Assembly: GCF_003815875.1 (NCBI RefSeq)
Contig: NZ_CP033924.1
Coordinates: 1,612,001 to 1,676,000, forward strand
Origin: Chryseobacterium lactis
GTDB taxonomy: Bacteria > Bacteroidota > Bacteroidia > Flavobacteriales > Weeksellaceae
Length of the DNA stretch: 64,000 nt
Reading direction: 5' to 3'
The notes beneath the pieces are model-generated. The model saw only the letters and a list, made by a program, of their open reading frames with translations, was not told the origin of the DNA and searched no databases. Numbering within the stretch: position 1 is the first letter of the stretch; every line of letters begins with the position of its first letter. The position numbers were made by a program, and so were the translations under genes. Shown here in pieces: positions 1 to 64,000 of the stretch.

Positions 1-2
1 AT

Positions 3-833
3 AATTACGATTTTTTACATGGAGCTATCGGAGCTTTATACTATTTTACGGAGGGAGCTCATAAAACAAATCACTACATAGATAATATTGTTTCCAAACT
101 GGCTTTAAGAACTGAAAGTACGATCTATAATAAGCCGTATTGGCCATCTTTTAATGTAAGCGAAGGTAAAAGATATGATGATACACTCAATTTCGGACTT
201 TCACATGGGCAGCCGGCTATCGTATCTGTTTTATCAAAGGTTTATCAGCTGAACTCAAGTAATGAATTAAAGATATTGCTGAACGATGCAACGTCTGCAA
301 TGCTGGATTTTAAATTTAAAACAAAGAAAAACTCTCTTTTTCCTACGATGACATCTGCAGCTGAAAGTATTGAACACAATATGAGTAGGGGATCCCGACT
401 GGGATGGTGTTATGGAGATTTAGGAATGGGTATTTCGTTGTGGGATGTTGGAACAGCGATTCAAAATGAAGATTTTAAAAGTATAGCTTTAGGTTGCATT
501 AATTTTTCAGCACCCAAAAGAGATCTCAATATCAATAGTATTAAAGATGCCGGAGTTTGCCATGGATCAGCAGGTGTAATGCATATTTTTAATAAGTTTT
601 CTTACCTTAACAAAGAAGCTGATTATTCTGAAGCCATAGAGTATTGGAAGAATATAACGATTGAAATGATTCATTCTGAAGAAGAAAAATATGAAACCGG
701 TCATTCCGCATGGCATAATGAGCGGGGATATTATAACGATTTTGGCTTTTTACAAGGGCTTAGTGGTGTCGGGTTATCTTTACTTTCTTTAATAGATCCT
801 GATATTAAATGGGGTGATGTGTTATTAATGTAA
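3..833 (+). CDS. LanC-like lanthionine cyclase, 5' end outside window
   Basis: The frame is open from base 3, so the gene begins left of the window; 276 residues are visible. The product resembles LanC cyclases, zinc enzymes that add Cys thiols to dehydrated Ser/Thr to form lanthionine rings. Visible motifs are HGAIGAL near the left edge, GLSHGQPAIV, GWCYGD and VCHGSAG. The Cys of WCYG and the Cys-His of CHG are the three expected zinc ligands. A final GLSGVGLSLLSL segment is the usual glycine-rich inner helix. A TTG codon at 276 could be read as a start, but the LanC motifs upstream of it are in frame, so that would be a truncation. It lies 23 bases before the dehydratase gene and probably shares its transcript. 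The family call is good; the product peptide is unknown because no precursor gene is visible. Confidence 0.85.
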   Translation, partial: NYDFLHGAIGALYYFTEGAHKTNHYIDNIVSKLALRTESTIYNKPYWPSFNVSEGKRYDDTLNFGLSHGQPAIVSVLSKVYQLNSSNELKILLNDATSAMLDFKFKTKKNSLFPTMTSAAESIEHNMSRGSRLGWCYGDLGMGISLWDVGTAIQNEDFKSIALGCINFSAPKRDLNINSIKDAGVCHGSAGVMHIFNKFSYLNKEADYSEAIEYWKNITIEMIHSEEEKYETGHSAWHNERGYYNDFGFLQGLSGVGLSLLSLIDPDIKWGDVLLM

Positions 834-856
834 GTTCTTTAATTATATCAACAACA

Positions 857-3800
857 ATGTACGAGAGTAATTTTTATGCAGTGAGGAAGCCTCTTCTGCC
901 TTTGAAAAATCTTTTTGACTTTTATAAATTCTCTGAAGCTAATGATGATCAAGAGATTCTTAATTATCTTATCAAAGAATTTTCTGAAAACTATCAATTA
1001 AATGAGGCGTTATATCTTGCCTCTGATATTCTATATAATGAGACTCTGAAATATGTCGCAACACCAGACAACTTTTCAGATAAGGACAAGAAAAAGCTAC
1101 TTCATTCTTTAGCTAAATATTACATAAGGTCAGCAAGTCGCTGCACTCCATTTGGATTATTTGCTAATTTTAGCCAAGGCACCTATAAGGAACGGGGAGA
1201 AGATGAAGAAACATCAGGTTCATTACAATATTTCCCACGTTTAGATATGGAGGTTCAATATCAAATAGGAGATTATATTTCGAAACTTGAAGGCGTACAG
1301 GAGTTCTTGACCTACAGAGTAAATAATAGTTTATATAAAGCAGGAGGGAAATACAGGTATGTGGAATACAGATTAAAAAAGATGAATCTCACCCATCATC
1401 TTGTATCGTTGGAATCTGATGAAGTATTGTCTTATATTATTAAGATATCCAGATCTGGTATAAGTTATACCTTATTGGTTGAGAAATTATTAAATAAATA
1501 TGATGTTTCAAAAGAAGAATTAGTTGGCTATATTAATGGGTTAATTCTTAATAAAGTTTTAACGAGTAATCTGGATATCAATGTTTCAGGTGAAGATTAT
1601 TTTGATATCCTGTTAGAATTTTTGGAAAATCTACATCAAAAAGGGATCAGCGATAAAATTTCAGAGATCAGAAATATCTTATTACAAGTAAAAGACTTAT
1701 TGCTTCAGGTGAGTAGCAGTCAGTCAAATATAGAATTTTATAAAGAAATTCATAGACATATTACTACTGTATTGCCGGGGATCGCAGAAAAGAATCTGAT
1801 ACAACTGGATGTCATAGATTTAAAAGACGATCAGACTTTTAGTACTGACACAAAGAAAGAATTAAAAGGGTTAATCAATATTGTTTCTAAATTTTCCACA
1901 CCACCTTCTCAAAATTCCTGGTTTGAAGTTTTTAAAAGAGCATTCAAAGAACGATATGAAGATAGAAGGGTCAAACTGGCAGAGGTTTTAGACGGAGAAT
2001 TGGGGATTGGTTACAAAAGTGCCAGAAGCACTAGGGATTTTTATGATAATGGAAAAAAGAATGATAATAATAGGCTAACAACTTTTGTTTTACACAAATA
2101 CCACGAATATTTAAAACAGAACAAGGATCAGATTACTATTAATACCACTGATATAAAAACTCATTTTAATGATACTGTATCAGCGGATCTCCCACATATT
2201 AACTTTTTTTTTAAAATCTATCCGCAGAAGACAGAGGACCTCATTCATATTTCATCCCTTTCAAGTTCTTTGGGAAACAATCTTATAGGACGTTTTTGTT
2301 CTTCACATGAGAGCGCCTATAATAACTTAAGTAAATTAATGGATGAGCATGAAGAACTGGACAAAAATTATATCTACGCTGAGGTTATTCATTTACCACA
2401 GGCAAGAGCCGGGAATGTCATTGCAAGACCACATTTTGGAGGGTACGAAATTCCCTATTTGTCTCATTCTGTACTTCCTGAAAAACAAAAAATTTATGCA
2501 GATGATCTCTATATTCAGCTGATAAATAATGAATTATTTTTATTTTCCGGAAAGCTGGAAAAGCCTATTAAACCTCGTTTGTCCAATGCGCATAACTTCA
2601 GTAAGAATGGCCTCCCTATCTATCATTTTTTATGTGACATGCAATATCAGGGTAATCCTTATATTAAAGTATGGGATTGGGGAATTATAGACTCCGTCGA
2701 AGAGTCTTTTCCAAGGGTTACGTATGGGAATTATGTATTGGAACCAAAAAAATGGGTGATAAGAAATGAAAAATTTTTAGGATTAAAAAAATGCAAAAAT
2801 CTTAGTGATTTCAAAAATAAGCTGGAGATAATCAGAAAAGAATTAAGTATTCATAATTTAGTTACCTTTAAAGAAGGTGATAATACAATTTGCCTTGATA
2901 TATCAACTTCATTAGGGATGGATATGCTGTGGAAAATTGTCGATAGGAAAGATAAATATATTACCTTATATGAGAGTTTATGGGAACAGACGAATGAACA
3001 TACGGACCCTATTTACCATAAAGAAATTATAGTCCCTTTTATAAATAAAGATAAAAAGTATCCTGCTATTAGAACGTCTGCAGAAAGAAAACTGAATAGT
3101 AAAGACGATTACAATGCCCACGTGTTTATTCCGGGGTCTCAGTGGATTTATCTTAAAATTTATGTGGATTTTAAGTTTATCAATAAAATACTTCTCCAAC
3201 TTGCAGATTGTATTGAAAGTAAATTTGTTAAAAAAGGAATTGTTGAAAAATGGTTTTTTATAAGATATTCAGATCCCAAACAACATTTGAGACTGCGTCT
3301 GTATGTAAGTGATTTACAGTTTCTTTCTGCGATAATGAAGGCTTGTAACAATGTATTGACACCGCTGGTTAAAAAAGGATATGTATCAAATATTGTTCAG
3401 GATACCTATGTCAGAGAGCTGGGAAGGTATGGAGGTGCCAATATTACTGATTCTGAAACGCTGTTTTATTATGATTCATCATTGATATGTAAAATATATA
3501 ACTTTCGGAATACGATAAGTTATCAGGATCTGTTTTTAGTGGGCTATTATCTCACAGAATACTATCTTAATCTTTCTGATCTCAATGATGAGGCCAGATT
3601 ACATTTCCTGGAAAGGCAATTTAATAACTATGCAAGAGAGTTTGAATATACGAAAGACAAGATAATGAGAAACAGCCTACATGAAGAGCAGAGGAGGATG
3701 AAAGATATTGTGATTGCCGAGAAGCTCAATGAAGAGGTGATAAAGCTTATTAACCAATCCAATTTGAAACAAGCCATTGATCAGATTAAAAAAAATGTCG

Positions 3801-3952
3801 GAAATGATTATTTATCTGTTTTGTCCAGCTATATTCACATGAGTATGAATCGGTTGTTTACGGAAAAACAACGCTTTAATGAATTTAAAATTTATTTTTT
3901 CTTATTTAAAAAATATCAGTCGATTAAAGCACGGAAGTCTGTTGAAGTATAA
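857..3952 (+). CDS. LanB-type lantibiotic dehydratase, full length
   Basis: This 1031-residue protein has the size of a full-length class I lanthipeptide dehydratase, which glutamylates Ser/Thr of a precursor peptide using Glu-tRNA and then eliminates glutamate to give Dha/Dhb. The N-terminal glutamylation part carries the family motif RCTPFGLFA (about residues 95-103). The C-terminal elimination (SpaB_C-like) part carries WFFIRYSDPKQHLRLRL (about residues 798-814). Both halves are present in one chain, unlike the split dehydratases of some clusters. The ATG at 857 gives the usual short lead into the first domain. It sits between the LanC-like gene and the exporter gene with gaps of about 20 bases, so one operon is likely. 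Family assignment is from motifs; substrate is unknown. Confidence 0.9.
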   Translation: MYESNFYAVRKPLLPLKNLFDFYKFSEANDDQEILNYLIKEFSENYQLNEALYLASDILYNETLKYVATPDNFSDKDKKKLLHSLAKYYIRSASRCTPFGLFANFSQGTYKERGEDEETSGSLQYFPRLDMEVQYQIGDYISKLEGVQEFLTYRVNNSLYKAGGKYRYVEYRLKKMNLTHHLVSLESDEVLSYIIKISRSGISYTLLVEKLLNKYDVSKEELVGYINGLILNKVLTSNLDINVSGEDYFDILLEFLENLHQKGISDKISEIRNILLQVKDLLLQVSSSQSNIEFYKEIHRHITTVLPGIAEKNLIQLDVIDLKDDQTFSTDTKKELKGLINIVSKFSTPPSQNSWFEVFKRAFKERYEDRRVKLAEVLDGELGIGYKSARSTRDFYDNGKKNDNNRLTTFVLHKYHEYLKQNKDQITINTTDIKTHFNDTVSADLPHINFFFKIYPQKTEDLIHISSLSSSLGNNLIGRFCSSHESAYNNLSKLMDEHEELDKNYIYAEVIHLPQARAGNVIARPHFGGYEIPYLSHSVLPEKQKIYADDLYIQLINNELFLFSGKLEKPIKPRLSNAHNFSKNGLPIYHFLCDMQYQGNPYIKVWDWGIIDSVEESFPRVTYGNYVLEPKKWVIRNEKFLGLKKCKNLSDFKNKLEIIRKELSIHNLVTFKEGDNTICLDISTSLGMDMLWKIVDRKDKYITLYESLWEQTNEHTDPIYHKEIIVPFINKDKKYPAIRTSAERKLNSKDDYNAHVFIPGSQWIYLKIYVDFKFINKILLQLADCIESKFVKKGIVEKWFFIRYSDPKQHLRLRLYVSDLQFLSAIMKACNNVLTPLVKKGYVSNIVQDTYVRELGRYGGANITDSETLFYYDSSLICKIYNFRNTISYQDLFLVGYYLTEYYLNLSDLNDEARLHFLERQFNNYAREFEYTKDKIMRNSLHEEQRRMKDIVIAEKLNEEVIKLINQSNLKQAIDQIKKNVGNDYLSVLSSYIHMSMNRLFTEKQRFNEFKIYFFLFKKYQSIKARKSVEV

Positions 3953-3971
3953 GTTTGTTATTTAAATCATT

Positions 3972-6173
3972 GTGAAGAAATTTCCCTTTTATCGCCAGCC
4001 CGATGCTAAGGATTGCGGCCCAACCTGCTTACGTATTATTAGTAAATATTATGGTAAGCTGGTAAGCTTGCAGCATATCAGAACGCTTTCCGAGACAACA
4101 AGAATCGGAAGCAGCTTATTAAATTTGAGTAATGCAGCGGAAAAAATTGGGTTTAAAACGAATGGAGTAAAAATAAATTTTGACCTTCTTTCAAGAGCGA
4201 TCCCATTACCTTGTGTTGTGCATTGGGACAAAAAACATTTTGTAGTAGTATACGAAATCAAGAAAAAATCCAAAGATTATTTGATCTATATATCAGATCC
4301 CGCTCATGGGCTTGTTACGTACAGGAAAAATGAATTTATAAAACACTGGATCGGAAATAATGCCGATGAAACCTTAAAAGAAGGTATTGCCTTGGTGGTA
4401 GAAACAACGCCAGCCTTTTATAATAAAGAATGGGATGATGAAGGGAAAAAACTGAATCTCAGATTTCTGAGCCGTTATGCAATTAAATATAAATCATTAA
4501 TTGTTCAGTTGGCGGTGGGTCTTCTTGCAGGAAGTTTACTTTCTCTGATCCTTCCTTTTCTTACACAAAGTATCGTTGATGTCGGGATTCAGAATAAAGA
4601 TATTAATTTTATTTATCTCGTACTGATTGCTCAGTTTATGCTCTATCTCGGAAGGATGGGAATTGACGTTGTCAGAAGCTGGATTTTACTGCACCTGAGT
4701 ACGCGGATTAATATTTCTTTAGTTTCAGATTTTTTCATCAAACTCATGAAATTGCCGATCAGTTTTTTCGATACCCGAATGACAGGCGATATTATGCAGA
4801 GGATTGGAGATCACTCAAGAATAGAGCAGCTCCTTACAGGTTCCGCATTGAGTACTTTGTTTTCCATTGTTAACTTTTTTGTGTACAGTATTATTCTGTT
4901 GTTTTATGATTACAGATTATTCCTCGTATTCTTAGTTGGTGCTACCTTATATTCGGTGTGGATTCTTTTTTTCCTGAAAAAGCGAAAAGATCTGGATTAT
5001 AAAAATTTCTCCCAGGTATCTCAGACCCAGAGTAAGGTCATTGAGTTGATTAACGGCATGCAGGAGATTAAAATGCAAAATGCCGAAAAGAAAAAAAGAT
5101 GGGCATGGGAATCACTGCAGGTAAAGATATTCAGGTTAAGAATAGAGAGTCTTGCCCTGGATCAATGGCAGTCTATTGGTGGTGGATTTATCAATCAGAT
5201 AAAAGATATGATCATTAGTTTTCTGTCAGCAAAATTGGTTATTGAGGGGAATATCACATTAGGAATGATGATGTCCATACAATATATCATAGGCCAGTTA
5301 AATGGCCCTATAGGCCAGGTGATAGGCTTTATTAAACAATTACAGGATGCCAGTATCTCATTAGAAAGACTTAATGAAATCCATGAGAAGGATGAAGAAG
5401 AAACTGAGGGCTCCCAATATATCCCGGAAATATCAGGGGGAGATCTGGTGGTTCATAACCTTAGTTTTAGATATACGGGATCAAATCAGAATGTTTTTGA
5501 GAATCTGAATCTGGTAATTCCCTATCAGAAAACAACGGCAATCGTTGGAGTTAGTGGGAGTGGTAAGACCACATTGATTAAGTTATTACTGAAGTTTTAT
5601 GAACCTACCAATGGAGAGGTCAAACTCGGAAATCAAAATTTTAAGAATATTTCTCCGGTAATGTGGCGGGATTATGTAGGAGTTGTGATGCAGGACGGTT
5701 ATATTTTTAATGATACCATTGCAGATAATATTGCGGTAGGCGATGATGATATCGATAAATCCAGATTAAGACATGCTGTGCATATTGCCAATATTAAAGA
5801 GTTTATAGAAGGCCTTCCTTTAACTTATAACACAAAGATCGGTAATGAAGGAATGGGAATAAGTGGCGGCCAGAAGCAGCGCTTATTTATTGCCCGTGCT
5901 GTCTATAAATCTCCGGAATATATATTCTTTGATGAGGCTACCAGCGCTTTGGATGCCAATAATGAAAGAACGATCATTGATAATCTTGAACAATTCTTTA
6001 AAGGGCGTACAGCAATAATTGTTGCTCACCGTTTATCGACGGTGAAACACGCGGATAAAATTATTGTCCTGGATCAGGGGAAAGTGATAGAAGAAGGAAC
6101 CCATGCTGAATTAGTCGGTTTAAAAGGAGCTTACTACCAACTCGTAAAAAATCAATTGGAGCTTGGAAATTAG
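3972..6173 (+). CDS. Peptidase C39-containing ABC exporter (bacteriocin/lanthipeptide type)
   Basis: A 733-residue one-chain exporter. Residues about 1-140 are a C39 cysteine peptidase domain that would cut the precursor leader at a double-glycine-type site: catalytic Cys15 in DAKDCGPTC, His89 in KKHFVVVY and Asp109 in YISDPAHG. A membrane-spanning part follows (about 165-420). The nucleotide-binding domain has Walker A GVSGSGKTT (about 526), signature ISGGQKQR (about 630), Walker B YIFFDEATSALD and switch His in AHRLS. It starts with GTG at 3972; the next residues match the usual N-terminus of this family, so GTG is preferred. It is 19 bases after the dehydratase gene and is the last gene of the operon. 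C39 exporters are more typical of class II lanthipeptides than of LanB/LanC systems. Confidence 0.92.
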   Translation: MKKFPFYRQPDAKDCGPTCLRIISKYYGKLVSLQHIRTLSETTRIGSSLLNLSNAAEKIGFKTNGVKINFDLLSRAIPLPCVVHWDKKHFVVVYEIKKKSKDYLIYISDPAHGLVTYRKNEFIKHWIGNNADETLKEGIALVVETTPAFYNKEWDDEGKKLNLRFLSRYAIKYKSLIVQLAVGLLAGSLLSLILPFLTQSIVDVGIQNKDINFIYLVLIAQFMLYLGRMGIDVVRSWILLHLSTRINISLVSDFFIKLMKLPISFFDTRMTGDIMQRIGDHSRIEQLLTGSALSTLFSIVNFFVYSIILLFYDYRLFLVFLVGATLYSVWILFFLKKRKDLDYKNFSQVSQTQSKVIELINGMQEIKMQNAEKKKRWAWESLQVKIFRLRIESLALDQWQSIGGGFINQIKDMIISFLSAKLVIEGNITLGMMMSIQYIIGQLNGPIGQVIGFIKQLQDASISLERLNEIHEKDEEETEGSQYIPEISGGDLVVHNLSFRYTGSNQNVFENLNLVIPYQKTTAIVGVSGSGKTTLIKLLLKFYEPTNGEVKLGNQNFKNISPVMWRDYVGVVMQDGYIFNDTIADNIAVGDDDIDKSRLRHAVHIANIKEFIEGLPLTYNTKIGNEGMGISGGQKQRLFIARAVYKSPEYIFFDEATSALDANNERTIIDNLEQFFKGRTAIIVAHRLSTVKHADKIIVLDQGKVIEEGTHAELVGLKGAYYQLVKNQLELGN

Positions 6174-6177
6174 TAGT

Positions 6178-6918
6178 CTAGAAGATATTTTCCTCACGAA
6201 TCACTTCGAAGTCTCTCCCTTCAATCTGTATCATTTTTGATTGCAGATAATTAAAAATTTTTTCTACATTATCATTATTATACTCTCCTTCAATGCAATT
6301 GATCCAGATTTGAATAAAGGTCTTATCCGGATAATCCTGCCATAGGTTGGTCTTTCTGTAATTTGGATCATTTAAGATCAGATCTGTTTTAACGTCAATA
6401 AATAATTCGTAGCCTATAAACCATGAATAAGTATGCAAAACATTCCTCATAAAGCTCATGTAATTATAGATATAGAGCTTTGAAGACTCATTGTGCATCA
6501 GGTAATTATAGTTAACTGAAAGTGAATAAGTTTTTAAGATGATAGCATCCCTGTTATGCTGAATATTCCTGAAAGGTGTATTCATAAACTTGTGAGCAAT
6601 AGTGACCAATTCATCGATTGCATCATCTTTTTTATACAATATCTTTCCGATGCTAAAAAGCCTGGCTTCGAATTTCATATTACGTACATAGTCCTGCTGC
6701 ATTCTTTTTTTTACGGAGTCAATGCTTTCAGCGAAATATGAAATTTTATTTTTTATGCCTTTCAGCGTTGCTTTTTGGGTAGTATCAAATATAATTCTGA
6801 TATCAATGTCCGAATTTTCATTTTGTCGCCCCAATGCATGACTACCGGTTAATAATATTGCAATCACATAGTCTTTAGATTTCCAGTGATTGATAAAAGT
6901 AGTTAATACATCTTCCAT
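6178..6918 (-). CDS. Nucleotidyltransferase-fold protein of unknown substrate
   Basis: A 246-residue protein with a DNA polymerase beta-type nucleotidyltransferase motif near the N-terminus: LLTGSHALG followed by SDIDIR (Gly25-Ser26, Asp37 and Asp39), the GS...DxD pattern that binds NTP and metal. The rest is mixed helical with aromatic patches and no second recognisable domain. Members of this superfamily include antibiotic nucleotidylyltransferases, tRNA-modifying enzymes and antitoxin-type MNT proteins. No HEPN partner is visible next to it, so a toxin-antitoxin role is not supported. It converges on the exporter gene with only four bases between the two stop codons. Specific function is not recognised. 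Confidence 0.75.
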   Translation of the reverse strand: MEDVLTTFINHWKSKDYVIAILLTGSHALGRQNENSDIDIRIIFDTTQKATLKGIKNKISYFAESIDSVKKRMQQDYVRNMKFEARLFSIGKILYKKDDAIDELVTIAHKFMNTPFRNIQHNRDAIILKTYSLSVNYNYLMHNESSKLYIYNYMSFMRNVLHTYSWFIGYELFIDVKTDLILNDPNYRKTNLWQDYPDKTFIQIWINCIEGEYNNDNVEKIFNYLQSKMIQIEGRDFEVIREENIF

Positions 6919-6944
6919 GAGTTAGTTTTGCTAAAGATAACAAA

Positions 6945-6967
6945 AATCCCGGCTTTTAGCCGGGATT
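6945..6967 (-). terminator. Rho-independent terminator of the TonB receptor gene
   Basis: A perfect 10-bp stem AATCCCGGCT / AGCCGGGATT with a 3-base loop. On the minus strand it is followed by a T run. It lies just beyond the TonB receptor stop codon and before the nucleotidyltransferase gene. Confidence 0.85.
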
Positions 6968-6997
6968 AATATTTATAAATTCTAAGATTTTAGATCA

Positions 6998-9586
6998 TTA
7001 GAAGTTGAATGATAAAGTGGCAGCCCATGTAGTTCCGAAACCGAAATAAGCACGGTTACCAGTTGCAATACCATTGTACATTCTACCGGCTTGTTCCCAT
7101 GTTTTCCCGTTGTCAGGATCTTTGGTGTCTTTAATTTGATCTGTTCCGAATATACTTGTAGCAGAGTCAGAGATGTAAATTTTATCAAAAAGGTTATAAA
7201 CGTTAGCTCCGATTGTGAAATACTGAGCTTCGTTTTGTAATCTGATTTTATAAGAGAACCCTACATCGAATAAGTTGAAATCAGGTAATTTCAATACTCC
7301 TTTTTCCTGAGCTGAAACATTGGTGAATGTTCCCGCGTCAATAGTAGAATAAAGTTTACCTACATATCTCCACGTTCCGAAGATATTAAGATCTTTTACC
7401 GGCTTTATAGTAAGTCCTAATGATGCAGTCATCTGAGGGATACTGTTGTTGCTTGATCCTCCTACTTTTACTTTATCTAAGTATAATGTATTTCCTGAAG
7501 CATTAGCTAAAGTAACTGGGTTGTTATTGTCATCAAATGAAGCTACGCTAGCATTTCCTTTGTAATAGTAATCTCCCCAAGAGAACATCCCCTGAACTTC
7601 TATGAAACGGTTTGGTTTGTATACCCCGTCAAATTCTACTCCCTGGTGAACTTCAGTGATTCCATTGATTTCAGAATATCCTGTAGTCGTTGAACCGTCT
7701 GCTAATTGGAAAGTCTGACTTGTTTTTCTTAACCATCTGTCTTTCCACTGTGTTCTGTATACGTTAACGTTGGCAGTGAATTTCGCAGATCTGAATCCAT
7801 ATCCAATTTCAGCAGAAGAAATCTTCTCGTTAGTCAGATAAGGGTTAATGAACTGTTGGTTACTTGGATAAACGGAGTTAAGGAATGGCTGCTTGCTATA
7901 AAAACCTAAGTTAGCAAAAACATTGTGCTGCTCGTTGATGTTATAGTTGGCACCCCCTTTAATGTTATATCCGAAAATATTTTTAAATCCTGTCTTAGTA
8001 TTTACAGTTTGACCTTTTGGTGTAATACTTCCATCTACCACGTAATTATCAATTCTTTGGTAACCCTGGTTAGATACGGAACCTTGTAAGAAGGCAGATA
8101 GTTTATCTTTAGTATATTCTACCTGCGCAAATCCGCTATACCAAAGTACTTCTCCATCGTTGCTATATCCTATCTGATCTTCAGCTGGAGCCATTTTACC
8201 TCCGAATGGATTCCAGTTAAGTTTTTTGTAATCATAAAGTGCATTTACGATTCTAGGGGTTGCAATGTTTTTGTTAGCATTATCCTTGTATCCTGCACCT
8301 CCGTAAAGATCTGTAAGAACCTGATAGTGGTACCCATAGTAATATCTGTCATCTGTACCTACTGAGAAGTTCCAGTTGTCATTAATTTTGTGCTGGAAAT
8401 TAGCCAAAATACCATACCAGTTGTGAGAGTTGATATTTGATCTTCTAACCAAAGTACTTCCTGCTCCTGCAGTATTTAAATTAACGGCTGCGTTAGCGGC
8501 AAAAATAGCATCATAGTTAAAGTGACCTGATGCATCAGTGAAGTTAGTGATTCCGTTTCCGCCCACTTTACCAAGCTCACCGGTTCCACCACCTCTACCG
8601 TTTGACATGTATAAAACTGTACTTAACTTAGATTTTTCACTCATTGTCCAGTCCCAGTTCAACATCATTACCGGCTTAGCATAATAATTTGATCTGTTAG
8701 CTAAAGCAACTCTGTTTCCTGATGCATCAGTATAATATCCAAAATCCGAATTGTATTTTCTGTATGGAGTTCCGTCGTTATTAGGATTGTATCTGATGTA
8801 ATTTTGAATTGTTGGAGCGAAAGTTCTTTGATCGTGCCACTGAGGAGCAGATGTTACAGTAAATTGTAAGTTATGCTTTTTATTGATTTCATAACCTAAT
8901 GCAAAGAAATATGCATAAGATTCATAATTTGTGTTTTCAATATAAGTACCTCCAGCCTGTCTGCTCATTAAAAATGATGCAGAAACACCATCTTTAGATT
9001 TCCCTGTGTTGTAAGAAAATGAAGTTTTTAAATAATCGTCGTTACCAACTCCTAATCTGATTACTCCACCTTTTTTCATGTCAGCTGAACGGGTAAGGAA
9101 GTTTACTGTTCCCCCTACAGAAGCAATCGCTAATTTAGAAGAACCTAAACCTCTCTGAACCTGTAATGTACTTGTTACATCAGCTAGTCCGGTCCAGTTT
9201 GAGAAATAAACAGCACCACCTTCCATATCGTTAACTGGCATACCGTTTACCATTACCGCGATGTTTCTTGTTTCGAAACCTCTGATGGTAAGACCTCCAT
9301 CACCAAAACCACCTCCAGATTTTGTAGCGTAAACAGACGGAGTAGTGTTCAAAATCTCAGGTAACTCCTGGTTACCCAATCTTTCTGCAAGTTGTGCTGC
9401 TTTAATAGTAGATGCAGCAACCGGTGTCTTTCTATCTTTAGCGATATCCGTAACACCTCTTAGGATTACCTCATCAATGTCTTTAGACTTAGCTTGCACC
9501 GTGTCCTGAGTTTGTTGAGCGTAATAAACACTAGCTGTGGATAATGTAATAACCGCAGTCAGTATTGATTTGTTGATTAATTTCAT
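6998..9586 (-). CDS. TonB-dependent outer-membrane receptor
   Basis: An 862-residue outer-membrane receptor. It starts with a signal peptide ending near YYAQQ. A TonB-box-like IDEVILRGV follows, then a plug domain with PEILNTTPSVYA, GLTIRGFETRNIAVMVNG and VQRGLGSSKLAIASVGG. The remaining ~650 residues alternate short polar and aromatic strands as in a 22-strand barrel, and the chain ends in a C-terminal Phe (ATLSFNF). It lacks the extra N-terminal carboxypeptidase-like domain seen in many SusC-type receptors, and no SusD partner is adjacent, so a metal-chelate or other small ligand is possible but not shown. The gene stands alone with its own promoter-like site and terminator. Ligand unknown. 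Confidence 0.93.
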   Translation of the reverse strand: MKLINKSILTAVITLSTASVYYAQQTQDTVQAKSKDIDEVILRGVTDIAKDRKTPVAASTIKAAQLAERLGNQELPEILNTTPSVYATKSGGGFGDGGLTIRGFETRNIAVMVNGMPVNDMEGGAVYFSNWTGLADVTSTLQVQRGLGSSKLAIASVGGTVNFLTRSADMKKGGVIRLGVGNDDYLKTSFSYNTGKSKDGVSASFLMSRQAGGTYIENTNYESYAYFFALGYEINKKHNLQFTVTSAPQWHDQRTFAPTIQNYIRYNPNNDGTPYRKYNSDFGYYTDASGNRVALANRSNYYAKPVMMLNWDWTMSEKSKLSTVLYMSNGRGGGTGELGKVGGNGITNFTDASGHFNYDAIFAANAAVNLNTAGAGSTLVRRSNINSHNWYGILANFQHKINDNWNFSVGTDDRYYYGYHYQVLTDLYGGAGYKDNANKNIATPRIVNALYDYKKLNWNPFGGKMAPAEDQIGYSNDGEVLWYSGFAQVEYTKDKLSAFLQGSVSNQGYQRIDNYVVDGSITPKGQTVNTKTGFKNIFGYNIKGGANYNINEQHNVFANLGFYSKQPFLNSVYPSNQQFINPYLTNEKISSAEIGYGFRSAKFTANVNVYRTQWKDRWLRKTSQTFQLADGSTTTGYSEINGITEVHQGVEFDGVYKPNRFIEVQGMFSWGDYYYKGNASVASFDDNNNPVTLANASGNTLYLDKVKVGGSSNNSIPQMTASLGLTIKPVKDLNIFGTWRYVGKLYSTIDAGTFTNVSAQEKGVLKLPDFNLFDVGFSYKIRLQNEAQYFTIGANVYNLFDKIYISDSATSIFGTDQIKDTKDPDNGKTWEQAGRMYNGIATGNRAYFGFGTTWAATLSFNF

Positions 9587-9627
9587 AATCGTTAGTAATA
9601 ATTAGATTTAATTTTCTGCAAAATTCG

Positions 9628-9657
9628 CAAAATAAATTTTAACTATTATTAACTCAA
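9628..9657 (-). promoter_or_regulatory. Candidate Bacteroidota promoter for the TonB receptor gene
   Basis: Read on the minus strand, TTG is followed by 20 bases and TATTTTG, one base short of the TAnnTTTG -7 consensus and with near-consensus spacing to the -33 TTG. It lies about 40 bases upstream of the receptor start. Inference from consensus only. Confidence 0.4.
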
Positions 9658-9754
9658 TGTTAATTTTTAATCAGTCTTAATAATATTAAGTGGTTGATTT
9701 TCAGTATTTTAAATAAAAGTTGAATTTTTGTATGAAAAAAGTCATGTTATTGTA

Positions 9755-9787
9755 TTTTTAACAAAGTGCTGGTGTTTTTGTTAAAAA
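9755..9787 (-). terminator. AT-rich hairpin after nadC
   Basis: An 11-bp AT-rich stem, TTTTTAACAAA / TTTGTTAAAAA, with an 11-base loop just past the nadC stop. It may end the nadB-nadC transcript. There is no strong T tail, so confidence is low. Confidence 0.35.
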
Positions 9788-9794
9788 TTCAAAA

Positions 9795-10655
9795 CTATTT
9801 CACTGCCTTGAGACTCAAATCGATATTTTCAGCCGAGTGTGTAAGGGCTCCCGCAGAGATATACGTGACACCGGTGGAAGCAATTTCTTTAAGCATATCG
9901 CGGGTAATTCCACCTGAAGCTTCAGACTCGCATGAACCGTTAATCATTTTTACCGCCTGCTTCATTGTTTTGACATCCATGTTATCAAGCATGATTCTGT
10001 CAACTTTTGTTTTGATCGCTTCCTGTACCTCTTCAAGGTTTCTGGTTTCGACCTCTATTTTCAGCTTTTTCTTATTCTTTTTAATATAATCTTTGGCCAT
10101 CTTCACTGCATTGGTAATGCTTCCGTTGTAGTCAATATGATTATCTTTCAACATAATCATATCATACAGACCATATCTATGATTGGTTCCACCGCCTATG
10201 GCAACAGCCCATTTTTCACAAATTCTGAAGTTAGGAGTTGTTTTTCTGGTATCCAGTAATTTTGTTTTTGTCCCTACCAGCCTTGAATCCCAGTCATGCG
10301 TCAATGTGGCAATTCCACTCATTCTTTGCATGCAGTTCAAAAGAAGCCTTTCCGTAGAAAGAATGGATCTTGCACTACCTGTTACGATAAATGCGATGTC
10401 ACCAACTTTTGCTGCGTCACCATCTTTAAGAAAAGTTTCAACTTTTAAGTTTTTATCAAATGCTTTGAAGATAATTTCTGCCAATTCTACTCCGGCCAGA
10501 ATACAGTTCTGTTTTACTAAAAGCTTAGCACTTTGTTCCAAATCCTTTGGAATAGTGGAAAGGGTAGAGTGGTCCCCATCCTGGATATCTTCTTCTAAGG
10601 CATTATTTATAAAAGTTTTTAATGCTTTATCGGTTACGTATGCTGGTCTTTTCAT
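9795..10655 (-). CDS. nadC: Nicotinate-nucleotide diphosphorylase (quinolinate phosphoribosyltransferase)
   Basis: A 286-residue enzyme converting quinolinate and PRPP to nicotinate mononucleotide, CO2 and PPi in de novo NAD synthesis. Landmark segments are the N-terminal ALEEDIQDGDHST, ERLLLNCMQRMSGIAT, the active-site LLDTRKTTPNFR and GGGTNHRYGLYDMIMLKDNH, then EVETRNLEE, DRIMLDNM and the final ASGGITRDML. The length is normal for NadC. It follows nadB by 11 bases on the same strand, which supports a nadB-nadC operon. No nadA is visible in this window. Confidence 0.96.
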   Translation of the reverse strand: MKRPAYVTDKALKTFINNALEEDIQDGDHSTLSTIPKDLEQSAKLLVKQNCILAGVELAEIIFKAFDKNLKVETFLKDGDAAKVGDIAFIVTGSARSILSTERLLLNCMQRMSGIATLTHDWDSRLVGTKTKLLDTRKTTPNFRICEKWAVAIGGGTNHRYGLYDMIMLKDNHIDYNGSITNAVKMAKDYIKKNKKKLKIEVETRNLEEVQEAIKTKVDRIMLDNMDVKTMKQAVKMINGSCESEASGGITRDMLKEIASTGVTYISAGALTHSAENIDLSLKAVK

Positions 10656-10666
10656 TGTATATGCTT

Positions 10667-12238
10667 TTAGGCTAGGTCTTTATTATAAAATGCGCCCTTA
10701 TTCTCCGTCATCTCCATAGATTGGGTAATGATAAGGTGTGCGACGGTGGTCAGGTTTCTTAATTCTGATAATTGAGGTGATAAAATGGAATAGTGGTAGA
10801 TTTCATCAACAGCTGCAGCAATTTCCTGGTGTTTTTGCAGTGCCATCGCCAAACGTTTATTGCTTCTTACGATACCTACCAGATCACTCATCATTTCCTG
10901 AAGTTGTTTTCTAAGATAGCTGACGATTACCATTTCATCCATGATTTTCATTCCTTCCTCATTCCATTCCGGAACCGCTTTCAGGTCATCAAAATTGAAA
11001 TTATTTTCATTTAATAAGGCTACCGTTTTCATGGCTGCATTGTGTCCGAAAACCAATCCTTCAAGCAAAGAATTCGAAGCCAGTCGGTTAGCGCCGTGTA
11101 ATCCTGAATTGGTACATTCTCCCACAGCAAATAGATTCCTGATAGAAGATTGTCCGTCTCTGTCTACCTCAATACCCCCCATTAAATAATGGCAGGCAGG
11201 AACAACAGGGATCAATTGAGTAAATGGATCAATTCCCTCGTCTTTACATTTTTTATAAATATTGGGGAAGTGTTCCAGAAACTTATCCTGATTCATTTCA
11301 CGGCAATCCAATCCCACATATTCATCTCCGGAAATTTTCATTTCATTGTCAATGGCTCTGGCAACGATATCTCTTGAAGCCAGTTCTTCACGCTCATCGT
11401 ATTTCTGCATGAATTTTTCGCCTCTCTTAGTTCTCAGTTTTGCCCCGTCTCCTCTTACTGCTTCGGAAATAAGGAACAGCATGCCGTCAATCTTATTATA
11501 TAAAGCGGTAGGGTGGAATTGGTAATACTGCATGTTGGAAACCTTTCCCTTTGCTCTTGCTACAAAAGCGATTCCGTCTCCGGTGGCAATGGTCGGGTTA
11601 GTCGTATTTTTATAGACATGGCCGGCTCCTCCTGTAGCAGCCAATGTTATTTTGGAAGTGATTTTCTTAATCGTTTTGGATTTTTCATCCAGAATATAAG
11701 CTCCATAGCAATTGATAGCTCCTTCATTAAGTTCTTTTCCCGGAATATGGTGCTGGGTAATAATATCAATCACATAATGATGATCCAGGATCTCAATATT
11801 GGGACTGTTTTTAGCGGTTTCCAGTAAAGCTCTTTCAATCTCAAAACCGGTGATATCTTTATGGTGGACGATTCTGTTTTCAGTGTGGCCTCCTTCTCTC
11901 CCCAAGGCGAACTTCCCGTTTTTCATATCAAACTGAGCGCCCCATTCTACAATTTCATTGAATCTTGATGGAGCCTCTTTTACAACCATTTCTACCACAT
12001 CACGTTTGTTCTCGCCATCACCGGCACGCATGGTGTCTTCAATATGTTTTTCAAAATTATCATTTTGAAAATCTGTAACTACCGCGAGACCACCTTGTGC
12101 ATACTTGGTATTGCTTTCGTCTTCATCAGATTTGGTTACAATGATGATTTTGGCATCTGGGAGCTGTTCAGAAACTTTAATGGCATAGGAAAGTCCGGAA
12201 ATGCCGGAACCGATTACTAATACATCCGCTTTTATCAT
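10667..12238 (-). CDS. nadB: L-aspartate oxidase
   Basis: A 523-residue FAD enzyme that oxidises L-aspartate to iminoaspartate, the first step of de novo NAD synthesis. The N-terminus has the dinucleotide motif VIGSGISGLSYA. Further landmarks are NTKYAQGGLAVV, REGGHTENRIVHHKD, QFHPTALY, SEAVRGDGAKLR, CHYLMGGIEVD and GECTNSGLHGANRLASNS, all typical of NadB rather than of succinate dehydrogenase flavoproteins. It is upstream of nadC by 11 bases and 30 bases downstream of the nitroreductase gene. The three may share a transcript, although that is only inferred from spacing. Confidence 0.96.
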   Translation of the reverse strand: MIKADVLVIGSGISGLSYAIKVSEQLPDAKIIIVTKSDEDESNTKYAQGGLAVVTDFQNDNFEKHIEDTMRAGDGENKRDVVEMVVKEAPSRFNEIVEWGAQFDMKNGKFALGREGGHTENRIVHHKDITGFEIERALLETAKNSPNIEILDHHYVIDIITQHHIPGKELNEGAINCYGAYILDEKSKTIKKITSKITLAATGGAGHVYKNTTNPTIATGDGIAFVARAKGKVSNMQYYQFHPTALYNKIDGMLFLISEAVRGDGAKLRTKRGEKFMQKYDEREELASRDIVARAIDNEMKISGDEYVGLDCREMNQDKFLEHFPNIYKKCKDEGIDPFTQLIPVVPACHYLMGGIEVDRDGQSSIRNLFAVGECTNSGLHGANRLASNSLLEGLVFGHNAAMKTVALLNENNFNFDDLKAVPEWNEEGMKIMDEMVIVSYLRKQLQEMMSDLVGIVRSNKRLAMALQKHQEIAAAVDEIYHYSILSPQLSELRNLTTVAHLIITQSMEMTENKGAFYNKDLA

Positions 12239-12268
12239 ATGCTTACTTTAGGTACAATCGTTTAAATA

Positions 12269-12895
12269 TTAAATAAATTTAAACAATTTTTCGTTTGGTT
12301 TTCTTACTTTTTTCATGTGCTGGAAATCATCTTCTGCAGAACGGTAGCCTAAAGCGAGGGTAACGGTTACTTTTTCTGTTTCCGGATTTATATTTAGAAT
12401 TTCTTCAATTAAATCCTGTCGGAAGCCTTCCATAGGGCAAGAGTCAATATTTTCAATTGCAGCGGCATACATAAGATTTGCCAATACAATATAAGACTGT
12501 TTTTCTGCCCAGTTGAAGATCTCATCCTGTGTTTTCTGATTGATATGCTGGCTGATACTGTTTTTAAACGGATCAAGATTCTCTAAAGGAGTTTCTCTCA
12601 CTTCCGAAATATGGCTGAAATATCCCCGGATATAATTCTCTTCAATTGTCTTCTTTGAAATAATAACAATAAGATGAGAACAAGTGGAAATTTGTGATGG
12701 ATTATAAAAAGCCGGAATCAACTTCTGCCTCATTTCCTCACTCTCAACAACGACAATTTTATAAGGCTGTAATCCAAGGGAACTGGCAGACAGCTTTCCT
12801 GACTCAAGAATGTTGTGTAAAGTCTCCTGAGGAATGATTTGATTATTAAATTTTTTCACAGAATATCTTCTGCTTAAAGCTTCCAAATAATTCAT
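12269..12895 (-). CDS. NAD(P)H-dependent nitroreductase family protein
   Basis: A 208-residue protein of the FMN nitroreductase (NfsB-like) family. It begins YLEALSRRYSVKKF, with the Arg-Arg-Ser segment that contacts FMN phosphate. SASSLGLQPYKIVVV, LANLMYAAAIENIDSCPMEGF and a C-terminal VTLALGYRS complete the family pattern. Such enzymes reduce nitro- or quinone-type compounds with NAD(P)H; the physiological substrate is unknown. It lies just upstream of nadB. A perfect TAnnTTTG box sits four bases before its ATG, which predicts a transcript starting at or near the start codon. Confidence 0.88.
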   Translation of the reverse strand: MNYLEALSRRYSVKKFNNQIIPQETLHNILESGKLSASSLGLQPYKIVVVESEEMRQKLIPAFYNPSQISTCSHLIVIISKKTIEENYIRGYFSHISEVRETPLENLDPFKNSISQHINQKTQDEIFNWAEKQSYIVLANLMYAAAIENIDSCPMEGFRQDLIEEILNINPETEKVTVTLALGYRSAEDDFQHMKKVRKPNEKLFKFI

Positions 12896-12899
12896 AAGG

Positions 12900-12907
12900 C
12901 AAATTTA
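12900..12907 (-). promoter_or_regulatory. TAnnTTTG -7 box directly before the nitroreductase start
   Basis: TAAATTTG on the minus strand, four bases upstream of the ATG at 12895. It matches the Bacteroidota -7 consensus. No clear -33 TTG is at the expected distance. Confidence 0.4.
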
Positions 12908-12967
12908 AGAATTGAATATGAATAAAGAGTCTTTAAAATGAAATATATCCTTTTAATTCAAACAAAA

Positions 12968-12992
12968 AATCACTCCGGCTGGCGGAGTGATT
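12968..12992 (-). terminator. Terminator after the first T9SS surface-protein gene
   Basis: A 10-bp stem AATCACTCCG / CGGAGTGATT with a 5-base loop, followed on the minus strand by a T-rich tail. It lies 23 bases past the stop codon at 13016. Confidence 0.8.
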
Positions 12993-13015
12993 CTATAATG
13001 ATAAATGAAATAAGA

Positions 13016-15277
13016 TTATTCTCTGTTTTTAACAAGGATCCAACCGGAGAACTTTATTGGAGTGTTTGTTTTGTTATTTTCATTCCATGTGACAGAATAC
13101 CAGTAGCTGCCGGTAGGAACTCTTCTTCCGTTGGCGGTTCCGTTCCACTTGTATCCGTTTGTTCTGTCTGCTCTGAAAAGCTGAACTCCGTAGCGGTCAT
13201 AAATGTTGATTTCAAGATCTCTTTTATTGGCTAAAGCAGAGTAATCAATCACATCATTAATCCCGTCATCATTCGGAGTAATAACATTGATGATATTAGG
13301 GACGGTAATGTTGATCTCAATCGGAGTACAATTATAGCTGTCTTTTACATATACCTTAGATTCACCTCTCGGAACATTTGGGAATACATTGGAATCTTGC
13401 CAAACGATATTATCCATTGAATACTGGTAAGGAGGCATTCCTCCGTTTGCAAATATGGTTACGGTATTTCCGGAAACATCAACGTTTGTTACTACAGGAT
13501 TTTCCGATGGTAATATTTTCACTGTTTGCAGAGCGATACAATCACCGGTCTTTAATTTCACCCAGTAGGTGCCAACTCCCACATTGTTGATGGCTTGTGT
13601 TGTTGCTCCTGTACTCCATTCATAACTTTTAAAACCAGGGCCGGCATCCAGCGTTGTTTTGCTTTCCATACAAATGATTTTATCTTTTAAAACTCTGGAA
13701 AAAACAGGTGCCAATACCGTTAGCGCCACTTTAGCAATAGAATAACATCCGTTTGAATTAAATACTTTTATGTAGGCTACACCGGTAGGAGCGACATAGG
13801 CCGCAGCGGCCGTAGCACTAATTTCATTGGTTTCATTAATAGCATCCGTTAAAGAAGGATAATATTTTTTTGTCAATCCCCCTTGTGAAACAACTGCTCC
13901 TGTAAGATTGAAAGATGCCATGGATGGGTTGCCTTCAATAGGGCAGGATTTTAATTCCGTATCGGTTACCACTACTACAGGGTGGATGTTAAGTGTGATT
14001 TTAGAGGTGCTCACACATCCTTGTGCTGTAGTCACCCTTACATATATGGTAGCGGCAGCAGATGCGTAAGCAGAAGGGTTTGTAATCTGGTTAATTCCAT
14101 TATTCAGATCATATAGAGTAGGATAGAATTCTTTGGTGGTTCCCGTTAATGTGGTGACAGCAGCGGTAGTGAGATCAAATGTTGCTGTGCCGGCATTATT
14201 GTTATTACATCCGGTAAGCGTCGCATCAGTAGCAGAAAATGGAGTCGGATTCAGTTGGATAACTCCGTCTCCGTTGTCGCAAAGTGTTGAAGTAGGATCT
14301 TTTACGATAACTTTAATGGTGGTGTTTCCTGAATATTGAAAACTTGTAGGGTTGGCAATAGGAGTGGAGCTTCCCAGGAGATAATAAGTGAAAATATAAT
14401 TTCCGGGATTATTAACAAATTGAGAGTTGTAAGAAGTTAAATCCACAACTCCATTGCCTGTTGCTGGATTGGTGCATACAAAAGGAGTGATGGTGTTACT
14501 TAAAATGGGAACTTTATCTACAAATACTTTTACATTCTGAATTGAATGCCTTGCACTTGCGCCTCCTGTTGCCGCAGAGAAACCAAAATAGCCCTGGCTC
14601 ATTCCAACCGCACCTCCCGAAGGAGCAAAGGATTGATCGGCAATGAGAACGCCGTCAATTTTTATTTTAATAATCCAGTTTGTAGGGTTGGAAAGATCGG
14701 TTTCTCCGTTTACTTCAACATGCTTGTAAGTATTCCCTACAAATGGGATAGTGCCGATCAGGTCAGGAGAGTGAAACGTGCTTCCAGGAGTATTGTTAAA
14801 TTCTATATTATTTCCGGCAGTGTTATTGGTCCCATATAAAAGGTGCACCTTGCTCATCTGGCCTTCTGTAGTATTGTTGAAAATATCGAAGCCTACCATT
14901 AAGCCTGATGCATTGGCCGGAATTCCTAGTCCTCCACCTGATACAAAACCTGTAGGCGGATTAGCCAGATACCAGAAGGTAAATCCGTCACCTCTGCCAA
15001 ACTGGGCAGTTCCGTTGCCATCTATTCTGAAATCAAACTCTACTTTCCATTTATCACAATAACTTAATGTAATAGGATCGGCAAGAGTAATAGCTCCGAA
15101 CCTGCTGGTCTGATCGGTAGTAAGTCTTATGAAATCCGTACTTACAACAGCATCTGAAACCAGGTTCCAGCCTGTTGTATTAACAGGGTTTCCGGAGAGT
15201 TGATAGGTTTGTGAAAATAATTTTGGAGGTAATCCAAATAGAAAGGCTAATAAACAAATGAGTATATGTTTTTTCAT
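13016..15277 (-). CDS. T9SS type B sorting-domain surface protein with L-type-lectin-like N-terminus
   Basis: A 753-residue secreted protein. A signal peptide ends near LFSQTYQ. Residues about 25-250 resemble L-type lectin/concanavalin-like domains (KVEFDFRIDG, GDGFTFWYL, HSIQNVKVFVD). Then come repeated modules with CNNNNAGTATFDL and VYVRVT-type strands, and a SPRB-like module with PPYQYSMDN. The end is a gliding-motility-associated type B C-terminal domain: NVITPNDDGINDV, IYDRYG and FSGWILVKNRE. Type B domains direct export through the type IX system and surface attachment. It is one of four paralogs here; its N-terminal half pairs with the gene at 15406, but its C-terminal domain is closest by eye to the gene at 22366. 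Ligand unknown. Confidence 0.88.
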   Translation of the reverse strand: MKKHILICLLAFLFGLPPKLFSQTYQLSGNPVNTTGWNLVSDAVVSTDFIRLTTDQTSRFGAITLADPITLSYCDKWKVEFDFRIDGNGTAQFGRGDGFTFWYLANPPTGFVSGGGLGIPANASGLMVGFDIFNNTTEGQMSKVHLLYGTNNTAGNNIEFNNTPGSTFHSPDLIGTIPFVGNTYKHVEVNGETDLSNPTNWIIKIKIDGVLIADQSFAPSGGAVGMSQGYFGFSAATGGASARHSIQNVKVFVDKVPILSNTITPFVCTNPATGNGVVDLTSYNSQFVNNPGNYIFTYYLLGSSTPIANPTSFQYSGNTTIKVIVKDPTSTLCDNGDGVIQLNPTPFSATDATLTGCNNNNAGTATFDLTTAAVTTLTGTTKEFYPTLYDLNNGINQITNPSAYASAAATIYVRVTTAQGCVSTSKITLNIHPVVVVTDTELKSCPIEGNPSMASFNLTGAVVSQGGLTKKYYPSLTDAINETNEISATAAAAYVAPTGVAYIKVFNSNGCYSIAKVALTVLAPVFSRVLKDKIICMESKTTLDAGPGFKSYEWSTGATTQAINNVGVGTYWVKLKTGDCIALQTVKILPSENPVVTNVDVSGNTVTIFANGGMPPYQYSMDNIVWQDSNVFPNVPRGESKVYVKDSYNCTPIEINITVPNIINVITPNDDGINDVIDYSALANKRDLEINIYDRYGVQLFRADRTNGYKWNGTANGRRVPTGSYWYSVTWNENNKTNTPIKFSGWILVKNRE

Positions 15278-15364
15278 AGTGGATGGATTATGGTATTGTT
15301 AGTTGCTTTATAATGGAAATAGCATTTTATAATTTTTGTTTTGAATTAAAATAGATTTACAACA

Positions 15365-15396
15365 CCAAAGCTACCCCCAATGAGAGGCAGCTTTGG
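15365..15396 (-). terminator. Hairpin after the second T9SS surface-protein gene
   Basis: CCAAAGCT / AGCTTTGG stem with a further CC/GG pair inside, placed just past the stop codon at 15406. The T tail on the minus strand is weak. Confidence 0.45.
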
Positions 15397-15405
15397 AGTT
15401 AAAAT

Positions 15406-17667
15406 TTATTCTCTGTTTTTTACCAATACCCAACCGGAATATTTCGTTTCGGTATTGTTTTTATTATTTTCATTCCATGAAATAGTGTACCAGTATGTGC
15501 CTGTAGGAACTCTTTTCCCGGATGCCATTCCATCCCATGTGAAGTTTCTTACTTTGCCTGCTTCGTAAAGCTTGTTCCCGTATCTGTCATATACAATGAA
15601 GATCAGGTTCTTTTTGTAAGCTAAGGCAGAATAGTCGATAAAATCATTGATGTTGTCGCCATTAGGCGTGATTGCGTTCACAAGATTTGGGACTGTAATC
15701 TGAACTTCAACAGGAGGACAATTGTAGAAATCTTTTACAAAAACTCTTACTTCACCTCGTGCCAGACCTGTAAATATATTCGATGTCTGCCAGGTACCGC
15801 CATCTATTGAATATTGATACGGAGGTGTGCCTCCCGATACGTTAACGGTAATGGTATTGTGATTAATATCAATGCTTGAAATGACAGGATTAGGAGCTGC
15901 CAATACTTTTACAATCTGAGTGGTGATACAGTTTCCGGTTTTAAGTTTAACCCAATAAAGACCTACGCCTACATCTTTGATAGAAGGAGTTGTTTCTCCT
16001 GTGCTCCACTCATATCCGTTGAAGCCTGGTCCTGCATCCAAATCTGTTTTCTCACCGATACAAACCGTTTTATCTTTCAGTATCGCCGATTTTACCGGTG
16101 GTAGAACGATAAGATTTATTTTAGCAATAGCAAAACATCCATTGGAGTCAGTTACTTTTACATAAACGGCAGTGGTTGTCGACATGTACTGAAGGGAATT
16201 CATAATTTCATTAGTTCCGCTTAGTGCATCACTTACTGAAGTGTAATATTTTTTACTTGCACCGGTTGTTAATGAAGTAACATCCGCTGAGGTTAAATTA
16301 AAAATAGCGTTGGTTATATTATTTTCAATAAAACAAGATCGGAGAGTAGCTTCTTTTACAGGGGTTTCAGGATAGAAAGCCAGTGTTATTTTAGCAGTCC
16401 CTGTACATCCTTGTGGCGTTGTTACTTTCACATAGACCACTCCCGGAGCAGATAAATAATTATCAGGATACATGATCTCATTAGTATCTGCAGTCAGATC
16501 GCTTAATGTCTTATAATATTTTTTAACAACACCGGGAACATCGGTTACGGCTGCGCTATTCAGGTTGAAGGTGGCTGTTCCGGCTTTATTGTTATTGCAG
16601 GCAAGAATTGTTTTATCTTCTGCTTTAAAAGGCGCAATGGTCAACAGAATTTTTCCATCCGGGTTATCACACAATATTCCTGCATTATCTTTGATAACGA
16701 CAGTCACTGTCGTATTGGCATTGAATTGATAATTGGTCGGGTTAGCAATAGGAGTAGAACTTCCAAATGGATAATAAGTAAAGGTATAATTGGAAGGGTT
16801 ATTGACGAATTGAGAATTAAAACTGGTAAGATTTACACTGCCATATCCGGTACTTGGATTAGGGCAGAAGGATTGAGTCACTGAATTTTGTAAAATGGAA
16901 ACCTTATCCGTATAAATTTTTACGTTTTTAATTGAATGTCTAGATCTTGCACCGCCCGTAGAAGATGAAAATCCGAAATATCCAACAGTCATTGCAGCTG
17001 CCGTGCCTGAAGGAGCGAAAGACTGATTACAAATGACATTGCCATCCATAGTGATCTTTACGATCCAGTTCGTGGGAGCGGCCGGATCTACCTGTGCTGT
17101 CACTTCAACGTGCTTAAAGGTTGTTCCTTGGAAGGGTTGTGTGCTATTCAGATCAGGTGAATGAAATGAACTCCCCGGAACATTAAAGAATTCTACATTA
17201 TTGGTGTCGGTTGTATTTTGAACCTGTCCATAGGCAACATGGACTTTACTCATTGTTGTTGAGGTGGTATTGTTGTAAGAGTCGAATCCAACAATGAAAC
17301 CAACAGCATTTTGAGAAACTCCGATTCCGGAACCTAATACACTTGCAATAGGTGGGTTTGCCAGATACCAGAATGCAATTCCGTCTCCATTGTAATTTTG
17401 GTTAGAATCCATTCTAAAATCAAATTCTACTCTCCATTTATCACAATATTTCAAGTTGATTGGATCGTTCAGCCGGATGGATCCGGACTGGTCGTTAGTG
17501 TCAGCAGTGAGTTGAATAAAATCAGTATTTATCGCTGCTGTTGGGACTAACGTCCATCCAGTTGTATTGACGGGATTTCCGCTAAGCTGATAGGTTTGAG
17601 CTAGTGATAAGTTTCCCGATATAAAAAGTATAACTATAATAAAATTAACCAGTAGTTTTTTATTCAT
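15406..17667 (-). CDS. T9SS type B sorting-domain surface protein with L-type-lectin-like N-terminus
   Basis: A 753-residue paralog of the adjacent downstream gene, with the same length and the same opening AQTYQLSGNPVNTTGW after the signal peptide. A lectin-like domain (WRVEFDFRMDSNQNY, GDGIAFWYLANPP, HSIKNVKIYTD), internal repeats with CNNNKAGTATFNL, and a SPRB-like module PPYQYSIDGG follow. The type B C-terminal domain has NAITPNGDNINDF, VYDRYGNKLYEA and SGWVLVKNRE. Its C-terminal domain is closest by eye to that of the gene at 20108, not to its lectin-type neighbour. It is expected at the cell surface after type IX export. Role in adhesion is inference. Confidence 0.88.
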   Translation of the reverse strand: MNKKLLVNFIIVILFISGNLSLAQTYQLSGNPVNTTGWTLVPTAAINTDFIQLTADTNDQSGSIRLNDPINLKYCDKWRVEFDFRMDSNQNYNGDGIAFWYLANPPIASVLGSGIGVSQNAVGFIVGFDSYNNTTSTTMSKVHVAYGQVQNTTDTNNVEFFNVPGSSFHSPDLNSTQPFQGTTFKHVEVTAQVDPAAPTNWIVKITMDGNVICNQSFAPSGTAAAMTVGYFGFSSSTGGARSRHSIKNVKIYTDKVSILQNSVTQSFCPNPSTGYGSVNLTSFNSQFVNNPSNYTFTYYPFGSSTPIANPTNYQFNANTTVTVVIKDNAGILCDNPDGKILLTIAPFKAEDKTILACNNNKAGTATFNLNSAAVTDVPGVVKKYYKTLSDLTADTNEIMYPDNYLSAPGVVYVKVTTPQGCTGTAKITLAFYPETPVKEATLRSCFIENNITNAIFNLTSADVTSLTTGASKKYYTSVSDALSGTNEIMNSLQYMSTTTAVYVKVTDSNGCFAIAKINLIVLPPVKSAILKDKTVCIGEKTDLDAGPGFNGYEWSTGETTPSIKDVGVGLYWVKLKTGNCITTQIVKVLAAPNPVISSIDINHNTITVNVSGGTPPYQYSIDGGTWQTSNIFTGLARGEVRVFVKDFYNCPPVEVQITVPNLVNAITPNGDNINDFIDYSALAYKKNLIFIVYDRYGNKLYEAGKVRNFTWDGMASGKRVPTGTYWYTISWNENNKNNTETKYSGWVLVKNRE

Positions 17668-17831
17668 TTAAATGGGATTTAGATTAATATGTAAAGATAT
17701 TAAATCCTCTTAAATAAATGTGTACTTAATGTTAATTTTGTTAAAAAAATGTGTTTTTATTCAAAAAATAATATTTCTTAAGATGAAATAGTGAAAGTTA
17801 TTCGTTCAATTGAAGGTTTGTCTTAATTGAT

Positions 17832-18308
17832 TCAAAATAAGGAATTGCTATCGAGTCCCTCAAAATAGCTGTCAATTTCCAAATCGGGAGAGTTGGCTGC
17901 AGCCACTGCCAGTTTATCGCAAAGTTCATTTTCGAAATGGCCGGCATGCCCTTTTACCCAATGCATTTTGGGTGTATGCGTATTATAAAGCTCAATAAAT
18001 CTCTTCCACAGATCAGGATTTTTTACATTTTTCCAGCTTCTTTTAATCCAGCCTGAAATCCAGTTTTGATTAACGGCATCTGCTACATATTTACTGTCTG
18101 TATAAACATGAATATCATTTTCTGTAGACTTCAGTTTTTCCAACGCCGTAATGACGGCTAGAAGTTCCATCCTGTTGTTGGTGGTTTTTCGGAAGCCTTT
18201 GGAAAATGTTTTCTGATAGTTTTTTTCAGGTACGCGCATGAGGATGCCATATCCGCCTTTTCCGGGGTTTCCGCTGCATGCTCCATCGGTATAGATTTCG
18301 ATTCTCAA
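17832..18308 (-). CDS. rnhA: Ribonuclease HI
   Basis: A 158-residue RNase HI that cuts the RNA strand of RNA:DNA hybrids. The catalytic set is visible: Asp8 in YTDGACSGNPG, Glu48 in NRMELLAV, Asp71 in VYTDSKYV, His121 in WVKGHAGH and Asp131 in ENELCDKLA. The start is TTG at 18308; no in-frame ATG or GTG exists that would keep the first beta strand, and MRIEIYTDG matches the usual N-terminus, so TTG is chosen. It is 56 bases downstream of dnaB on the same strand and may be co-transcribed with it. Confidence 0.96.
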   Translation of the reverse strand: MRIEIYTDGACSGNPGKGGYGILMRVPEKNYQKTFSKGFRKTTNNRMELLAVITALEKLKSTENDIHVYTDSKYVADAVNQNWISGWIKRSWKNVKNPDLWKRFIELYNTHTPKMHWVKGHAGHFENELCDKLAVAAANSPDLEIDSYFEGLDSNSLF

Positions 18309-18364
18309 ATCTGCTTTATAAAAATTGAATTATTTATTTTTTTAACCCTCTTTACATGTTATGT

Positions 18365-19951
18365 TTAAAAAGGGAAGTCGTCATCGTCATCAAAATCGTT
18401 CATCGATGATCCTGAAAGTTTTGAACTATCCGGCAGATCAAATGCTGCCCCTGGTTGAATTGTTGTTTTAATTTTATCAAAGCCACTAGGTTCGCCGAAG
18501 TTAGATGGGTATCCACCACTGGCACCACCATCAAATGCAGCTTCAATATCTCCAAATTTTGCAAAATGTTTCAGGAAAGATAGTCTGACGTCCGCCGTGG
18601 CGCCATTTCTGTGTTTTGCAATAATCAATTCTGCCTGATTTTCAGTAGTTGTTTCCTGTCCTTCATCATCATTATCCCACACTGTAATTTTGTAGTATTC
18701 AGGTCTGAAAATGAAAGATACAATATCCGCATCCTGCTCAATCGCTCCGGATTCCCTAAGATCTGAAAGCTGAGGTCTTTTTCCAGGACGGGTTTCCACA
18801 CTTCTTGAAAGCTGGGAAAGTGCAATCACCGGAACATTCAATTCTTTTGCAATTGCCTTTAATGAACGTGAAATCATGGAAATCTCCTGTTCACGGTTTC
18901 CAACTCCTTTTCCTCCGCTTCCGGCTGTCATCAGCTGAAGGTAATCGACCATGATAAGCCTTACTCCATGCTGCATAACCAATCTTCGGCATTTTGCACG
19001 GAAGTCGAATATGGAAAGTGATGGTGTTTCATCAATATATAAAGGAGCGTTTTCCAATTCGGAAACATTAGAGAACAGCCTTTGCCATTCTTCGTCGTCA
19101 AGTGTTCCTTTTCGTAGTTTTTCAGAAGAAATTTTTGTTTCTGAAGCAATCATCCTTGTGATAAGCTGTACAGATGCCATCTCGAGAGAGAAAAGTGCCA
19201 TTGGGATTTTGTGTCCTACGGCGATATTTCTTGCCATTGACAAAAGAAATGCTGTTTTCCCCATCGCGGGACGAGCCGCAATGATGATAAGGTCAGAATT
19301 CTGCCATCCACCGGTTTCCTTGTCTATATCTCTAAATCCTGAAGGTACTCCGGAAAGTCCTTGCTTGTCTTTTAAAGATTTAATGGTATCAATAGCCTGC
19401 TTTACCAATGAGTTTGCCGTGTCAAAACCCTTTTTGATGGTTCCGTTCGTAATTTCGAAAAATGACTGTTCCGCTTTATCCAATAATTCAAAAACATCAG
19501 TAGACTCTTTATAGGAAGAGTCAATTACATTGGCAGAAACATTAATAAGACTTCTTAAAATATATTTTTCCAGAATAACACGGACATGATATTCAATGTG
19601 GGCAGATGAACTTACTCCCATTGTAAGGTCGATAATATAATGGTCGCCTCCGGCCTGACTAAGTTTATCTTCTTTTTTTAACTCCTGGATAATCGTCATT
19701 AAATCTACAGGATGGTTGCCTTCATAAAGCTTTAAGATACTGGAAAAAATAATCTGATGTCTGGGATCATAAAATACTTCCGAGGTCAGGAGGTCAATAG
19801 AGTGGTCAAGACCTTTTTTGTCAATCAAAAAAGTTCCGATAACAAGTCTTTCAAAATCCACTGCATTGGGAGGCATTTTTCCATCCGCAATAGACAATTC
19901 TTTTGCAAAGTTTCCGTGTGTAAGGGATGATAATGTTTCTTTCTGCGCCAT
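18365..19951 (-). CDS. dnaB: Replicative DNA helicase DnaB
   Basis: A 528-residue hexameric replicative helicase. The N-terminal domain starts PPNAVDFERLVIGTFLID. The RecA-like domain has Walker A AARPAMGKTAF (about residue 230), FSLEMASVQL, Walker B LIMVDYLQLM, ALSQLSRSVETR and DLRESGAIEQDAD, all standard DnaB motifs, with the Arg finger region before AELIIAKHRNG. The tail ends in an acidic FDDDDDFPF stretch like that of SSB-interacting proteins. It sits inside the T9SS surface-protein array with rnhA. A perfect TAnnTTTG box lies four bases before the ATG. Confidence 0.97.
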   Translation of the reverse strand: MAQKETLSSLTHGNFAKELSIADGKMPPNAVDFERLVIGTFLIDKKGLDHSIDLLTSEVFYDPRHQIIFSSILKLYEGNHPVDLMTIIQELKKEDKLSQAGGDHYIIDLTMGVSSSAHIEYHVRVILEKYILRSLINVSANVIDSSYKESTDVFELLDKAEQSFFEITNGTIKKGFDTANSLVKQAIDTIKSLKDKQGLSGVPSGFRDIDKETGGWQNSDLIIIAARPAMGKTAFLLSMARNIAVGHKIPMALFSLEMASVQLITRMIASETKISSEKLRKGTLDDEEWQRLFSNVSELENAPLYIDETPSLSIFDFRAKCRRLVMQHGVRLIMVDYLQLMTAGSGGKGVGNREQEISMISRSLKAIAKELNVPVIALSQLSRSVETRPGKRPQLSDLRESGAIEQDADIVSFIFRPEYYKITVWDNDDEGQETTTENQAELIIAKHRNGATADVRLSFLKHFAKFGDIEAAFDGGASGGYPSNFGEPSGFDKIKTTIQPGAAFDLPDSSKLSGSSMNDFDDDDDFPF

Positions 19952-19955
19952 GATG

Positions 19956-19963
19956 CAAAGATA
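19956..19963 (-). promoter_or_regulatory. TAnnTTTG -7 box directly before dnaB
   Basis: TATCTTTG on the minus strand, four bases before the dnaB ATG at 19951. Spacing predicts a very short or absent leader. No good -33 TTG is seen. Confidence 0.4.
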
Positions 19964-20054
19964 GTTTATTTAAAAAATATTTAAAAAATAGTATTCAACA
20001 AATTATGAGCAGTCTTTCCAAAAATGCTGTCAATAGGCGATTGGGTATGTTGAT

Positions 20055-20087
20055 AAAAAAATCACCTCAGATAGAGGTGATTTTTTT
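20055..20087 (-). terminator. Terminator after the third T9SS surface-protein gene
   Basis: A 14-bp stem whose outer arms are A and T runs around ATCACCTC / GAGGTGAT, with a 5-base loop. It would work in both directions; it ends the gene at 20108 before dnaB begins. Confidence 0.85.
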
Positions 20088-20107
20088 AGATATAATAAGA
20101 TAAAAAG

Positions 20108-22267
20108 TTATTCCTTGTTTTTTACCAATACCCATCCTGAATATTTGGTTTCAGTACTGTTTTTATCATTTTCGTTCCATGAAATGGTATACCAGTAAGT
20201 TCCTGTCAGGATCTTCTTACCGAAAGCTGTACCGTCCCATGTGAAGTTTCTTGTTCTGTTAGCTTCATAGAGCTTGTTTCCATATCTGTCATACACGGTG
20301 AATACAAGATTTTTCTTATAAGCTAATGCTGAATAATCGATGTAGTCGTTGATATTATCTCCGTTTGGTGTGATAGCATTGATCAGGTTAGGAACTGTAA
20401 CTGTAATCTGGATAGGGGTACAATTGTAGGTGTCCTTTACATAAATTGTATTCTCTCCTCTAGGTAATCCTGAGAAAGAATTCGAATCCTGCCATGTAAC
20501 ACCATCTACAGAATATTTATAAGGAGGTACTCCTCCTGTAGCTGTTACCGTGATATTATTATTGGTAATTTCAATATTGGTAATAACCGGTTGAAGGCTT
20601 GCACGTACATGTACTTCCTGAAGAGTAAAGCATTTTCCTGTCTGAAGTTTTACCCAATAAGCACCTACGCCAACGTTGCTGATAGATTGAGTAGTTTCTC
20701 CTGTGCTCCATTCGTAGCTTACAAATCCAGGACCTGCATCTAATGTTGTCTTATTTTCTGCGCAAATGGTTTTGTCTTTTAAAACCGCTGACTTTACCGG
20801 AGGTAAAACTTTCAGCGTGATTTTAGCAATCGAGTAGCAATGTTGGTCATTTTCAACTCTTACGTAAACGATTGTACTTTCTGAAATATAAGCTGACGGA
20901 TTTAAAATCGGGTTTGTTTGATTTTTAGCATCATCCAACGTTTTGTAATACTTGATTACGGTATTGGCTGGAATTGGGTTAGGCAAACCGATTGTTGCTT
21001 TGGTAAGATCAAATGTAGAACGGGTGATATCATTGTCAATATAACAGTTTTCAATAGTTGTATCGTTGATATTTACTGTTGCGAAGAATAATAATCTGAT
21101 GGTCGTTGTCGCTGTACATCCAAAATTTGAAATAACTTTTACATATACCGTAGCTTCCGGAGAAAGATAATTAACAGGATCAGTAATCTCGTTAGTGTCT
21201 GCATTCATATCGGCTACAGTAGGGTAGTATTTAATAGTTGCTCCGGCACCACCAAATACATTTGCTGTTGTTAAATCATATTTTGCTTTACCGGCTCCAT
21301 TATTATTACAGGAATATAGGGTTGCTGTATTGGCAGTAATGCTGGCATCTACAAATTTGAATTTTCCGGTTATGAAACATCCGTTGATCGGATTGTCCGG
21401 ATTATTCGGATCCTTATATACCACTCTGTAATAATAGGTTGTTGTTCCATTTACTGTTGCGATGGTAAGCGGGTTGTTTCCTGTAAGTGCATCGTTGGTA
21501 TTGGTGTGATAAGATACGTTGAAGTTAACATCGTTTCCATTAATAATCCCCGCGCTAAGCGTTGAGAAATTAAATTGTGTAGGTAATCCACAAACCATCA
21601 CCTGACTTGGATCATTGGCATCTGCAGCTGGAATCCCAGGGGTAATAAATGGATTAGGGGAAAGAACCGGATCGTTAAATGCGGAACTTAAACTTGCCGT
21701 ACCTGACCATATCATAGAAAAACCTTTCGCTGTACTACGGTAGTTGTCAATGATCAGATAATAAGTTTCACCTGCCAAAACATTCATATAAGGACTCCAT
21801 TTGGTTGAGCCAACATTCATATCAGCCGTGTTGCCAGGAGGGTTAACCGGGAATACTGCCGGTGGCGGCATGGTTAAGTCCAGTCCAGTATCGCCGGATG
21901 TCCCAGAGAAGTTACATCTGATAGGTTGTTTGAAAATATATTGAATAGGATCCTCCATTAAACCGGCACATCCTGTTGAGGTAGGCCCGTATACCGCAAA
22001 ATCATAATCATCAGTCTGTTGATTTGGTTTGATGGTGAATGCAAGAGTTCCTGAAGTTGCTGCAGTAAAGGTGTACCATACTGATAAGTTTTCATTGGAA
22101 TTTAAACATCCTCCGTGTTGTTTTAGGATTTCCTGAATAAGGCCATGATCAGGCGGGTTATAGGAAATGTCAGAGTTACCACAAATTGGAATTGCTGAAA
22201 CACAGTCAGATTGTGAATAAACAGCCTGTGTTATAAATAAAATTAAAAAGAGTAGTATTTTTTTCAT
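20108..22267 (-). CDS. T9SS type B sorting-domain surface protein
   Basis: A 719-residue secreted protein with a signal peptide ending near YSQSDC. The N-terminal ~200 residues (DCVSAIPICGNSDISY, SVWYTFTAATSGTLAF, YDFAVYGP, GETYYLIIDNY) form a jelly-roll-like domain shared with the gene at 22366 but not with the lectin-type pair. Later come CNNNGAGKAKYDL repeats, a SPRB-like module PPYKYSVDGV and the type B C-terminal domain NAITPNGDNINDY, VYDRYGNKLYEA, SGWVLVKNKE. That last domain is closest by eye to the gene at 15406. Expected at the cell surface; ligand or partner unknown. Confidence 0.88.
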   Translation of the reverse strand: MKKILLFLILFITQAVYSQSDCVSAIPICGNSDISYNPPDHGLIQEILKQHGGCLNSNENLSVWYTFTAATSGTLAFTIKPNQQTDDYDFAVYGPTSTGCAGLMEDPIQYIFKQPIRCNFSGTSGDTGLDLTMPPPAVFPVNPPGNTADMNVGSTKWSPYMNVLAGETYYLIIDNYRSTAKGFSMIWSGTASLSSAFNDPVLSPNPFITPGIPAADANDPSQVMVCGLPTQFNFSTLSAGIINGNDVNFNVSYHTNTNDALTGNNPLTIATVNGTTTYYYRVVYKDPNNPDNPINGCFITGKFKFVDASITANTATLYSCNNNGAGKAKYDLTTANVFGGAGATIKYYPTVADMNADTNEITDPVNYLSPEATVYVKVISNFGCTATTTIRLLFFATVNINDTTIENCYIDNDITRSTFDLTKATIGLPNPIPANTVIKYYKTLDDAKNQTNPILNPSAYISESTIVYVRVENDQHCYSIAKITLKVLPPVKSAVLKDKTICAENKTTLDAGPGFVSYEWSTGETTQSISNVGVGAYWVKLQTGKCFTLQEVHVRASLQPVITNIEITNNNITVTATGGVPPYKYSVDGVTWQDSNSFSGLPRGENTIYVKDTYNCTPIQITVTVPNLINAITPNGDNINDYIDYSALAYKKNLVFTVYDRYGNKLYEANRTRNFTWDGTAFGKKILTGTYWYTISWNENDKNSTETKYSGWVLVKNKE

Positions 22268-22328
22268 TGTTAAAATGATTTTTGTGAAACAAATTTTGCG
22301 AAATAATTTTTTATCATTTTGTGAAGAG

Positions 22329-22353
22329 TAAAAGCCGCCAAGAGCGGCTTTTA
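22329..22353 (-). terminator. Terminator after the fourth T9SS surface-protein gene
   Basis: A perfect 10-bp stem TAAAAGCCGC / GCGGCTTTTA with a 5-base loop, 12 bases past the stop codon at 22366. Confidence 0.82.
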
Positions 22354-22365
22354 ATTATTATAAAA

Positions 22366-24456
22366 TTACTCTCTGTTTTTTACAATCACCCATCCGGAGA
22401 ATTTGAAAGGAGTATTCTTTTTATCATTCTCATTCCAGGTTAAGGAATACCAGTAAGTACCAGTAGGTATTTTTTTACCGGCAATTGTTCCGTCCCATTT
22501 ATATCCGTTGGATTTATCTGCCTGGTGGATTTTAGCACCATATCTGTCAAAGATAGTTAAAACCAGGTTTTGTTTGTCTGCAATCGCAGAATAATCGATC
22601 ACATCATTTACACCATCTCCGTTGGGAGTGATCAGATTAATCAGATTTGGAACCAATACTGAAATTTCAATAGGGTCGCAATCATATGAATCTTTTACAT
22701 ATAATTTATAGCTACCTCTTGCAAGATTACCGAATACGTTGGAGGTCTGCCAGTTAATATTGTCCATTGAATACTGGTAGTCAGGAGTTCCACCTATGAC
22801 ATTAACTGTCAATGTATTATTTGAAATATCAATACTCGTAACTACAGGTTGCTCAGATGGATATATTTTAACTGTTTGAGTCGTGATACATTCTCCGGTT
22901 TTCAATTTTACCCAGTATGTTCCTACTCCTACATTGGTGATCGATTGCGTCGTTGCGCCGGTACTCCATTCATAGCTCTTGAATCCCGGGCCGGCATCCA
23001 ATGTTGTTTTATCTTCAATACAGATGATTTTATCTTTTAAAACCTCTGATTTTACAGGAGGCATTACCGTTAAGGTAATTTTAGCCACCGAATAACATCC
23101 TCTGTTGTCAGATACTCTCACATATACTACACCGTTTGGAGCAATATAATTGGATGCATTTAATATTTCATTAGTTCCGTCTACTGCATCCAGTAAAGAA
23201 GGGAAGAATCTTTTAGTGGTTGTTCCTGCCTGGTTGGTTACTGCTGCATTGTTTAGATTAAATAGACCTGTTGACGGGTTGGTTTCCAGGAAACAAGCTC
23301 TTAAAGCAGCATCATTTACTGGTACTAATGCATAGAACTTTAATGTAATTTCTGCTGTCGCAAAACATCCGTATTGATTGGTCGCTTTTACAAAAGCAGA
23401 TCCTTCAGCAGAAACATACTGATAAGGATTAGTTATCTCATTGATACCGTTATTAAGATCATACATTGAAGGGTAGTACTTTAATACATGAGTTGGATCG
23501 GCACCTACAGTCGCTGTTGTTAAATCATACATCGCTGTTCCCGAATTGTTGTTGCTGCATGAGGTGAGCGTTGCCGGATTCAGGGTAAATGATTTATCCA
23601 AAAACTTAATATCTCCAAATTCTCTACATTGATTCAGGAAGCTGATAGGGCTGTTTGGATCTACATAGGTAATGGCATATTTATAACTGGTAGTCGTATT
23701 TACAGAAATCGGTGTGGTAATAGGGTCATAATCATTCATAGCATCTACGGCACTATGATAGTATTTGATCACAAAATTAGGGTTGTTATTTCTGATTAGG
23801 TTTGATAATGTAGAAAAATCAAAATTTACAGGGTTTCCGCAAATAGGAATCTCACCATTTTGAGTTGGGCCAGGCTGTATAAAAGGATTTGGCTGGTAAA
23901 TCTGTGCAGTATTATGATCAAATGGTGTCAGCAAGGTAGCGGTTCCTCCAAATGTTAATTTAAATGGGGAAACCTCATCAGAATAGTTATTTAAAAGTAA
24001 ATGATATACTTGTCCGGGAAGTACGTCGATATATTTTACAAAACCGTCACCACCACCATCTTCAGTAGTATCTGTAGAGGTCATATTAAGACCCGTAAGA
24101 GGAGGTGTGATTGATGAAAATAGTCCTGCATAAGAACATCTTAATGGGGTTTCTGTAATGTTGGCGCAGCTGTGATTTGGTCCATATAGAGCGAAGTCAT
24201 AATCAATGGTAGGAGCGGTAGGGCCGGTTGGTGTCAGGAGAAATGTTAATGTTCCTGCGGTTTGTATGCTGAATGTAAGCCAGATGGAGTTACTTTCTTT
24301 GCTTAAGCAACCACTTCCTTCTGCTACTGTTCCAGTTCCGTTTGGTTTTAGTGAGATCTCAGAGTCACTGCAGATCGGGATGGCAGTGATGCAATCCTGC
24401 TGCGCAAAAACCATTTGGGTGATGAAAATTAGAAAAATCAGTAGATATTTTTTCAT
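22366..24456 (-). CDS. T9SS type B sorting-domain surface protein
   Basis: A 696-residue secreted protein, signal peptide ending near VFAQQDC. Its N-terminal domain (DCITAIPICSDSEISL, SIWLTFSIQTAGTLTF, YDFALYGP, GQVYHLLLNNY) is like that of the gene at 20108. Internal repeats with CSNNNSGTAMYDL and VYVRVSDNRGCYS follow, then DYQYSMDNINW and the type B domain NLITPNGDGVNDV, IFDRYGAK and FSGWVIVKNRE. The C-terminal domain is closest to that of the gene at 13016. It is the first of the array on the transcribed strand and follows the TPR-like gene by about 40 bases. Confidence 0.88.
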   Translation of the reverse strand: MKKYLLIFLIFITQMVFAQQDCITAIPICSDSEISLKPNGTGTVAEGSGCLSKESNSIWLTFSIQTAGTLTFLLTPTGPTAPTIDYDFALYGPNHSCANITETPLRCSYAGLFSSITPPLTGLNMTSTDTTEDGGGDGFVKYIDVLPGQVYHLLLNNYSDEVSPFKLTFGGTATLLTPFDHNTAQIYQPNPFIQPGPTQNGEIPICGNPVNFDFSTLSNLIRNNNPNFVIKYYHSAVDAMNDYDPITTPISVNTTTSYKYAITYVDPNSPISFLNQCREFGDIKFLDKSFTLNPATLTSCSNNNSGTAMYDLTTATVGADPTHVLKYYPSMYDLNNGINEITNPYQYVSAEGSAFVKATNQYGCFATAEITLKFYALVPVNDAALRACFLETNPSTGLFNLNNAAVTNQAGTTTKRFFPSLLDAVDGTNEILNASNYIAPNGVVYVRVSDNRGCYSVAKITLTVMPPVKSEVLKDKIICIEDKTTLDAGPGFKSYEWSTGATTQSITNVGVGTYWVKLKTGECITTQTVKIYPSEQPVVTSIDISNNTLTVNVIGGTPDYQYSMDNINWQTSNVFGNLARGSYKLYVKDSYDCDPIEISVLVPNLINLITPNGDGVNDVIDYSAIADKQNLVLTIFDRYGAKIHQADKSNGYKWDGTIAGKKIPTGTYWYSLTWNENDKKNTPFKFSGWVIVKNRE

Positions 24457-24495
24457 TTTGACTGGTTTAAAATTGAATCCTTAGTATAGTATTAA

Positions 24496-25092
24496 TTAAT
24501 TCGTATGAATAAGTTGTTTACCCCAGCCAGGTAAGGAATCCGAAGAAGTGAATTCTGTTGCTGCTTTTTGGTATTGGGTCTCTGCTTCAGATTTATTGCC
24601 GGACTTTTCAGCTAGTTTAGCTTTTAAAATAGCTAGTCTTGGATTACCGGAAGCAGTGGTTTCAGCCTTTGAAATGTATTCCGAAACAGATTGCAAGCCC
24701 TTTTCAGGATATCTATGAATGCCTGCCTGAATGCTTTGAAGGGTAATAAGTCCTAAAAGGATATTGATTTCTGCATTATCAGGTTGAGCGTGGGATGCTG
24801 CGAATGCAATTTTACTTGCAGTAGCATTCAACTCAGTAACCGGTGAAGTTGGTGATTTTTTGAATAAAAAGTCTGCTTTAAGATATAGTGAAGCAGCAGC
24901 GTAATAATAAGCCTGCCATTTTTCAGAAGTTTTAGTTTCTGTAAATTTCTTAAATAACTTGTCAAAGTCACCTTCTGTATTCGAAGTATTAAGCTGTAAA
25001 GCGCTTTGTTGTAGTGTTTTATCGGTAAAAGACTGAGCCTTTACCCCAAAACTTATTATGAAAAGGGTAAAAATTAGGAGAGTTTTATTCAT
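24496..25092 (-). CDS. Secreted TPR-like protein of unknown function
   Basis: A 198-residue protein with a signal peptide ending at GVKAQSF. The mature part is helical and Ala-rich; KWQAYYYAAASLYLKADF, NAEINILLGLITLQSI and GNKSEAETQYQKAATEF read like degenerate tetratricopeptide repeats, which usually bind proteins. It lies about 40 bases upstream of the T9SS gene at 22366 on the same strand and could be co-transcribed with it. No enzyme motif is seen. Periplasmic or outer-membrane-facing location is inferred from the signal peptide. Confidence 0.7.
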   Translation of the reverse strand: MNKTLLIFTLFIISFGVKAQSFTDKTLQQSALQLNTSNTEGDFDKLFKKFTETKTSEKWQAYYYAAASLYLKADFLFKKSPTSPVTELNATASKIAFAASHAQPDNAEINILLGLITLQSIQAGIHRYPEKGLQSVSEYISKAETTASGNPRLAILKAKLAEKSGNKSEAETQYQKAATEFTSSDSLPGWGKQLIHTN

Positions 25093-25111
25093 AAGGGGAT
25101 ATTTTATATAG

Positions 25112-25119
25112 CAAATATA
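25112..25119 (-). promoter_or_regulatory. TAnnTTTG -7 box upstream of the TPR-like gene
   Basis: TATATTTG on the minus strand, 19 bases before the ATG at 25092. Matches the -7 consensus; no clear -33 element. Confidence 0.35.
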
Positions 25120-25310
25120 AAAAATTATTAACGTTAAATTAAAGATTTTGAGATATATTTAATGAAAACAAGCTATTGGTGTTTAATAATATATTTCACT
25201 ATTTCGATTTGGTTTTTTATTTTTTAAATGAAATCAGAAAAGCTTTGCTAAAATCCTGTTATTTTGTTCCTAAATTAGTGATTGTCATAAATATGCTCGC
25301 TTAAAAAAAG

Positions 25311-25342
25311 AAACCCAGAATAGAGTGTTCTATTCTGAGTTT
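25311..25342 (-). terminator. Terminator after the MFS gene
   Basis: A 14-bp stem with one mismatch built on CAGAATAGA / TCTATTCTG with a 4-base loop, followed on the minus strand by a T-rich tail. It lies 43 bases past the stop codon at 25385. Confidence 0.85.
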
Positions 25343-25384
25343 TTATCTCTTCATCTTGAAGATATTTTTATTATTCTTGCGAAA

Positions 25385-26620
25385 TTAATACTGCATTTTT
25401 CTCAGTTTAGGATTGGTGCTTCCTACAAGTAAGGCAATCAAGACAGTCATTGTTCCTCCGAAGACAACAGATCGAACTACCCCTAATAATTTAGCCATTA
25501 ATCCACTTTCGAATTGTCCCATTTCATTACTGGACATGATGAATATTGAGTTGACACTCAAAACGCGGCCCCGGATATGATCAGGCGTCTTTAGCTGTAC
25601 GATGGTTCCTCTGATCACCACAGAAATACCATCAAGCATTCCGCTCATTACCAGAAACATGAAAGACAGCCAGTACAATTTGGAAAGTCCGAATCCAATA
25701 ATGCACAGTCCGAATCCGGTAACCACAGCCAGAAGTATTTTTCCCTGGTTTTTACGCAAAGGAACAATTGATAAAATGGTAATGATACACATAGAGCCTA
25801 TATCAGAAGCTGCATTCAGTAACCCAAAACCTTCTGCGCCGGAATTTAAAATATCTGTGGCAAATACAGGGATCAGGGCTACGGCACCTCCAAAAAGTAC
25901 GGCAAACATATCTAAGCAAAGTGCTCCCAGAATTTCCTTAGTTCTGAAAATGTAAGAGATTCCCTCCCTCATGCTTTCAACGACATTTACAGTTTCTTTT
26001 TTATATTCAGAATATTGCTTATTGAGCTGCCAGAAAAATAATGAGGCAACGAATATCAGGGATAAAATAACAATGAGCGTCCATTTTACACCAAAGTATC
26101 CGATCAAAAGGCCTCCTGCAGCATGTCCGCACACGGAAGAGATCAAAAACGTTGCCTGATTCAGCGTAACCGCATTCGGTAAGTTTTCTTTTTTTACAAT
26201 TCTTGGAATCATAGAAGGAACAATGGGACCGATAAAAGCTCTCGCAATTCCTGTGAAAAAAATGACACCATAGATAAAATAAGTAATCTGGTGACCTGTA
26301 AAGTGCATTTCAACATTTAAAAATGCCGGGATTAATAATAATCCGATTAAAAAGATATAAGCGTAATTGCAAATCAGCAGCAGCCGTTTTTTCTCATTCA
26401 TATCAATCACATGTCCTGCATACAAAGCACAGCTTACCGCAGGAATTACCTCCGAAAGTCCGATAAGGCCAATAGAAAAAGGATCTTTTGTTAATTGATA
26501 TACCCACCATCCTAATAAAGTGGCAAGCATTCTGAAAGCTAAAACGATAAAAAATCTTCCGGTCAGAAGATTCCTGAATTCAACATTTTGTAATGTTTTT
26601 AACGGGGTAAAGGAAATCAT
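25385..26620 (-). CDS. Major facilitator superfamily exporter
   Basis: A polytopic membrane protein of about 411 residues. The N-terminal FRNLLTGRFFIVLAFRML and GHVIDMNEKKRLLL loop resemble the EntS-like/MFS_3 drug and siderophore exporter group. Long hydrophobic runs are consistent with 10-12 membrane helices, and PDHIRGRVLSVNSIF is the typical cytoplasmic loop of this group. I chose the ATG at 26620; a TTG six bases earlier would add only two residues. It is a single gene with its own terminator. The exported compound is unknown. Confidence 0.85.
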   Translation of the reverse strand: MISFTPLKTLQNVEFRNLLTGRFFIVLAFRMLATLLGWWVYQLTKDPFSIGLIGLSEVIPAVSCALYAGHVIDMNEKKRLLLICNYAYIFLIGLLLIPAFLNVEMHFTGHQITYFIYGVIFFTGIARAFIGPIVPSMIPRIVKKENLPNAVTLNQATFLISSVCGHAAGGLLIGYFGVKWTLIVILSLIFVASLFFWQLNKQYSEYKKETVNVVESMREGISYIFRTKEILGALCLDMFAVLFGGAVALIPVFATDILNSGAEGFGLLNAASDIGSMCIITILSIVPLRKNQGKILLAVVTGFGLCIIGFGLSKLYWLSFMFLVMSGMLDGISVVIRGTIVQLKTPDHIRGRVLSVNSIFIMSSNEMGQFESGLMAKLLGVVRSVVFGGTMTVLIALLVGSTNPKLRKMQY

Positions 26621-26712
26621 GAACAAAAATAGCCCTAAAAATTTATTTAAGGCTATTCATATGACAATTTTTAAAAGATAAATTAAATTTATCCTAAAAG
26701 ATAAAATCTATT

Positions 26713-27075
26713 TTAGTCAGCTCTTGAAGAACTGATAATGATAGCAGCTACGCCGGCAGCTCCAATAATAGTAGCACCAGTTGCTATTCTTGCTTTTCTG
26801 CTGTCTTTTACAGCTGCAACATTTGATTTAGGGATGATTACTTCCGTACTGTCTTTTTTACCCGCTGTCCCTACAAGGTTGTCACCAACCATATTTCTAA
26901 AAAGTATTTTTTGTTTAGGAGAACCATCTCTCATTGTTACTTTATAGATTTTTCCTGCTTCCAGATTAGAGTAATTGTTCTTTGAAATATCATCGCTGTA
27001 TTTTGTGGTGGCACAAGAAGTGATGACAAATAAAGACGTTAATAAAGACGATTTTAACAGTACAGATGCTTTCAT
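26713..27075 (-). CDS. Small lipoprotein of unknown function
   Basis: A 120-residue protein. LLTSLFVITSCATT is a lipoprotein signal with lipobox Cys. A short soluble part follows (IYKVTMRDGSPKQKILF, STEVIIPKSNVAAVKD), then a hydrophobic Gly/Ala/Ile-rich end, ATIIGAAGVAAIII, that could be a membrane segment. The middle looks like a small beta domain. It stands alone between the MFS and GH3 genes with a -7 box upstream. Function not recognised. Confidence 0.75.
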   Translation of the reverse strand: MKASVLLKSSLLTSLFVITSCATTKYSDDISKNNYSNLEAGKIYKVTMRDGSPKQKILFRNMVGDNLVGTAGKKDSTEVIIPKSNVAAVKDSRKARIATGATIIGAAGVAAIIISSSRAD

Positions 27076-27093
27076 TATTTTCGTTTAGTTTTT

Positions 27094-27101
27094 CAAATTT
27101 A
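27094..27101 (-). promoter_or_regulatory. TAnnTTTG -7 box for the small lipoprotein gene
   Basis: TAAATTTG on the minus strand, 18 bases before the ATG at 27075. Consensus match only. Confidence 0.35.
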
Positions 27102-27144
27102 TAATTTTTTTCGAATATACGTTTTTGGAATTGAAAAAATATCT

Positions 27145-28644
27145 TTAAAGCTTGTAAATTTCTAACAGATCTGCAACATTTCTATCATTTGCCAATCTTG
27201 GCGTTTTGTTTTGTCCACCCAATTTGCCTTGCGATTTGGCATATTCATGGAAAGCATTCTTTTTAAGCTTTGTAATATGAAGTTTTTGCAAAATGTTTCC
27301 TGAGATAAGGTCGTCATAATAAGTATTTCGGGCTCTGAGTTGCTGATCCAGCTCATTTCTGAATAATGCCAACTCTTCAGGATCTTTTTCAAATTCAATC
27401 AGCCATTCATGATAAGGAAGTCCTTCCTCCGGATTGACCTGTGGCGCCAGGTGAAACTCTGCAATCTGTGCAGGATATTTTTCAAGAGTAGCCTTCATGG
27501 CCTCTTCAATTTCAAAAGCAATAACGTGTTCTCCAAAAGCAGAAGTAAAATGTTTCGTTCTTCCACTTACCAGGACTCTAAACGGAGCTTTATCAATAAA
27601 TCTCACCACATCACCAATAGAATATGCCCATAAACCTGAGTTGGTAGTAAGGATAAGAGCGTAGTCTTTGTTAAGTTCAATATCTTTTAGCGTTAATCTT
27701 CTGGCATCCGGCTTCCCATACTCTTCTAAGGGAATGAATTCATAGAAAATTCCGTGGTTGGTTAATAATAAAAGCCCTTCTTTAGTATAGTCATCCTGAA
27801 AAGCAAAGAAGCCTTCAGAAGCAGGAAAAGTCTGAATGATATCTACGTTGCCTCCCAGTAAATCCTCCATCTTATCCCGGTAAGGTTCGTAATTAACCCC
27901 TCCGGTAACAATGAGCTGCAAATTGGGAAACAATTGTTTGATCTTTTTGCCATGTCTTTCACTTAGTTTTTCAAAATACATGATCAGCCATGGCGGTATC
28001 CCGGAAATCAGAGTCATGTTTTCATGCTCGGTTTCTTCAATGATTTTATCTACCTTGGCTTCCCAGTCTTCCATAACGTTGGTTTCCCAGCTTGGTAAAC
28101 GGTTTTTTTGAAGATAATTGGGGATGTGGTGGGCTACAATACCCGATAACCTCCCTGTTTTTATTCCAAAAACTTCTTCAAGTTCAGGGCTTCCCTGTAG
28201 AAAGATCATTTTTCCATTAACAAAATCAGCATTGTTATTCTTGCTGATATAATGAAACAGCGCACTTTGTGCCCCGGCAATCTGAAAAGGCATTCCTTCC
28301 TTAGAAATCGGAATATATTTAGAGCCGGAAGTTGTTCCTGAAGTTTTGGCGAAATATTCAGGAGTATCTGTCCATAAAATATTGGCCTGGCCTTTTTTCA
28401 CCCTTTCGATATAAGGCTTGAGGTCTTCATAATCAGCAACCGGAACTCTTTGCTGGAATTCTTTTACGGAGTGGATGTTTTCAAAATCGTGTTCCCGCCC
28501 AAAAAGTGTTTTTTGAGCAGTACTGACAAGAGACAATAATAAATCCTCCTGATTTTTCTCCGCATTTTTTTTGAATTCTTCCGCTTTTTGAACATGTTTT
28601 TTTGCCCAGATAAGCGCTGCATTTTTCTTGAAGAAGTTTAACAT
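27145..28644 (-). CDS. GH3-family acyl-adenylating protein
   Basis: A 499-residue protein resembling the GH3 family, part of the acyl-adenylate-forming enzymes (in plants they join amino acids to auxin or jasmonate). Visible landmarks are the ATP-binding YFAKTSGTTSGSKYIP, LIVTGGVNYEPYRD, IIQTFPASEGFFAFQ, NSGLWAYSIGDVVRF and the hinge RVLVSGRTKHFTSAFGEHV. Bacterial members are widespread in Bacteroidota, and their substrates are mostly unknown. A TAnnTTTG box lies four bases before the ATG. It stands alone between short genes. Confidence 0.88.
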   Translation of the reverse strand: MLNFFKKNAALIWAKKHVQKAEEFKKNAEKNQEDLLLSLVSTAQKTLFGREHDFENIHSVKEFQQRVPVADYEDLKPYIERVKKGQANILWTDTPEYFAKTSGTTSGSKYIPISKEGMPFQIAGAQSALFHYISKNNNADFVNGKMIFLQGSPELEEVFGIKTGRLSGIVAHHIPNYLQKNRLPSWETNVMEDWEAKVDKIIEETEHENMTLISGIPPWLIMYFEKLSERHGKKIKQLFPNLQLIVTGGVNYEPYRDKMEDLLGGNVDIIQTFPASEGFFAFQDDYTKEGLLLLTNHGIFYEFIPLEEYGKPDARRLTLKDIELNKDYALILTTNSGLWAYSIGDVVRFIDKAPFRVLVSGRTKHFTSAFGEHVIAFEIEEAMKATLEKYPAQIAEFHLAPQVNPEEGLPYHEWLIEFEKDPEELALFRNELDQQLRARNTYYDDLISGNILQKLHITKLKKNAFHEYAKSQGKLGGQNKTPRLANDRNVADLLEIYKL

Positions 28645-28648
28645 GGTT

Positions 28649-28656
28649 CAAATTTA
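28649..28656 (-). promoter_or_regulatory. TAnnTTTG -7 box directly before the GH3 gene
   Basis: TAAATTTG on the minus strand, four bases before the ATG at 28644, the same spacing as at dnaB and the nitroreductase gene. Confidence 0.4.
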
Positions 28657-28707
28657 TAAATAAGTAGAGAATCTGTAACCATTTTTATAAAGACTGGCAT
28701 AAAAAAA

Positions 28708-28730
28708 ACCAATGAAACAAGTTCATTGGT
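28708..28730 (-). terminator. Terminator of the first Lys/Ala-rich small gene
   Basis: A perfect 9-bp stem ACCAATGAA / TTCATTGGT with a 5-base loop and a run of eight Ts after it on the minus strand. Confidence 0.88.
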
Positions 28731-28773
28731 TGTAAAGAATTTGATGTTGAAAACAACAAAAATATCAGTATTC

Positions 28774-28980
28774 CTATTTCATTGCAGCTTTCTTATCAGT
28801 CATTCCTTTTTTTTCTTTGGCAGGCTTAGCAGTTTTGGTATCTGCAGCTTTTGCTTCAGGAGCTTTTGTCATCTTTGTGGTTTTAGGTGTAGCCTGAGCT
28901 TTTGCGGCTGGAGTAGTTTGTTGAGCGATTGCAAATCCTAATCCTAATACTAGTGCCATTGCAGTTGTTAACTTTTTCAT
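28774..28980 (-). CDS. Small secreted Lys/Ala-rich protein
   Basis: A 68-residue protein: signal peptide MKKLTTAMALVLGLGFAIAQ, then a low-complexity mature part made almost only of Lys, Ala, Thr and Pro (PEAKAADTKTAKPAKEKK), histone-H1-like in composition. It is probably a genuine gene: it has a strong terminator, and its signal peptide and 88-base upstream region are duplicated at the next gene. It would be exported across the inner membrane. Function unknown; a role in binding polyanions such as nucleic acid or LPS is speculation from charge. Confidence 0.75.
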   Translation of the reverse strand: MKKLTTAMALVLGLGFAIAQQTTPAAKAQATPKTTKMTKAPEAKAADTKTAKPAKEKKGMTDKKAAMK

Positions 28981-29002
28981 AGTGTGTAATTTATCTTTTA
29001 AT

Positions 29003-29090
29003 GTTGATTAAAGGTATACAAAAAATGGATCGAAAAAATTATATTTCGAACCTTAACGCAAGTTTATCACAGCTTAAAAAAATATTAAAG
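29003..29090 (-). repeat. Upstream block duplicated at 29524-29611, copy 1
   Basis: An 88-base block 22 bases before the start of the 68-residue gene aligns without gaps with 29524-29611. Conserved stretches are ATACAAAAA, AAGTTTA and CAGCTTAAAAAAA. It probably holds the promoter; on the minus strand TACCTTTA is one base from the -7 consensus. Confidence 0.6.
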
Positions 29091-29130
29091 AAAATTGGGC
29101 TGCCGGCAGTGTAGGAATAGCATAAAAAAA

Positions 29131-29152
29131 ACCGATGAAGTAGTTCATCGGT
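29131..29152 (-). terminator. Terminator of the second Lys/Ala-rich small gene
   Basis: A perfect 9-bp stem ACCGATGAA / TTCATCGGT with a 4-base loop and a T run after it on the minus strand. It is similar in sequence to the terminator of the neighbouring paralog. Confidence 0.88.
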
Positions 29153-29200
29153 CTCTCGAAATTTGATTATGAAAATAACAACTATATGTTAATGTTGTAC

Positions 29201-29503
29201 TTATTTGTTTTCTTTGTATCTCTTGTCAGGAGTACCGTCTTTTTTTAAGTGTTGGTTAGTTTTATACCTTTTGTCAGGAGTACCATCCTTTTTCATTTTT
29301 ACTGCAGGTTGAGCTGCTTTAGAAGTTGCAGGTTTTGCCGCTTTTACCTCCATTGGTTTTGCAGCTTTTACTTCTGCAGGCTTAGTAGCTTTTACAGTTT
29401 TTGGAGCTGGATGAGGGGCTGTGCTTGTAGCAGGAGCAGTCTGTTGTGCTGTTGCAAGTCCTAATCCTAAGATTAATGACATTGCAGATAATAATTTTTT
29501 CAT
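29201..29503 (-). CDS. Small secreted Lys/Ala-rich protein with KKDGTPDKRYK repeats
   Basis: A 100-residue protein from the ATG at 29503; this start gives a clean signal peptide MKKLLSAMSLILGLGLATAQ, while an earlier in-frame ATG at 29542 would add a non-signal extension that falls in the promoter region. The mature part has short Lys/Ala/Pro repeats (KATKPAEVKAAKPMEVKAAK). Two copies of a basic motif, KKDGTPDKRYKTN and KKDGTPDKRYKEN, close the protein. It is a paralog of the 68-residue gene next to it, which lacks the terminal motif. Exported; function unknown. Confidence 0.75.
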   Translation of the reverse strand: MKKLLSAMSLILGLGLATAQQTAPATSTAPHPAPKTVKATKPAEVKAAKPMEVKAAKPATSKAAQPAVKMKKDGTPDKRYKTNQHLKKDGTPDKRYKENK

Positions 29504-29523
29504 AAGGAATACTGTTTGTTTTA

Positions 29524-29611
29524 GTTGAATAAAGATATACAAAAAGCAGGCTAGAAAAACGGGATTTTGAAACTTAACTAAAGTTTAGTACAGCTTAAAA
29601 AAAAATTAAAG
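29524..29611 (-). repeat. Upstream block duplicated at 29003-29090, copy 2
   Basis: Second copy of the 88-base upstream block, 20 bases before the start of the 100-residue gene. The shared segment includes a possible -7 box, TATCTTTA on the minus strand. Conservation of upstream DNA together with signal peptide points to a tandem duplication with common control. Confidence 0.6.
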
Positions 29612-29630
29612 CAATTTCATAATAATAAAG

Positions 29631-29656
29631 AAGCCTGTCTTCGAAAAAACAGGCTT
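29631..29656 (-). terminator. Hairpin after the 130-residue lipoprotein gene
   Basis: An 8-bp stem AAGCCTGT / ACAGGCTT with a 10-base loop, followed on the minus strand by a moderately T-rich stretch. Confidence 0.6.
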
Positions 29657-29680
29657 TACAATATAATTTTAATTTAGATT

Positions 29681-30073
29681 CTATCGGGTACAGTTGGCTG
29701 TCCATGTTTTACCATCTTTAAAATATAAGATTTTTAATTGGCTGTTGTCAATTCTAATATAAGACGTTTCTGTTGATCCTATCATAACCAGAGTGTGATC
29801 TCCTTTTTGCTCAAATTGTACCCCGTTAAGATCCGGAATTCCGTTTGAAAATGCAAAATTATACTTTGTGCCGCTGGCAATCTTTGTTACAAATACACTT
29901 CCGTTATCGGTACTGGTATTGGTAGATCCTCCGTCGTTATAAGAAACACTTCCTTTATAAGTTCCTGCGAAGAAATCGTTGTTGGTAGGATCGTCATCTC
30001 TGCTGCACGAGGTGAAAGATGCTGCTGCAAAAATCAGCATAAAAAGGCTTAAGATTCTAATTGCTTTTTTCAT
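29681..30073 (-). CDS. Lipoprotein of unknown function
   Basis: A 130-residue protein with a lipoprotein signal ending AAASFTSCSRDDD; the Asp run after the Cys resembles the acidic surface-export signal of Bacteroidota lipoproteins. The mature part is short beta-rich sequence (GTYKGSVSYNDGG, SVFVTKIASGTKYNFAF, SYIRIDNSQLKILYFKDG), like small lipocalin/META-type beta domains, but I cannot assign a family. It stands alone, divergent from mfd. Confidence 0.75.
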   Translation of the reverse strand: MKKAIRILSLFMLIFAAASFTSCSRDDDPTNNDFFAGTYKGSVSYNDGGSTNTSTDNGSVFVTKIASGTKYNFAFSNGIPDLNGVQFEQKGDHTLVMIGSTETSYIRIDNSQLKILYFKDGKTWTANCTR

Positions 30074-30255
30074 AATACTATTTCTTTTTTGTTTGGTAGC
30101 GGAAAAAAGCCAAACATTATGCCATGGGAAAATATTAGAATTTTTTTAACAAGTTATTAGATAAATTAGTAAACAATTAAGATTTTTTAACCGTTAACTG
30201 TTTCATTTTAAATTTGAAACTCTTCCTGTTTTTTATCCAAAGAAAAAAATATCCG

Positions 30256-30263
30256 TACCTTTG
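30256..30263 (+). promoter_or_regulatory. TAnnTTTG -7 box for mfd
   Basis: TACCTTTG, 66 bases before the mfd ATG, in the 256-base gap between divergent genes. A matching -33 TTG at about 20 bases upstream is not clear. Confidence 0.4.
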
Positions 30264-30329
30264 TAAGGCATTAAACGGTTTCGGAAAACTCCCGAAATCG
30301 CTTTTGTCGTTTTATACCAATTACTATTT

Positions 30330-33300
30330 ATGCAATTAAAATCCATTAACGAAAAGTTTCTTCCTGATTTGATGCAAAAAGAATTCGGGAAAGAAATCTT
30401 CAACCAGTTAGAAGATAACCAGCATATTACTGTGAAAGGAAGTGCAGGATCTTCAGTTTCTATTTTCGTGGCTGAGCTTTTTTTGGTTCAAAAGAAAAAT
30501 ATTCTTTATCTGGTAGATGATAAGGAAGATGCATTATATGCCAATACGGAGATGGAAGATTTGCTTGGGAAAGAAAAAGTTCTTTACTTTCCGGCAACAC
30601 ATCTTGAGCCTTATCAGGTTGAAAAAACACAAAATGCTAACCTGGTTCTGAGAACAGAGGTTTTAAATAAAATCAATGCTGGAAGATCTCCAAAAGTCAT
30701 CATAGCGTATGCGGGTGCTTTATCTGAAAAAGTATTAAAGAAGGAAGATTTTAAAGCGATTTCTCATCATATTAAAGTAGGAGATCAGTTAGATTTTGAT
30801 TTTATAGATGAATTGCTCAATCATTATCACTTTCAACAGTCGGATTTCGTGTCGGAACCCGGTGAGTTTTCTGTAAGAGGAGGAATTGTAGACGTATTTT
30901 CTTATTCATATGAGAAGCCATACCGAATTACTTTCTTTGGAAATGAGGTGGAAAGTATCAAAACATTTGATATAGAAACACAACTTTCCGTAGAGAAAGT
31001 AAAAGACTTCCAACTGGTCTCAAACATGAATTTTTCTGTAACGGGAAGTAGGGTGTCTTTGCTTCAGTTGCTGCCGAAAGAAAGCTATGTCATCTCCAGA
31101 AACGGAATGGTAGGCATGCAGAAGATCAAATCCTTCTATGAAAAGTCTCTTGAAAAATATGAGACCTTGAATAAAGACATTGCCCACAGAACTCCTCAGG
31201 AACTTTTTATTTCAGATCAGGAATTCTTATTTGATTTTAAAAAGTTTAAGACAGTTGATTTTGGAAATGCTGCGATCGAAGGATTAAAGGAAATTACCGA
31301 AATTAAAATGGAGCAGCTTCCACAGCCTTCTTTCCATAAAAACTTTGAGCTTCTGATTGAAGATATCGAGGAAAAGCAAAATGCAGGATTTGATACATGG
31401 ATTTCTTTTTCCACCGAAAAACAAAAAGAAAGACTTGAATCTATTTTTGAAGAACTGGAACATGAGCTTCCTTTTAAAAGCTTTAAGTCAGAGCTTCATG
31501 AAGGTTTTGTCGATAATGGTCATAAAATATTAGTATATACTGATCATCAGATTTTTGACCGTTACCAACGATATAAGGCTAAAAATACTTTTGCGAAATC
31601 GGAGCAACTCACTCTGAAAGATTTAATGTCTTTAAAGATTGGAGATTATATTGCCCATATTGATCACGGGATCGGAAAGTTTATGGGCTTGGTTAAAGTA
31701 AATAATGATGGTAAAATTCAGGAATGCTTTAAACTGACTTATAAAAATGGAGATCTGTTATATGTAAGTATCCACTCACTGCATAAGATTTCAAAGTTTA
31801 ATGGTCCTGACGGAAAGGAGATTGTCCTGAGTAAATTAGGATCTCCTACCTGGAAGTCTTTAAAACAAAAGACAAAGGCAAAAGTGAAACAGATTGCTTT
31901 TGATCTTATTCAATTATATGCTCAAAGAAAAACAGCAAAAGGATTTGCTTATACACCTGATTCTTATTTGCAAAATGAGTTGGAAGCGAGCTTTATCTAC
32001 GAAGATACTCCCGATCAGGAAAAGGCAACCATTGATGTGAAGAAAGATATGGAGGCCGATACGGTGATGGATAGATTGGTTTGTGGAGATGTAGGTTTCG
32101 GTAAAACAGAGGTGGCAATCAGAGCCGCATTTAAAGCGGCGACGGATGGAAAACAGGTTGCGATACTGGTTCCCACTACAATCCTGGCATTTCAACATTA
32201 CAGAAGTTTCAAAGAGAGATTGAAAGATTTTCCGGTTAATGTGTCTTATGTGAACCGATTCAGGACTGCTAAGCAAAAGTCAGAAACACTGGATGATCTG
32301 AAAAACGGGAAAGTTGATATTATTATTGGTACCCATCAATTGGTGAGCAGTTCGGTGAAGTTTAAAGATTTAGGATTGTTGATTATTGATGAAGAACATA
32401 AATTCGGAGTTTCGGTAAAAGATAAGCTTAAGACCCTGAAAAATAATGTGGATACTTTAACGCTTACTGCGACACCTATACCGAGGACTTTGCAGTTTTC
32501 TTTGATGGCTGCAAGAGATTTGTCCGTAATTAAAACGCCACCGCCAAACAGACAGCCGGTAGATACACAACTTATCGGATTCAATGAAGAAATTCTTCGT
32601 GATGCGGTTTCGTATGAACTTCAGAGAGACGGACAAGTCTATTTTATTAACAACAGAATTGAAAATCTGAAAGATATTGCAGGACTCATTCAGAGATTGG
32701 TTCCGGATGCGAGGGTTATCACCGGCCACGGCCAAATGGAAGGCAGGCAGCTTGAAAAGAATGTCCTCGATTTTATGGAAGGAAAATATGACGTCCTTGT
32801 TTCCACAACGATTGTAGAAAGTGGGGTGGATGTACCGAATGCTAATACCATTTTTATTAACGATGCCCAAAGATTCGGTATGGCAGATCTTCACCAGATG
32901 AGAGGAAGGGTTGGACGAAGTAACAGAAAGGCGTTCTGCTATCTGATTACTCCTCCTTATGATATGATGACTTCTGATGCGAGAAAGCGTCTGGAAGCGA
33001 TTGAACAGTTTTCAGATTTGGGAAGCGGCTTCCAGATTGCAATGAAAGATCTTGAAATCCGTGGAGCCGGTGATTTGCTGGGAGCGGAGCAAAGTGGTTT
33101 TATTAATGAAATGGGATTTGAAACCTATCAGAAATTGATGCAGGAAGCACTTGAAGAACTGAAAGATGATGCTGATTTTGAAAACTTATTTGACAATGAA
33201 GAAGACCGTCAGAAGCTATTTAAATCTGTGAAAGATGTAAATATCGATACGGATTTAGAATTGATGTTACCGGATTCATATATCTCCAATACGGAGGAAA

Positions 33301-33689
33301 GATTGCTGTTGTATCAGAAAATTGCAGAGATTGATAATGAAAAAGACCTTCATCAGTTTGAACTTGAATTGATTGACCGTTTTGGAGCATTGCCGAAAGA
33401 AGCGATCAACCTTTTAAAAAGTGTTGCATTAAAATGGCTTGCTTCAGATATAGGTTTTGAAAAGATTGTGATGAAAAACGGAGTCTTTTTAGGCTACTTC
33501 CCAAGTAATCCGCAGGATAAGTTTTATCAGACGGACAGATTCAGGCACATCATTCATTATTTAACGAAGAATCCTGCCGAAGCTCAGCTTAAAGAGAAAT
33601 CGGGTAAAGAAGGTAATCAATTGATGATGAGAAAGGAAAAGGTGAAGAATGTAGATGAGGTCAATGCGTTATTAAAGTCAATGATTTGA
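30330..33689 (+). CDS. mfd: Transcription-repair coupling factor
   Basis: A 1119-residue Mfd, which removes RNA polymerase stalled at DNA damage and recruits UvrA. The N-terminal UvrB-like part, the RNA-polymerase-interacting (CarD-like) domain IGDYIAHIDHGIGKFMG (about residues 432-448), helicase Walker A GDVGFGKTEVA (about 586), LLIIDEEHKFG, TLTATPIPRTL, STTIVESGVDVPNA and QMRGRVGRSNRKA are all visible, then the C-terminal TRCF domain. The gene is complete, but its last 21 codons lie in a 63-base direct repeat of which the second copy is 1.8 kb downstream. This copy ends LLKSMI; the other ends LLKAIIAHD. It converges on the next gene with five bases between stop codons and has no terminator of its own. 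Confidence 0.97.
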   Translation: MQLKSINEKFLPDLMQKEFGKEIFNQLEDNQHITVKGSAGSSVSIFVAELFLVQKKNILYLVDDKEDALYANTEMEDLLGKEKVLYFPATHLEPYQVEKTQNANLVLRTEVLNKINAGRSPKVIIAYAGALSEKVLKKEDFKAISHHIKVGDQLDFDFIDELLNHYHFQQSDFVSEPGEFSVRGGIVDVFSYSYEKPYRITFFGNEVESIKTFDIETQLSVEKVKDFQLVSNMNFSVTGSRVSLLQLLPKESYVISRNGMVGMQKIKSFYEKSLEKYETLNKDIAHRTPQELFISDQEFLFDFKKFKTVDFGNAAIEGLKEITEIKMEQLPQPSFHKNFELLIEDIEEKQNAGFDTWISFSTEKQKERLESIFEELEHELPFKSFKSELHEGFVDNGHKILVYTDHQIFDRYQRYKAKNTFAKSEQLTLKDLMSLKIGDYIAHIDHGIGKFMGLVKVNNDGKIQECFKLTYKNGDLLYVSIHSLHKISKFNGPDGKEIVLSKLGSPTWKSLKQKTKAKVKQIAFDLIQLYAQRKTAKGFAYTPDSYLQNELEASFIYEDTPDQEKATIDVKKDMEADTVMDRLVCGDVGFGKTEVAIRAAFKAATDGKQVAILVPTTILAFQHYRSFKERLKDFPVNVSYVNRFRTAKQKSETLDDLKNGKVDIIIGTHQLVSSSVKFKDLGLLIIDEEHKFGVSVKDKLKTLKNNVDTLTLTATPIPRTLQFSLMAARDLSVIKTPPPNRQPVDTQLIGFNEEILRDAVSYELQRDGQVYFINNRIENLKDIAGLIQRLVPDARVITGHGQMEGRQLEKNVLDFMEGKYDVLVSTTIVESGVDVPNANTIFINDAQRFGMADLHQMRGRVGRSNRKAFCYLITPPYDMMTSDARKRLEAIEQFSDLGSGFQIAMKDLEIRGAGDLLGAEQSGFINEMGFETYQKLMQEALEELKDDADFENLFDNEEDRQKLFKSVKDVNIDTDLELMLPDSYISNTEERLLLYQKIAEIDNEKDLHQFELELIDRFGALPKEAINLLKSVALKWLASDIGFEKIVMKNGVFLGYFPSNPQDKFYQTDRFRHIIHYLTKNPAEAQLKEKSGKEGNQLMMRKEKVKNVDEVNALLKSMI
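33615..33677 (+). repeat. Direct repeat of the mfd 3' end, left copy
   Basis: 63 bases inside the mfd 3' end that match 35395-35457 with a single mismatch (G at 33668, A at 35448). The next nine bases still agree at six positions, so the two copies look like diverged homologous gene ends, not a short chance repeat. It functions here as the C-terminal coding end of mfd. Confidence 0.93.
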
Positions 33690-33694
33690 GTTAT

Positions 33695-34150
33695 TTAAGG
33701 TGTTGGTTTATATATTAACACCTTGTTTTTGATTTCAAGTTTTTTACCATATTTTTTTGCAAATAATTGTTTAAGTTTTGTGACATCATTTCCTCCACTT
33801 GGAACTTTAGAAGAAACAATAAATCCGAAAATGAGATCTTTCTTTAACAAAAGTTGATCAGTTAAATGTTTTATTGTTTCTATAATTTGATTAAATGCTT
33901 TTTCAATATCACTTCCTTTAAGCTCAACAAAATAAAATTCAGTTTTTGATTCTTTACATTCGGAATCTCTAATAAATAAAAAGTCACATTTTTCTATTGA
34001 CTTAGATGTGATTATGCAGTCATCAATTCTTGCTTTTAAGTAAACTTCTGTACACTCTATTTGATATTTTTTTCCTTTTTCGATTGCTGTTCGACTAAAT
34101 TCGCTACATGAAGAATATGTGCCCTTAAATCTCTTAATTTTATCCTTCAT
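33695..34150 (-). CDS. PD-(D/E)xK nuclease-like partner of the AAA ATPase
   Basis: A 151-residue protein from the ATG at 34150 (a TTG at 34162 would add four residues). It has a restriction-nuclease-like signature: KCDFLFI with Asp56, then FYFVELKG with Glu76 and Lys78, the D...ExK pattern of PD-(D/E)xK folds. This is followed by a helix-rich IEKAFNQIIETIKHL and a strand IFGFIVSSKVP. The family is not named; the nuclease call is inference from that motif. It overlaps the ATPase gene by 11 bases, so translation is probably coupled. It lies within the AT-rich insert next to mfd. Confidence 0.6.
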   Translation of the reverse strand: MKDKIKRFKGTYSSCSEFSRTAIEKGKKYQIECTEVYLKARIDDCIITSKSIEKCDFLFIRDSECKESKTEFYFVELKGSDIEKAFNQIIETIKHLTDQLLLKKDLIFGFIVSSKVPSGGNDVTKLKQLFAKKYGKKLEIKNKVLIYKPTP

Positions 34151-35321
34151 ATCTAATATCAATTAATTGGTCGGCTTGTTCTGATAGTATATCTGAAGCG
34201 CTATCAATAGCACTTATGTTTATGTTTTTAAGTTCATCGTCATTTAATGTGATTGATTTTCCATCCTTTATTTCATAAACAGATATTTGTTTATAATCGA
34301 TCCATAGTCCCTCATTAATAATTTTATTGATTTCTTCTTTTCTTTTTGTGTTTTCATTATATGCATTTTTGGCTAGGATTAAATTATTAAATGCGGATAA
34401 TATATATGGGCTATGTGTAGGAATTACTATTCTAGCTTTGCTTTTATTGAAAAGGTTAACAATATATTCAATTAATTCCTTTTGTCTTACGGGAAATAAA
34501 CTTATTTCTGGTTCTTCAATTACAATGCATTTAATGAAAGTTTCTTTATTAGATTGAATTAAAATGTAATTTAATACTAATAATAAAGGTAAGACCGATT
34601 GGATTCCACTTGAAGCTTGATTCAAATCAATTTTTTTATTATTATGAACAATATGTTCATTTTCATCATTATAATGGTAGTCAAAACTTAGACTATCATA
34701 TTTAAGAGATTTTATTGCTTCTTTAGCTTTGTCATAAATAGCTGCGAAATCTTTATAGCTTTGAGATATATTTATATTATTAGCCCAGAGCCCAGCTAAT
34801 GAATTCCCAGCCATTGAAAATGTTATTCTTTCTGTAGGTATATAGAGAGGAAGATTATAATGCACAAGACTTTGTAGATCTATAAAAGTTTCTTTTAATT
34901 CTTCGAATGATAATTTTAAATCAGATATTTGTTTTGATAAATCACTATCATTTATAACTATAGAGTCTTTAAGTAAATTATTATACTTCTGTTGAAGATT
35001 ATGCAATTTTTTCTCATTAAGTTGTAGTCCTTTGAAATTATTGTTTTTTATTTTATTATCATTTATTTCTATATAATCATCACCAATAGAATATTTTATA
35101 TAACTCTCTTTTTTTAGATAGGAAATGTTAAATTTTTTTAAATGTTCTTTAAAATTACTAATAGTTTTAATTCCTTTGAACGCTACTTCATTAAATATTA
35201 CTGATAATTTAGCAATTACACTTTTTCCTGTTGATGTATCACCAATAAGAATAACATATTTATTTAGTTCAATTTCAATGTCAGCTATAGGGCCAAAATT
35301 TTTTATAATTAGTTTTTCCAT
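34140..35321 (-). CDS. AAA ATPase (OLD/RecF-like, AAA_15/AAA_21 type)
   Basis: A 393-residue ABC-type ATPase. It begins EKLIIKNFGPIADIEIELN, the usual RecF/OLD-like first strands, with Walker A GDTSTGKS (residues 27-34), a coiled middle, the signature-like ASSGIQSVLPLLL, Walker B CIVIEEPEISLFP (about 266-278) and the switch IPTHSPYIL. No TOPRIM domain is attached, unlike OLD nucleases; the nuclease function may be supplied by the overlapping downstream gene. I chose the ATG at 35321; a TTG at 35342 overlaps a promoter box. ATPases of this kind with a small effector are common in phage-defence systems (for example Septu, PARIS, RloAB), but this pair is not one I can name. Confidence 0.8.
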   Translation of the reverse strand: MEKLIIKNFGPIADIEIELNKYVILIGDTSTGKSVIAKLSVIFNEVAFKGIKTISNFKEHLKKFNISYLKKESYIKYSIGDDYIEINDNKIKNNNFKGLQLNEKKLHNLQQKYNNLLKDSIVINDSDLSKQISDLKLSFEELKETFIDLQSLVHYNLPLYIPTERITFSMAGNSLAGLWANNINISQSYKDFAAIYDKAKEAIKSLKYDSLSFDYHYNDENEHIVHNNKKIDLNQASSGIQSVLPLLLVLNYILIQSNKETFIKCIVIEEPEISLFPVRQKELIEYIVNLFNKSKARIVIPTHSPYILSAFNNLILAKNAYNENTKRKEEINKIINEGLWIDYKQISVYEIKDGKSITLNDDELKNINISAIDSASDILSEQADQLIDIRYEG

Positions 35322-35339
35322 TTTAATTTTATACTGATA

Positions 35340-35347
35340 CAAATATA
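35340..35347 (-). promoter_or_regulatory. TAnnTTTG -7 box for the ATPase/nuclease pair
   Basis: TATATTTG on the minus strand, 18 bases before the ATG at 35321 and inside the insert, so the pair appears to carry its own promoter. It overlaps an alternative TTG start, which supports the ATG. Confidence 0.4.
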
Positions 35348-35394
35348 TTAAGTCCTGTCATTATTTTTGGTTTTTAATTTAATAAAATTAGAAC

Positions 35395-35457
35395 AATCAA
35401 TTGATGATGAGAAAGGAAAAGGTGAAGAATGTAGATGAGGTCAATGCATTATTAAAG
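35395..35457 (+). repeat. Direct repeat of the mfd 3' end, right copy
   Basis: Second copy of the 63-base repeat, one mismatch from 33615-33677. It marks the right edge of the insert. Confidence 0.93.
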
Positions 35458-35478
35458 GCCATAATTGCCCACGATTAA
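35398..35478 (+). pseudogene. mfd: Displaced 3' end of mfd
   Basis: In the mfd frame this stretch reads QLMMRKEKVKNVDEV, then NALLKAIIAHD and a TAA stop. It is the tail of an mfd gene without any upstream body, separated from the complete mfd by the 1.8-kb insert. The old mfd-type terminator lies 42 bases further on. It is most simply the original chromosomal end of mfd. It has no start or promoter of its own that I can see. Confidence 0.85.
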
Positions 35479-35520
35479 AATATCATTTTAATATCCTTTA
35501 AATTTTTTCGTAAAATTCAA

Positions 35521-35554
35521 AAAACATATAAAAACTTAAGTTTTTATATGTTTT
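35521..35554 (+). terminator. 34-base palindromic terminator, originally of mfd
   Basis: A perfect inverted repeat (arms of 17 bases, centre CTTAAG at 35535-35540) ending in a T run on the plus strand. Its place just after the displaced mfd end suggests it ended mfd transcription before the insertion. Confidence 0.8.
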
Positions 35555-35828
35555 TTTGTGATTGTTGTCATTTTTCACCTGAAAAATATTCATTACAAAG
35601 AGAATTAATAGGCTTTTAACACCCTTAAAATCACCTTTTAATGATTAAAAATAATAGGCAATCGCCTGTACAGAAAGGGTTTGAAGTGTCTTGTTATTTC
35701 AAATCGAGATGAAAAGTAGAGTTATGTAGTAATAATTCTACTTTTTTGTGTGATTAATTCTATGTCGTAATACGTTTATTTCTATGGGTTTAGAATAAAT
35801 AACTGGAATTTTTTCGATTTTGAATTTG
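35555..35828 (+). other. Intergenic stretch with an orphan terminator-like hairpin
   Basis: No protein gene is supported here. A plus-strand hairpin AAAAGTAGA / TCTACTTTT (35712-35745, 16-base loop) ending in a T run lies about 160 bases beyond the mfd terminator, with no gene between them. This would fit the 3' end of a small RNA or a read-through stop before the next operon. I do not recognise an RNA family. Confidence 0.35.
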
Positions 35829-35836
35829 TACATTTG
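35829..35836 (+). promoter_or_regulatory. TAnnTTTG -7 box for the tandem VGI operon
   Basis: TACATTTG, 11 bases before the ATG at 35848, giving a very short predicted leader. The region around 35803 has TGG at the -33 position, not TTG. Confidence 0.45.
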
Positions 35837-35847
35837 CAGTCCTTATT

Positions 35848-36666
35848 ATGAAAAAAATTATATACTGCACGGCTGGATTTCTTTCGTTCTTTGCCAACGC
35901 ACAAGTGGGCATCGGGACTCCAAAACCAAAATCAACTCTCGATGTAAATGGAAAGACGACTTTAAGAAAAGAACTTAGAGTAGGCGGGACCTCAACTCAG
36001 GCTGGAAATGCCGGTTTGAACGGTCAGGTTTTAGTTTCCCAGGGAGAAGGCAAATCTCCTGTTTGGAAATCATTGAATGTTTCCTTTATGGAAGAGGGGC
36101 AATACAAATTGATCAATTCGTATTTGTCATCGGATCAGACTGGTATTATAACACTTTCTAACGGTGTTGCAGGTGATAATGTCTACAAAAACAGTGTTGG
36201 AGATGATATTACGGATGGCGCCAAAGGTAAGTGGGTGAAAATTGCTGGTCTTGAAAATAATTTCACTATTAAAAACGGAAAAAACAGGCTTACTTATCAG
36301 TTCCAGACCGGAATTGAAATGAAAGCACCGGTATCTACTACTTCAGAAAATGTAAGATTTGCATGTGGAGTTTTCAGAAACGGGAAGCTGGTAGCCGTAC
36401 GTCCGGACAGAGTCGCTTCCAATAACAATTCTGAAAAGGAAGGTCTCATGGATTATATTTTTACACTCAATTATACAGAACTTAATGTTCCGGTCGGAAT
36501 ACAAAAACTTGAAATTGCATGTAGAAAAATTACTACCTCAAATTCAAATTCGCAGTTTTCCATAGGACGTGATGTTCAAAGTTCTAATGGTGCCGCCAAT
36601 GCATTTACATTGGAATCTACCATGAAGATCGATGTTATTGAATATGTAACTTATAAATCCAACTAA
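35848..36666 (+). CDS. Secreted VGI/LDVNG protein, paralog 1
   Basis: A 272-residue secreted protein. A signal peptide ends near FFANAQVG. The mature N-terminus QVGIGTPKPKSTLDVNGKTT is a motif widespread in Flavobacteriia secreted proteins, often beside tail-fibre-like repeats. QVLVSQGEGKSPVWKSL follows, then a C-terminal beta-rich domain with KWVKIAGLENNFTI, YQFQTGIEMKA and FACGVFRNGKLVAVR, like jelly-roll or C1q/TNF-type folds in style. It is the first of three tandem paralogs with gaps of 4 and 9 bases. Function unknown. Confidence 0.8.
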   Translation: MKKIIYCTAGFLSFFANAQVGIGTPKPKSTLDVNGKTTLRKELRVGGTSTQAGNAGLNGQVLVSQGEGKSPVWKSLNVSFMEEGQYKLINSYLSSDQTGIITLSNGVAGDNVYKNSVGDDITDGAKGKWVKIAGLENNFTIKNGKNRLTYQFQTGIEMKAPVSTTSENVRFACGVFRNGKLVAVRPDRVASNNNSEKEGLMDYIFTLNYTELNVPVGIQKLEIACRKITTSNSNSQFSIGRDVQSSNGAANAFTLESTMKIDVIEYVTYKSN

Positions 36667-36670
36667 TCAA

Positions 36671-37489
36671 GTGATGAAAAATATATTATCGGCCTTACTT
36701 CTTGCTTCAGGATTAATGCTGTCGGCACAAGTGGGTATTAATACTGATTCTCCGAAAGCAAAACTAGATGTAAACGGGGACATGAACATGAGAGATAAGA
36801 TTGCTGTACTGGATGCTACAGATAACAGCCTTTCTCAAGGAAATAATGACCAGCTTCTGGTCTCTCAGGGTGTAGGATATGCTCCTATCTGGAAAACACT
36901 TCGTATTCCTGAATATGAACCCAATAAATTTTATCTGATATTCAACAATTCCTTCTCAGACAAGGCAGGAGTAGAATTCGTGACTTCGGAACAACCGAAT
37001 ATGACGACTTCTAAAGCGGCAACTTTCACTAAGGGAGCTGATATCACCAGTCTTAAAGGATTCAAAAAAATCGATGGTTTGTCACAGACGATTAGTGTGT
37101 TCAGTACTGAGAGTAAAGCTTATTTCCAGTTTGAAACTGTAGTACAGGCAAATTTCGGAGCTAATGGAAATCCGGATACTTCAATAGATTATGCTTGTGG
37201 TATTTTTGTAGATAACAAGCTGATCAATATGAGACAGAGGAATTTAAGGGCAATTAATTCCCAATATCCTTTCTTGACGCACAATCAAATCGGGATTGTA
37301 CAAAATCTTTCCAAAGGAAACCATACCGTAAGCGTAGCATGCTCGAGACTTGCTTCATACGGGGATACCAGTAAAAAATTAGCTATCGGAAAGAATACAA
37401 GTACCAATATTAATGACTTTGTTGCCCAGTCGTCTTTAAAAGTAGATGTATATGAGGTTCCACAAGTATTTAACCCGATCATAAATTAA
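36671..37489 (+). CDS. Secreted VGI/LDVNG protein, paralog 2
   Basis: A 272-residue paralog of the preceding gene, signal peptide ending LMLSAQVG, then INTDSPKAKLDVNGDMN, QLLVSQGVGYAPIWKTL and the same type of C-terminal domain (GFKKIDGLSQTISVF, YFQFETVVQANF, YACGIFVDNKLINMR). It starts four bases after the first paralog's stop, so the three are surely one operon. Function unknown. Confidence 0.8.
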   Translation: MMKNILSALLLASGLMLSAQVGINTDSPKAKLDVNGDMNMRDKIAVLDATDNSLSQGNNDQLLVSQGVGYAPIWKTLRIPEYEPNKFYLIFNNSFSDKAGVEFVTSEQPNMTTSKAATFTKGADITSLKGFKKIDGLSQTISVFSTESKAYFQFETVVQANFGANGNPDTSIDYACGIFVDNKLINMRQRNLRAINSQYPFLTHNQIGIVQNLSKGNHTVSVACSRLASYGDTSKKLAIGKNTSTNINDFVAQSSLKVDVYEVPQVFNPIIN

Positions 37490-37498
37490 AAACCAATT

Positions 37499-38239
37499 AT
37501 GAAAAAAATATTTTTTGCCCAATTTTTATTGATTATCGGATTAATGAACGCGCAAGTGGGGATTAATACACCTAATCCTGTTAATACATTGGATGTAAAC
37601 GGAGATTTAAACGTAAGAAAAGAGATCAGAACAGCAGGTACTGACTTATTGAGAGGATCTGCAGGAAATGCCGGAGATATTTTCCATAATAACTCTGCAA
37701 TGCCGGCAAACGATTGGAAAAGTATTAAAATTGCTGACGGACAAGGAAGTATGTCTTTGTTCTCTATTAATACAGTTGCCGATCAAACAGGAGTTTCATT
37801 TGCTTCAAGTGGTAATCCTGTACCATACAACGAAAATGATGACCTGACGGGTAACTGGACAGTATTGCCGCAAGCCGTTGATACATTTTCGGTTACAAAT
37901 GCAACAAATAAGGTGACTTTTTCTTTCCAAACTACTGCTCAAAAGGTAAATAATGGTGCCGCATCTGCCAGTTTTGCTTGTGGTGTTTTTGTTGATAATA
38001 AACTTAAAGCCGTGAGAACAGATGTATTGCTGGGGGATAGCGGAGCTTATAAGATTTTTAACCTTAATGCAACCCTTGAGAATATTACTCCAAAAAACAA
38101 ATATTCAGTGAAAGTAGCCTGTATCAACAGGACCTTAAATAGTACTACACTTGGGATAGGAAGAGCTGTTGATACTACATTCCTTAATGGTGATATGTCA
38201 CAGTCTGTTCTTACCACATCAGTATTGCAGCCGTATTAA
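37499..38239 (+). CDS. Secreted VGI/LDVNG protein, paralog 3
   Basis: A 246-residue, slightly shorter paralog: signal peptide ending GLMNAQVG, then INTPNPVNTLDVNGDLN, MPANDWKSIKIAD and the C-terminal domain (NWTVLPQAVDTFSV, FSFQTTAQKVN, FACGVFVDNKLKAVR). It follows paralog 2 by nine bases and is followed by a strong terminator. Divergence among the three is high outside the shared motifs, so the duplication is old or under diversifying change. Confidence 0.8.
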   Translation: MKKIFFAQFLLIIGLMNAQVGINTPNPVNTLDVNGDLNVRKEIRTAGTDLLRGSAGNAGDIFHNNSAMPANDWKSIKIADGQGSMSLFSINTVADQTGVSFASSGNPVPYNENDDLTGNWTVLPQAVDTFSVTNATNKVTFSFQTTAQKVNNGAASASFACGVFVDNKLKAVRTDVLLGDSGAYKIFNLNATLENITPKNKYSVKVACINRTLNSTTLGIGRAVDTTFLNGDMSQSVLTTSVLQPY

Positions 38240-38262
38240 TTTCATAATAAAGCAATAATTAT

Positions 38263-38291
38263 AAATCTAAAAACGTTATGTTTTTAGATTT
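38263..38291 (+). terminator. Terminator of the VGI operon
   Basis: A perfect 12-bp stem AAATCTAAAAAC / GTTTTTAGATTT with a 5-base loop and a T-rich tail on the plus strand. Confidence 0.88.
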
Positions 38292-38360
38292 TTTTGTTTA
38301 TTAAGTCTGTTTGTTGTGAATTTGTAGGTATAAATTAAGCTCTATTATCGAAAATTGAAT

Positions 38361-38368
38361 TATATTTG
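38361..38368 (+). promoter_or_regulatory. TAnnTTTG -7 box that decides the next start
   Basis: TATATTTG, overlapping an in-frame TTG at 38366 that would otherwise extend the next gene. The box supports the ATG at 38390 as the real start. Confidence 0.4.
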
Positions 38369-38389
38369 AGCAAGCTAAAAAAATTCTTT

Positions 38390-39280
38390 ATGGTAAAAAA
38401 CTATTTTCTTAAAATGTTTGCCGGTATTGCTTTTCTTGGATTGCTGGCTTCATGCAATACCACCGCAGATCCTATTGAATCGGTTCCCAATCCTGATGGT
38501 GGGCCTCCTCCACAAAAAGTCCTTACCAAAGTTTCTGTAAATAATGTTTCTCAGGAAGAATATTTCACAACTGCTGATGTTTTAGATCAGGCAGTCTTCA
38601 AAGATAATAGTCTTAATGCCGGTAATGCGAATTATACAGCAACACTGACTTACATTAATACAACGACCAATCCCAAAATTAAAAAAGAGATTTCAAAAGT
38701 AAAATTTGTAAGTTCTGCATCCAGCAGCTTAAAGTATGATTTTGATATTACTCCTGATGGGAATGGGAAGATTTATAATGCAACATTAATTGCTACAGGA
38801 GCAACGCCGGGAGTATCTTATTTAAGTGACTATACCTTTACTTATGAAGCAACAACAGGAAAGCTGAGTAAGATTCTTGAAAAAAGAAAGGAAGGTGGAA
38901 TAAGCGCATACAATAAGTTTATAGAATATGCTTTTACGTATACAGGAGAAAATATTATTCAGGCTGTCTGTTCAAAAGGAATATTGGATATCAACGGAAA
39001 TCCTAATATGACTACAGCAACGAAATCGAAATATAGTTTTCAAAACTACGATAGCCAGAAAAGCCCGTTTTCAACGCTTCCAAAAACTTATTTTCTGATG
39101 CTAAGTCTTATAGATCCCATCAATTTTTATAAGGCATGTCCTAATAACCCTACCTCAATGTTTATTGAGATTCCAACGAAACCTTCTGTCAATACAGCAC
39201 AAAGTTATTCGTATGATAATCAGGGGTATCCTGCCGTTGAAAAAAATCAAAATGTGAGCTTTACTTATAAAACGTTATAG
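38390..39280 (+). CDS. Lipoprotein of unknown function, paralog A
   Basis: About 296 residues from the ATG at 38390; the signal FLKMFAGIAFLGLLASCNTT has a lipobox Cys. The mature part is beta-rich with repeated Y-x-D/Y-x-Y strands: YTFTYEATTGKLSKILEK, FIEYAFTYTGENIIQAV, KYSFQNYDSQKSPFSTLP, SYSYDNQGYPAVEKN. The pattern is like RHS/YD-type or wall-repeat strands but I cannot name a family. The next gene has the same order of motifs, so the two are paralogs. Surface or periplasmic lipoprotein; function unknown. Confidence 0.75.
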   Translation: MVKNYFLKMFAGIAFLGLLASCNTTADPIESVPNPDGGPPPQKVLTKVSVNNVSQEEYFTTADVLDQAVFKDNSLNAGNANYTATLTYINTTTNPKIKKEISKVKFVSSASSSLKYDFDITPDGNGKIYNATLIATGATPGVSYLSDYTFTYEATTGKLSKILEKRKEGGISAYNKFIEYAFTYTGENIIQAVCSKGILDINGNPNMTTATKSKYSFQNYDSQKSPFSTLPKTYFLMLSLIDPINFYKACPNNPTSMFIEIPTKPSVNTAQSYSYDNQGYPAVEKNQNVSFTYKTL

Positions 39281-39343
39281 GTAAACGATAATTATTAATC
39301 TATTGAATATCAATAATCATATAATTTTTATGCAAAAAAAAAT

Positions 39344-39351
39344 TATATTTG
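39344..39351 (+). promoter_or_regulatory. TAnnTTTG -7 box for lipoprotein paralog B
   Basis: TATATTTG, 25 bases before the ATG at 39377, the same octamer as at paralog A. Consensus match only. Confidence 0.38.
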
Positions 39352-39376
39352 TGAAAAAATAATCAAATACCAGGAA

Positions 39377-40312
39377 ATGAAACAAATTTTCTATTTTATT
39401 TTACTAATAGCAGGCTTTTCCTCAATACATTCCTGCAAGAGTTTACTAGATGAAGAGGGGAATCCTTTATTGGATCTTAATAACACAGGAGGTCTTTCCG
39501 GTCCCAGAGCATTATACAGAGAAGTTACAGATAAAGATACAATTGCAGAGTACTACTACAGCGGATTACTTGTTAATAAAGTAATTACAGATAGTGCTTC
39601 CATCACTGATATTATGTACAGTGGCGATAAAATCAGCCAAATTAATTTTAATGGCTTTTTGGATCTGGACGGAAACGGAAAGCTTGATAAAGACAGTGTG
39701 TCTTACACTCAGTTATTTACCTACGCAAACAACAGCAAAATTCAGCTGATTTCTGAGAACCGTTCTATTTTCAGAAGACCGCCGCCAGTACCACCGGCAA
39801 CAGCTCCTGGGCCACAAACATTATTAAGAAAGGAGAAAACACTTTATAATGTATATTACAATACCGGCAGCGGAAAACTGGACTCTATCGTTATGAAAAA
39901 CGGGCCGGATGCTGCAGGAACAAATTTTGCTTTTACGGCGTACTCAAGAACAAGATATACTTATGTAGGAGATAATGTATCCAAAGTGGTAAGACTTTAC
40001 GGGCCTTTAGCTATCGGAGGTGGCTATGGACCTGTAACAGCAAAGTATAGCTACGAGTATTATGCGTACGATGACCAAATCAGTCCGTTCACATTATTAC
40101 CTCATGCTTACAAACTTTCAAGACTTTTATCTACCACAATCAATGATAAAGAAAGTCTTATTCTTTCTCCAAACAATCCTAAGAGATGGTCGGTAACAGA
40201 TCTTTCACCGCCTATCCCGAGCCCGATTGTAAAGAGTACAAATTATGTGTATGATCCACAAACTTACATGACAAAAGGATATGGTGTAAATTATATTTAC
40301 AAACCACAATAA
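39377..40312 (+). CDS. Lipoprotein of unknown function, paralog B
   Basis: A 311-residue protein with signal and lipobox AGFSSIHSCKSLLDEEG. It has a calcium-loop-like LDLDGNGKLDKDS. Then come RTRYTYVGDNVSKVV, KYSYEYYAYDDQISPFTLLP and TNYVYDPQTYMTKGYG, which match the corresponding places of the preceding lipoprotein (KSPFSTLP, SYSYDNQGYP). A proline-rich spacer RRPPPVPPATAPGP sits mid-protein. It has its own -7 box and a strong terminator. Function unknown. Confidence 0.75.
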   Translation: MKQIFYFILLIAGFSSIHSCKSLLDEEGNPLLDLNNTGGLSGPRALYREVTDKDTIAEYYYSGLLVNKVITDSASITDIMYSGDKISQINFNGFLDLDGNGKLDKDSVSYTQLFTYANNSKIQLISENRSIFRRPPPVPPATAPGPQTLLRKEKTLYNVYYNTGSGKLDSIVMKNGPDAAGTNFAFTAYSRTRYTYVGDNVSKVVRLYGPLAIGGGYGPVTAKYSYEYYAYDDQISPFTLLPHAYKLSRLLSTTINDKESLILSPNNPKRWSVTDLSPPIPSPIVKSTNYVYDPQTYMTKGYGVNYIYKPQ

Positions 40313-40332
40313 GATCCTTTTTTAAGAATAAT

Positions 40333-40360
40333 AAAACTCAATCTCCAAAGATTGAGTTTT
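40333..40360 (+). terminator. Terminator of lipoprotein paralog B
   Basis: A perfect 12-bp stem AAAACTCAATCT / AGATTGAGTTTT with a 4-base loop and T-rich tail on the plus strand. Confidence 0.9.
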
Positions 40361-40383
40361 TTATTTTTTATCCCTTAATTTTG
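40352..40383 (+). promoter_or_regulatory. Candidate promoter of pth
   Basis: TTG, 21 bases, then TAATTTTG, matching the -33/-7 Bacteroidota pattern; the -7 box ends 13 bases before the pth ATG. The -33 part overlaps the preceding terminator. Confidence 0.45.
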
Positions 40384-40396
40384 CAAAAAATTTCTG

Positions 40397-40960
40397 ATGA
40401 AATATTTAATAGTTGGGCTTGGAAACAAAGGCTCAGAATATGAAAATACACGACATAATATAGGCTTTAAAGTAGCCGAAAAAATAGCCGAATCACTTGA
40501 TGTATCATTCAATACTGCCAACTTTGGCTGGATGGCAGAAGGAAAATATAAAGGAAGAAAAGTTTTTGTCCTTAAACCGGATACGTACATGAATCTTTCC
40601 GGAAATGCGGTGAGATACTGGATGCAGAAAGAAAATATTCCGTTGGAAAATGTTTTGATTGTAACTGATGACCTTGCTCTTCCGTTCGGAACTTTAAGAA
40701 TGAAGGGAAAAGGTTCTGATGCAGGTCACAACGGACTTAAAAATATTAATGAGGTTTTACAAACTCAAAACTACGCCAGACTACGTTTCGGAATTTCTGC
40801 TGATTTTTCTGCAGGACGTCAGATAGATTATGTGCTGGGAACATGGAATGAAGAAGAAACAGAAAAGCTATCTGAAAGAATTGAAACTTTTTCAAAAGCA
40901 AGTCTTTCTTTTGTGTTTGCAGGAATCAATAATACCATGTCTGCATTTAACGGGAAGTAG
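40397..40960 (+). CDS. pth: Peptidyl-tRNA hydrolase
   Basis: A 187-residue cytoplasmic enzyme that frees tRNA from peptidyl-tRNA dropped from ribosomes. Family motifs are [21 protein letters not shown], with the catalytic His in [53 protein letters not shown] and YARLRFGI. Length is normal. It stands alone with a terminator downstream. Confidence 0.97.
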
Positions 40961-41000
40961 AAAGAAGACAAACGTCCACAACGCTTTTGTAAGAAATAAA

Positions 41001-41022
41001 GGCCATCGGATTTCCGATGGCC
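41001..41022 (+). terminator. Terminator after pth
   Basis: A 9-bp GC-rich stem GGCCATCGG / CCGATGGCC with a 4-base loop and a partly T-rich tail on the plus strand, between pth and the convergent carbonic anhydrase gene. Confidence 0.75.
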
Positions 41023-41130
41023 TTCTGTTGTGCTTTAAAAATTAACTTCCAATCAATTTTTGTTTGAGCAATGCTCTATCTTTTATATAATTTTTTTGTA
41101 ACTAGCTGTAAAATGAGAATCTAAAGAATG

Positions 41131-41766
41131 TTATAACCAGGTTACAGCTCCGGTTTCAACATCATAATTAGCCCCAACAATCTTAATTTTACCTTGTTCT
41201 TCAAGATTTTTAAGTGTTGAACTTTGGTTACGGATGTCCTGAATTGCTGTTTTTACGTTTTGCTGATTCAGTCTTTCCAAAAGTGAACTGTTTTTTGATG
41301 AACGTTCTTCATTTTCTTCAATCACTTCATCAATGATCGGGTTAAAATGATTGATCAGGTGGTTAAGATTATCCATTCCCATTCCTTCGATTTGTGCTGC
41401 ATCAAGTCCTCCCTTCAAAGCTCCGCATTTAGTATGACCTAAAACGACGATAAGTTTTGAACCTGCAACATTACAACCGAATTCCATTGACCCCAGGATG
41501 TCCTGATTAACGAAGTTCCCGGCAATTCTGATACTGAAAACATCTCCAAGTCCCTGGTCAAAAATCAGTTCTGCAGAAGTACGGCTGTCGATGCAACTCA
41601 AAACCACAGCAAATGGCCATTGTCCTTCACGAGTAGCATTTACCTGCTCCAAAAGGTCTCTGTTTGCTTTAAGGTTGTTGACAAACCTCTGGTTTCCTTC
41701 CTTTAAAAACTCTAATGCTTTTTCAGGAGTGATCGTCGACTGAGTTTCGTATGTATGTGCTTTCAT
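41131..41766 (-). CDS. Beta-carbonic anhydrase (next to SulP)
   Basis: A 211-residue beta-class carbonic anhydrase that interconverts CO2 and bicarbonate. Zinc and catalytic residues are visible: Cys58-x-Asp60-x-Arg62 in SCIDSR and His111-x-x-Cys114 in GHTKCGALKGG. It lies 56 bases downstream of the SulP transporter gene on the same strand, a common pairing in which the enzyme and a bicarbonate carrier work together. It differs clearly from the second carbonic anhydrase at 43884. No signal peptide, so cytoplasmic. Confidence 0.93.
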   Translation of the reverse strand: MKAHTYETQSTITPEKALEFLKEGNQRFVNNLKANRDLLEQVNATREGQWPFAVVLSCIDSRTSAELIFDQGLGDVFSIRIAGNFVNQDILGSMEFGCNVAGSKLIVVLGHTKCGALKGGLDAAQIEGMGMDNLNHLINHFNPIIDEVIEENEERSSKNSSLLERLNQQNVKTAIQDIRNQSSTLKNLEEQGKIKIVGANYDVETGAVTWL

Positions 41767-41822
41767 ATAATTTAATTGTTTTTCGAATTTAAAGTTAAAA
41801 AATAGTTTGATAATAAATGAGC

Positions 41823-43415
41823 TTACATAGCTCTTTTGTGAGTAATTAAAATGTGAGAATCCTGGCTTCTTTCATAATCTCTGTATGAAGTTTTGAACCC
41901 AAGAAGTTCCACGGTGATATCCTCTTCTTTTGCGCGAATATTGGCAAAGTCCTGTATCATCTCCAGAACATCTGTTGCAATATATGATGTGTCTCTTGCA
42001 TCAATAGTCACTGTAGAATTGGATTTAATATTTTTAAGAGTTTTTTTGATCGCTGCCTTATTTAAGAATGAAACTTCTTCAGCCAGTTTGATCTTGATTC
42101 CGTCTGCGTCATCCAGTTTTTCTCTGCTTAAATAATACGCTCTTTTCATATTACCCTGAAGAATATAGAAAACAGAAATCGCAAGACCGATTCCGACCCC
42201 TTTTAACAAATCTGTTGCTACAACAGCTACCACAGTCGCTACAAATGGAACAAACTGGAATTTTCCAAGATGCCAGAAATGCTTGAATGTAGCCGGTTTG
42301 GCAAGTTTATATCCTACCAGAATCAGCACGGCAGCAAGGGTTGCAAGAGGAATTAGGTTAAGAAGAAAAGGAATGGTAAGCACACAAACCAGTAACAATA
42401 CACCATGAATCATCGCTGAAACTTTGGATGTTGCCCCGGCATTGGCGTTAGCAGAACTTCTTACTACTACAGAAGTCATTGGAAGTCCTCCGATAAATGA
42501 GCTGATCAGGTTTCCGATTCCCTGAGCTTTAAGTTCAAGGTTAGTATCCGTAATTCTTCTTTGTGTATCTAATCTGTCTGATGCTTCGATACACAGTAAG
42601 GTTTCAATAGAAGCTACAATGGCAATCGTTGCTCCCACGATCCATACTTTAGGATTGGTGAATCCTCCGAAGTCAGGCATCGTAATAAGATTTTTAAAAT
42701 CATCCAGTGATTGTGGAACCGGTAACGATACCAAATGTTCTTTACTGATGGCAAGAGAACTTCCTGATAGTTTGAAAAGTTCATTGATCAATATCCCTGA
42801 AACTACTGCAACCAAAGCTCCGGGAAGCATTTTCATCCTCTTTAAGGCAGGCATTTTATCCCACAAAACAAGGATTGAAATGGATATCACGGTAATAATA
42901 ATAGCTCCGGCATGAATATCCTGGATCAGTTCGCTGAAATAATTGAAGTTGATTCCATTATCAAAAAGACTTTCATGGCCTTCGTGGTCTTTATCATACC
43001 CGAGAGCATGAGGAATCTGTTTTAAAATAATAATAATACCTATGGCAGCAAGCATTCCTTCAATGACATTGTTGGGAAAGTAATTGGAAATACTTCCGGC
43101 TCTTACAAACCCTAATATCAATTGAATAAGTCCTGCGATAATCCCGGCACAAAGGAAAAGTTCAAATGCACCAAGATCCGTGATTGCCGTTAAGACTATA
43201 GCTGTCAGGCCGGCAGCAGGGCCGGAAACTGAAATATTTGAATTACTAATCGTTCCTACGACCAGACCTCCAACAATACCCGCAATAACTCCGGATAATG
43301 GGGGTGCACCGGAAGCCAAAGCGATTCCTAAGCACAGCGGAAGTGCTACTAAGAATACAACGAGCCCGGAAGGGAAATTCTCCTTGATTCCTCCTAATAA
43401 TGATGTTTTTTTCAT
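41823..43415 (-). CDS. SulP/SLC26-family anion transporter with STAS domain
   Basis: A 530-residue membrane transporter. The N-terminal FPSGLVVFLVALPLCLGIALASGAP without the long run and GIVGGLVVGTISNSNISVSGPAAGLTA are the SulP core, with multiple hydrophobic helices up to about residue 420. The last ~100 residues are a STAS-like domain (KAAIKKTLKNIKSNSTVTIDARD). SulP proteins carry sulfate, bicarbonate or dicarboxylates; pairing with a carbonic anhydrase gene favours bicarbonate, as inference. It is upstream of the anhydrase at 41131 and probably co-transcribed. Confidence 0.9.
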   Translation of the reverse strand: MKKTSLLGGIKENFPSGLVVFLVALPLCLGIALASGAPPLSGVIAGIVGGLVVGTISNSNISVSGPAAGLTAIVLTAITDLGAFELFLCAGIIAGLIQLILGFVRAGSISNYFPNNVIEGMLAAIGIIIILKQIPHALGYDKDHEGHESLFDNGINFNYFSELIQDIHAGAIIITVISISILVLWDKMPALKRMKMLPGALVAVVSGILINELFKLSGSSLAISKEHLVSLPVPQSLDDFKNLITMPDFGGFTNPKVWIVGATIAIVASIETLLCIEASDRLDTQRRITDTNLELKAQGIGNLISSFIGGLPMTSVVVRSSANANAGATSKVSAMIHGVLLLVCVLTIPFLLNLIPLATLAAVLILVGYKLAKPATFKHFWHLGKFQFVPFVATVVAVVATDLLKGVGIGLAISVFYILQGNMKRAYYLSREKLDDADGIKIKLAEEVSFLNKAAIKKTLKNIKSNSTVTIDARDTSYIATDVLEMIQDFANIRAKEEDITVELLGFKTSYRDYERSQDSHILITHKRAM

Positions 43416-43562
43416 GATGTTTTGAAAAATAGTATAACCGATCGATTTATTCCTAAATAATCAATTATAAAAGATTGGAAAGTTAATTGTAAAGCACATA
43501 CAGGATATCCATAGCCGGAATGGCATGAATAACTATAAAAAAAATCTAATTATACTTTAAAA

Positions 43563-43862
43563 TTAAGCTTCCGGAGGCGGAGAAAATATGGTAAGTAGGG
43601 GTGATAGATGAAAGGCATCATCTACCAGAACAAAAGACGCTCCCTGAAGATCAGGTTCCGAAAACTTTAGATAATCGAAGACATCCAAAGGTTTCGGAAG
43701 AGTCTTTTCGTAAACAATAAGTGAGGATGGGTGAGAATGTGGTTCTTCTTCGTTTACTATTATATTCGTTCTCAGAATATCCCAGCCTGCAACCGCAGCA
43801 ATGCTTGGCAGCGCTGTAAAATTCAGAAAAAACGTTAATACAATAATACTCCAGAATTTCAT
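43563..43862 (-). CDS. Small secreted protein downstream of carbonic anhydrase
   Basis: A 99-residue protein with a signal peptide ending near LPSIAAVAG. The mature part has no recognised domain: PHSHPSSLIVYEKTLP and a hydrophobic-acidic FVLVDDAFHLSPLLTIF. It begins 21 bases after the second carbonic anhydrase stop codon on the same strand, so it is probably its operon partner. It is short but has a good signal peptide; function unknown. Confidence 0.6.
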   Translation of the reverse strand: MKFWSIIVLTFFLNFTALPSIAAVAGWDILRTNIIVNEEEPHSHPSSLIVYEKTLPKPLDVFDYLKFSEPDLQGASFVLVDDAFHLSPLLTIFSPPPEA

Positions 43863-43883
43863 TTTACATTCTTTTTAGAAAAA

Positions 43884-44552
43884 CTATTTTGTCTTTCTGC
43901 TCATTACCCAATCAGAACTTGTAAGGTTATAAATTTTCTGGATGTCTTTTAAGGTTTTCTCAAAATCAATTTCCAGATCGATAATCTTACCTGTTCTAAG
44001 GTCAAATACCCAGCCGTGTACAATAGGTTGCTCTTCTAAGATATATCTTTCCTGTACACAAGCCATTTTAATTACGTTGATGCACTGCTCCTGAACATTA
44101 AGTTCTACAAGTCTGTCATAACGTTTGTCCTCATCTTCAATAGAATCAAGTTCAGCCTGGTGCAATCTGTAAACATCACGAATGTTTCTCAGCCATGGAT
44201 TCAATAATCCTAAATCCTGAGGAGTCATCGCTGCTTTTACACCACCGCAGTTGTAATGTCCGCATACGATAATGTGCTTTACCTTCAGATGTTCTACGGC
44301 GTATTGAATGACAGCTGTGGAACTCATGTCTAAAGTATTGACAACATTAGCGATGTTTCTGTGAACAAAAACCTCTCCCGGTTTTGCACCCATTAATTCT
44401 TCCGCTGTCGCTCTGCTATCTGAACATCCGATATATAAATAGTCAGGATGCTGAGTTTTTGCCAGCTCATGGAAGAATTCAGGATCTTCTGAAACTTTAG
44501 ATTCTACCCATTTTCTATTGTTTTCAAAAATAACTTCGTACGATTGTGACAT
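43884..44552 (-). CDS. can: Beta-carbonic anhydrase (Can type)
   Basis: A 222-residue beta-carbonic anhydrase of the plant-type/Can group: Cys43-x-Asp45-x-Arg47 in IGCSDSR, RNIANVV, and His99-x-x-Cys102 in CGHYNCGGVKAAM, with the later GWVFDLRTGKI. It supplies bicarbonate for carboxylases in the cytoplasm. The sequence is quite different from the anhydrase at 41131. It is followed by the small secreted protein gene. Symbol by similarity to E. coli Can. Confidence 0.94.
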   Translation of the reverse strand: MSQSYEVIFENNRKWVESKVSEDPEFFHELAKTQHPDYLYIGCSDSRATAEELMGAKPGEVFVHRNIANVVNTLDMSSTAVIQYAVEHLKVKHIIVCGHYNCGGVKAAMTPQDLGLLNPWLRNIRDVYRLHQAELDSIEDEDKRYDRLVELNVQEQCINVIKMACVQERYILEEQPIVHGWVFDLRTGKIIDLEIDFEKTLKDIQKIYNLTSSDWVMSRKTK

Positions 44553-44885
44553 AATTTTAAATTTTTTAAGGTCTATAATTATTTGTTTCGTTTAAATTAT
44601 TTTCAAAATCAATAGATTAAATCAATAATTGTGCAAAAATATACTTTTTGCCGAAGAATTAATCACCTTTAACAAAGTTTAATATTAAAATATGCTTAAA
44701 ATCATATCTAATATGCCGGTATACTTTGCCTTAGCGAAAATCTTTACCGTTCAATAATCCAAACGTTTAAAAAAACTAAGATAAAAATACAAAGTAAAAA
44801 TTAGAATTTATCATTTGAAAATTAAAATATTCTTAATTTTTAAAATAAAAAACAGCCTTTAAGAAAGCAGCCAGTTTTTAAAATA
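44553..44885. other. AT-rich intergenic region upstream of the Can-type anhydrase gene
   Basis: 333 bases without a gene. It holds a TAnnTTTG box at 44634-44641 for the minus-strand anhydrase gene and a weak hairpin near 44849-44877 that may end the glycan-locus transcript. I see nothing else, no coding frame and no repeat. Confidence 0.5.
44634..44641 (-). promoter_or_regulatory. TAnnTTTG -7 box for the Can-type anhydrase gene
   Basis: TATTTTTG on the minus strand, 81 bases before the ATG at 44552. Consensus match only. Confidence 0.35.
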
Positions 44886-45440
44886 TCAAACTTTATTGTT
44901 GATGTAGCCTTTTGTAGCGTCCTCAGCCGCATAAATCTTTCCGGGGTTTCCCATAACAACTGAATCTCCGGGAACGTCAAAATTCACATAAGCATTGGGC
45001 GCAATCAGTACGTTGTTTCCAATATTGACATTTCCTACAATGACAGCGTTCGGGCCAATCCAGACTTCATCACCAATGACAGGGAAGCCTTCGTTTTTTC
45101 CGCGGTTCTGCTGGCCTATCGTTACTCCTTGAGCAATATTGCAGTTTTTCCCGATTTTGGCTTTGGGATTGATGACCAATGCTCCCCAGTGTCCAAGATA
45201 AAAGCCTTCTCCGATCTCGGTTTCAGGGTAAATCTGAAAGCCATATTTAATCTGATGATGTCTTAAAACAAATCTCCAAAACAGACCTGGAATAGATTTT
45301 TTCCTGTATTGCTGAGCTTTTCTGAGAAGATAAATATAATGAAGATTGGGATTGATACACTTCGTCCAAATCTCAAATGTAGAAAGCCACTGGCCGCTTT
45401 CCCGGTAAAAATCTTTCTGTATTGATGTATAATCTGGCAT
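44886..45440 (-). CDS. Hexapeptide-repeat O-acetyltransferase (serine acetyltransferase-like)
   Basis: A 184-residue left-handed beta-helix acyltransferase. The hexapeptide repeats run from about residue 75: YPETEIGEGFYLGHWGALVI, IGKNCNIAQGVTIGQQNRG, VIGDEVWIGPNAVIVGNVNIG and VVMGNPGKIYA, with the catalytic His in YLGHWG. Its N-terminal helical part and family style are like CysE/WcaB proteins that acetylate a sugar or serine. It is the last gene of a three-gene minus-strand block with a GT4 and another hexapeptide transferase, so a glycan acetyltransferase is the likely role. Confidence 0.82.
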   Translation of the reverse strand: MPDYTSIQKDFYRESGQWLSTFEIWTKCINPNLHYIYLLRKAQQYRKKSIPGLFWRFVLRHHQIKYGFQIYPETEIGEGFYLGHWGALVINPKAKIGKNCNIAQGVTIGQQNRGKNEGFPVIGDEVWIGPNAVIVGNVNIGNNVLIAPNAYVNFDVPGDSVVMGNPGKIYAAEDATKGYINNKV

Positions 45441-45451
45441 AACAGAGTTTT

Positions 45452-46603
45452 TTATAATTCATCAATGATTTCCTGAAGCTTTGCTACTGATTTCTGAAGC
45501 ACAAAAGGAAGATCCGTATTCGCTATTTCTTTTTCATATTGTAAGGGAAGTTCTTTATCTGTAAGGAATTTTTTCATTCCTTCATAAATTCCATCCTCCG
45601 AATTAGGAGTGATCAATCCTAGTTTCCCGTCCTGTAGAAGATCTTTAATTCCGGAAACATCGGTGGAAACAACCGGCTTATTCAGGATAAGTGCTTCTGC
45701 AATAATGGTAGGGAAACCTTCGTGTCTTGACGACATCACATAAAAATCCGATTTTTTCAGATAAGGGTAAGGATTGCTCCTGAATCCTAACATTTTTACT
45801 GTTTCCTGTAATTTAAGATCATTAAGTTTGGATTGAATATTTTCAAGATCAAAGCCATCACCGATAATAATGATCTGATGTTTCAGGCCTTCATCTATTA
45901 GTTTTTTATGGACATCGAGAAGTCTGTCGTACCCTTTTTGAGGATATACCGTGCCTATTGTAATAAAGGTAGGCAGGTCATTTGAAAAAGGAAAGTCATC
46001 AACCGGAACGTTGGCCTTCTTAAGAGTGTCCTCTTTATCTATAGGATTGAATATTTTAACAACCGCTTGTTTTTCCTTTTCATTTTTTGCCAGCTTCTGC
46101 ATTTCTTCCTTCAGTTTGTTTGAAATAACAAGAATTCTGTCAAAATTGAACATTTGTCTGATGATATCCGGAGTATATTCTTTCAGATTAAAAATATCAT
46201 TCTGAATCCAGATGATCTTTTTTGAATCTTTCTGCGGACTGGATAAAAGTTCTTTATACATCCCGTGGATGGCCGCAATTTCTACGTCATACTTCTTGTT
46301 TTTTAAAACAAAGGTATAGAGCAAAGACGGAAACCACAGAAACATTTTCTGATAAAGCACTCTGAAAGCTTTTACGGGAATCTCGTGAGGCTTATTGGTG
46401 GTAATCATTTCACCTTTCACAAGATAGTAGAGATTAACCCATGACGGTACTTCTTTGATATACATTCCTGTATAAAGATTAATAAGTAAATCAATTTCGT
46501 ATTTGTCTTCGGGTAAGTTTTTTAGAAAATTAATCAAAACTTTTTCAGCTCCTCCGTGTCGCAGGGAGCCGATTCTGATGAGGATTTTCTTTTTTTCAGT
46601 CAT
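45452..46603 (-). CDS. Glycosyltransferase family 4
   Basis: A 383-residue GT-B fold enzyme that moves a sugar from a nucleotide-sugar donor. Motifs are RIGSLRHGGAEKVLINFL at the N-terminus, FITIGTVYPQKGYDRLL, and the donor-binding SSRHEGFPTIIAEALIL with KPVVSTDVSGIKDLL. It starts directly after the stop codon of the upstream hexapeptide transferase with no gap and precedes the O-acetyltransferase by 11 bases. It is related to the GT4 at 49202. Acceptor and sugar unknown. Confidence 0.9.
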   Translation of the reverse strand: MTEKKKILIRIGSLRHGGAEKVLINFLKNLPEDKYEIDLLINLYTGMYIKEVPSWVNLYYLVKGEMITTNKPHEIPVKAFRVLYQKMFLWFPSLLYTFVLKNKKYDVEIAAIHGMYKELLSSPQKDSKKIIWIQNDIFNLKEYTPDIIRQMFNFDRILVISNKLKEEMQKLAKNEKEKQAVVKIFNPIDKEDTLKKANVPVDDFPFSNDLPTFITIGTVYPQKGYDRLLDVHKKLIDEGLKHQIIIIGDGFDLENIQSKLNDLKLQETVKMLGFRSNPYPYLKKSDFYVMSSRHEGFPTIIAEALILNKPVVSTDVSGIKDLLQDGKLGLITPNSEDGIYEGMKKFLTDKELPLQYEKEIANTDLPFVLQKSVAKLQEIIDEL

Positions 46604-47167
46604 TTATTTTTTTACAGGTTTATAGGTAAAAGGAAGATTTTGCTTAATGTAAGCTTCAAGTTTTGCTCTTTCAGGTTCAAGCTCCCTTGGATACATGGTG
46701 TTGTTTCTTAAGGCTTTATCTCCGTATTCCTCAATTGTACAGATGAATTTTGCCGGAATACCTGCATACACTGTGCCATCAGGCATGGAAGACGTCAGAA
46801 TAGAACCTGCTCCCAGAACGCAGTTGTTACCGACTTCTACCCCGAGCATAATGATGGTATCTGCACCAATAAAGCATTGTTTCCCAATTTTTATTCGTCC
46901 AAAAGCTCGTACATCCTTATATTTTTCAAAAAAATGAAGGGCATTATATCCTCCGTCATGATTAATAAATCTTACGTTGTTGGATAGAGTGGTTTCATCT
47001 CCTATTTCAATGAGAAAAGGTTCTGTGCCCAATTCCGGAACTTCTACAAAGCGAACATTTTTTCCTACCTTTAACCCTTTAGCAATACAAATTTTGAGGT
47101 AAATTTGCTTAATGAGATATTGGTAGGTGGTATGAATTTTTAATATGATACGATATAAGAATATCAT
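46604..47167 (-). CDS. Hexapeptide-repeat acyltransferase
   Basis: A 187-residue beta-helix acyltransferase: EIGDETTLSNNVRFINHDGG, FGRIKIGKQCFIGADTIIMLG, VEVGNNCVLGAGSILTS and GTVYAGIPAKFI, with a likely catalytic His in INHDGG. It resembles the sugar O- or N-acyltransferases of capsule and O-antigen loci. It is the first gene of the minus-strand block and is divergent from the ketoacyl synthase III/ACP/reductase genes, so it could use the acyl group they make; that link is inference. Confidence 0.82.
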   Translation of the reverse strand: MIFLYRIILKIHTTYQYLIKQIYLKICIAKGLKVGKNVRFVEVPELGTEPFLIEIGDETTLSNNVRFINHDGGYNALHFFEKYKDVRAFGRIKIGKQCFIGADTIIMLGVEVGNNCVLGAGSILTSSMPDGTVYAGIPAKFICTIEEYGDKALRNNTMYPRELEPERAKLEAYIKQNLPFTYKPVKK

Positions 47168-47173
47168 TATTCT

Positions 47174-47181
47174 AAATTTGT
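47174..47181 (+). promoter_or_regulatory. TAnnTTTG -7 box for the KAS III operon
   Basis: TAAATTTG, 25 bases before the ATG at 47207, in the 39-base gap between divergent genes. Consensus match only. Confidence 0.4.
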
Positions 47182-47206
47182 TTCTTCTACAAAGAAAAGA
47201 ATTTAT

Positions 47207-48181
47207 ATGATAAAAGTTTCTAAAATAGAATATTATTTGCCCGAATCTGTTCTGACCAATACGGATTTAGAAAAAGAGTTTCCGGAGTGGAGTTCTGAGA
47301 GAATAAAAGAAAAAATAGGAATTACCCAACGCCATATCTCTTCAGAAAATGAAACAGTATTGGACCTTGCGATAAAATCTTCCGAGAAGCTTTTTGAAAA
47401 TTACGAGAGGAATAATATTGATTTTATTTTATTCTGTACCCAAAGTCCGGATTATTTTCTTCCCACTACAGCATGTATTCTTCAGGATAAACTGGGGCTA
47501 AGGAAGAATATAGGAGCCATGGATTTCAATCTGGGATGTTCCGGATTCGTTTATGGCCTGGCATTTGCCAAAGGTTTGGTAGCTGCAGGAATTGCCCAGA
47601 GCATTTTGCTGGTGACTTCAGAAACCTATACCAAACATATTAATCCGAAAGATAAAGGAAACCGCAGTATTTTCGGGGATGCATCAGCTTCTGCAATTAT
47701 TGAAAAAGTTGAAAATGCGGGAGATTATAAGTTTTGTTTGGGAACTGACGGGAGTGGAGCTGAAAATCTTATTGTGAAAAAAGGAGCTTTCAGAACTGAT
47801 TTTGAATTGAATCCGGAAAATGAGTTTAACCCGGAAAACCTGTATATGAACGGTCCTGAAATTTTTAATTTCACGATTGAAAATATACCGGGACTGGTCA
47901 AAGAAACAATGGAAGTGAACGGGCTGACCATGGAAGATATAGATTATTTTGTTTTTCATCAGGCCAATTCGTTTATGCTGAATTATTTAAGAAAAAAGAT
48001 AAGGATACCGGCTGAAAAATTCTATATTGATATGGAAAAGACCGGGAACACTGTTTCAGCAACAATTCCGATTGCATTGAAAAATATGATGGATAAAGGA
48101 TTGCTGAAAGAAGGAAATAAAATTTTGCTGGCAGGTTTTGGAGTAGGATATTCCTGGGGCGCAACAATACTGGAAATTTAA
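47207..48181 (+). CDS. 3-oxoacyl-ACP synthase III (FabH-like)
   Basis: A 324-residue condensing enzyme. The catalytic triad is in place: Cys111 in FNLGCSGFVYG, His251 in VFHQANSF and Asn281 in TGNTVSATIP. Such enzymes join an acyl-CoA to malonyl-ACP. In a glycan locus, followed by a dedicated ACP and an SDR reductase, it more probably builds a short (hydroxy)acyl group for sugar decoration than it serves bulk fatty acid synthesis. First gene of a three-gene operon. Confidence 0.9.
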   Translation: MIKVSKIEYYLPESVLTNTDLEKEFPEWSSERIKEKIGITQRHISSENETVLDLAIKSSEKLFENYERNNIDFILFCTQSPDYFLPTTACILQDKLGLRKNIGAMDFNLGCSGFVYGLAFAKGLVAAGIAQSILLVTSETYTKHINPKDKGNRSIFGDASASAIIEKVENAGDYKFCLGTDGSGAENLIVKKGAFRTDFELNPENEFNPENLYMNGPEIFNFTIENIPGLVKETMEVNGLTMEDIDYFVFHQANSFMLNYLRKKIRIPAEKFYIDMEKTGNTVSATIPIALKNMMDKGLLKEGNKILLAGFGVGYSWGATILEI

Positions 48182-48209
48182 TTGAGTACTATCATCAAAT
48201 AAAAAATAT

Positions 48210-48443
48210 ATGAAGACATCGGTTTTTTTAGAAAAATTACAAGAAGAATTAGAAGAGGAACAAAGCCTTACAGTGGATACCAATCTGAAAGAATTAGAAA
48301 GCTATGATTCGATCAGTTTGCTTTCTATCATTGCTTTTGTGGATGAAAACTTTGAGAAAACAGTCGATACAAAAGATTTCAAAGATGTAGAGACCGTGTC
48401 TGATCTTATGAATATTATTGGTAAAGAAAATTTCGAAGATTAA
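48210..48443 (+). CDS. Acyl carrier protein
   Basis: A 77-residue acidic four-helix protein with the phosphopantetheine site at Ser34 in SYDSISLLSIIAFVDE. The motif is DSI, not the DSL of housekeeping AcpP, as often seen in dedicated carrier proteins. It starts 28 bases after the ketoacyl synthase gene, and its stop overlaps the reductase start in TAATG. It would carry the acyl chain between the two enzymes. Confidence 0.88.
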   Translation: MKTSVFLEKLQEELEEEQSLTVDTNLKELESYDSISLLSIIAFVDENFEKTVDTKDFKDVETVSDLMNIIGKENFED

Positions 48444-49201
48444 TGAATCCGTTTTCATTAAAAGATAAAATCATTCTAATTACAGGGGCTTCTTCCGGAA
48501 TCGGGAGAAGCTGTTCAGTAGAATGCAGCAAAAGTGGAGCAGGGCTTATCCTGATTGCAAGAAATAAAGAAGAGCTGAATACAACGGTTTCTATGCTGGC
48601 TCCGGGCACAAAAGTTGAAACCATTATTGCTGACCTTACTCAATGTGAAAACCTTGAAGAGCTTATTGCTGAAAAGGTCATGGTAATGGGGAAGATTTCA
48701 GGTTTTATTCATTGTGCAGGTGTTGAAAAAACACTTCCATTAAAAAAACACACTCCCAAATTATATCACGACATTTTTGCTGTGAATGTGATTGCCGGGT
48801 TTGAAATCGCTAAAATTCTTTCGCTCAAAAAGTATAAAGCCGAAGCTTCCAGCTTTGTATTTATTTCCTCTGTAGCAGGAATGGTTGGTGAGATAGGAAA
48901 GGCCGCCTATTCATCAAGTAAGGGAGCTGTCATTTCAGGAGCCCGTTCCATGGCGATGGAACTTTCCAGAAGTAATGTTCGGGTCAACAGCATCAGTCCG
49001 GCTATGGTAAATACTCCGATTCTGGAGAAAATGTTTGCCGGTATAGGAGAAGAAGCTGCTGAAGAAATCCTTAAAAGGCACCCGCTGGGAATTGGAAGAC
49101 CTGAAGATGTAGCCAATGCCTGTATCTTCCTGCTTTCTGACGCAGCTGCCTGGATTACCGGTTCTAATCTTGTGGTAGACGGTGGATATTCCGCTCAATA
49201 A
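48443..49201 (+). CDS. SDR-family 3-oxoacyl-ACP reductase-like
   Basis: A 252-residue short-chain dehydrogenase of the FabG type: NADPH site LITGASSGIGRS, HCAGVEKTLPL, catalytic Ser before GMVGEIGKAAYSSSKGAV with Tyr and Lys, NSISPAMVNTPIL and the C-terminal WITGSNLVVDGGYS. It would reduce a 3-oxoacyl-ACP to the 3-hydroxy form. It overlaps the ACP gene by one base. It meets the convergent GT4 gene with no bases between the stop codons. Confidence 0.9.
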   Translation: MNPFSLKDKIILITGASSGIGRSCSVECSKSGAGLILIARNKEELNTTVSMLAPGTKVETIIADLTQCENLEELIAEKVMVMGKISGFIHCAGVEKTLPLKKHTPKLYHDIFAVNVIAGFEIAKILSLKKYKAEASSFVFISSVAGMVGEIGKAAYSSSKGAVISGARSMAMELSRSNVRVNSISPAMVNTPILEKMFAGIGEEAAEEILKRHPLGIGRPEDVANACIFLLSDAAAWITGSNLVVDGGYSAQ

Positions 49202-50362
49202 TTATTGAATGTAAAGGGTCTCAATAATCTCTTCAACGGCATTGAAGATTTTCTGATTATCAAATTGATCTTCAATAGTTTCAAGATTTTTTCTGATGGT
49301 ATTAATAAGCTCGGTATCTGTCAGAAATGTTTTCATGGCTTCATACATTTCGTTGGTGTCATAATTGATAAGGTAACCGGTTTCGCGATCTTTGATCATC
49401 ACTCCTACATCTCCGGTATCAGTTGCAATAATGGGTTTCTGAAGAATTAATGCTTCGGCAATCACCAAAGGCCATGCCTCGGATTCAGACGAAAGAATGA
49501 AGTAGTCCGCATTTTTAATGTAAGGATAGGGATTCATTCTGTTTCCAGTTAAAATAAAACTTTCCTGGACATTGTTAGCCTGGATTTGCTCTGTAAGATT
49601 TTTCATTTCCTCGCCATTTCCTATAACGACAACACTGTGTTGAAAACCTTCATCGATAAGCTTTTTATGGGCATCAATAAGTTTATGATAGCCTTTTCTG
49701 CTGTGAAGACGACCTACGGACACAAAAACCGGTCCTTGGGGAAGAGGTTCTATTTTTTCTTCTGCCTTTTTTTTAATTTCTTCAATAGGAATGGCATTGA
49801 TTACAACACTCTCGGCCGGATATTGTAAATCCGGGTAATGCAGATGCATCAGGTCTTTGATTTTTTGAGAGCAGTAGATCATATGGTCAAACTGAGGGAA
49901 ATTTTTTAAAATGTCCGGAACCAAAGGCTGCATGGCAGGAATATTGATTTCGGAATGAAACCATCCTATTTTTTTCGACACTCCATTGCTGGAATTGATG
50001 ACTGACGAAAATGTAGTATATGAAGGAGCTATTTCAATATCAAACTTTTTGTTACCTAAGATATGATCAGAGACTTTATGATTTTTCAGTGCACTTGCCA
50101 GTTTCATTCTCCTGCGAAGGAGCTGAAGTTTATGAATCAGTGGATTTTGAGAAAAATTCTCTTTACCTTCAGTAAGGTATACCTTTTTTACATGATGTGG
50201 AAACTCGTTTCGAAGCTCACCCTGATTCAGATTAAGACATACCGTAATATCAAATCTATCAGGGTTCAGATTATTGAGCATGCTTAATATCACTTTCTCC
50301 ACACCGCCCATTTCCATAGAACGGTGCCTGAACAACACCTTTATTTTCTTATTTTCTGACAT
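49202..50362 (-). CDS. Glycosyltransferase family 4
   Basis: A 386-residue GT-B enzyme like the one at 45452: LFRHRSMEMGGVEKVILSML, FVSVGRLHSRKGYHKLIDAHKK without the longer run, and the donor motif SSESEAWPLVIAEALIL with KPIIATDTGDVGVM. Its ATG overlaps the stop of the upstream GT2 gene in TAATG, so the two are translated together. Sugar and linkage unknown. Confidence 0.9.
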   Translation of the reverse strand: MSENKKIKVLFRHRSMEMGGVEKVILSMLNNLNPDRFDITVCLNLNQGELRNEFPHHVKKVYLTEGKENFSQNPLIHKLQLLRRRMKLASALKNHKVSDHILGNKKFDIEIAPSYTTFSSVINSSNGVSKKIGWFHSEINIPAMQPLVPDILKNFPQFDHMIYCSQKIKDLMHLHYPDLQYPAESVVINAIPIEEIKKKAEEKIEPLPQGPVFVSVGRLHSRKGYHKLIDAHKKLIDEGFQHSVVVIGNGEEMKNLTEQIQANNVQESFILTGNRMNPYPYIKNADYFILSSESEAWPLVIAEALILQKPIIATDTGDVGVMIKDRETGYLINYDTNEMYEAMKTFLTDTELINTIRKNLETIEDQFDNQKIFNAVEEIIETLYIQ

Positions 50363-51201
50363 TATCTGAAAAGTTTTTGTAGTGTAATGGCTATTTTTTT
50401 CTTAATCCTGTACCATATCCCGTTTTGATACTCAAGAAGTGCAAAAATCTCCTTGTGATTTGAATACGTTTCAGGAATCTTTTTTCCATTAATGGTGGTA
50501 AGCTTTCTTCTCTTCATGGTGCTGAAAACAACCTGTGCAAAGTAATCATACGATTTTCCTTTGTTATTGTTTTGAGAAATTCCTCCTGCGTGAGCCCGGT
50601 AATAATAGTTGGTTTCGTTGATAAAATGGACATCTCCTTTTTCATACATTTTTAAATACAGATCCTGATCTTCAGCAATCCTTAATTCAGGATTCATCTT
50701 TTCTGTCTGCAGATATACATCCTTTCTAAATGTTGTAAAGTGACCGATCTGAATAGGATAGTTGAAAAAGTAGGGATCTCTGTTTCGTACCTGCATTGCC
50801 GATTTAAACGGAGCAATAGGGGTAAGTTTTTTATCACAGGCCATAAATCTTGAATAGGCCAGAACGACTTTCTTTTTGTGTTTAAAAAGATTCATTGCCG
50901 ATTCGATAGCTGTAGGAAGGATAGCATCATCCGGATCCACAAAACCACATATTTCTCCGTTGGCTAGCTCTATAAGCCTGCTTTTGGTAACACCTACGCC
51001 GCTATTTTTTTCATTTTCAAAAAATTTAAACCGATCGTCACCTGCGATGATAGATTTTACCATCTCTCTTTCATTTTCTGAAGAAGCGTCATCCACAATA
51101 ATAGCTTCCCAGTCAGGATAAGTCTGGCTGAGTAAGGAATCATAGCAGTCCTTAAACAAAATTGCATTGTTGTAATGGGCAATAAGTACAGAAAATTTCA
51201 T
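50362..51201 (-). CDS. Glycosyltransferase family 2
   Basis: A 279-residue GT-A enzyme: SVLIAHYNNAILFKDCYDSLL, IIVDDASSENE and the metal-binding GFVDPDDAILP (DxD-like DPDD), later AEDQDLYLKMY. It adds one sugar in the surface-glycan pathway at the inner face of the membrane. It is the first gene of a two-gene minus-strand block with the GT4 at 49202. The 283 bases upstream, toward the divergent methyltransferase gene, hold no other gene. Confidence 0.9.
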   Translation of the reverse strand: MKFSVLIAHYNNAILFKDCYDSLLSQTYPDWEAIIVDDASSENEREMVKSIIAGDDRFKFFENEKNSGVGVTKSRLIELANGEICGFVDPDDAILPTAIESAMNLFKHKKKVVLAYSRFMACDKKLTPIAPFKSAMQVRNRDPYFFNYPIQIGHFTTFRKDVYLQTEKMNPELRIAEDQDLYLKMYEKGDVHFINETNYYYRAHAGGISQNNNKGKSYDYFAQVVFSTMKRRKLTTINGKKIPETYSNHKEIFALLEYQNGIWYRIKKKIAITLQKLFR

Positions 51202-51457
51202 ATTAATGTAAAAGAGTATTGAACGTTAATTCCTGTCTGAGAGCATGGTGATTAGCAGAAAACTTTACGCCTGCAATCGATACTTTAAGATTTCCTGGTA
51301 TATGTTTCAGTGAGACAGTTGAGCAAAAACTGTTCCTGAAAAAAAAGAGTACTGACGATAACGGTGCTTTTTTCATAGCGGGATTCGGCCAAAATTTTTT
51401 TTTTCATTTGAGTAAGACAAATATAATCTGTTTTTAGATAAATGTAAAAAAAATCTT

Positions 51458-51465
51458 TATTTTTG
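51458..51465 (+). promoter_or_regulatory. TAnnTTTG -7 box for the methyltransferase gene
   Basis: TATTTTTG, 19 bases before the GTG start at 51485. The same octamer and a similar leader recur at 53372. Confidence 0.42.
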
Positions 51466-51484
51466 CTCTATTAAAGGCAACACA

Positions 51485-52255
51485 GTGAGCGAAATAACAA
51501 GAGTTCTCAAAACATTTATAGGGTATCTGAAAAGACCCGACCTATATCCGGAACTAGGCCGGAAAATTATTAAAAATACTGTCAACAGAGGCAATGCCTT
51601 TAAAGGAAAGGAAAAAACACATTCCTGGGCAGCTGAACGGGCAATATCACAACAAGAAGCGGTTTCAAAACTTTTTGGAGTTGAAACAGAGGCTTTCCGA
51701 AAAGATTATCAGGAAATTTTAGCAAATGCAGCTCAAAAAGAAAAGGATTGCCCGGTAAAAATGGGTGGCCCCGGTGCTTTGGAGCTGATCTACTATGCCT
51801 GTGAGTTTGCCAATGCAAAACATGTTGTGGAAACAGGAGTTGCCTATGGATGGTCTTCCCTGGCAACGTTGATATCATTGATCAAAAGAAACGGAACGTT
51901 GTATAGCTCAGATATGCCGTATCTGGCACAAGATGGTGATCAGTATGTAGGATATGTAGTTCCTGAACATCTTAGAAACAACTGGAAATTATTCCGTTTT
52001 GCAGATAAGGAATCACTGCCAAAAATCTTTGCTGAAAATGCGGTTTTTGATGTTTTACACTATGATTCTGACAAGAGTTATAATGGCAGGATATGGGCAT
52101 ATGATGAGTTGTATAAGCATTTAAGAAAAGGAGGTGTTTTCATTAGTGACGATATCGGGGACAATTCTGCTTACCAGGATTTCTGTGAGAAAAACAAGAT
52201 CGAGACCACAGTAGTAGAGTACGAAGGGAAATATATTGGTGTTTTTATTAAGTAG
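51485..52255 (+). CDS. Class I SAM-dependent methyltransferase
   Basis: A 256-residue protein with the Methyltransf_24/cephalosporin-hydroxylase-like Rossmann pattern: AKHVVETGVAYGWSSLATL (SAM-binding GxAxGxS), GTLYSSDMPY, FDVLHYDSDKSYNGR and GGVFISDDIGDNSAY. The start is GTG; no ATG lies near enough to replace it, and the GTG follows a -7 box at suitable distance. In this locus a sugar or lipid methylation is likely. Substrate unknown. Confidence 0.82.
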   Translation: MSEITRVLKTFIGYLKRPDLYPELGRKIIKNTVNRGNAFKGKEKTHSWAAERAISQQEAVSKLFGVETEAFRKDYQEILANAAQKEKDCPVKMGGPGALELIYYACEFANAKHVVETGVAYGWSSLATLISLIKRNGTLYSSDMPYLAQDGDQYVGYVVPEHLRNNWKLFRFADKESLPKIFAENAVFDVLHYDSDKSYNGRIWAYDELYKHLRKGGVFISDDIGDNSAYQDFCEKNKIETTVVEYEGKYIGVFIK

Positions 52256-52335
52256 GAATCGTTTAAATGCTTGTTGACGTGATCCGGATGAAAAATGTTT
52301 ATATAACTTATAACACAGCTGTTTAAACAGTTTAT

Positions 52336-53364
52336 ATGAAGATAAGTCAGATTACATTTACCAGATTTCTTGCGGCTATGGCAATTGTCATTTCCCATTT
52401 TAATAAAGATCTGTTTTTATATAAAATCGATTACATTTCGAATATTTTTCTGAAAGCTAATGTTGGGGTAAGTTATTTCTTTATACTTTCAGGCTTCATT
52501 ATGATTGTAGCCTATCATAAGAAAGATAAGATTGCCTATCTGGATTATTATAAAAACAGGTTTGCCAGAATCTACCCTTTGTATGTATTGGGATTGTTGC
52601 TTTATCTGGTGACCCGATATTCTAATTTTAGTATATACGACAGTTTTTTATATCTGTTTGGGCTCCAGAGCTGGATTCCGGGAAAGGCAATGGTTTTGAA
52701 TTTTCCGGGATGGTCTATCTCTGTTGAGTTCCTGTTTTATCTGCTCTTTCCGGTACTGTACAACTATTTTTATTCTAAAGGGAACAAAAGCATCTGGGTT
52801 ATTACGGTCATCATCTGGATCATTACCCAGGTATTTTGCAGTTTGTATGCGGAATCATCTTATTATAAAGGACCCCATACGGAAAGCCATGAGTTGTTGT
52901 ATTATTTCCCGGTAATGCATATTAATGAATTTTTAGCAGGAAATCTTGCAGGATTATTTTTTGTGAAAAATACCCAGCAGAAAAACTATGATGTTCCGGT
53001 GCTGGTGATTTTTACATTGATTATGCTATCATTAATTTTTGTTCCTCTTTTTTATCACAATGGTTTAATGGCTTTGCTGTTTATTCCGCTTATTATTTTG
53101 ATATCCCGTAATAATGGAGCACTGACCCGTATTTTCTCATTAAAACCATTAGAATATCTGGGCGAAGCAAGCTATGCGGTATATATTACCCATATTCCGA
53201 TATTGTACATTCTGAGAGAAATTTTGAAGTGGAAGAAGTACGATCCGGGCATTAATAATGTATTCTGGATCTATGTGGTTGTCCTGGTCATTACTTCCAT
53301 TTTATTTTATCAATGCATCGAGAAGCCTATGAGGAATTATCTTAAAAAAATAAAGGTAAGTTGA
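52336..53364 (+). CDS. Acyltransferase family 3 (OafA/NodX-like) membrane protein
   Basis: A 342-residue integral membrane acyltransferase with about ten hydrophobic segments. Family landmarks are TFTRFLAAMAIVISHF (the His is the probable active-site residue), NVGVSYFFILSGFIM, NRFARIYPLYVLGLL, WSISVEFLFYLLFP and SYAVYITHIPILYI. Such proteins O-acylate sugars of LPS, capsule or other envelope glycans using acyl-CoA. It lies between the methyltransferase and MBOAT genes on the same strand. Confidence 0.9.
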   Translation: MKISQITFTRFLAAMAIVISHFNKDLFLYKIDYISNIFLKANVGVSYFFILSGFIMIVAYHKKDKIAYLDYYKNRFARIYPLYVLGLLLYLVTRYSNFSIYDSFLYLFGLQSWIPGKAMVLNFPGWSISVEFLFYLLFPVLYNYFYSKGNKSIWVITVIIWIITQVFCSLYAESSYYKGPHTESHELLYYFPVMHINEFLAGNLAGLFFVKNTQQKNYDVPVLVIFTLIMLSLIFVPLFYHNGLMALLFIPLIILISRNNGALTRIFSLKPLEYLGEASYAVYITHIPILYILREILKWKKYDPGINNVFWIYVVVLVITSILFYQCIEKPMRNYLKKIKVS

Positions 53365-53371
53365 AAATACC

Positions 53372-53379
53372 TATTTTTG
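53372..53379 (+). promoter_or_regulatory. TAnnTTTG -7 box in the 199-base gap before the MBOAT gene
   Basis: TATTTTTG followed 20 bases later by GTGATTGAAATAACAA, closely resembling the promoter-to-start region of the methyltransferase gene at 51458. It may drive the MBOAT/SGNH pair with a long leader. Confidence 0.38.
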
Positions 53380-53563
53380 TGTAACTTAAAGTACTCACAG
53401 TGATTGAAATAACAAATGTTCCCCCAACAAATAAGAGTGTTTTCCAAAGAAGAAACGCTCTGTTTCGTTTTTTTTTCAATAGAAATAACATAGAGGCTGG
53501 AGCTATCGGGCTCCTTGGGAAGGATGAGAATAGATATAGATCATTAACTTCTAAAAGCACGTT

Positions 53564-54997
53564 ATGTTATTCAATTCAGTAGGGTTTCTTATTTTCTTGC
53601 CAATAGTTTTTTGTCTGTATTGGTTTGTTTTCAATAAAAAATTTCAGCACCAAAACAGATTGCTGTTGCTGGCGAGCTTTTACTTTTACGCCTGCTGGGA
53701 CTGGAGATTTTTGTTTTTACTGATGTTTTCAATTGGTCTGGATTATGTGTCAGGGATTAAAATTGAGAACAGTAAAAATAAGCGGGAAGCTACCTTTTGG
53801 CTGACATTAAGTATTGTAATTAATCTTGGCTTTTTAGGCTTTTTCAAATATTATAATTTCTTTGTCGGAAGTTTTTCGGATCTGCTTAACGGGTTTGGTT
53901 TCAAGGTTAATGTTTGGCTTCTTCACATTATACTTCCTGTTGGTATTTCATTTTATACCTTCCATGGGCTTTCCTATGTGATTGATGTCTATAAAAAAAG
54001 AATTAAGGCCGAAAGAAATTTTACCGATTATGCCGTATTTGTAAGTTATTTCCCACTTTTGGTTGCGGGACCTATAGAAAGGGCTACTCACTTGTTGCCG
54101 CAGATACAGAAAGAAAGGATATTCAATTATGAGCAGGCTGTAGATGGGATGCGTCAGATTCTGTGGGGCTTTTTCAAGAAAATGGTTATTGCAGATAATT
54201 GTGCTCCTCTGGTGAATGAGATTTTCAATAATTACCATACTGAGAGCCCCGGTAATCTTGTCATAGGAGCCGTATTGTTTGCTTTCCAGATCTATGGTGA
54301 TTTTTCCGGATACTCGGATATTGCGTTGGGTGTTTCAAGGTTATTCGGGATAGAATTGTTGAAAAACTTTGCCTTTCCTTATTTTTCGAGGGATATTGCA
54401 GAATTCTGGAGAAGGTGGCATATTTCATTGTCTTCGTGGTTCAGAGACTATCTTTATATTCCTTTAGGCGGAAGTAAAGGAGGTCTTTCTATGAAAATCA
54501 GGAATACCTTTATTATTTTCCTGGTGTCAGGATTTTGGCATGGAGCCAACTGGACTTTTATTGTCTGGGGAGGTTTGAATGCTTTATATTTTTTACCACT
54601 TCTGATTACGAATAAAAACCGCCAGAACCTTGAAGTCGCCGCTCAGGGAAAGTGGCTGCCCTCTTTTAAAGAATGTTTTCAGATTTTAATTACATTTTCA
54701 GTTACGTGTATTGCCTGGATTTTTTTCAGAGCAGAATCGGTATCTGTCGCCTGCCAATACATTAAAAGAATATTCAGTAGTGAGCTTTTTTCTGTTCCTC
54801 ATTCGTTGCCTTTAAAAGCATTTGGTCTTATAGGCTTTATGCTGGTGGTGGAATGGATCAACAGGGAGAGATTTCACGGATTGGAAATCAAAAGATTCAG
54901 TCCGTGGATAAGACGAAGTTTTTATATTATAGTTATTTTTATTGTTCTCCGTTATGCCAATTTCGGGAATAATGCATTCATTTATTTTCAGTTTTAG
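53564..54997 (+). CDS. MBOAT-family O-acyltransferase (AlgI/DltB-like)
   Basis: A 477-residue polytopic enzyme that passes an acyl group across the inner membrane to an envelope polymer. Landmarks are MLFNSVGFLIFLPIVF, WDWRFLFLLMFS, LPVGISFYTFHGLSYVID, DFSGYSDIALG, FWRRWHISLSSWFRDYLYIP and the catalytic His (about residue 326) in FWHGANWTFIVWG. It is followed after one base by an SGNH-like gene, the usual partner arrangement (DltB-DltD, AlgI-AlgJ/X, PatA-PatB). Target glycan unknown. Confidence 0.93.
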   Translation: MLFNSVGFLIFLPIVFCLYWFVFNKKFQHQNRLLLLASFYFYACWDWRFLFLLMFSIGLDYVSGIKIENSKNKREATFWLTLSIVINLGFLGFFKYYNFFVGSFSDLLNGFGFKVNVWLLHIILPVGISFYTFHGLSYVIDVYKKRIKAERNFTDYAVFVSYFPLLVAGPIERATHLLPQIQKERIFNYEQAVDGMRQILWGFFKKMVIADNCAPLVNEIFNNYHTESPGNLVIGAVLFAFQIYGDFSGYSDIALGVSRLFGIELLKNFAFPYFSRDIAEFWRRWHISLSSWFRDYLYIPLGGSKGGLSMKIRNTFIIFLVSGFWHGANWTFIVWGGLNALYFLPLLITNKNRQNLEVAAQGKWLPSFKECFQILITFSVTCIAWIFFRAESVSVACQYIKRIFSSELFSVPHSLPLKAFGLIGFMLVVEWINRERFHGLEIKRFSPWIRRSFYIIVIFIVLRYANFGNNAFIYFQF

Positions 54998-54998
54998 C

Positions 54999-55919
54999 AT
55001 GAAAAAGTTTTTAATCAAAATACTACCTTATTGTATTGCAGTGATTGTTGTCCTTGCAATATTAGGATCTTATGCAGATGGGAATACAGATGATAATTAT
55101 ATGCATTTTGCGGTAAAAAAGCCTCAGAATATAATTTTGGGCGACTCCAGAGGATCACAGGGAATTGTACCGCAGGTTTTAAAAAATAAACTTTCTGTCC
55201 CCTTTGATAATTTTTCATTGAATATTGCTGAATCTCCCTATGGCGAGGTCTATTTAAAGGCTTTAAAAAGGAAATTAGACCCCGAAACTAAAAACGGAAT
55301 CTTTATTTTAAGCATAAGTCCATGGAATGTTTCGCTGGCTAAGACTATCAGGAAAAAAGAAGGTTTTCCGGAAGAAGGCTCTCCTTTGAATAATATGTAT
55401 TTCTATGATTGGTCTCCAAATTATGAGTATTTGCTGAAGAATTATTCAAGAAGTTGGTTTAAAATATTTACAGAAAGAGAAAAGGCAGTAGGAAAATCGA
55501 ATACATTTCTGCATCCTGACGGCTGGCTGGAAGTAAATGTAGATATGAACAAAGATTCTGTAGCAGCCCGAACCCGAAGAAAAGTAGAAGGATACAAAAT
55601 GGTAGCAAAAGAAACTGCACTGTCTCCGGAACGGTTAAGAGCTTTTGACGAAATTATAAGTTATTTAAGAACACGGGGCAAAGTGTACATCGTTCGCATT
55701 CCGGCCTCTGAAAAACTGATGGCTCTTGAGAATGAAAAATTCCCCCAGTTCAGTAAATTATTGCAGGATATCGGACGTAAACAGAATGCAAAGGTTTTCG
55801 ATTTTTCGAAGAACTTCCATGATTTTGATTATACAGACGGGAATCATATGTATAAAGAATCCGGAAAGAAATTCACTTCCCGAATCGCAGATTCCATCAG
55901 ATTAAGCCGAAAAAACTAA
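54999..55919 (+). CDS. SGNH/DltD-like partner of the MBOAT acyltransferase
   Basis: About 306 residues from the ATG at 54999. This start gives a clean N-terminal membrane anchor (FLIKILPYCIAVIVVLAIL) and sits one base after the MBOAT stop; an earlier ATG at 54942 would lie inside the MBOAT gene. NIILGDSRGSQ (nucleophile Ser in GDSR, residues 48-51) and the late YTDGNHMYKESG (Asp/His) fit an SGNH-hydrolase-like fold facing the periplasm. It would complete O-acylation by the MBOAT protein. Its stop codon overlaps the convergent GT2 stop. Confidence 0.78.
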   Translation: MKKFLIKILPYCIAVIVVLAILGSYADGNTDDNYMHFAVKKPQNIILGDSRGSQGIVPQVLKNKLSVPFDNFSLNIAESPYGEVYLKALKRKLDPETKNGIFILSISPWNVSLAKTIRKKEGFPEEGSPLNNMYFYDWSPNYEYLLKNYSRSWFKIFTEREKAVGKSNTFLHPDGWLEVNVDMNKDSVAARTRRKVEGYKMVAKETALSPERLRAFDEIISYLRTRGKVYIVRIPASEKLMALENEKFPQFSKLLQDIGRKQNAKVFDFSKNFHDFDYTDGNHMYKESGKKFTSRIADSIRLSRKN

Positions 55920-56857
55920 AATAAATTTTCTCTGAAATTGATATTATAAATTCCCGAACGGATGCTCTGATAATCTTTAACCAGATATTTGAGGATCATG
56001 CCCCATTTTTTAGAAGTCGTGGCATTGGCGATCTGAAAGCTTCTGTGCATTCTTTCAATGTGAAGTTTTACATGATCGGGGATTGTATTTTCCTTTTTGG
56101 CCCATTCCTCTACCTCTTTCCATAAAAGAACTCGGGTAATGGCCGGATTCACCTTTTTAGAATCTACAACGGTAATCCTGTTGTCCTCATGTACTCCTCT
56201 TACAGCTACAGCTTTATCCAATATTCCAGGATAAAGATCCAGATAATAAGATAATCTGAATAAAAATTCGGTATCCTGGTGCAGCCTTAAAGTAGATTTA
56301 AAGAGTGGCTTCATTTTTTTCATTAAAGACTCTCTACGGATCGTAAGTGTATCAATACTGAAAAGCCCGAAGCTTCCCAGCATATGAAGTTGTCCGGGGA
56401 AAACCTCTTCAGGGGAATGTCTTTTATAAACCGTAGTGAGTTTATCTTTAAATAAAGAATAGTATTGTTCTTTAGCTTTTTCAGAGTAATAATTAACACC
56501 AAGTGCTCCATATACACCTTCTACATCGGGATTTTTAAAAAGTTCTCTTTCAGCATCAAATCTATTGGGAAGGAAATAATCATCCGCATCCAAAAAAGCA
56601 ATAAAATCACCTGTAGACTTTTCGATGCCTAAATTCCGGCTGGGGCCGGCTCCATGATTTCCTTTATCAGGATGTTGATAAAGTTGTACCCTGTCATACT
56701 GCCGGGAAAGCTTCTCGCATACCTGCAGTGCCTGATCAGGGGATTTGTCCTCTATCAAAATAACTTCATGAACTTCGTCAAACTGAAGAACTGATTCTAC
56801 TGCTTGTGAAACATATTTTTCGGCATTATAAACGGGAATGATTACTGAAATTCTCAT
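55916..56857 (-). CDS. Glycosyltransferase family 2, copy 1 of a duplicated pair
   Basis: A 313-residue GT-A enzyme: RISVIIPVYNAEKYV, VILIEDKSPDQAL, GNHGAGPSRNLGIEK and the metal-binding FLDADDYFLPNRFD. It is strongly alike, through most of its length, to the gene at 57068, pointing to a recent duplication, and more distantly like that at 58292. It stands separate from the copy behind a terminator, so each copy seems to have its own transcript. Sugar unknown. Confidence 0.9.
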   Translation of the reverse strand: MRISVIIPVYNAEKYVSQAVESVLQFDEVHEVILIEDKSPDQALQVCEKLSRQYDRVQLYQHPDKGNHGAGPSRNLGIEKSTGDFIAFLDADDYFLPNRFDAERELFKNPDVEGVYGALGVNYYSEKAKEQYYSLFKDKLTTVYKRHSPEEVFPGQLHMLGSFGLFSIDTLTIRRESLMKKMKPLFKSTLRLHQDTEFLFRLSYYLDLYPGILDKAVAVRGVHEDNRITVVDSKKVNPAITRVLLWKEVEEWAKKENTIPDHVKLHIERMHRSFQIANATTSKKWGMILKYLVKDYQSIRSGIYNINFRENLF

Positions 56858-57027
56858 TTTTTAAACTCAATTTTTATGTCATCTTTGTGTCTGAAAACTA
56901 TTGCAATATAATTAATTATAAATACTTATGGCTTAAAATTTTATTAAAAAAAAGTAGAGATATCTTGCCGTACAATTTCTTGAGATTTCTGCTAACCTTG
57001 CCAACCTTTTACTAATTTAGTAAAAAA

Positions 57028-57055
57028 ACCAGAATTTTCTTTCTATTTTTCTGGT
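57028..57055 (-). terminator. Terminator after the second GT2 copy
   Basis: ACCAGAA / TTCTGGT stem with a T run after it on the minus strand. A second small hairpin TTTTACTA / TAGTAAAA is at 57007-57025. Confidence 0.65.
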
Positions 57056-57067
57056 ATTTGCAAGGAT

Positions 57068-58018
57068 TCAGGAGATCAATGAGTGCCTGAAATTGATATT
57101 ATAAAGTCCGGATCTTATGCTTTTGTAATCAATCAGGAGATATTTAGCGATCATTCCCCATTTCCTAAATGTAGGCGCTTTGGCAATTTCGAAACTTCTG
57201 TACATCCTTTTGATATGGATCTTCACTTCTTCAGAAATGTTGTTTTCATTTTCATACCAAAGATCAACTTCTTTCCAAAGCAGTGCACGGGAGAATGCGG
57301 GATCAATGAAACGCATATCGACTTTGGTGATTCTGTTGTTTTCATGTACGCCTCTCATGGCTATGGCTTTATCAAGTATTCCGGGATAAAGATCCAGATA
57401 ATAGGAAAGACGGAACAAAAACTCAGTATCTTCATGAAGCCTTAGATGAGCTTTGAATAAAGATTTCATTTTTTTCATCAGAGGTTCTCTGCGTACCGTT
57501 AAAGTATCAATACTGAATAGACCAAAACTTCCCAACATGTGAAGCTGTCCGGGAAAAACATCTTTTGGATCATAATGTTTATAAACAGTCGTTAATCTGT
57601 CACCAAATAATTGATAATACTGTTCTTTTGCTTTTTCTGAATAATAATGAACTCCGAGTGCTCCATAAATACCTTCTACATCGGGGTTTTTGAAAAGTTC
57701 TCTTTCAGCATCAAATCGGTTGGGTAGATAATAATCATCTGCATCAAGAAAAGCTATAAAATCGCCGATCGCCTTTTCTATCCCCAGATTCCGGCTCGGA
57801 CCTGCGCCGTGATTTCCCTTGTCGGGGTGTTGATAGAGTTTTACCCTATCGTTTTTTTCAGCAAGCTGCTGACATATCTGTAATGCGTTGTCCGGAGACT
57901 TATCCTCAACCAGAATGATTTCAATTACTTCATCAAACTGAAGAGCAGATTTTACTGCATCACGGACATATTTTTCGGCATTATAAACGGGAATAATTAC
58001 TGATATTCTCATTTCCAT
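57068..58018 (-). CDS. Glycosyltransferase family 2, copy 2 of a duplicated pair
   Basis: A 316-residue GT-A enzyme nearly parallel in sequence to the gene at 55916: RISVIIPVYNAEKYV, LVEDKSPDNAL, GNHGAGPSRNLGIEK, FLDADDYYLPNRFD, QLHMLGSFGLFSIDTLT. Two in-frame ATGs, at 58018 and 58012, are possible; the paralog corresponds to the second. It is followed by a terminator. The two copies may add the same or slightly different sugars. Confidence 0.9.
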   Translation of the reverse strand: MEMRISVIIPVYNAEKYVRDAVKSALQFDEVIEIILVEDKSPDNALQICQQLAEKNDRVKLYQHPDKGNHGAGPSRNLGIEKAIGDFIAFLDADDYYLPNRFDAERELFKNPDVEGIYGALGVHYYSEKAKEQYYQLFGDRLTTVYKHYDPKDVFPGQLHMLGSFGLFSIDTLTVRREPLMKKMKSLFKAHLRLHEDTEFLFRLSYYLDLYPGILDKAIAMRGVHENNRITKVDMRFIDPAFSRALLWKEVDLWYENENNISEEVKIHIKRMYRSFEIAKAPTFRKWGMIAKYLLIDYKSIRSGLYNINFRHSLIS

Positions 58019-58291
58019 TTCTCCTTGTCAATAAATTAGAATTACGTTGCGTTTTTGTTTAGTACCTTTCGCAGCACGAAATTTAAGATTTTAATTTCAG
58101 TTTCACGTATTCTGGTTTATTTTTTTCAACAAAATGTGATAAAATTAATATGAATATTAATTCTCTAATAATTTTATGGGTAAATTGTCTTTTTCATAGA
58201 TAGGAGAGCAATGAAAAAATACAGATCTTGGAAGATGATGAGTGTTTTTTATTTTTCAACGGTATTTTTTACAGATGAGAGGGTCAACTTA

Positions 58292-59236
58292 TCAATTTTG
58301 AGAATGAGCGTATGTAAATCGGTATTTCATTTTTAAAATATTCGGATTTTTTATAACAGTAGTCAGGAAATCTATGGCTTTAGAAAAACCTTTTTTTCCG
58401 GAAAGCTCAAAAGCTTTTTTCTGAAGATAAAAATGCTGCACAATATCTTTGTCTAAAGACAGAGGCTGAGACCATTCATATAAAGAGTTCCAGAATAGAA
58501 ACTGTCTTTGATTATACTGTGGCGAATATTTAACGATTTTAGTAATTCTGTTGTCATCGTGGATTCCTCTCATCGCAATTGCCTCATCAATAATTCCTGA
58601 TTTCAGGTAGGAATGGAAAGCCAGTTTAATGATAAAATCAGAATCCTGATGTACACGAAGTACCTCATTAAACCTAAGGTGATATTGATCAATAGCCGAC
58701 TTTCTAATCGTCAAGGCATTAAGGTGAAAAAACGTACCGAAAGTTTTCGGTGTAAGCCCAAGAAGTCCTCTGAAGATTTCTTTTCCTTCTGCAGGATAAT
58801 TCACTGTTGTAAGGGAGCTGTCGCTAAATTTAGACTGAAACTCCTGTTTGCCTTTTTCGGTAAGATATTCAATACCAACAGCACCGAAAGTACCCTCTAT
58901 TTTAGGATCGTCAAATATAGTTTTCTCAGCATCAAATCGATTGGGAAGGTAATAATCATCAGCATCCAGAAAGGTAATGAAGTTTCCGGTTGATTTTTCA
59001 ATACCAAGGTTTCGTGAAGCTGCTGCGCCATGATTTTCCTTATCAGGATGTTGAAGAAGTTTAATCTTAGAATATTGATCTGCCAGTCTTTTGCAGACTT
59101 CCAGTGAGTGATCGGTAGATTTATCTTCGATTAAAATAATTTCTTTTACTTCTTCGAAAGGCAATGCCGAAAGCACTGATTTTTTTAAAAATTCAGCAGC
59201 ATTGTATACAGGAATAATTACAGAGATATCAAGCAT
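58292..59236 (-). CDS. Glycosyltransferase family 2
   Basis: A 314-residue GT-A enzyme: DISVIIPVYNAAEFLKKSVL, IILIEDKSTDHSL, ENHGAAASRNLGIEK and FLDADDYYLPNRFD. It is a more distant relative of the two copies downstream. Its ATG overlaps the stop of the AsnB-like gene in TAATG, so the two are coupled. The 273 bases after it hold no supported gene. Confidence 0.9.
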   Translation of the reverse strand: MLDISVIIPVYNAAEFLKKSVLSALPFEEVKEIILIEDKSTDHSLEVCKRLADQYSKIKLLQHPDKENHGAAASRNLGIEKSTGNFITFLDADDYYLPNRFDAEKTIFDDPKIEGTFGAVGIEYLTEKGKQEFQSKFSDSSLTTVNYPAEGKEIFRGLLGLTPKTFGTFFHLNALTIRKSAIDQYHLRFNEVLRVHQDSDFIIKLAFHSYLKSGIIDEAIAMRGIHDDNRITKIVKYSPQYNQRQFLFWNSLYEWSQPLSLDKDIVQHFYLQKKAFELSGKKGFSKAIDFLTTVIKNPNILKMKYRFTYAHSQN

Positions 59237-61032
59237 TATAATACAGATTGATTGTTATGAGCCCAAAGCGCAAGCTGCAAAAGATTCCAGTGCTTATGAT
59301 CTTTATTCAGGAATTTTTGAGCAGCATCAAAATCGATATAATTGAAAACTTTCTGATTAGGATTTTTTAAAAGATCGTTGGAGAGCTTCATTAAGTTTTC
59401 TTCATCAAACCAGCTTTTTACACTGAGCCCAAAGCCTTGCTTGTGCCTGTTTCTTATGGTTTCCGTCCAGTAAGAACCCATCGTTTCGCGAAGGATAATT
59501 TTATCATTGTCATTGGTTAGTTTCAGCTGATCAGGCAATTGAATACAGAACTCCGCAAAGTCCAGGTCTAAAAATGGGGTTCTTACTTCCAATGAGTTGG
59601 CCATAGCCATCCTGTCGGATTTTACCATCATATTTCCCGGAACATAATTTTCCAGATCAACTCTCATAATATCGTTTAGTGAATCCGGATCTGGTGTGAA
59701 GCTGTACCCTTGCTGATAATCTGTTGAAATGCCCAGCATTTTACGTTCTTCTTTGCTAAAATCATTTCTTACATTGTTGAGATGAAAGTCTAAAATAGAA
59801 TCGTATTTCAGGTTCTGCTGCGTAAGAAAAGAAGTGGGCTTTATTTTTTGATAAAGGCTAAGTCCGAATTTTGCGATGAGGTTTTTATAACTGAAGTGAT
59901 TTTTCAACTTATTTTCTACGGTGTAAAAATGATATCCTCCAAATAATTCGTCGCCAACGTCACCGGAAAGGGCTACAGTAAGATTCTTTCTTGCATTTTT
60001 ACATATTTCATAATGTGGGATGAATGAAATGTCAGCAAAAGGTTCATCAAAAAAAGGAGAAATGTTGAGAAGAGATTCTGCAAGATCTTTTTTTTGTTCA
60101 TGAACTTCGATATGATTGGTCTTATATTTATCCGCAATTTCTTTTGCATATTTCAGCTCACTGTCTTTATGGTCATATCCAAAACTGATGGTGGTCTGGT
60201 GGGGTAGAAATTCATCAACCAAAGCCACAACAGAGGATGAGTCCAGCCCGCCGCTCAGGAAACTCCCGACTTCCACGTCTGCAATAAGTTGTTTTTTTAC
60301 TGCATTTTTAAGCAGGTAAACAAATTCTTCTTTAGCATCGGAAAGACTGATGACTCTATTCTTTGCCGGAAGGCTGTAATATCTTGAAACCGTAATTTTT
60401 CCTTCTTTCCAGATAAGCTGATGGGCCGGCGGAAGAGTGAAAATATTACTGTATATACTTTGATAGGTACTTACATATCCATATTGTAAATAATTGGAAA
60501 TCGCTTCCGGATTTACTTTTGGCTGAATCAGTCCGGATGCTAAAATGGCTTTGATTTCTGAGGCAAAAATAAATTCATTATTATTTCCCACCGCGTAATA
60601 GAATGGCTTTTCTCCAAAACGATCCCTTGCACAGTACAGTTGCTGTTTTTGGTCATCCCAGATGGCAAAAGCAAACATTCCAGGAAGTTCATGAATGAGA
60701 TTTTCCTGCTTTCTCTGGTACATCGCAAGGATCACTTCGGTATCGGAACCGCCGTGGTAAGGATATTCTGCATATTGTCTTTTGATATCCTGATATCCGT
60801 AGATTTCACCATTTAAAACAATACATTCGTTGTTGGTATTGGAGAACATGGGCTGCTTCCCATTTTCTGACAAGTCGATAATGGAAAGTCTGCGGTGACC
60901 CAATGCCGCATTTTCATAAAATTCATAATGTGAAGAATCCGGACCGCGGTGGATCATAGAATCCGTCATTTTCTGGATTTCCGCGTGGTAGTTTTTGGCA
61001 TTTTGGCCGATAATTCCTGCTATTCCGCACAT
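59236..61032 (-). CDS. asnB: Asparagine synthase (glutamine-hydrolysing)-like amidotransferase
   Basis: A 598-residue two-domain enzyme. The N-terminal class II glutaminase has the nucleophile Cys2 in MCGIAGIIG, HRGPDSSHYE, LGHRRLSIIDLS and LNGEIYG. The C-terminal synthetase has the PPi loop SGGLDSSSVVAL and, further on, ALSGDVGDELFGGYHFY. AsnB-like proteins in O-antigen and capsule loci can amidate uronic acids instead of aspartate (for example WbpS-type proteins); the genomic context favours that reading, but sequence alone does not decide. Coupled by a 1-base overlap to the GT2 at 58292. Confidence 0.88.
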   Translation of the reverse strand: MCGIAGIIGQNAKNYHAEIQKMTDSMIHRGPDSSHYEFYENAALGHRRLSIIDLSENGKQPMFSNTNNECIVLNGEIYGYQDIKRQYAEYPYHGGSDTEVILAMYQRKQENLIHELPGMFAFAIWDDQKQQLYCARDRFGEKPFYYAVGNNNEFIFASEIKAILASGLIQPKVNPEAISNYLQYGYVSTYQSIYSNIFTLPPAHQLIWKEGKITVSRYYSLPAKNRVISLSDAKEEFVYLLKNAVKKQLIADVEVGSFLSGGLDSSSVVALVDEFLPHQTTISFGYDHKDSELKYAKEIADKYKTNHIEVHEQKKDLAESLLNISPFFDEPFADISFIPHYEICKNARKNLTVALSGDVGDELFGGYHFYTVENKLKNHFSYKNLIAKFGLSLYQKIKPTSFLTQQNLKYDSILDFHLNNVRNDFSKEERKMLGISTDYQQGYSFTPDPDSLNDIMRVDLENYVPGNMMVKSDRMAMANSLEVRTPFLDLDFAEFCIQLPDQLKLTNDNDKIILRETMGSYWTETIRNRHKQGFGLSVKSWFDEENLMKLSNDLLKNPNQKVFNYIDFDAAQKFLNKDHKHWNLLQLALWAHNNQSVL

Positions 61033-61079
61033 AATATTTTATTTTTCATCATTAATTTTCCAGTTTTGGATATGCTAAT

Positions 61080-62003
61080 TTACGACAGATTAAGAAAAGT
61101 AGTGCCTTTCTGAGACACCCGGTTTCGGAAATCAGTCAGTTTTTTTTCATCTTCACTGATCTTTTTATTTTTTTGAGACAGTTCCTTATACATATTCATC
61201 TTTCCTGTCATCAGATTTTTAATCATGCCTTGTTTTAAATATTTCTTTTCCAATTCCAATCCGTTGGGAATGGCGGGATTCATGATATTGGTTTCGATGC
61301 GGAGATCGGGATATTTTTTTAAATCTATTTTACGAATGAGCTGTACACCGTCATGTACGGCTCTGCTGCCGGGAGCGAGTAATACCTTCTTTTGATGAAA
61401 GTGAACACGGTTTACATATTCATCATCTTCTCCATAATGGAAAAAATATGGATTAAAGCCGCCTATCGTTTCTATTGTTTTTCTGGGTAACAGCCAATGC
61501 GCAGCATTCACAAACCAGACTTCATAATAGGATTTTAAAGTCTGGAAATACAGATCTGAGATCATTCTTGTTTTCTCGTAATTTTTGGCGATATACTGAT
61601 CAAGGAAAATATCGAGATGTTTTTCTGTACCATCTATGTGGATAGGACTTATAATTCCAATTTCGTCCTGATTGGGATGGTTGATATAGACTTCAAGGAG
61701 TTTTTCCATGCTATCCTCATACAGCCATGCGTCCTGGTTCATCAGGTAAAAAAACTCGGCTCCGTCTTTGTATGCCTTTTCAATTCCTATATTATTGGCT
61801 TTCCCAAATCCGAGATTGCTTTCGGATTGAGTAAGATCTACTTCCGGGAAATTGGTTTTGATGTATTCCTGAGTTCCGTCTGTAGATCCGTTATCGATGA
61901 CGAAACATTTTACGGGAACAGAAGACTGTCTTAAACTGTTAAAGCATCGTTCTGCCCATTTCATGGCGTTGTAGGTAACAATAATGATATGAATCTCAGA
62001 CAT
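61080..62003 (-). CDS. Glycosyltransferase family 2 (rhamnosyltransferase-like)
   Basis: A 307-residue GT-A enzyme: IHIIIVTYNAMKWAERC, CFVIDNGSTDGTQEYI, ESNLGFGKANNIGIEKA and FFYLMNQDAWLYEDSM, with FHYGEDDEYVNRVHF later. The NQDAW motif and NLGFGKANN are the pattern of WbbL-like rhamnosyl- and related transferases. It lies 47 bases upstream of the AsnB-like gene. Sugar not proven. Confidence 0.88.
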   Translation of the reverse strand: MSEIHIIIVTYNAMKWAERCFNSLRQSSVPVKCFVIDNGSTDGTQEYIKTNFPEVDLTQSESNLGFGKANNIGIEKAYKDGAEFFYLMNQDAWLYEDSMEKLLEVYINHPNQDEIGIISPIHIDGTEKHLDIFLDQYIAKNYEKTRMISDLYFQTLKSYYEVWFVNAAHWLLPRKTIETIGGFNPYFFHYGEDDEYVNRVHFHQKKVLLAPGSRAVHDGVQLIRKIDLKKYPDLRIETNIMNPAIPNGLELEKKYLKQGMIKNLMTGKMNMYKELSQKNKKISEDEKKLTDFRNRVSQKGTTFLNLS

Positions 62004-62042
62004 TTTTATTTTTTAATCGTTTTTGGTTTGGTGTATTATAAT

Positions 62043-63176
62043 TTAAAGCAAATTATGGATTTTAAAATAGATGAAATAATACACTTTTTTAATAAGAGCA
62101 TCTAATGCCGGAAAAGTCATAAAGCCCTGAGTGAAGAGCAGCATGGTCCACAATGAGTTAAAAAGAATTAATACCAGTGCAACAATATCTTGTTTCAGAG
62201 AACTGTTCAGTTGCTTTTCTCCTAAGGTGAATAGGGTTAATAATGTGAAAAAAATATTGATCCATCTTCCCCAGTCATAGGCGATGTAAAATAACGGAAG
62301 CAGGAAAATAGCCTGTATGATAAGGAATTTTCTGCTGATTTTTATTTTGTTGAATTTATAGTAGATGAAAAATGTCAGAGATGCAAAAAACAGACTGATC
62401 AGATAGGTTAAGTAGCCATAGAGGTGAGCCTGGTAGAAATTCAAAACATTATAGTGAGGATCATAGCCGTAAATTCCTTTAAGAACTAAATTAAGACCGT
62501 GATTTTGGAGAAACTGAATTGAATTTTCACTGCTTATACTATATCCGAATTTATAAAGGATCAGCATGGTAACCACAGCCGGAATAATATGATACAGCAG
62601 TATTTTTTTTATTTTAACTTGAGAAGAAGCCTTGTCTCTGATAAAGTAGGTAAAACTTACAAAAGGAATATAAAAGAACGCTGCTTCATGATTTAGAATG
62701 GCAATAATAATGAACAGAGTAATGAAAATATCTCTTATTTTTTTGTGAGATTCCAGATAGATACAATAAATCAGGTAGAATAAAAAGATCACAATTTCCT
62801 TTTTAGCGGCAACTGTAGGATCTTTCAAGACCATTCCCATTCCGGCGGGCAGCAATATAAGGCTTATTGTGAGCAGTGTATTTTTCTTTTGGGTGAAAAA
62901 TTTTATGAGAAGGAAGAATAAAAGTGTGTATATGGAAGATACAAATGCAAATACAATCCATTCAAGCTGGGCTCCTGTAATTTCATTCAAGAAAATAAAA
63001 AAGGTTCCGCAAAGTCCACGCCGTTTGAAACCACCATCCTGATAGCTGATTAGCCATTCACCGAGATACCATCCATTTTTGTGAAAAACAACCTGCATAT
63101 AGGTGTTCTGGACACTAATATAATAGTATATAATCAATATAAAACCGATGATGTAATTGATTATTTTAGTTTTCAT
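62043..63176 (-). CDS. Polytopic membrane protein, possibly polymerase or GT-C-like
   Basis: A 377-residue protein with about ten hydrophobic segments starting IINYIIGFILIIYYYI. The loop SYQDGGFKRRGLCGTFF after the first helix is a feature I associate with a group of uncharacterised envelope-glycan membrane proteins. No catalytic motif is certain. In a locus without an obvious Wzy gene, it is the best candidate for a polymerase or lipid-linked-sugar glycosyltransferase; this is inference from context and topology. Confidence 0.6.
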   Translation of the reverse strand: MKTKIINYIIGFILIIYYYISVQNTYMQVVFHKNGWYLGEWLISYQDGGFKRRGLCGTFFIFLNEITGAQLEWIVFAFVSSIYTLLFFLLIKFFTQKKNTLLTISLILLPAGMGMVLKDPTVAAKKEIVIFLFYLIYCIYLESHKKIRDIFITLFIIIAILNHEAAFFYIPFVSFTYFIRDKASSQVKIKKILLYHIIPAVVTMLILYKFGYSISSENSIQFLQNHGLNLVLKGIYGYDPHYNVLNFYQAHLYGYLTYLISLFFASLTFFIYYKFNKIKISRKFLIIQAIFLLPLFYIAYDWGRWINIFFTLLTLFTLGEKQLNSSLKQDIVALVLILFNSLWTMLLFTQGFMTFPALDALIKKVYYFIYFKIHNLL

Positions 63177-63206
63177 AATGACTGGCTGGAGTGGGAACGA
63201 TATATT

Positions 63207-64000
63207 TTAATCAATAAAAACCTTTTTAAACTTATCCATAACAGGATGGGGAAGGAATTGTTCATATAATTCCTTTGCCGACAGATTAAGTTCCGAATCC
63301 AGAATGATATCCTGAAGTTCTTTACTGTCATGATAATAATAAGCCTGATCTTTCATTTGGCTGATATGGGCTTTTTCCGGTGGATTGGCCAGAGCTATGA
63401 CCGGTTTTCCTTTAATCGCAAATTCCGCAACGGTAATCCCGAATGTTTCTCCCCTTTGTCTTGCATGAAGCAAAGCGTTACAGGTATTGATGAACTTTTG
63501 TTTCATGATAATATCTGAGCTTGGAGGTAAAAATATGATATTGGACGGCAATGATTTCCACCATTTCTTTTTGATGAAAGGATCTACACCCATAAATATA
63601 AAATAGATATCCTTGTATCTGGTGGCTATTTTTTCAATTGTTTTCTGAGCAAACAGAATATTAAAACTGATGTAGCCGCCATAATAACCGAATACTTTTG
63701 CTTTTGGGGGAATATTCAGCTCAGCCCTTAGATCCAGATCGGTGTGGGTTTCGAAATTGACCATGTGAGGAACGTAAGGATATTTTGATCCGGTCATTTC
63801 TTCGCTCAACCATTCAGAAACATAAGCGTAAACGTCGCCGTGGGGCTCAAAATGAGTGAAAACACTGTGGATTGCAGTTTTAGTTGCTTTGGTTTCTATT
63901 CCGTCAAGATATCCGTTTTTAATGGCATAGAACAGGTCGATATTACTTTCGGTAATGATTTTTTCAACTTCATTAAAATCGGAATAACCGTAGACTTTGA
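63207..64000 (-). CDS. Glycosyltransferase family 4-like, 5' end outside window
   Basis: The minus-strand frame stays open from the stop at 63207 to the right edge, so at least 264 residues belong to this gene. Visible pieces are AKVFGYYGGYISFNILFAQK, DIYFIFMGVDPFIKK and the donor-binding-type LHARQRGETFGITVAEFAIK with GKPVIALANPPEKAH. It is a GT-B-type enzyme that may continue well upstream. A TTG at 63809 would give a shorter frame but lies within the conserved region. It is 30 bases upstream of the membrane-protein gene. Confidence 0.82.
   Translation of the reverse strand, partial: KVYGYSDFNEVEKIITESNIDLFYAIKNGYLDGIETKATKTAIHSVFTHFEPHGDVYAYVSEWLSEEMTGSKYPYVPHMVNFETHTDLDLRAELNIPPKAKVFGYYGGYISFNILFAQKTIEKIATRYKDIYFIFMGVDPFIKKKWWKSLPSNIIFLPPSSDIIMKQKFINTCNALLHARQRGETFGITVAEFAIKGKPVIALANPPEKAHISQMKDQAYYYHDSKELQDIILDSELNLSAKELYEQFLPHPVMDKFKKVFID

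What the first reader, a model, noticed from the sequence alone, without database searches (positions are those of the whole stretch)
33615..35554. mfd 3' end duplicated around an AT-rich two-gene insert
Seen: 63 bases at the end of mfd recur at 35395-35457 with one mismatch; the right copy reads in the mfd frame into a different tail (AIIAHD, stop) and is followed by a 34-base palindromic terminator, while the functional mfd has no terminator and abuts the insert. So the ancestral mfd end was pushed about 1.8 kb away and a slightly different end now completes the gene. Known: islands that integrate at gene 3' ends recreate the end. Inferred: mfd is an integration or exchange site in this lineage. 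No integrase is present, which makes the mechanism interesting.
Basis: partly seen in the sequence, partly recalled or inferred. Interest (0 to 1): 0.82.

Follow-up and report, generated by a model that had tools for sequence, protein, structure and literature searches.

The report
Integrase-free defence cassette at mfd end
A small two-gene unit that looks like a bacterial anti-virus defence system has been slotted in at the very end of a DNA-repair gene, giving that gene a new end and pushing the old end about 1.8 kb away, and similar tiny units without their own insertion enzyme sit at the ends of other essential genes in related bacteria.

Summary
In detail: the last 63 nt of mfd recur 1,780 nt downstream, 62 of 63 identical. 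In 60 of 60 genus relatives whose mfd flank I compared, mfd runs without insert into the gene that here follows the RIGHT copy. The right copy is therefore the ancestral end; the left copy carries a different tail.

The insert is an ATPase plus a probable PD-(D/E)XK-type nuclease, matching the PADLOC candidate pair PDC-M29.

The arrangement recurs. Housekeeping-gene 3' ends duplicated around 0.8-2.2 kb of integrase-free cargo were found at mfd (2 more genomes), lysS (7 insertions) and aspS (1). Some cargo matches candidate or known defence systems; four of eleven do not. One 5.7-kb lysS element encodes a tyrosine recombinase. Three of four insertions with an empty-site relative fit a single crossover within 23-36 identical bases.

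Best reading: att-flanked, non-autonomous cassettes, probably moved by a recombinase acting in trans (inferred). Decay of larger elements and homologous insertion remain live rivals. One correction: the new mfd end does have a terminator-like hairpin.

The parts
30330..33689 (+). mfd (1119 aa), now ending ...NALLKSMI*
   Evidence: ORF; homologous C-terminus found in 173 of 173 genus genomes
33615..33686 (+). left copy of the mfd 3'-end repeat (72 nt); first 53 nt identical to the right copy
33668..33689 (+). tail of the left copy from the first mismatch to the stop; inferred to be supplied by the cassette
   Evidence: differs from the right copy; 54 of 60 relatives end in (A/T)II.H. and none in KSMI
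33696..33725 (+). terminator-like hairpin behind the functional mfd, followed by a T run
33695..34162 (-). probable PD-(D/E)XK-type nuclease (155 aa by ORF, 151 aa in the database), PDC-M29B-like
34140..35342 (-). AAA_15 ATPase (400 aa by ORF, 393 aa in the database), PDC-M29A-like
   Evidence: Pfam E 2.4e-19; PADLOC E 3.8e-33; PDB profile hits PtuA and OLD
35395..35466 (+). right copy of the repeat; ancestral mfd end, open frame to the stop ending at 35478 (AIIAHD*)
35519..35556 (+). 38-nt perfect palindrome, the ancestral mfd terminator
   Evidence: a palindrome at the same place behind mfd in relatives shown
35848..36666 (+). first gene behind the right copy; synteny anchor for the empty site
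   Evidence: starts at position 370 behind the right-copy stop; first gene behind mfd in 60 of 60 relatives, mostly near position 373, range 119-694

Best explanation
A compact non-autonomous cassette, made of one anti-phage-type operon (ATPase + nuclease) and a copy of the mfd 3' end, entered the end of mfd by one crossover inside the shared gene end. This left the ancestral end and its terminator 1.78 kb downstream and gave mfd a cassette-supplied tail and terminator. Shown: the insertion, the empty site in relatives, the same architecture with other cargo at mfd, lysS and aspS in the same family, and a single-crossover pattern at three other insertions. Inferred: a circular intermediate of about 1-2 kb, and a site-specific (probably tyrosine) recombinase supplied in trans by full elements that use the same gene ends; one such element was found at lysS, none at mfd. 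Defence function is inferred from family matches only.
For: Empty site in 60 of 60 relatives compared. Two mfd ends in only 3 of 283 genomes with a detectable end, all pairs within 2 kb, each with different cargo. G276, near G278, has the empty site. lysS: 8 of 315 genomes with two ends at E 0.001, one of them (G296) an artefact; of the 7 real ones 6 are integrase-free and 0.8-2.2 kb, one (G241, 5.7 kb) has an integrase; G157 (second copy E 0.0017) and G091 (same insertion as G055) add to these. aspS in G243. Crossover fit, l/r sites consistent vs inconsistent, flanks included: G278 69/4, G055 91/0, G224 85/3, with identical stretches of 36, 36 and 23 nt. Very little spare DNA: in G224 21 nt before the ATPase and about 4 nt after the nuclease.
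Against: No recombinase was found at mfd, and none was shown to act on any cassette. Repeat lengths vary from 46 to more than 212 nt, and in G319 the repeat runs into the neighbouring gene. G036's crossover was not resolved (43/10), and G157 and G248 copies are too decayed to judge. Viral, phage and plasmid collections gave no element carrying these gene ends. Two of three further NYN loci have no gene-end repeat. The homologous cassettes of Flavobacterium, behind dnaK, have no duplicated dnaK coding end. In G140 it is not clear which copy is native.
Confidence: 0.5

Rival explanations
1. Remnants (CIME type): a normal island or prophage with its own integrase integrated at mfd and later lost everything but one selected operon and the two attachment sites.
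For: CIMEs are described as such remnants (PMC5704250, passages). Elements with integrases do use lysS here (G241) and in streptococci (PMC4701971, passages). Some second copies are decayed (G157, G248).
Against: The searches for second ends looked at whole genomes, yet all mfd and lysS pairs found lie within 6 kb and only one holds an integrase; no half-decayed larger element was seen. The window's repeat has 53 identical bases and the insert holds no relic genes.
Confidence: 0.25
2. Homologous insertion-duplication: DNA carrying the cargo next to a piece of the gene end (for example taken up from a relative) integrated by ordinary homologous recombination; no dedicated recombinase.
For: Repeat lengths differ between cases (46 to more than 212 nt). 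G319's repeat includes 3' UTR, terminator and the end of the convergent neighbour.
Against: Identical stretches are only 23-53 nt in the resolved cases, and the same few genes are hit again and again, while 716 ORF ends of this genome gave no other strong non-paralogous case.
Confidence: 0.2
3. Assembly error or chance rearrangement.
For: One lysS case (G296) proved to be a contig-overlap artefact.
Against: The window's genome is one 5.6 Mb contig. The insert is AT-rich, its ATPase is found in 4 of 320 family genomes at E 1e-25, own genome included, and the architecture recurs with other cargo.
Confidence: 0.03

Closest known systems
CIME (cis-mobilizable element) of the ICE/IME literature, PMC5704250 (passages seen)
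   Same: Integrase-free DNA between two attachment-site copies at a gene 3' end
   Different: CIMEs are described as decayed ICEs or IMEs; these units are one operon with almost no other DNA and no sign of transfer genes, and recur with different cargo at several genes
ICEs integrated in the 3' end of lysS and other housekeeping genes in Streptococcus, PMC4701971 (passages seen)
   Same: Same kind of target (lysS 3' end), direct repeats from the gene end (12-54 bp in that paper)
   Different: Those are conjugative elements with their own recombinases; mfd does not occur in that paper's text
Riemerella anatipestifer 10K genomic island, PMC6764341 (passages seen)
   Same: 53-bp direct repeats, tyrosine integrase, precise integration and excision shown by experiment
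   Different: tRNA-Arg target, 10 kb, own integrase
Integron gene cassettes (recalled, no call)
   Same: Compact units of cargo plus one recombination site, moved by a recombinase encoded elsewhere
   Different: No attC site or integron integrase is known here; the site is a housekeeping gene's coding end
Septu/OLD/PARIS-type ATPase-nuclease defence systems and PADLOC candidate PDC-M29
   Same: AAA_15-type ATPase (PtuA, OLD, AriA hits) paired with a small nuclease-like protein
   Different: The partner matches PDC-M29B, not PtuB, TOPRIM or AriB; no activity of PDC-M29 is known to me, and the name gave no paper in the library

Membership tests
CIME | Two attachment-site copies retained at the ends | tested here: met
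   72-nt repeat, 68 of 72; ancestral end right, foreign tail left
CIME | No integration or transfer genes inside | tested here: met
   Only two genes in the insert, neither a recombinase or conjugation gene
CIME | Descent from a larger ICE or IME by deletion | tested here: inconclusive
   No relic genes and no larger relative at mfd in the genomes searched; descent itself cannot be seen
Autonomous gene-3'-end integrative element | Encodes its own recombinase | tested here: not met
   No recombinase in the 1,705-nt insert
Autonomous gene-3'-end integrative element | Rebuilds the 3' end of the target gene | tested here: met
   mfd continues in frame into KSMI*
Integron gene cassette | attC site and integron integrase | not tested
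   No search for attC structures or an integron integrase was made
PDC-M29 (PADLOC candidate) | ATPase matching PDC-M29A next to a protein matching PDC-M29B | tested here: met
   E 3.8e-33 and 3.1e-7, best model for each
PDC-M29 (PADLOC candidate) | Anti-phage activity | not testable with these tools
   Needs a phage challenge
PD-(D/E)XK nuclease (partner protein) | Conserved D...ExK catalytic motif | tested here: met
   D56, E76, K78, Q88 invariant in 24 homologues; that this is the family's motif is recalled
PD-(D/E)XK nuclease (partner protein) | Restriction-endonuclease-like fold | tested here: inconclusive

The most novel reading that the evidence does not exclude
Housekeeping-gene 3' ends (mfd, lysS, aspS) in this bacterial family serve as attachment sites of a cassette system: single operons, often defence systems, circulate as 1-2 kb circles that carry only cargo plus a gene-end site and are inserted by a recombinase acting in trans. 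It would be an integron-like exchange system that uses the coding ends of essential genes instead of attC sites.
Probability: 0.33. Interest if true: 0.9.

Novelty: new variant of a known kind. Interest (0 to 1): 0.74.

Why it matters
Anti-phage genes spread fast, but how single small systems move without visible mobility genes is, as far as I know, poorly explained. A recurrent class of 1-2 kb units flanked by the rebuilt ends of essential genes would give a concrete, testable route. It would also give a way to look for new defence systems that does not depend on similarity to known ones: search for duplicated housekeeping-gene ends. Of the seven insertions found here only through the gene end (G278, G248, G036, G055, G140, G283, G319), two carry strong matches to defence models (HEC-09 in G278, PD-Lambda-2 in G283), one a weak match (G248), four none.

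Tried and rejected
Second mfd-end hits in G026, G028, G131, G148 and G159 are matches of about 26-35 nt elsewhere in those genomes: rejected. G296 lysS: the two contigs share a 55-nt end, an assembly overlap: rejected. Flavobacterium: 8 of 11 loci have the PDC-M29-like cassette directly behind dnaK and 3 have a dnaK-end-like stretch upstream of it (an island with a tyrosine recombinase in L117), but no duplicated dnaK coding end flanks the cassette, only terminator hairpins that are alike in some loci: not counted as cases. Two of three further NYN loci (G231, G186) show no gene-end repeat within 1.5 kb. An order-wide mfd search found an end in only 78 of 395 genomes, nearly all of the own family; the profile is too narrow. 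mfd was located in 31 of 31 genomes of one other genus, but those ends were not analysed further. Patterns for the mfd and lysS ends and the G241 integrase gave nothing in viral contigs; weak phage and plasmid hits were judged chance. Foldseek against the PDB could not be run; only the VIA-align second look was obtained. No ATPase model was made. G036's crossover was not resolved. A transposon or IS origin was considered: the insert has no transposase and a 72-nt coding repeat is far longer than usual target duplications (recalled).

Full report
OBSERVATION. The 63-nt duplication is where it was described: 62 of 63 identical, 68 of 72 over the longer repeat, with 53 identical bases at its 5' side. 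A query from the mfd end finds only these two places in the single-contig 5.6 Mb genome. The right copy reads in the mfd frame to AIIAHD* and is followed by a perfect 38-nt palindrome. One detail is wrong: behind the functional mfd there is a hairpin with a T run, 33696-33725.

WHICH END IS OLD. I located mfd in 173 of 173 genus genomes and compared the 3' flanks of 60 of the 172 others (12 kb downstream each, 6.5 kb in one). In 60 of 60 there is one mfd end, no second copy in the fetched stretch (best chance score 16.5, against 62 in the window), and neither insert gene; 31 of 60 end in AIIEHN and 54 of 60 in (A/T)II.H.. The first gene behind mfd is in 60 of 60 the homologue of the gene at 35848 here, mostly starting near position 373 behind the stop (range 119-694); here it starts at position 370 behind the right-copy stop. 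So the right copy continues the ancestral end, spacer and terminator, and the left copy carries another tail.

RECURRENCE AT MFD. A profile of the mfd end found 283 of 320 family genomes; only G000, G248 and G278 have two ends, each pair within 2 kb. G278 holds an NYN-domain gene in the opposite orientation, period 909 nt; G248 an ATPase_2-domain gene, period about 1.37 kb, with a decayed second copy. G276, near G278, has the empty site.

RECURRENCE AT LYSS AND ASPS. The ATPase search led to G157 and G224, where a PDC-M29-like pair lies directly behind lysS and is followed by a copy of the lysS end. A lysS-end profile found 315 of 320 genomes, with two ends in 8; G296 of these is an assembly overlap. 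G157's second copy scored E 0.0017, and G091 shares G055's insertion by alignment. Cargo: a methyltransferase (G036), proteins with a type IX secretion tail (G055 with G091; G140), ATPase + nuclease (G157, G224), HigBA (G283), a putative lipoprotein without Pfam hit (G319), and in G241 a 5.7-kb element with a tyrosine recombinase, an HTH protein and a G2P-like replication protein. A search with the NYN cargo of G278 found 4 of 242 genomes; of the three new loci one, G243, has it behind aspS between 72-nt, 94%-alike copies of the aspS end.

HOW IT WAS JOINED. Four insertions could be compared with an empty-site relative. In three the left copy is native upstream and foreign downstream and the right copy the reverse, switching inside an identical stretch: G278 36 nt (69 sites fit, 4 do not), G055 36 nt (91, 0), G224 23 nt (85, 3). 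These counts include the flanks, where the pattern is expected for any insertion. The fourth, G036, was not resolved (43, 10). In G241 a 30-nt identical stretch at the left edge is followed by a diverged but still coding LysRS end. One site-specific crossover of a circle would leave this. Against it, repeat lengths run from 46 to over 212 nt, and G319's repeat includes the terminator and the end of the neighbouring gene, so homologous recombination is not excluded.

BACKGROUND. In 864 kb of this genome, 716 ORF ends gave mfd as the only strong hit without upstream similarity; the other strong hits look like paralogues, and three weaker ones (scores 23.5-28, against 62) look like recurrent protein motifs and were not followed up. 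In 110 fetched loci, 1,015 ORF ends gave only lysS and mfd cases, the neighbouring gene end in G319, and one paralogue; three known cases (G157, G241, G248) and the window, which was scanned apart, are not among those hits, and the loci surround mfd, lysS or the ATPase, so they are no random sample.

CARGO. Of 11 integrase-free insertions, 6 have a protein with a PADLOC match below 1e-10 (PDC-M29 in G000, G157, G224; HEC-09 in G278, G243; PD-Lambda-2 in G283), one a weak match (G248, 1.2e-6), four none (G036, G055, G140, G319). G157, G224 and G243 were reached through defence-like cargo and G000 was given; of the other seven, 2 match strongly. Control: of ten window proteins, nine have no match and mfd itself matches helicase models. 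A family match is no proof of defence.

LITERATURE. lysS 3' ends are ICE targets in streptococci (PMC4701971, passages). CIMEs are defined as elements that lost integration and transfer genes but kept attL and attR (PMC5704250, passages). A 53-bp att site with its integrase was tested in Riemerella (PMC6764341, passages). Searches on integrase-free units, mfd or lysS as sites, and PDC-M29 gave no description of this arrangement in the listings I saw; the library holds open-licence papers only, so this is no proof of absence.

VERDICT. The insertion and its recurrence are well supported. The trans-recombinase cassette model is my best reading at about even odds; decay of larger elements and homologous insertion are the live rivals.

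Noticed in passing
proteins P0003 and P0122: Relatives of the ATPase (52%) and of the nuclease (64%) whose longest metagenome contig is in both cases 1,779 nt, almost the 1,780-nt period of this insert; possibly one, perhaps circular, molecule.
   Followed up: no
L188 (G241), 2144-7256: A 5.7-kb phage- or plasmid-like element with tyrosine recombinase, HTH protein and G2P-like replication protein between two lysS ends; the diverged copy replaces about 80 codons of LysRS.
   Followed up: partly
L117, 5919-7226: A tyrosine recombinase gene upstream of a dnaK-end-like stretch in Flavobacterium psychroterrae, suggesting the dnaK 3' end as another integration site.
   Followed up: partly
L116, L120, L123, L125: In several Flavobacterium loci the terminator hairpin before the cassette and the one behind it are identical or nearly so.
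   Followed up: partly
L149 (G145), about 4935-4963: mfd appears broken by a frame change near residue 1000 in a complete genome (tblastn pieces in two frames).
   Followed up: no
window 15406-24453: Large minus-strand genes with CHU_C type IX secretion tails (three scanned) that give paralogous gene-end repeats.
   Followed up: partly
L190 (G319): The lysS insertion in G319 has a much longer, 98%-alike repeat that includes the end of the convergent neighbour, unlike the others; it may be a different kind of event.
   Followed up: partly
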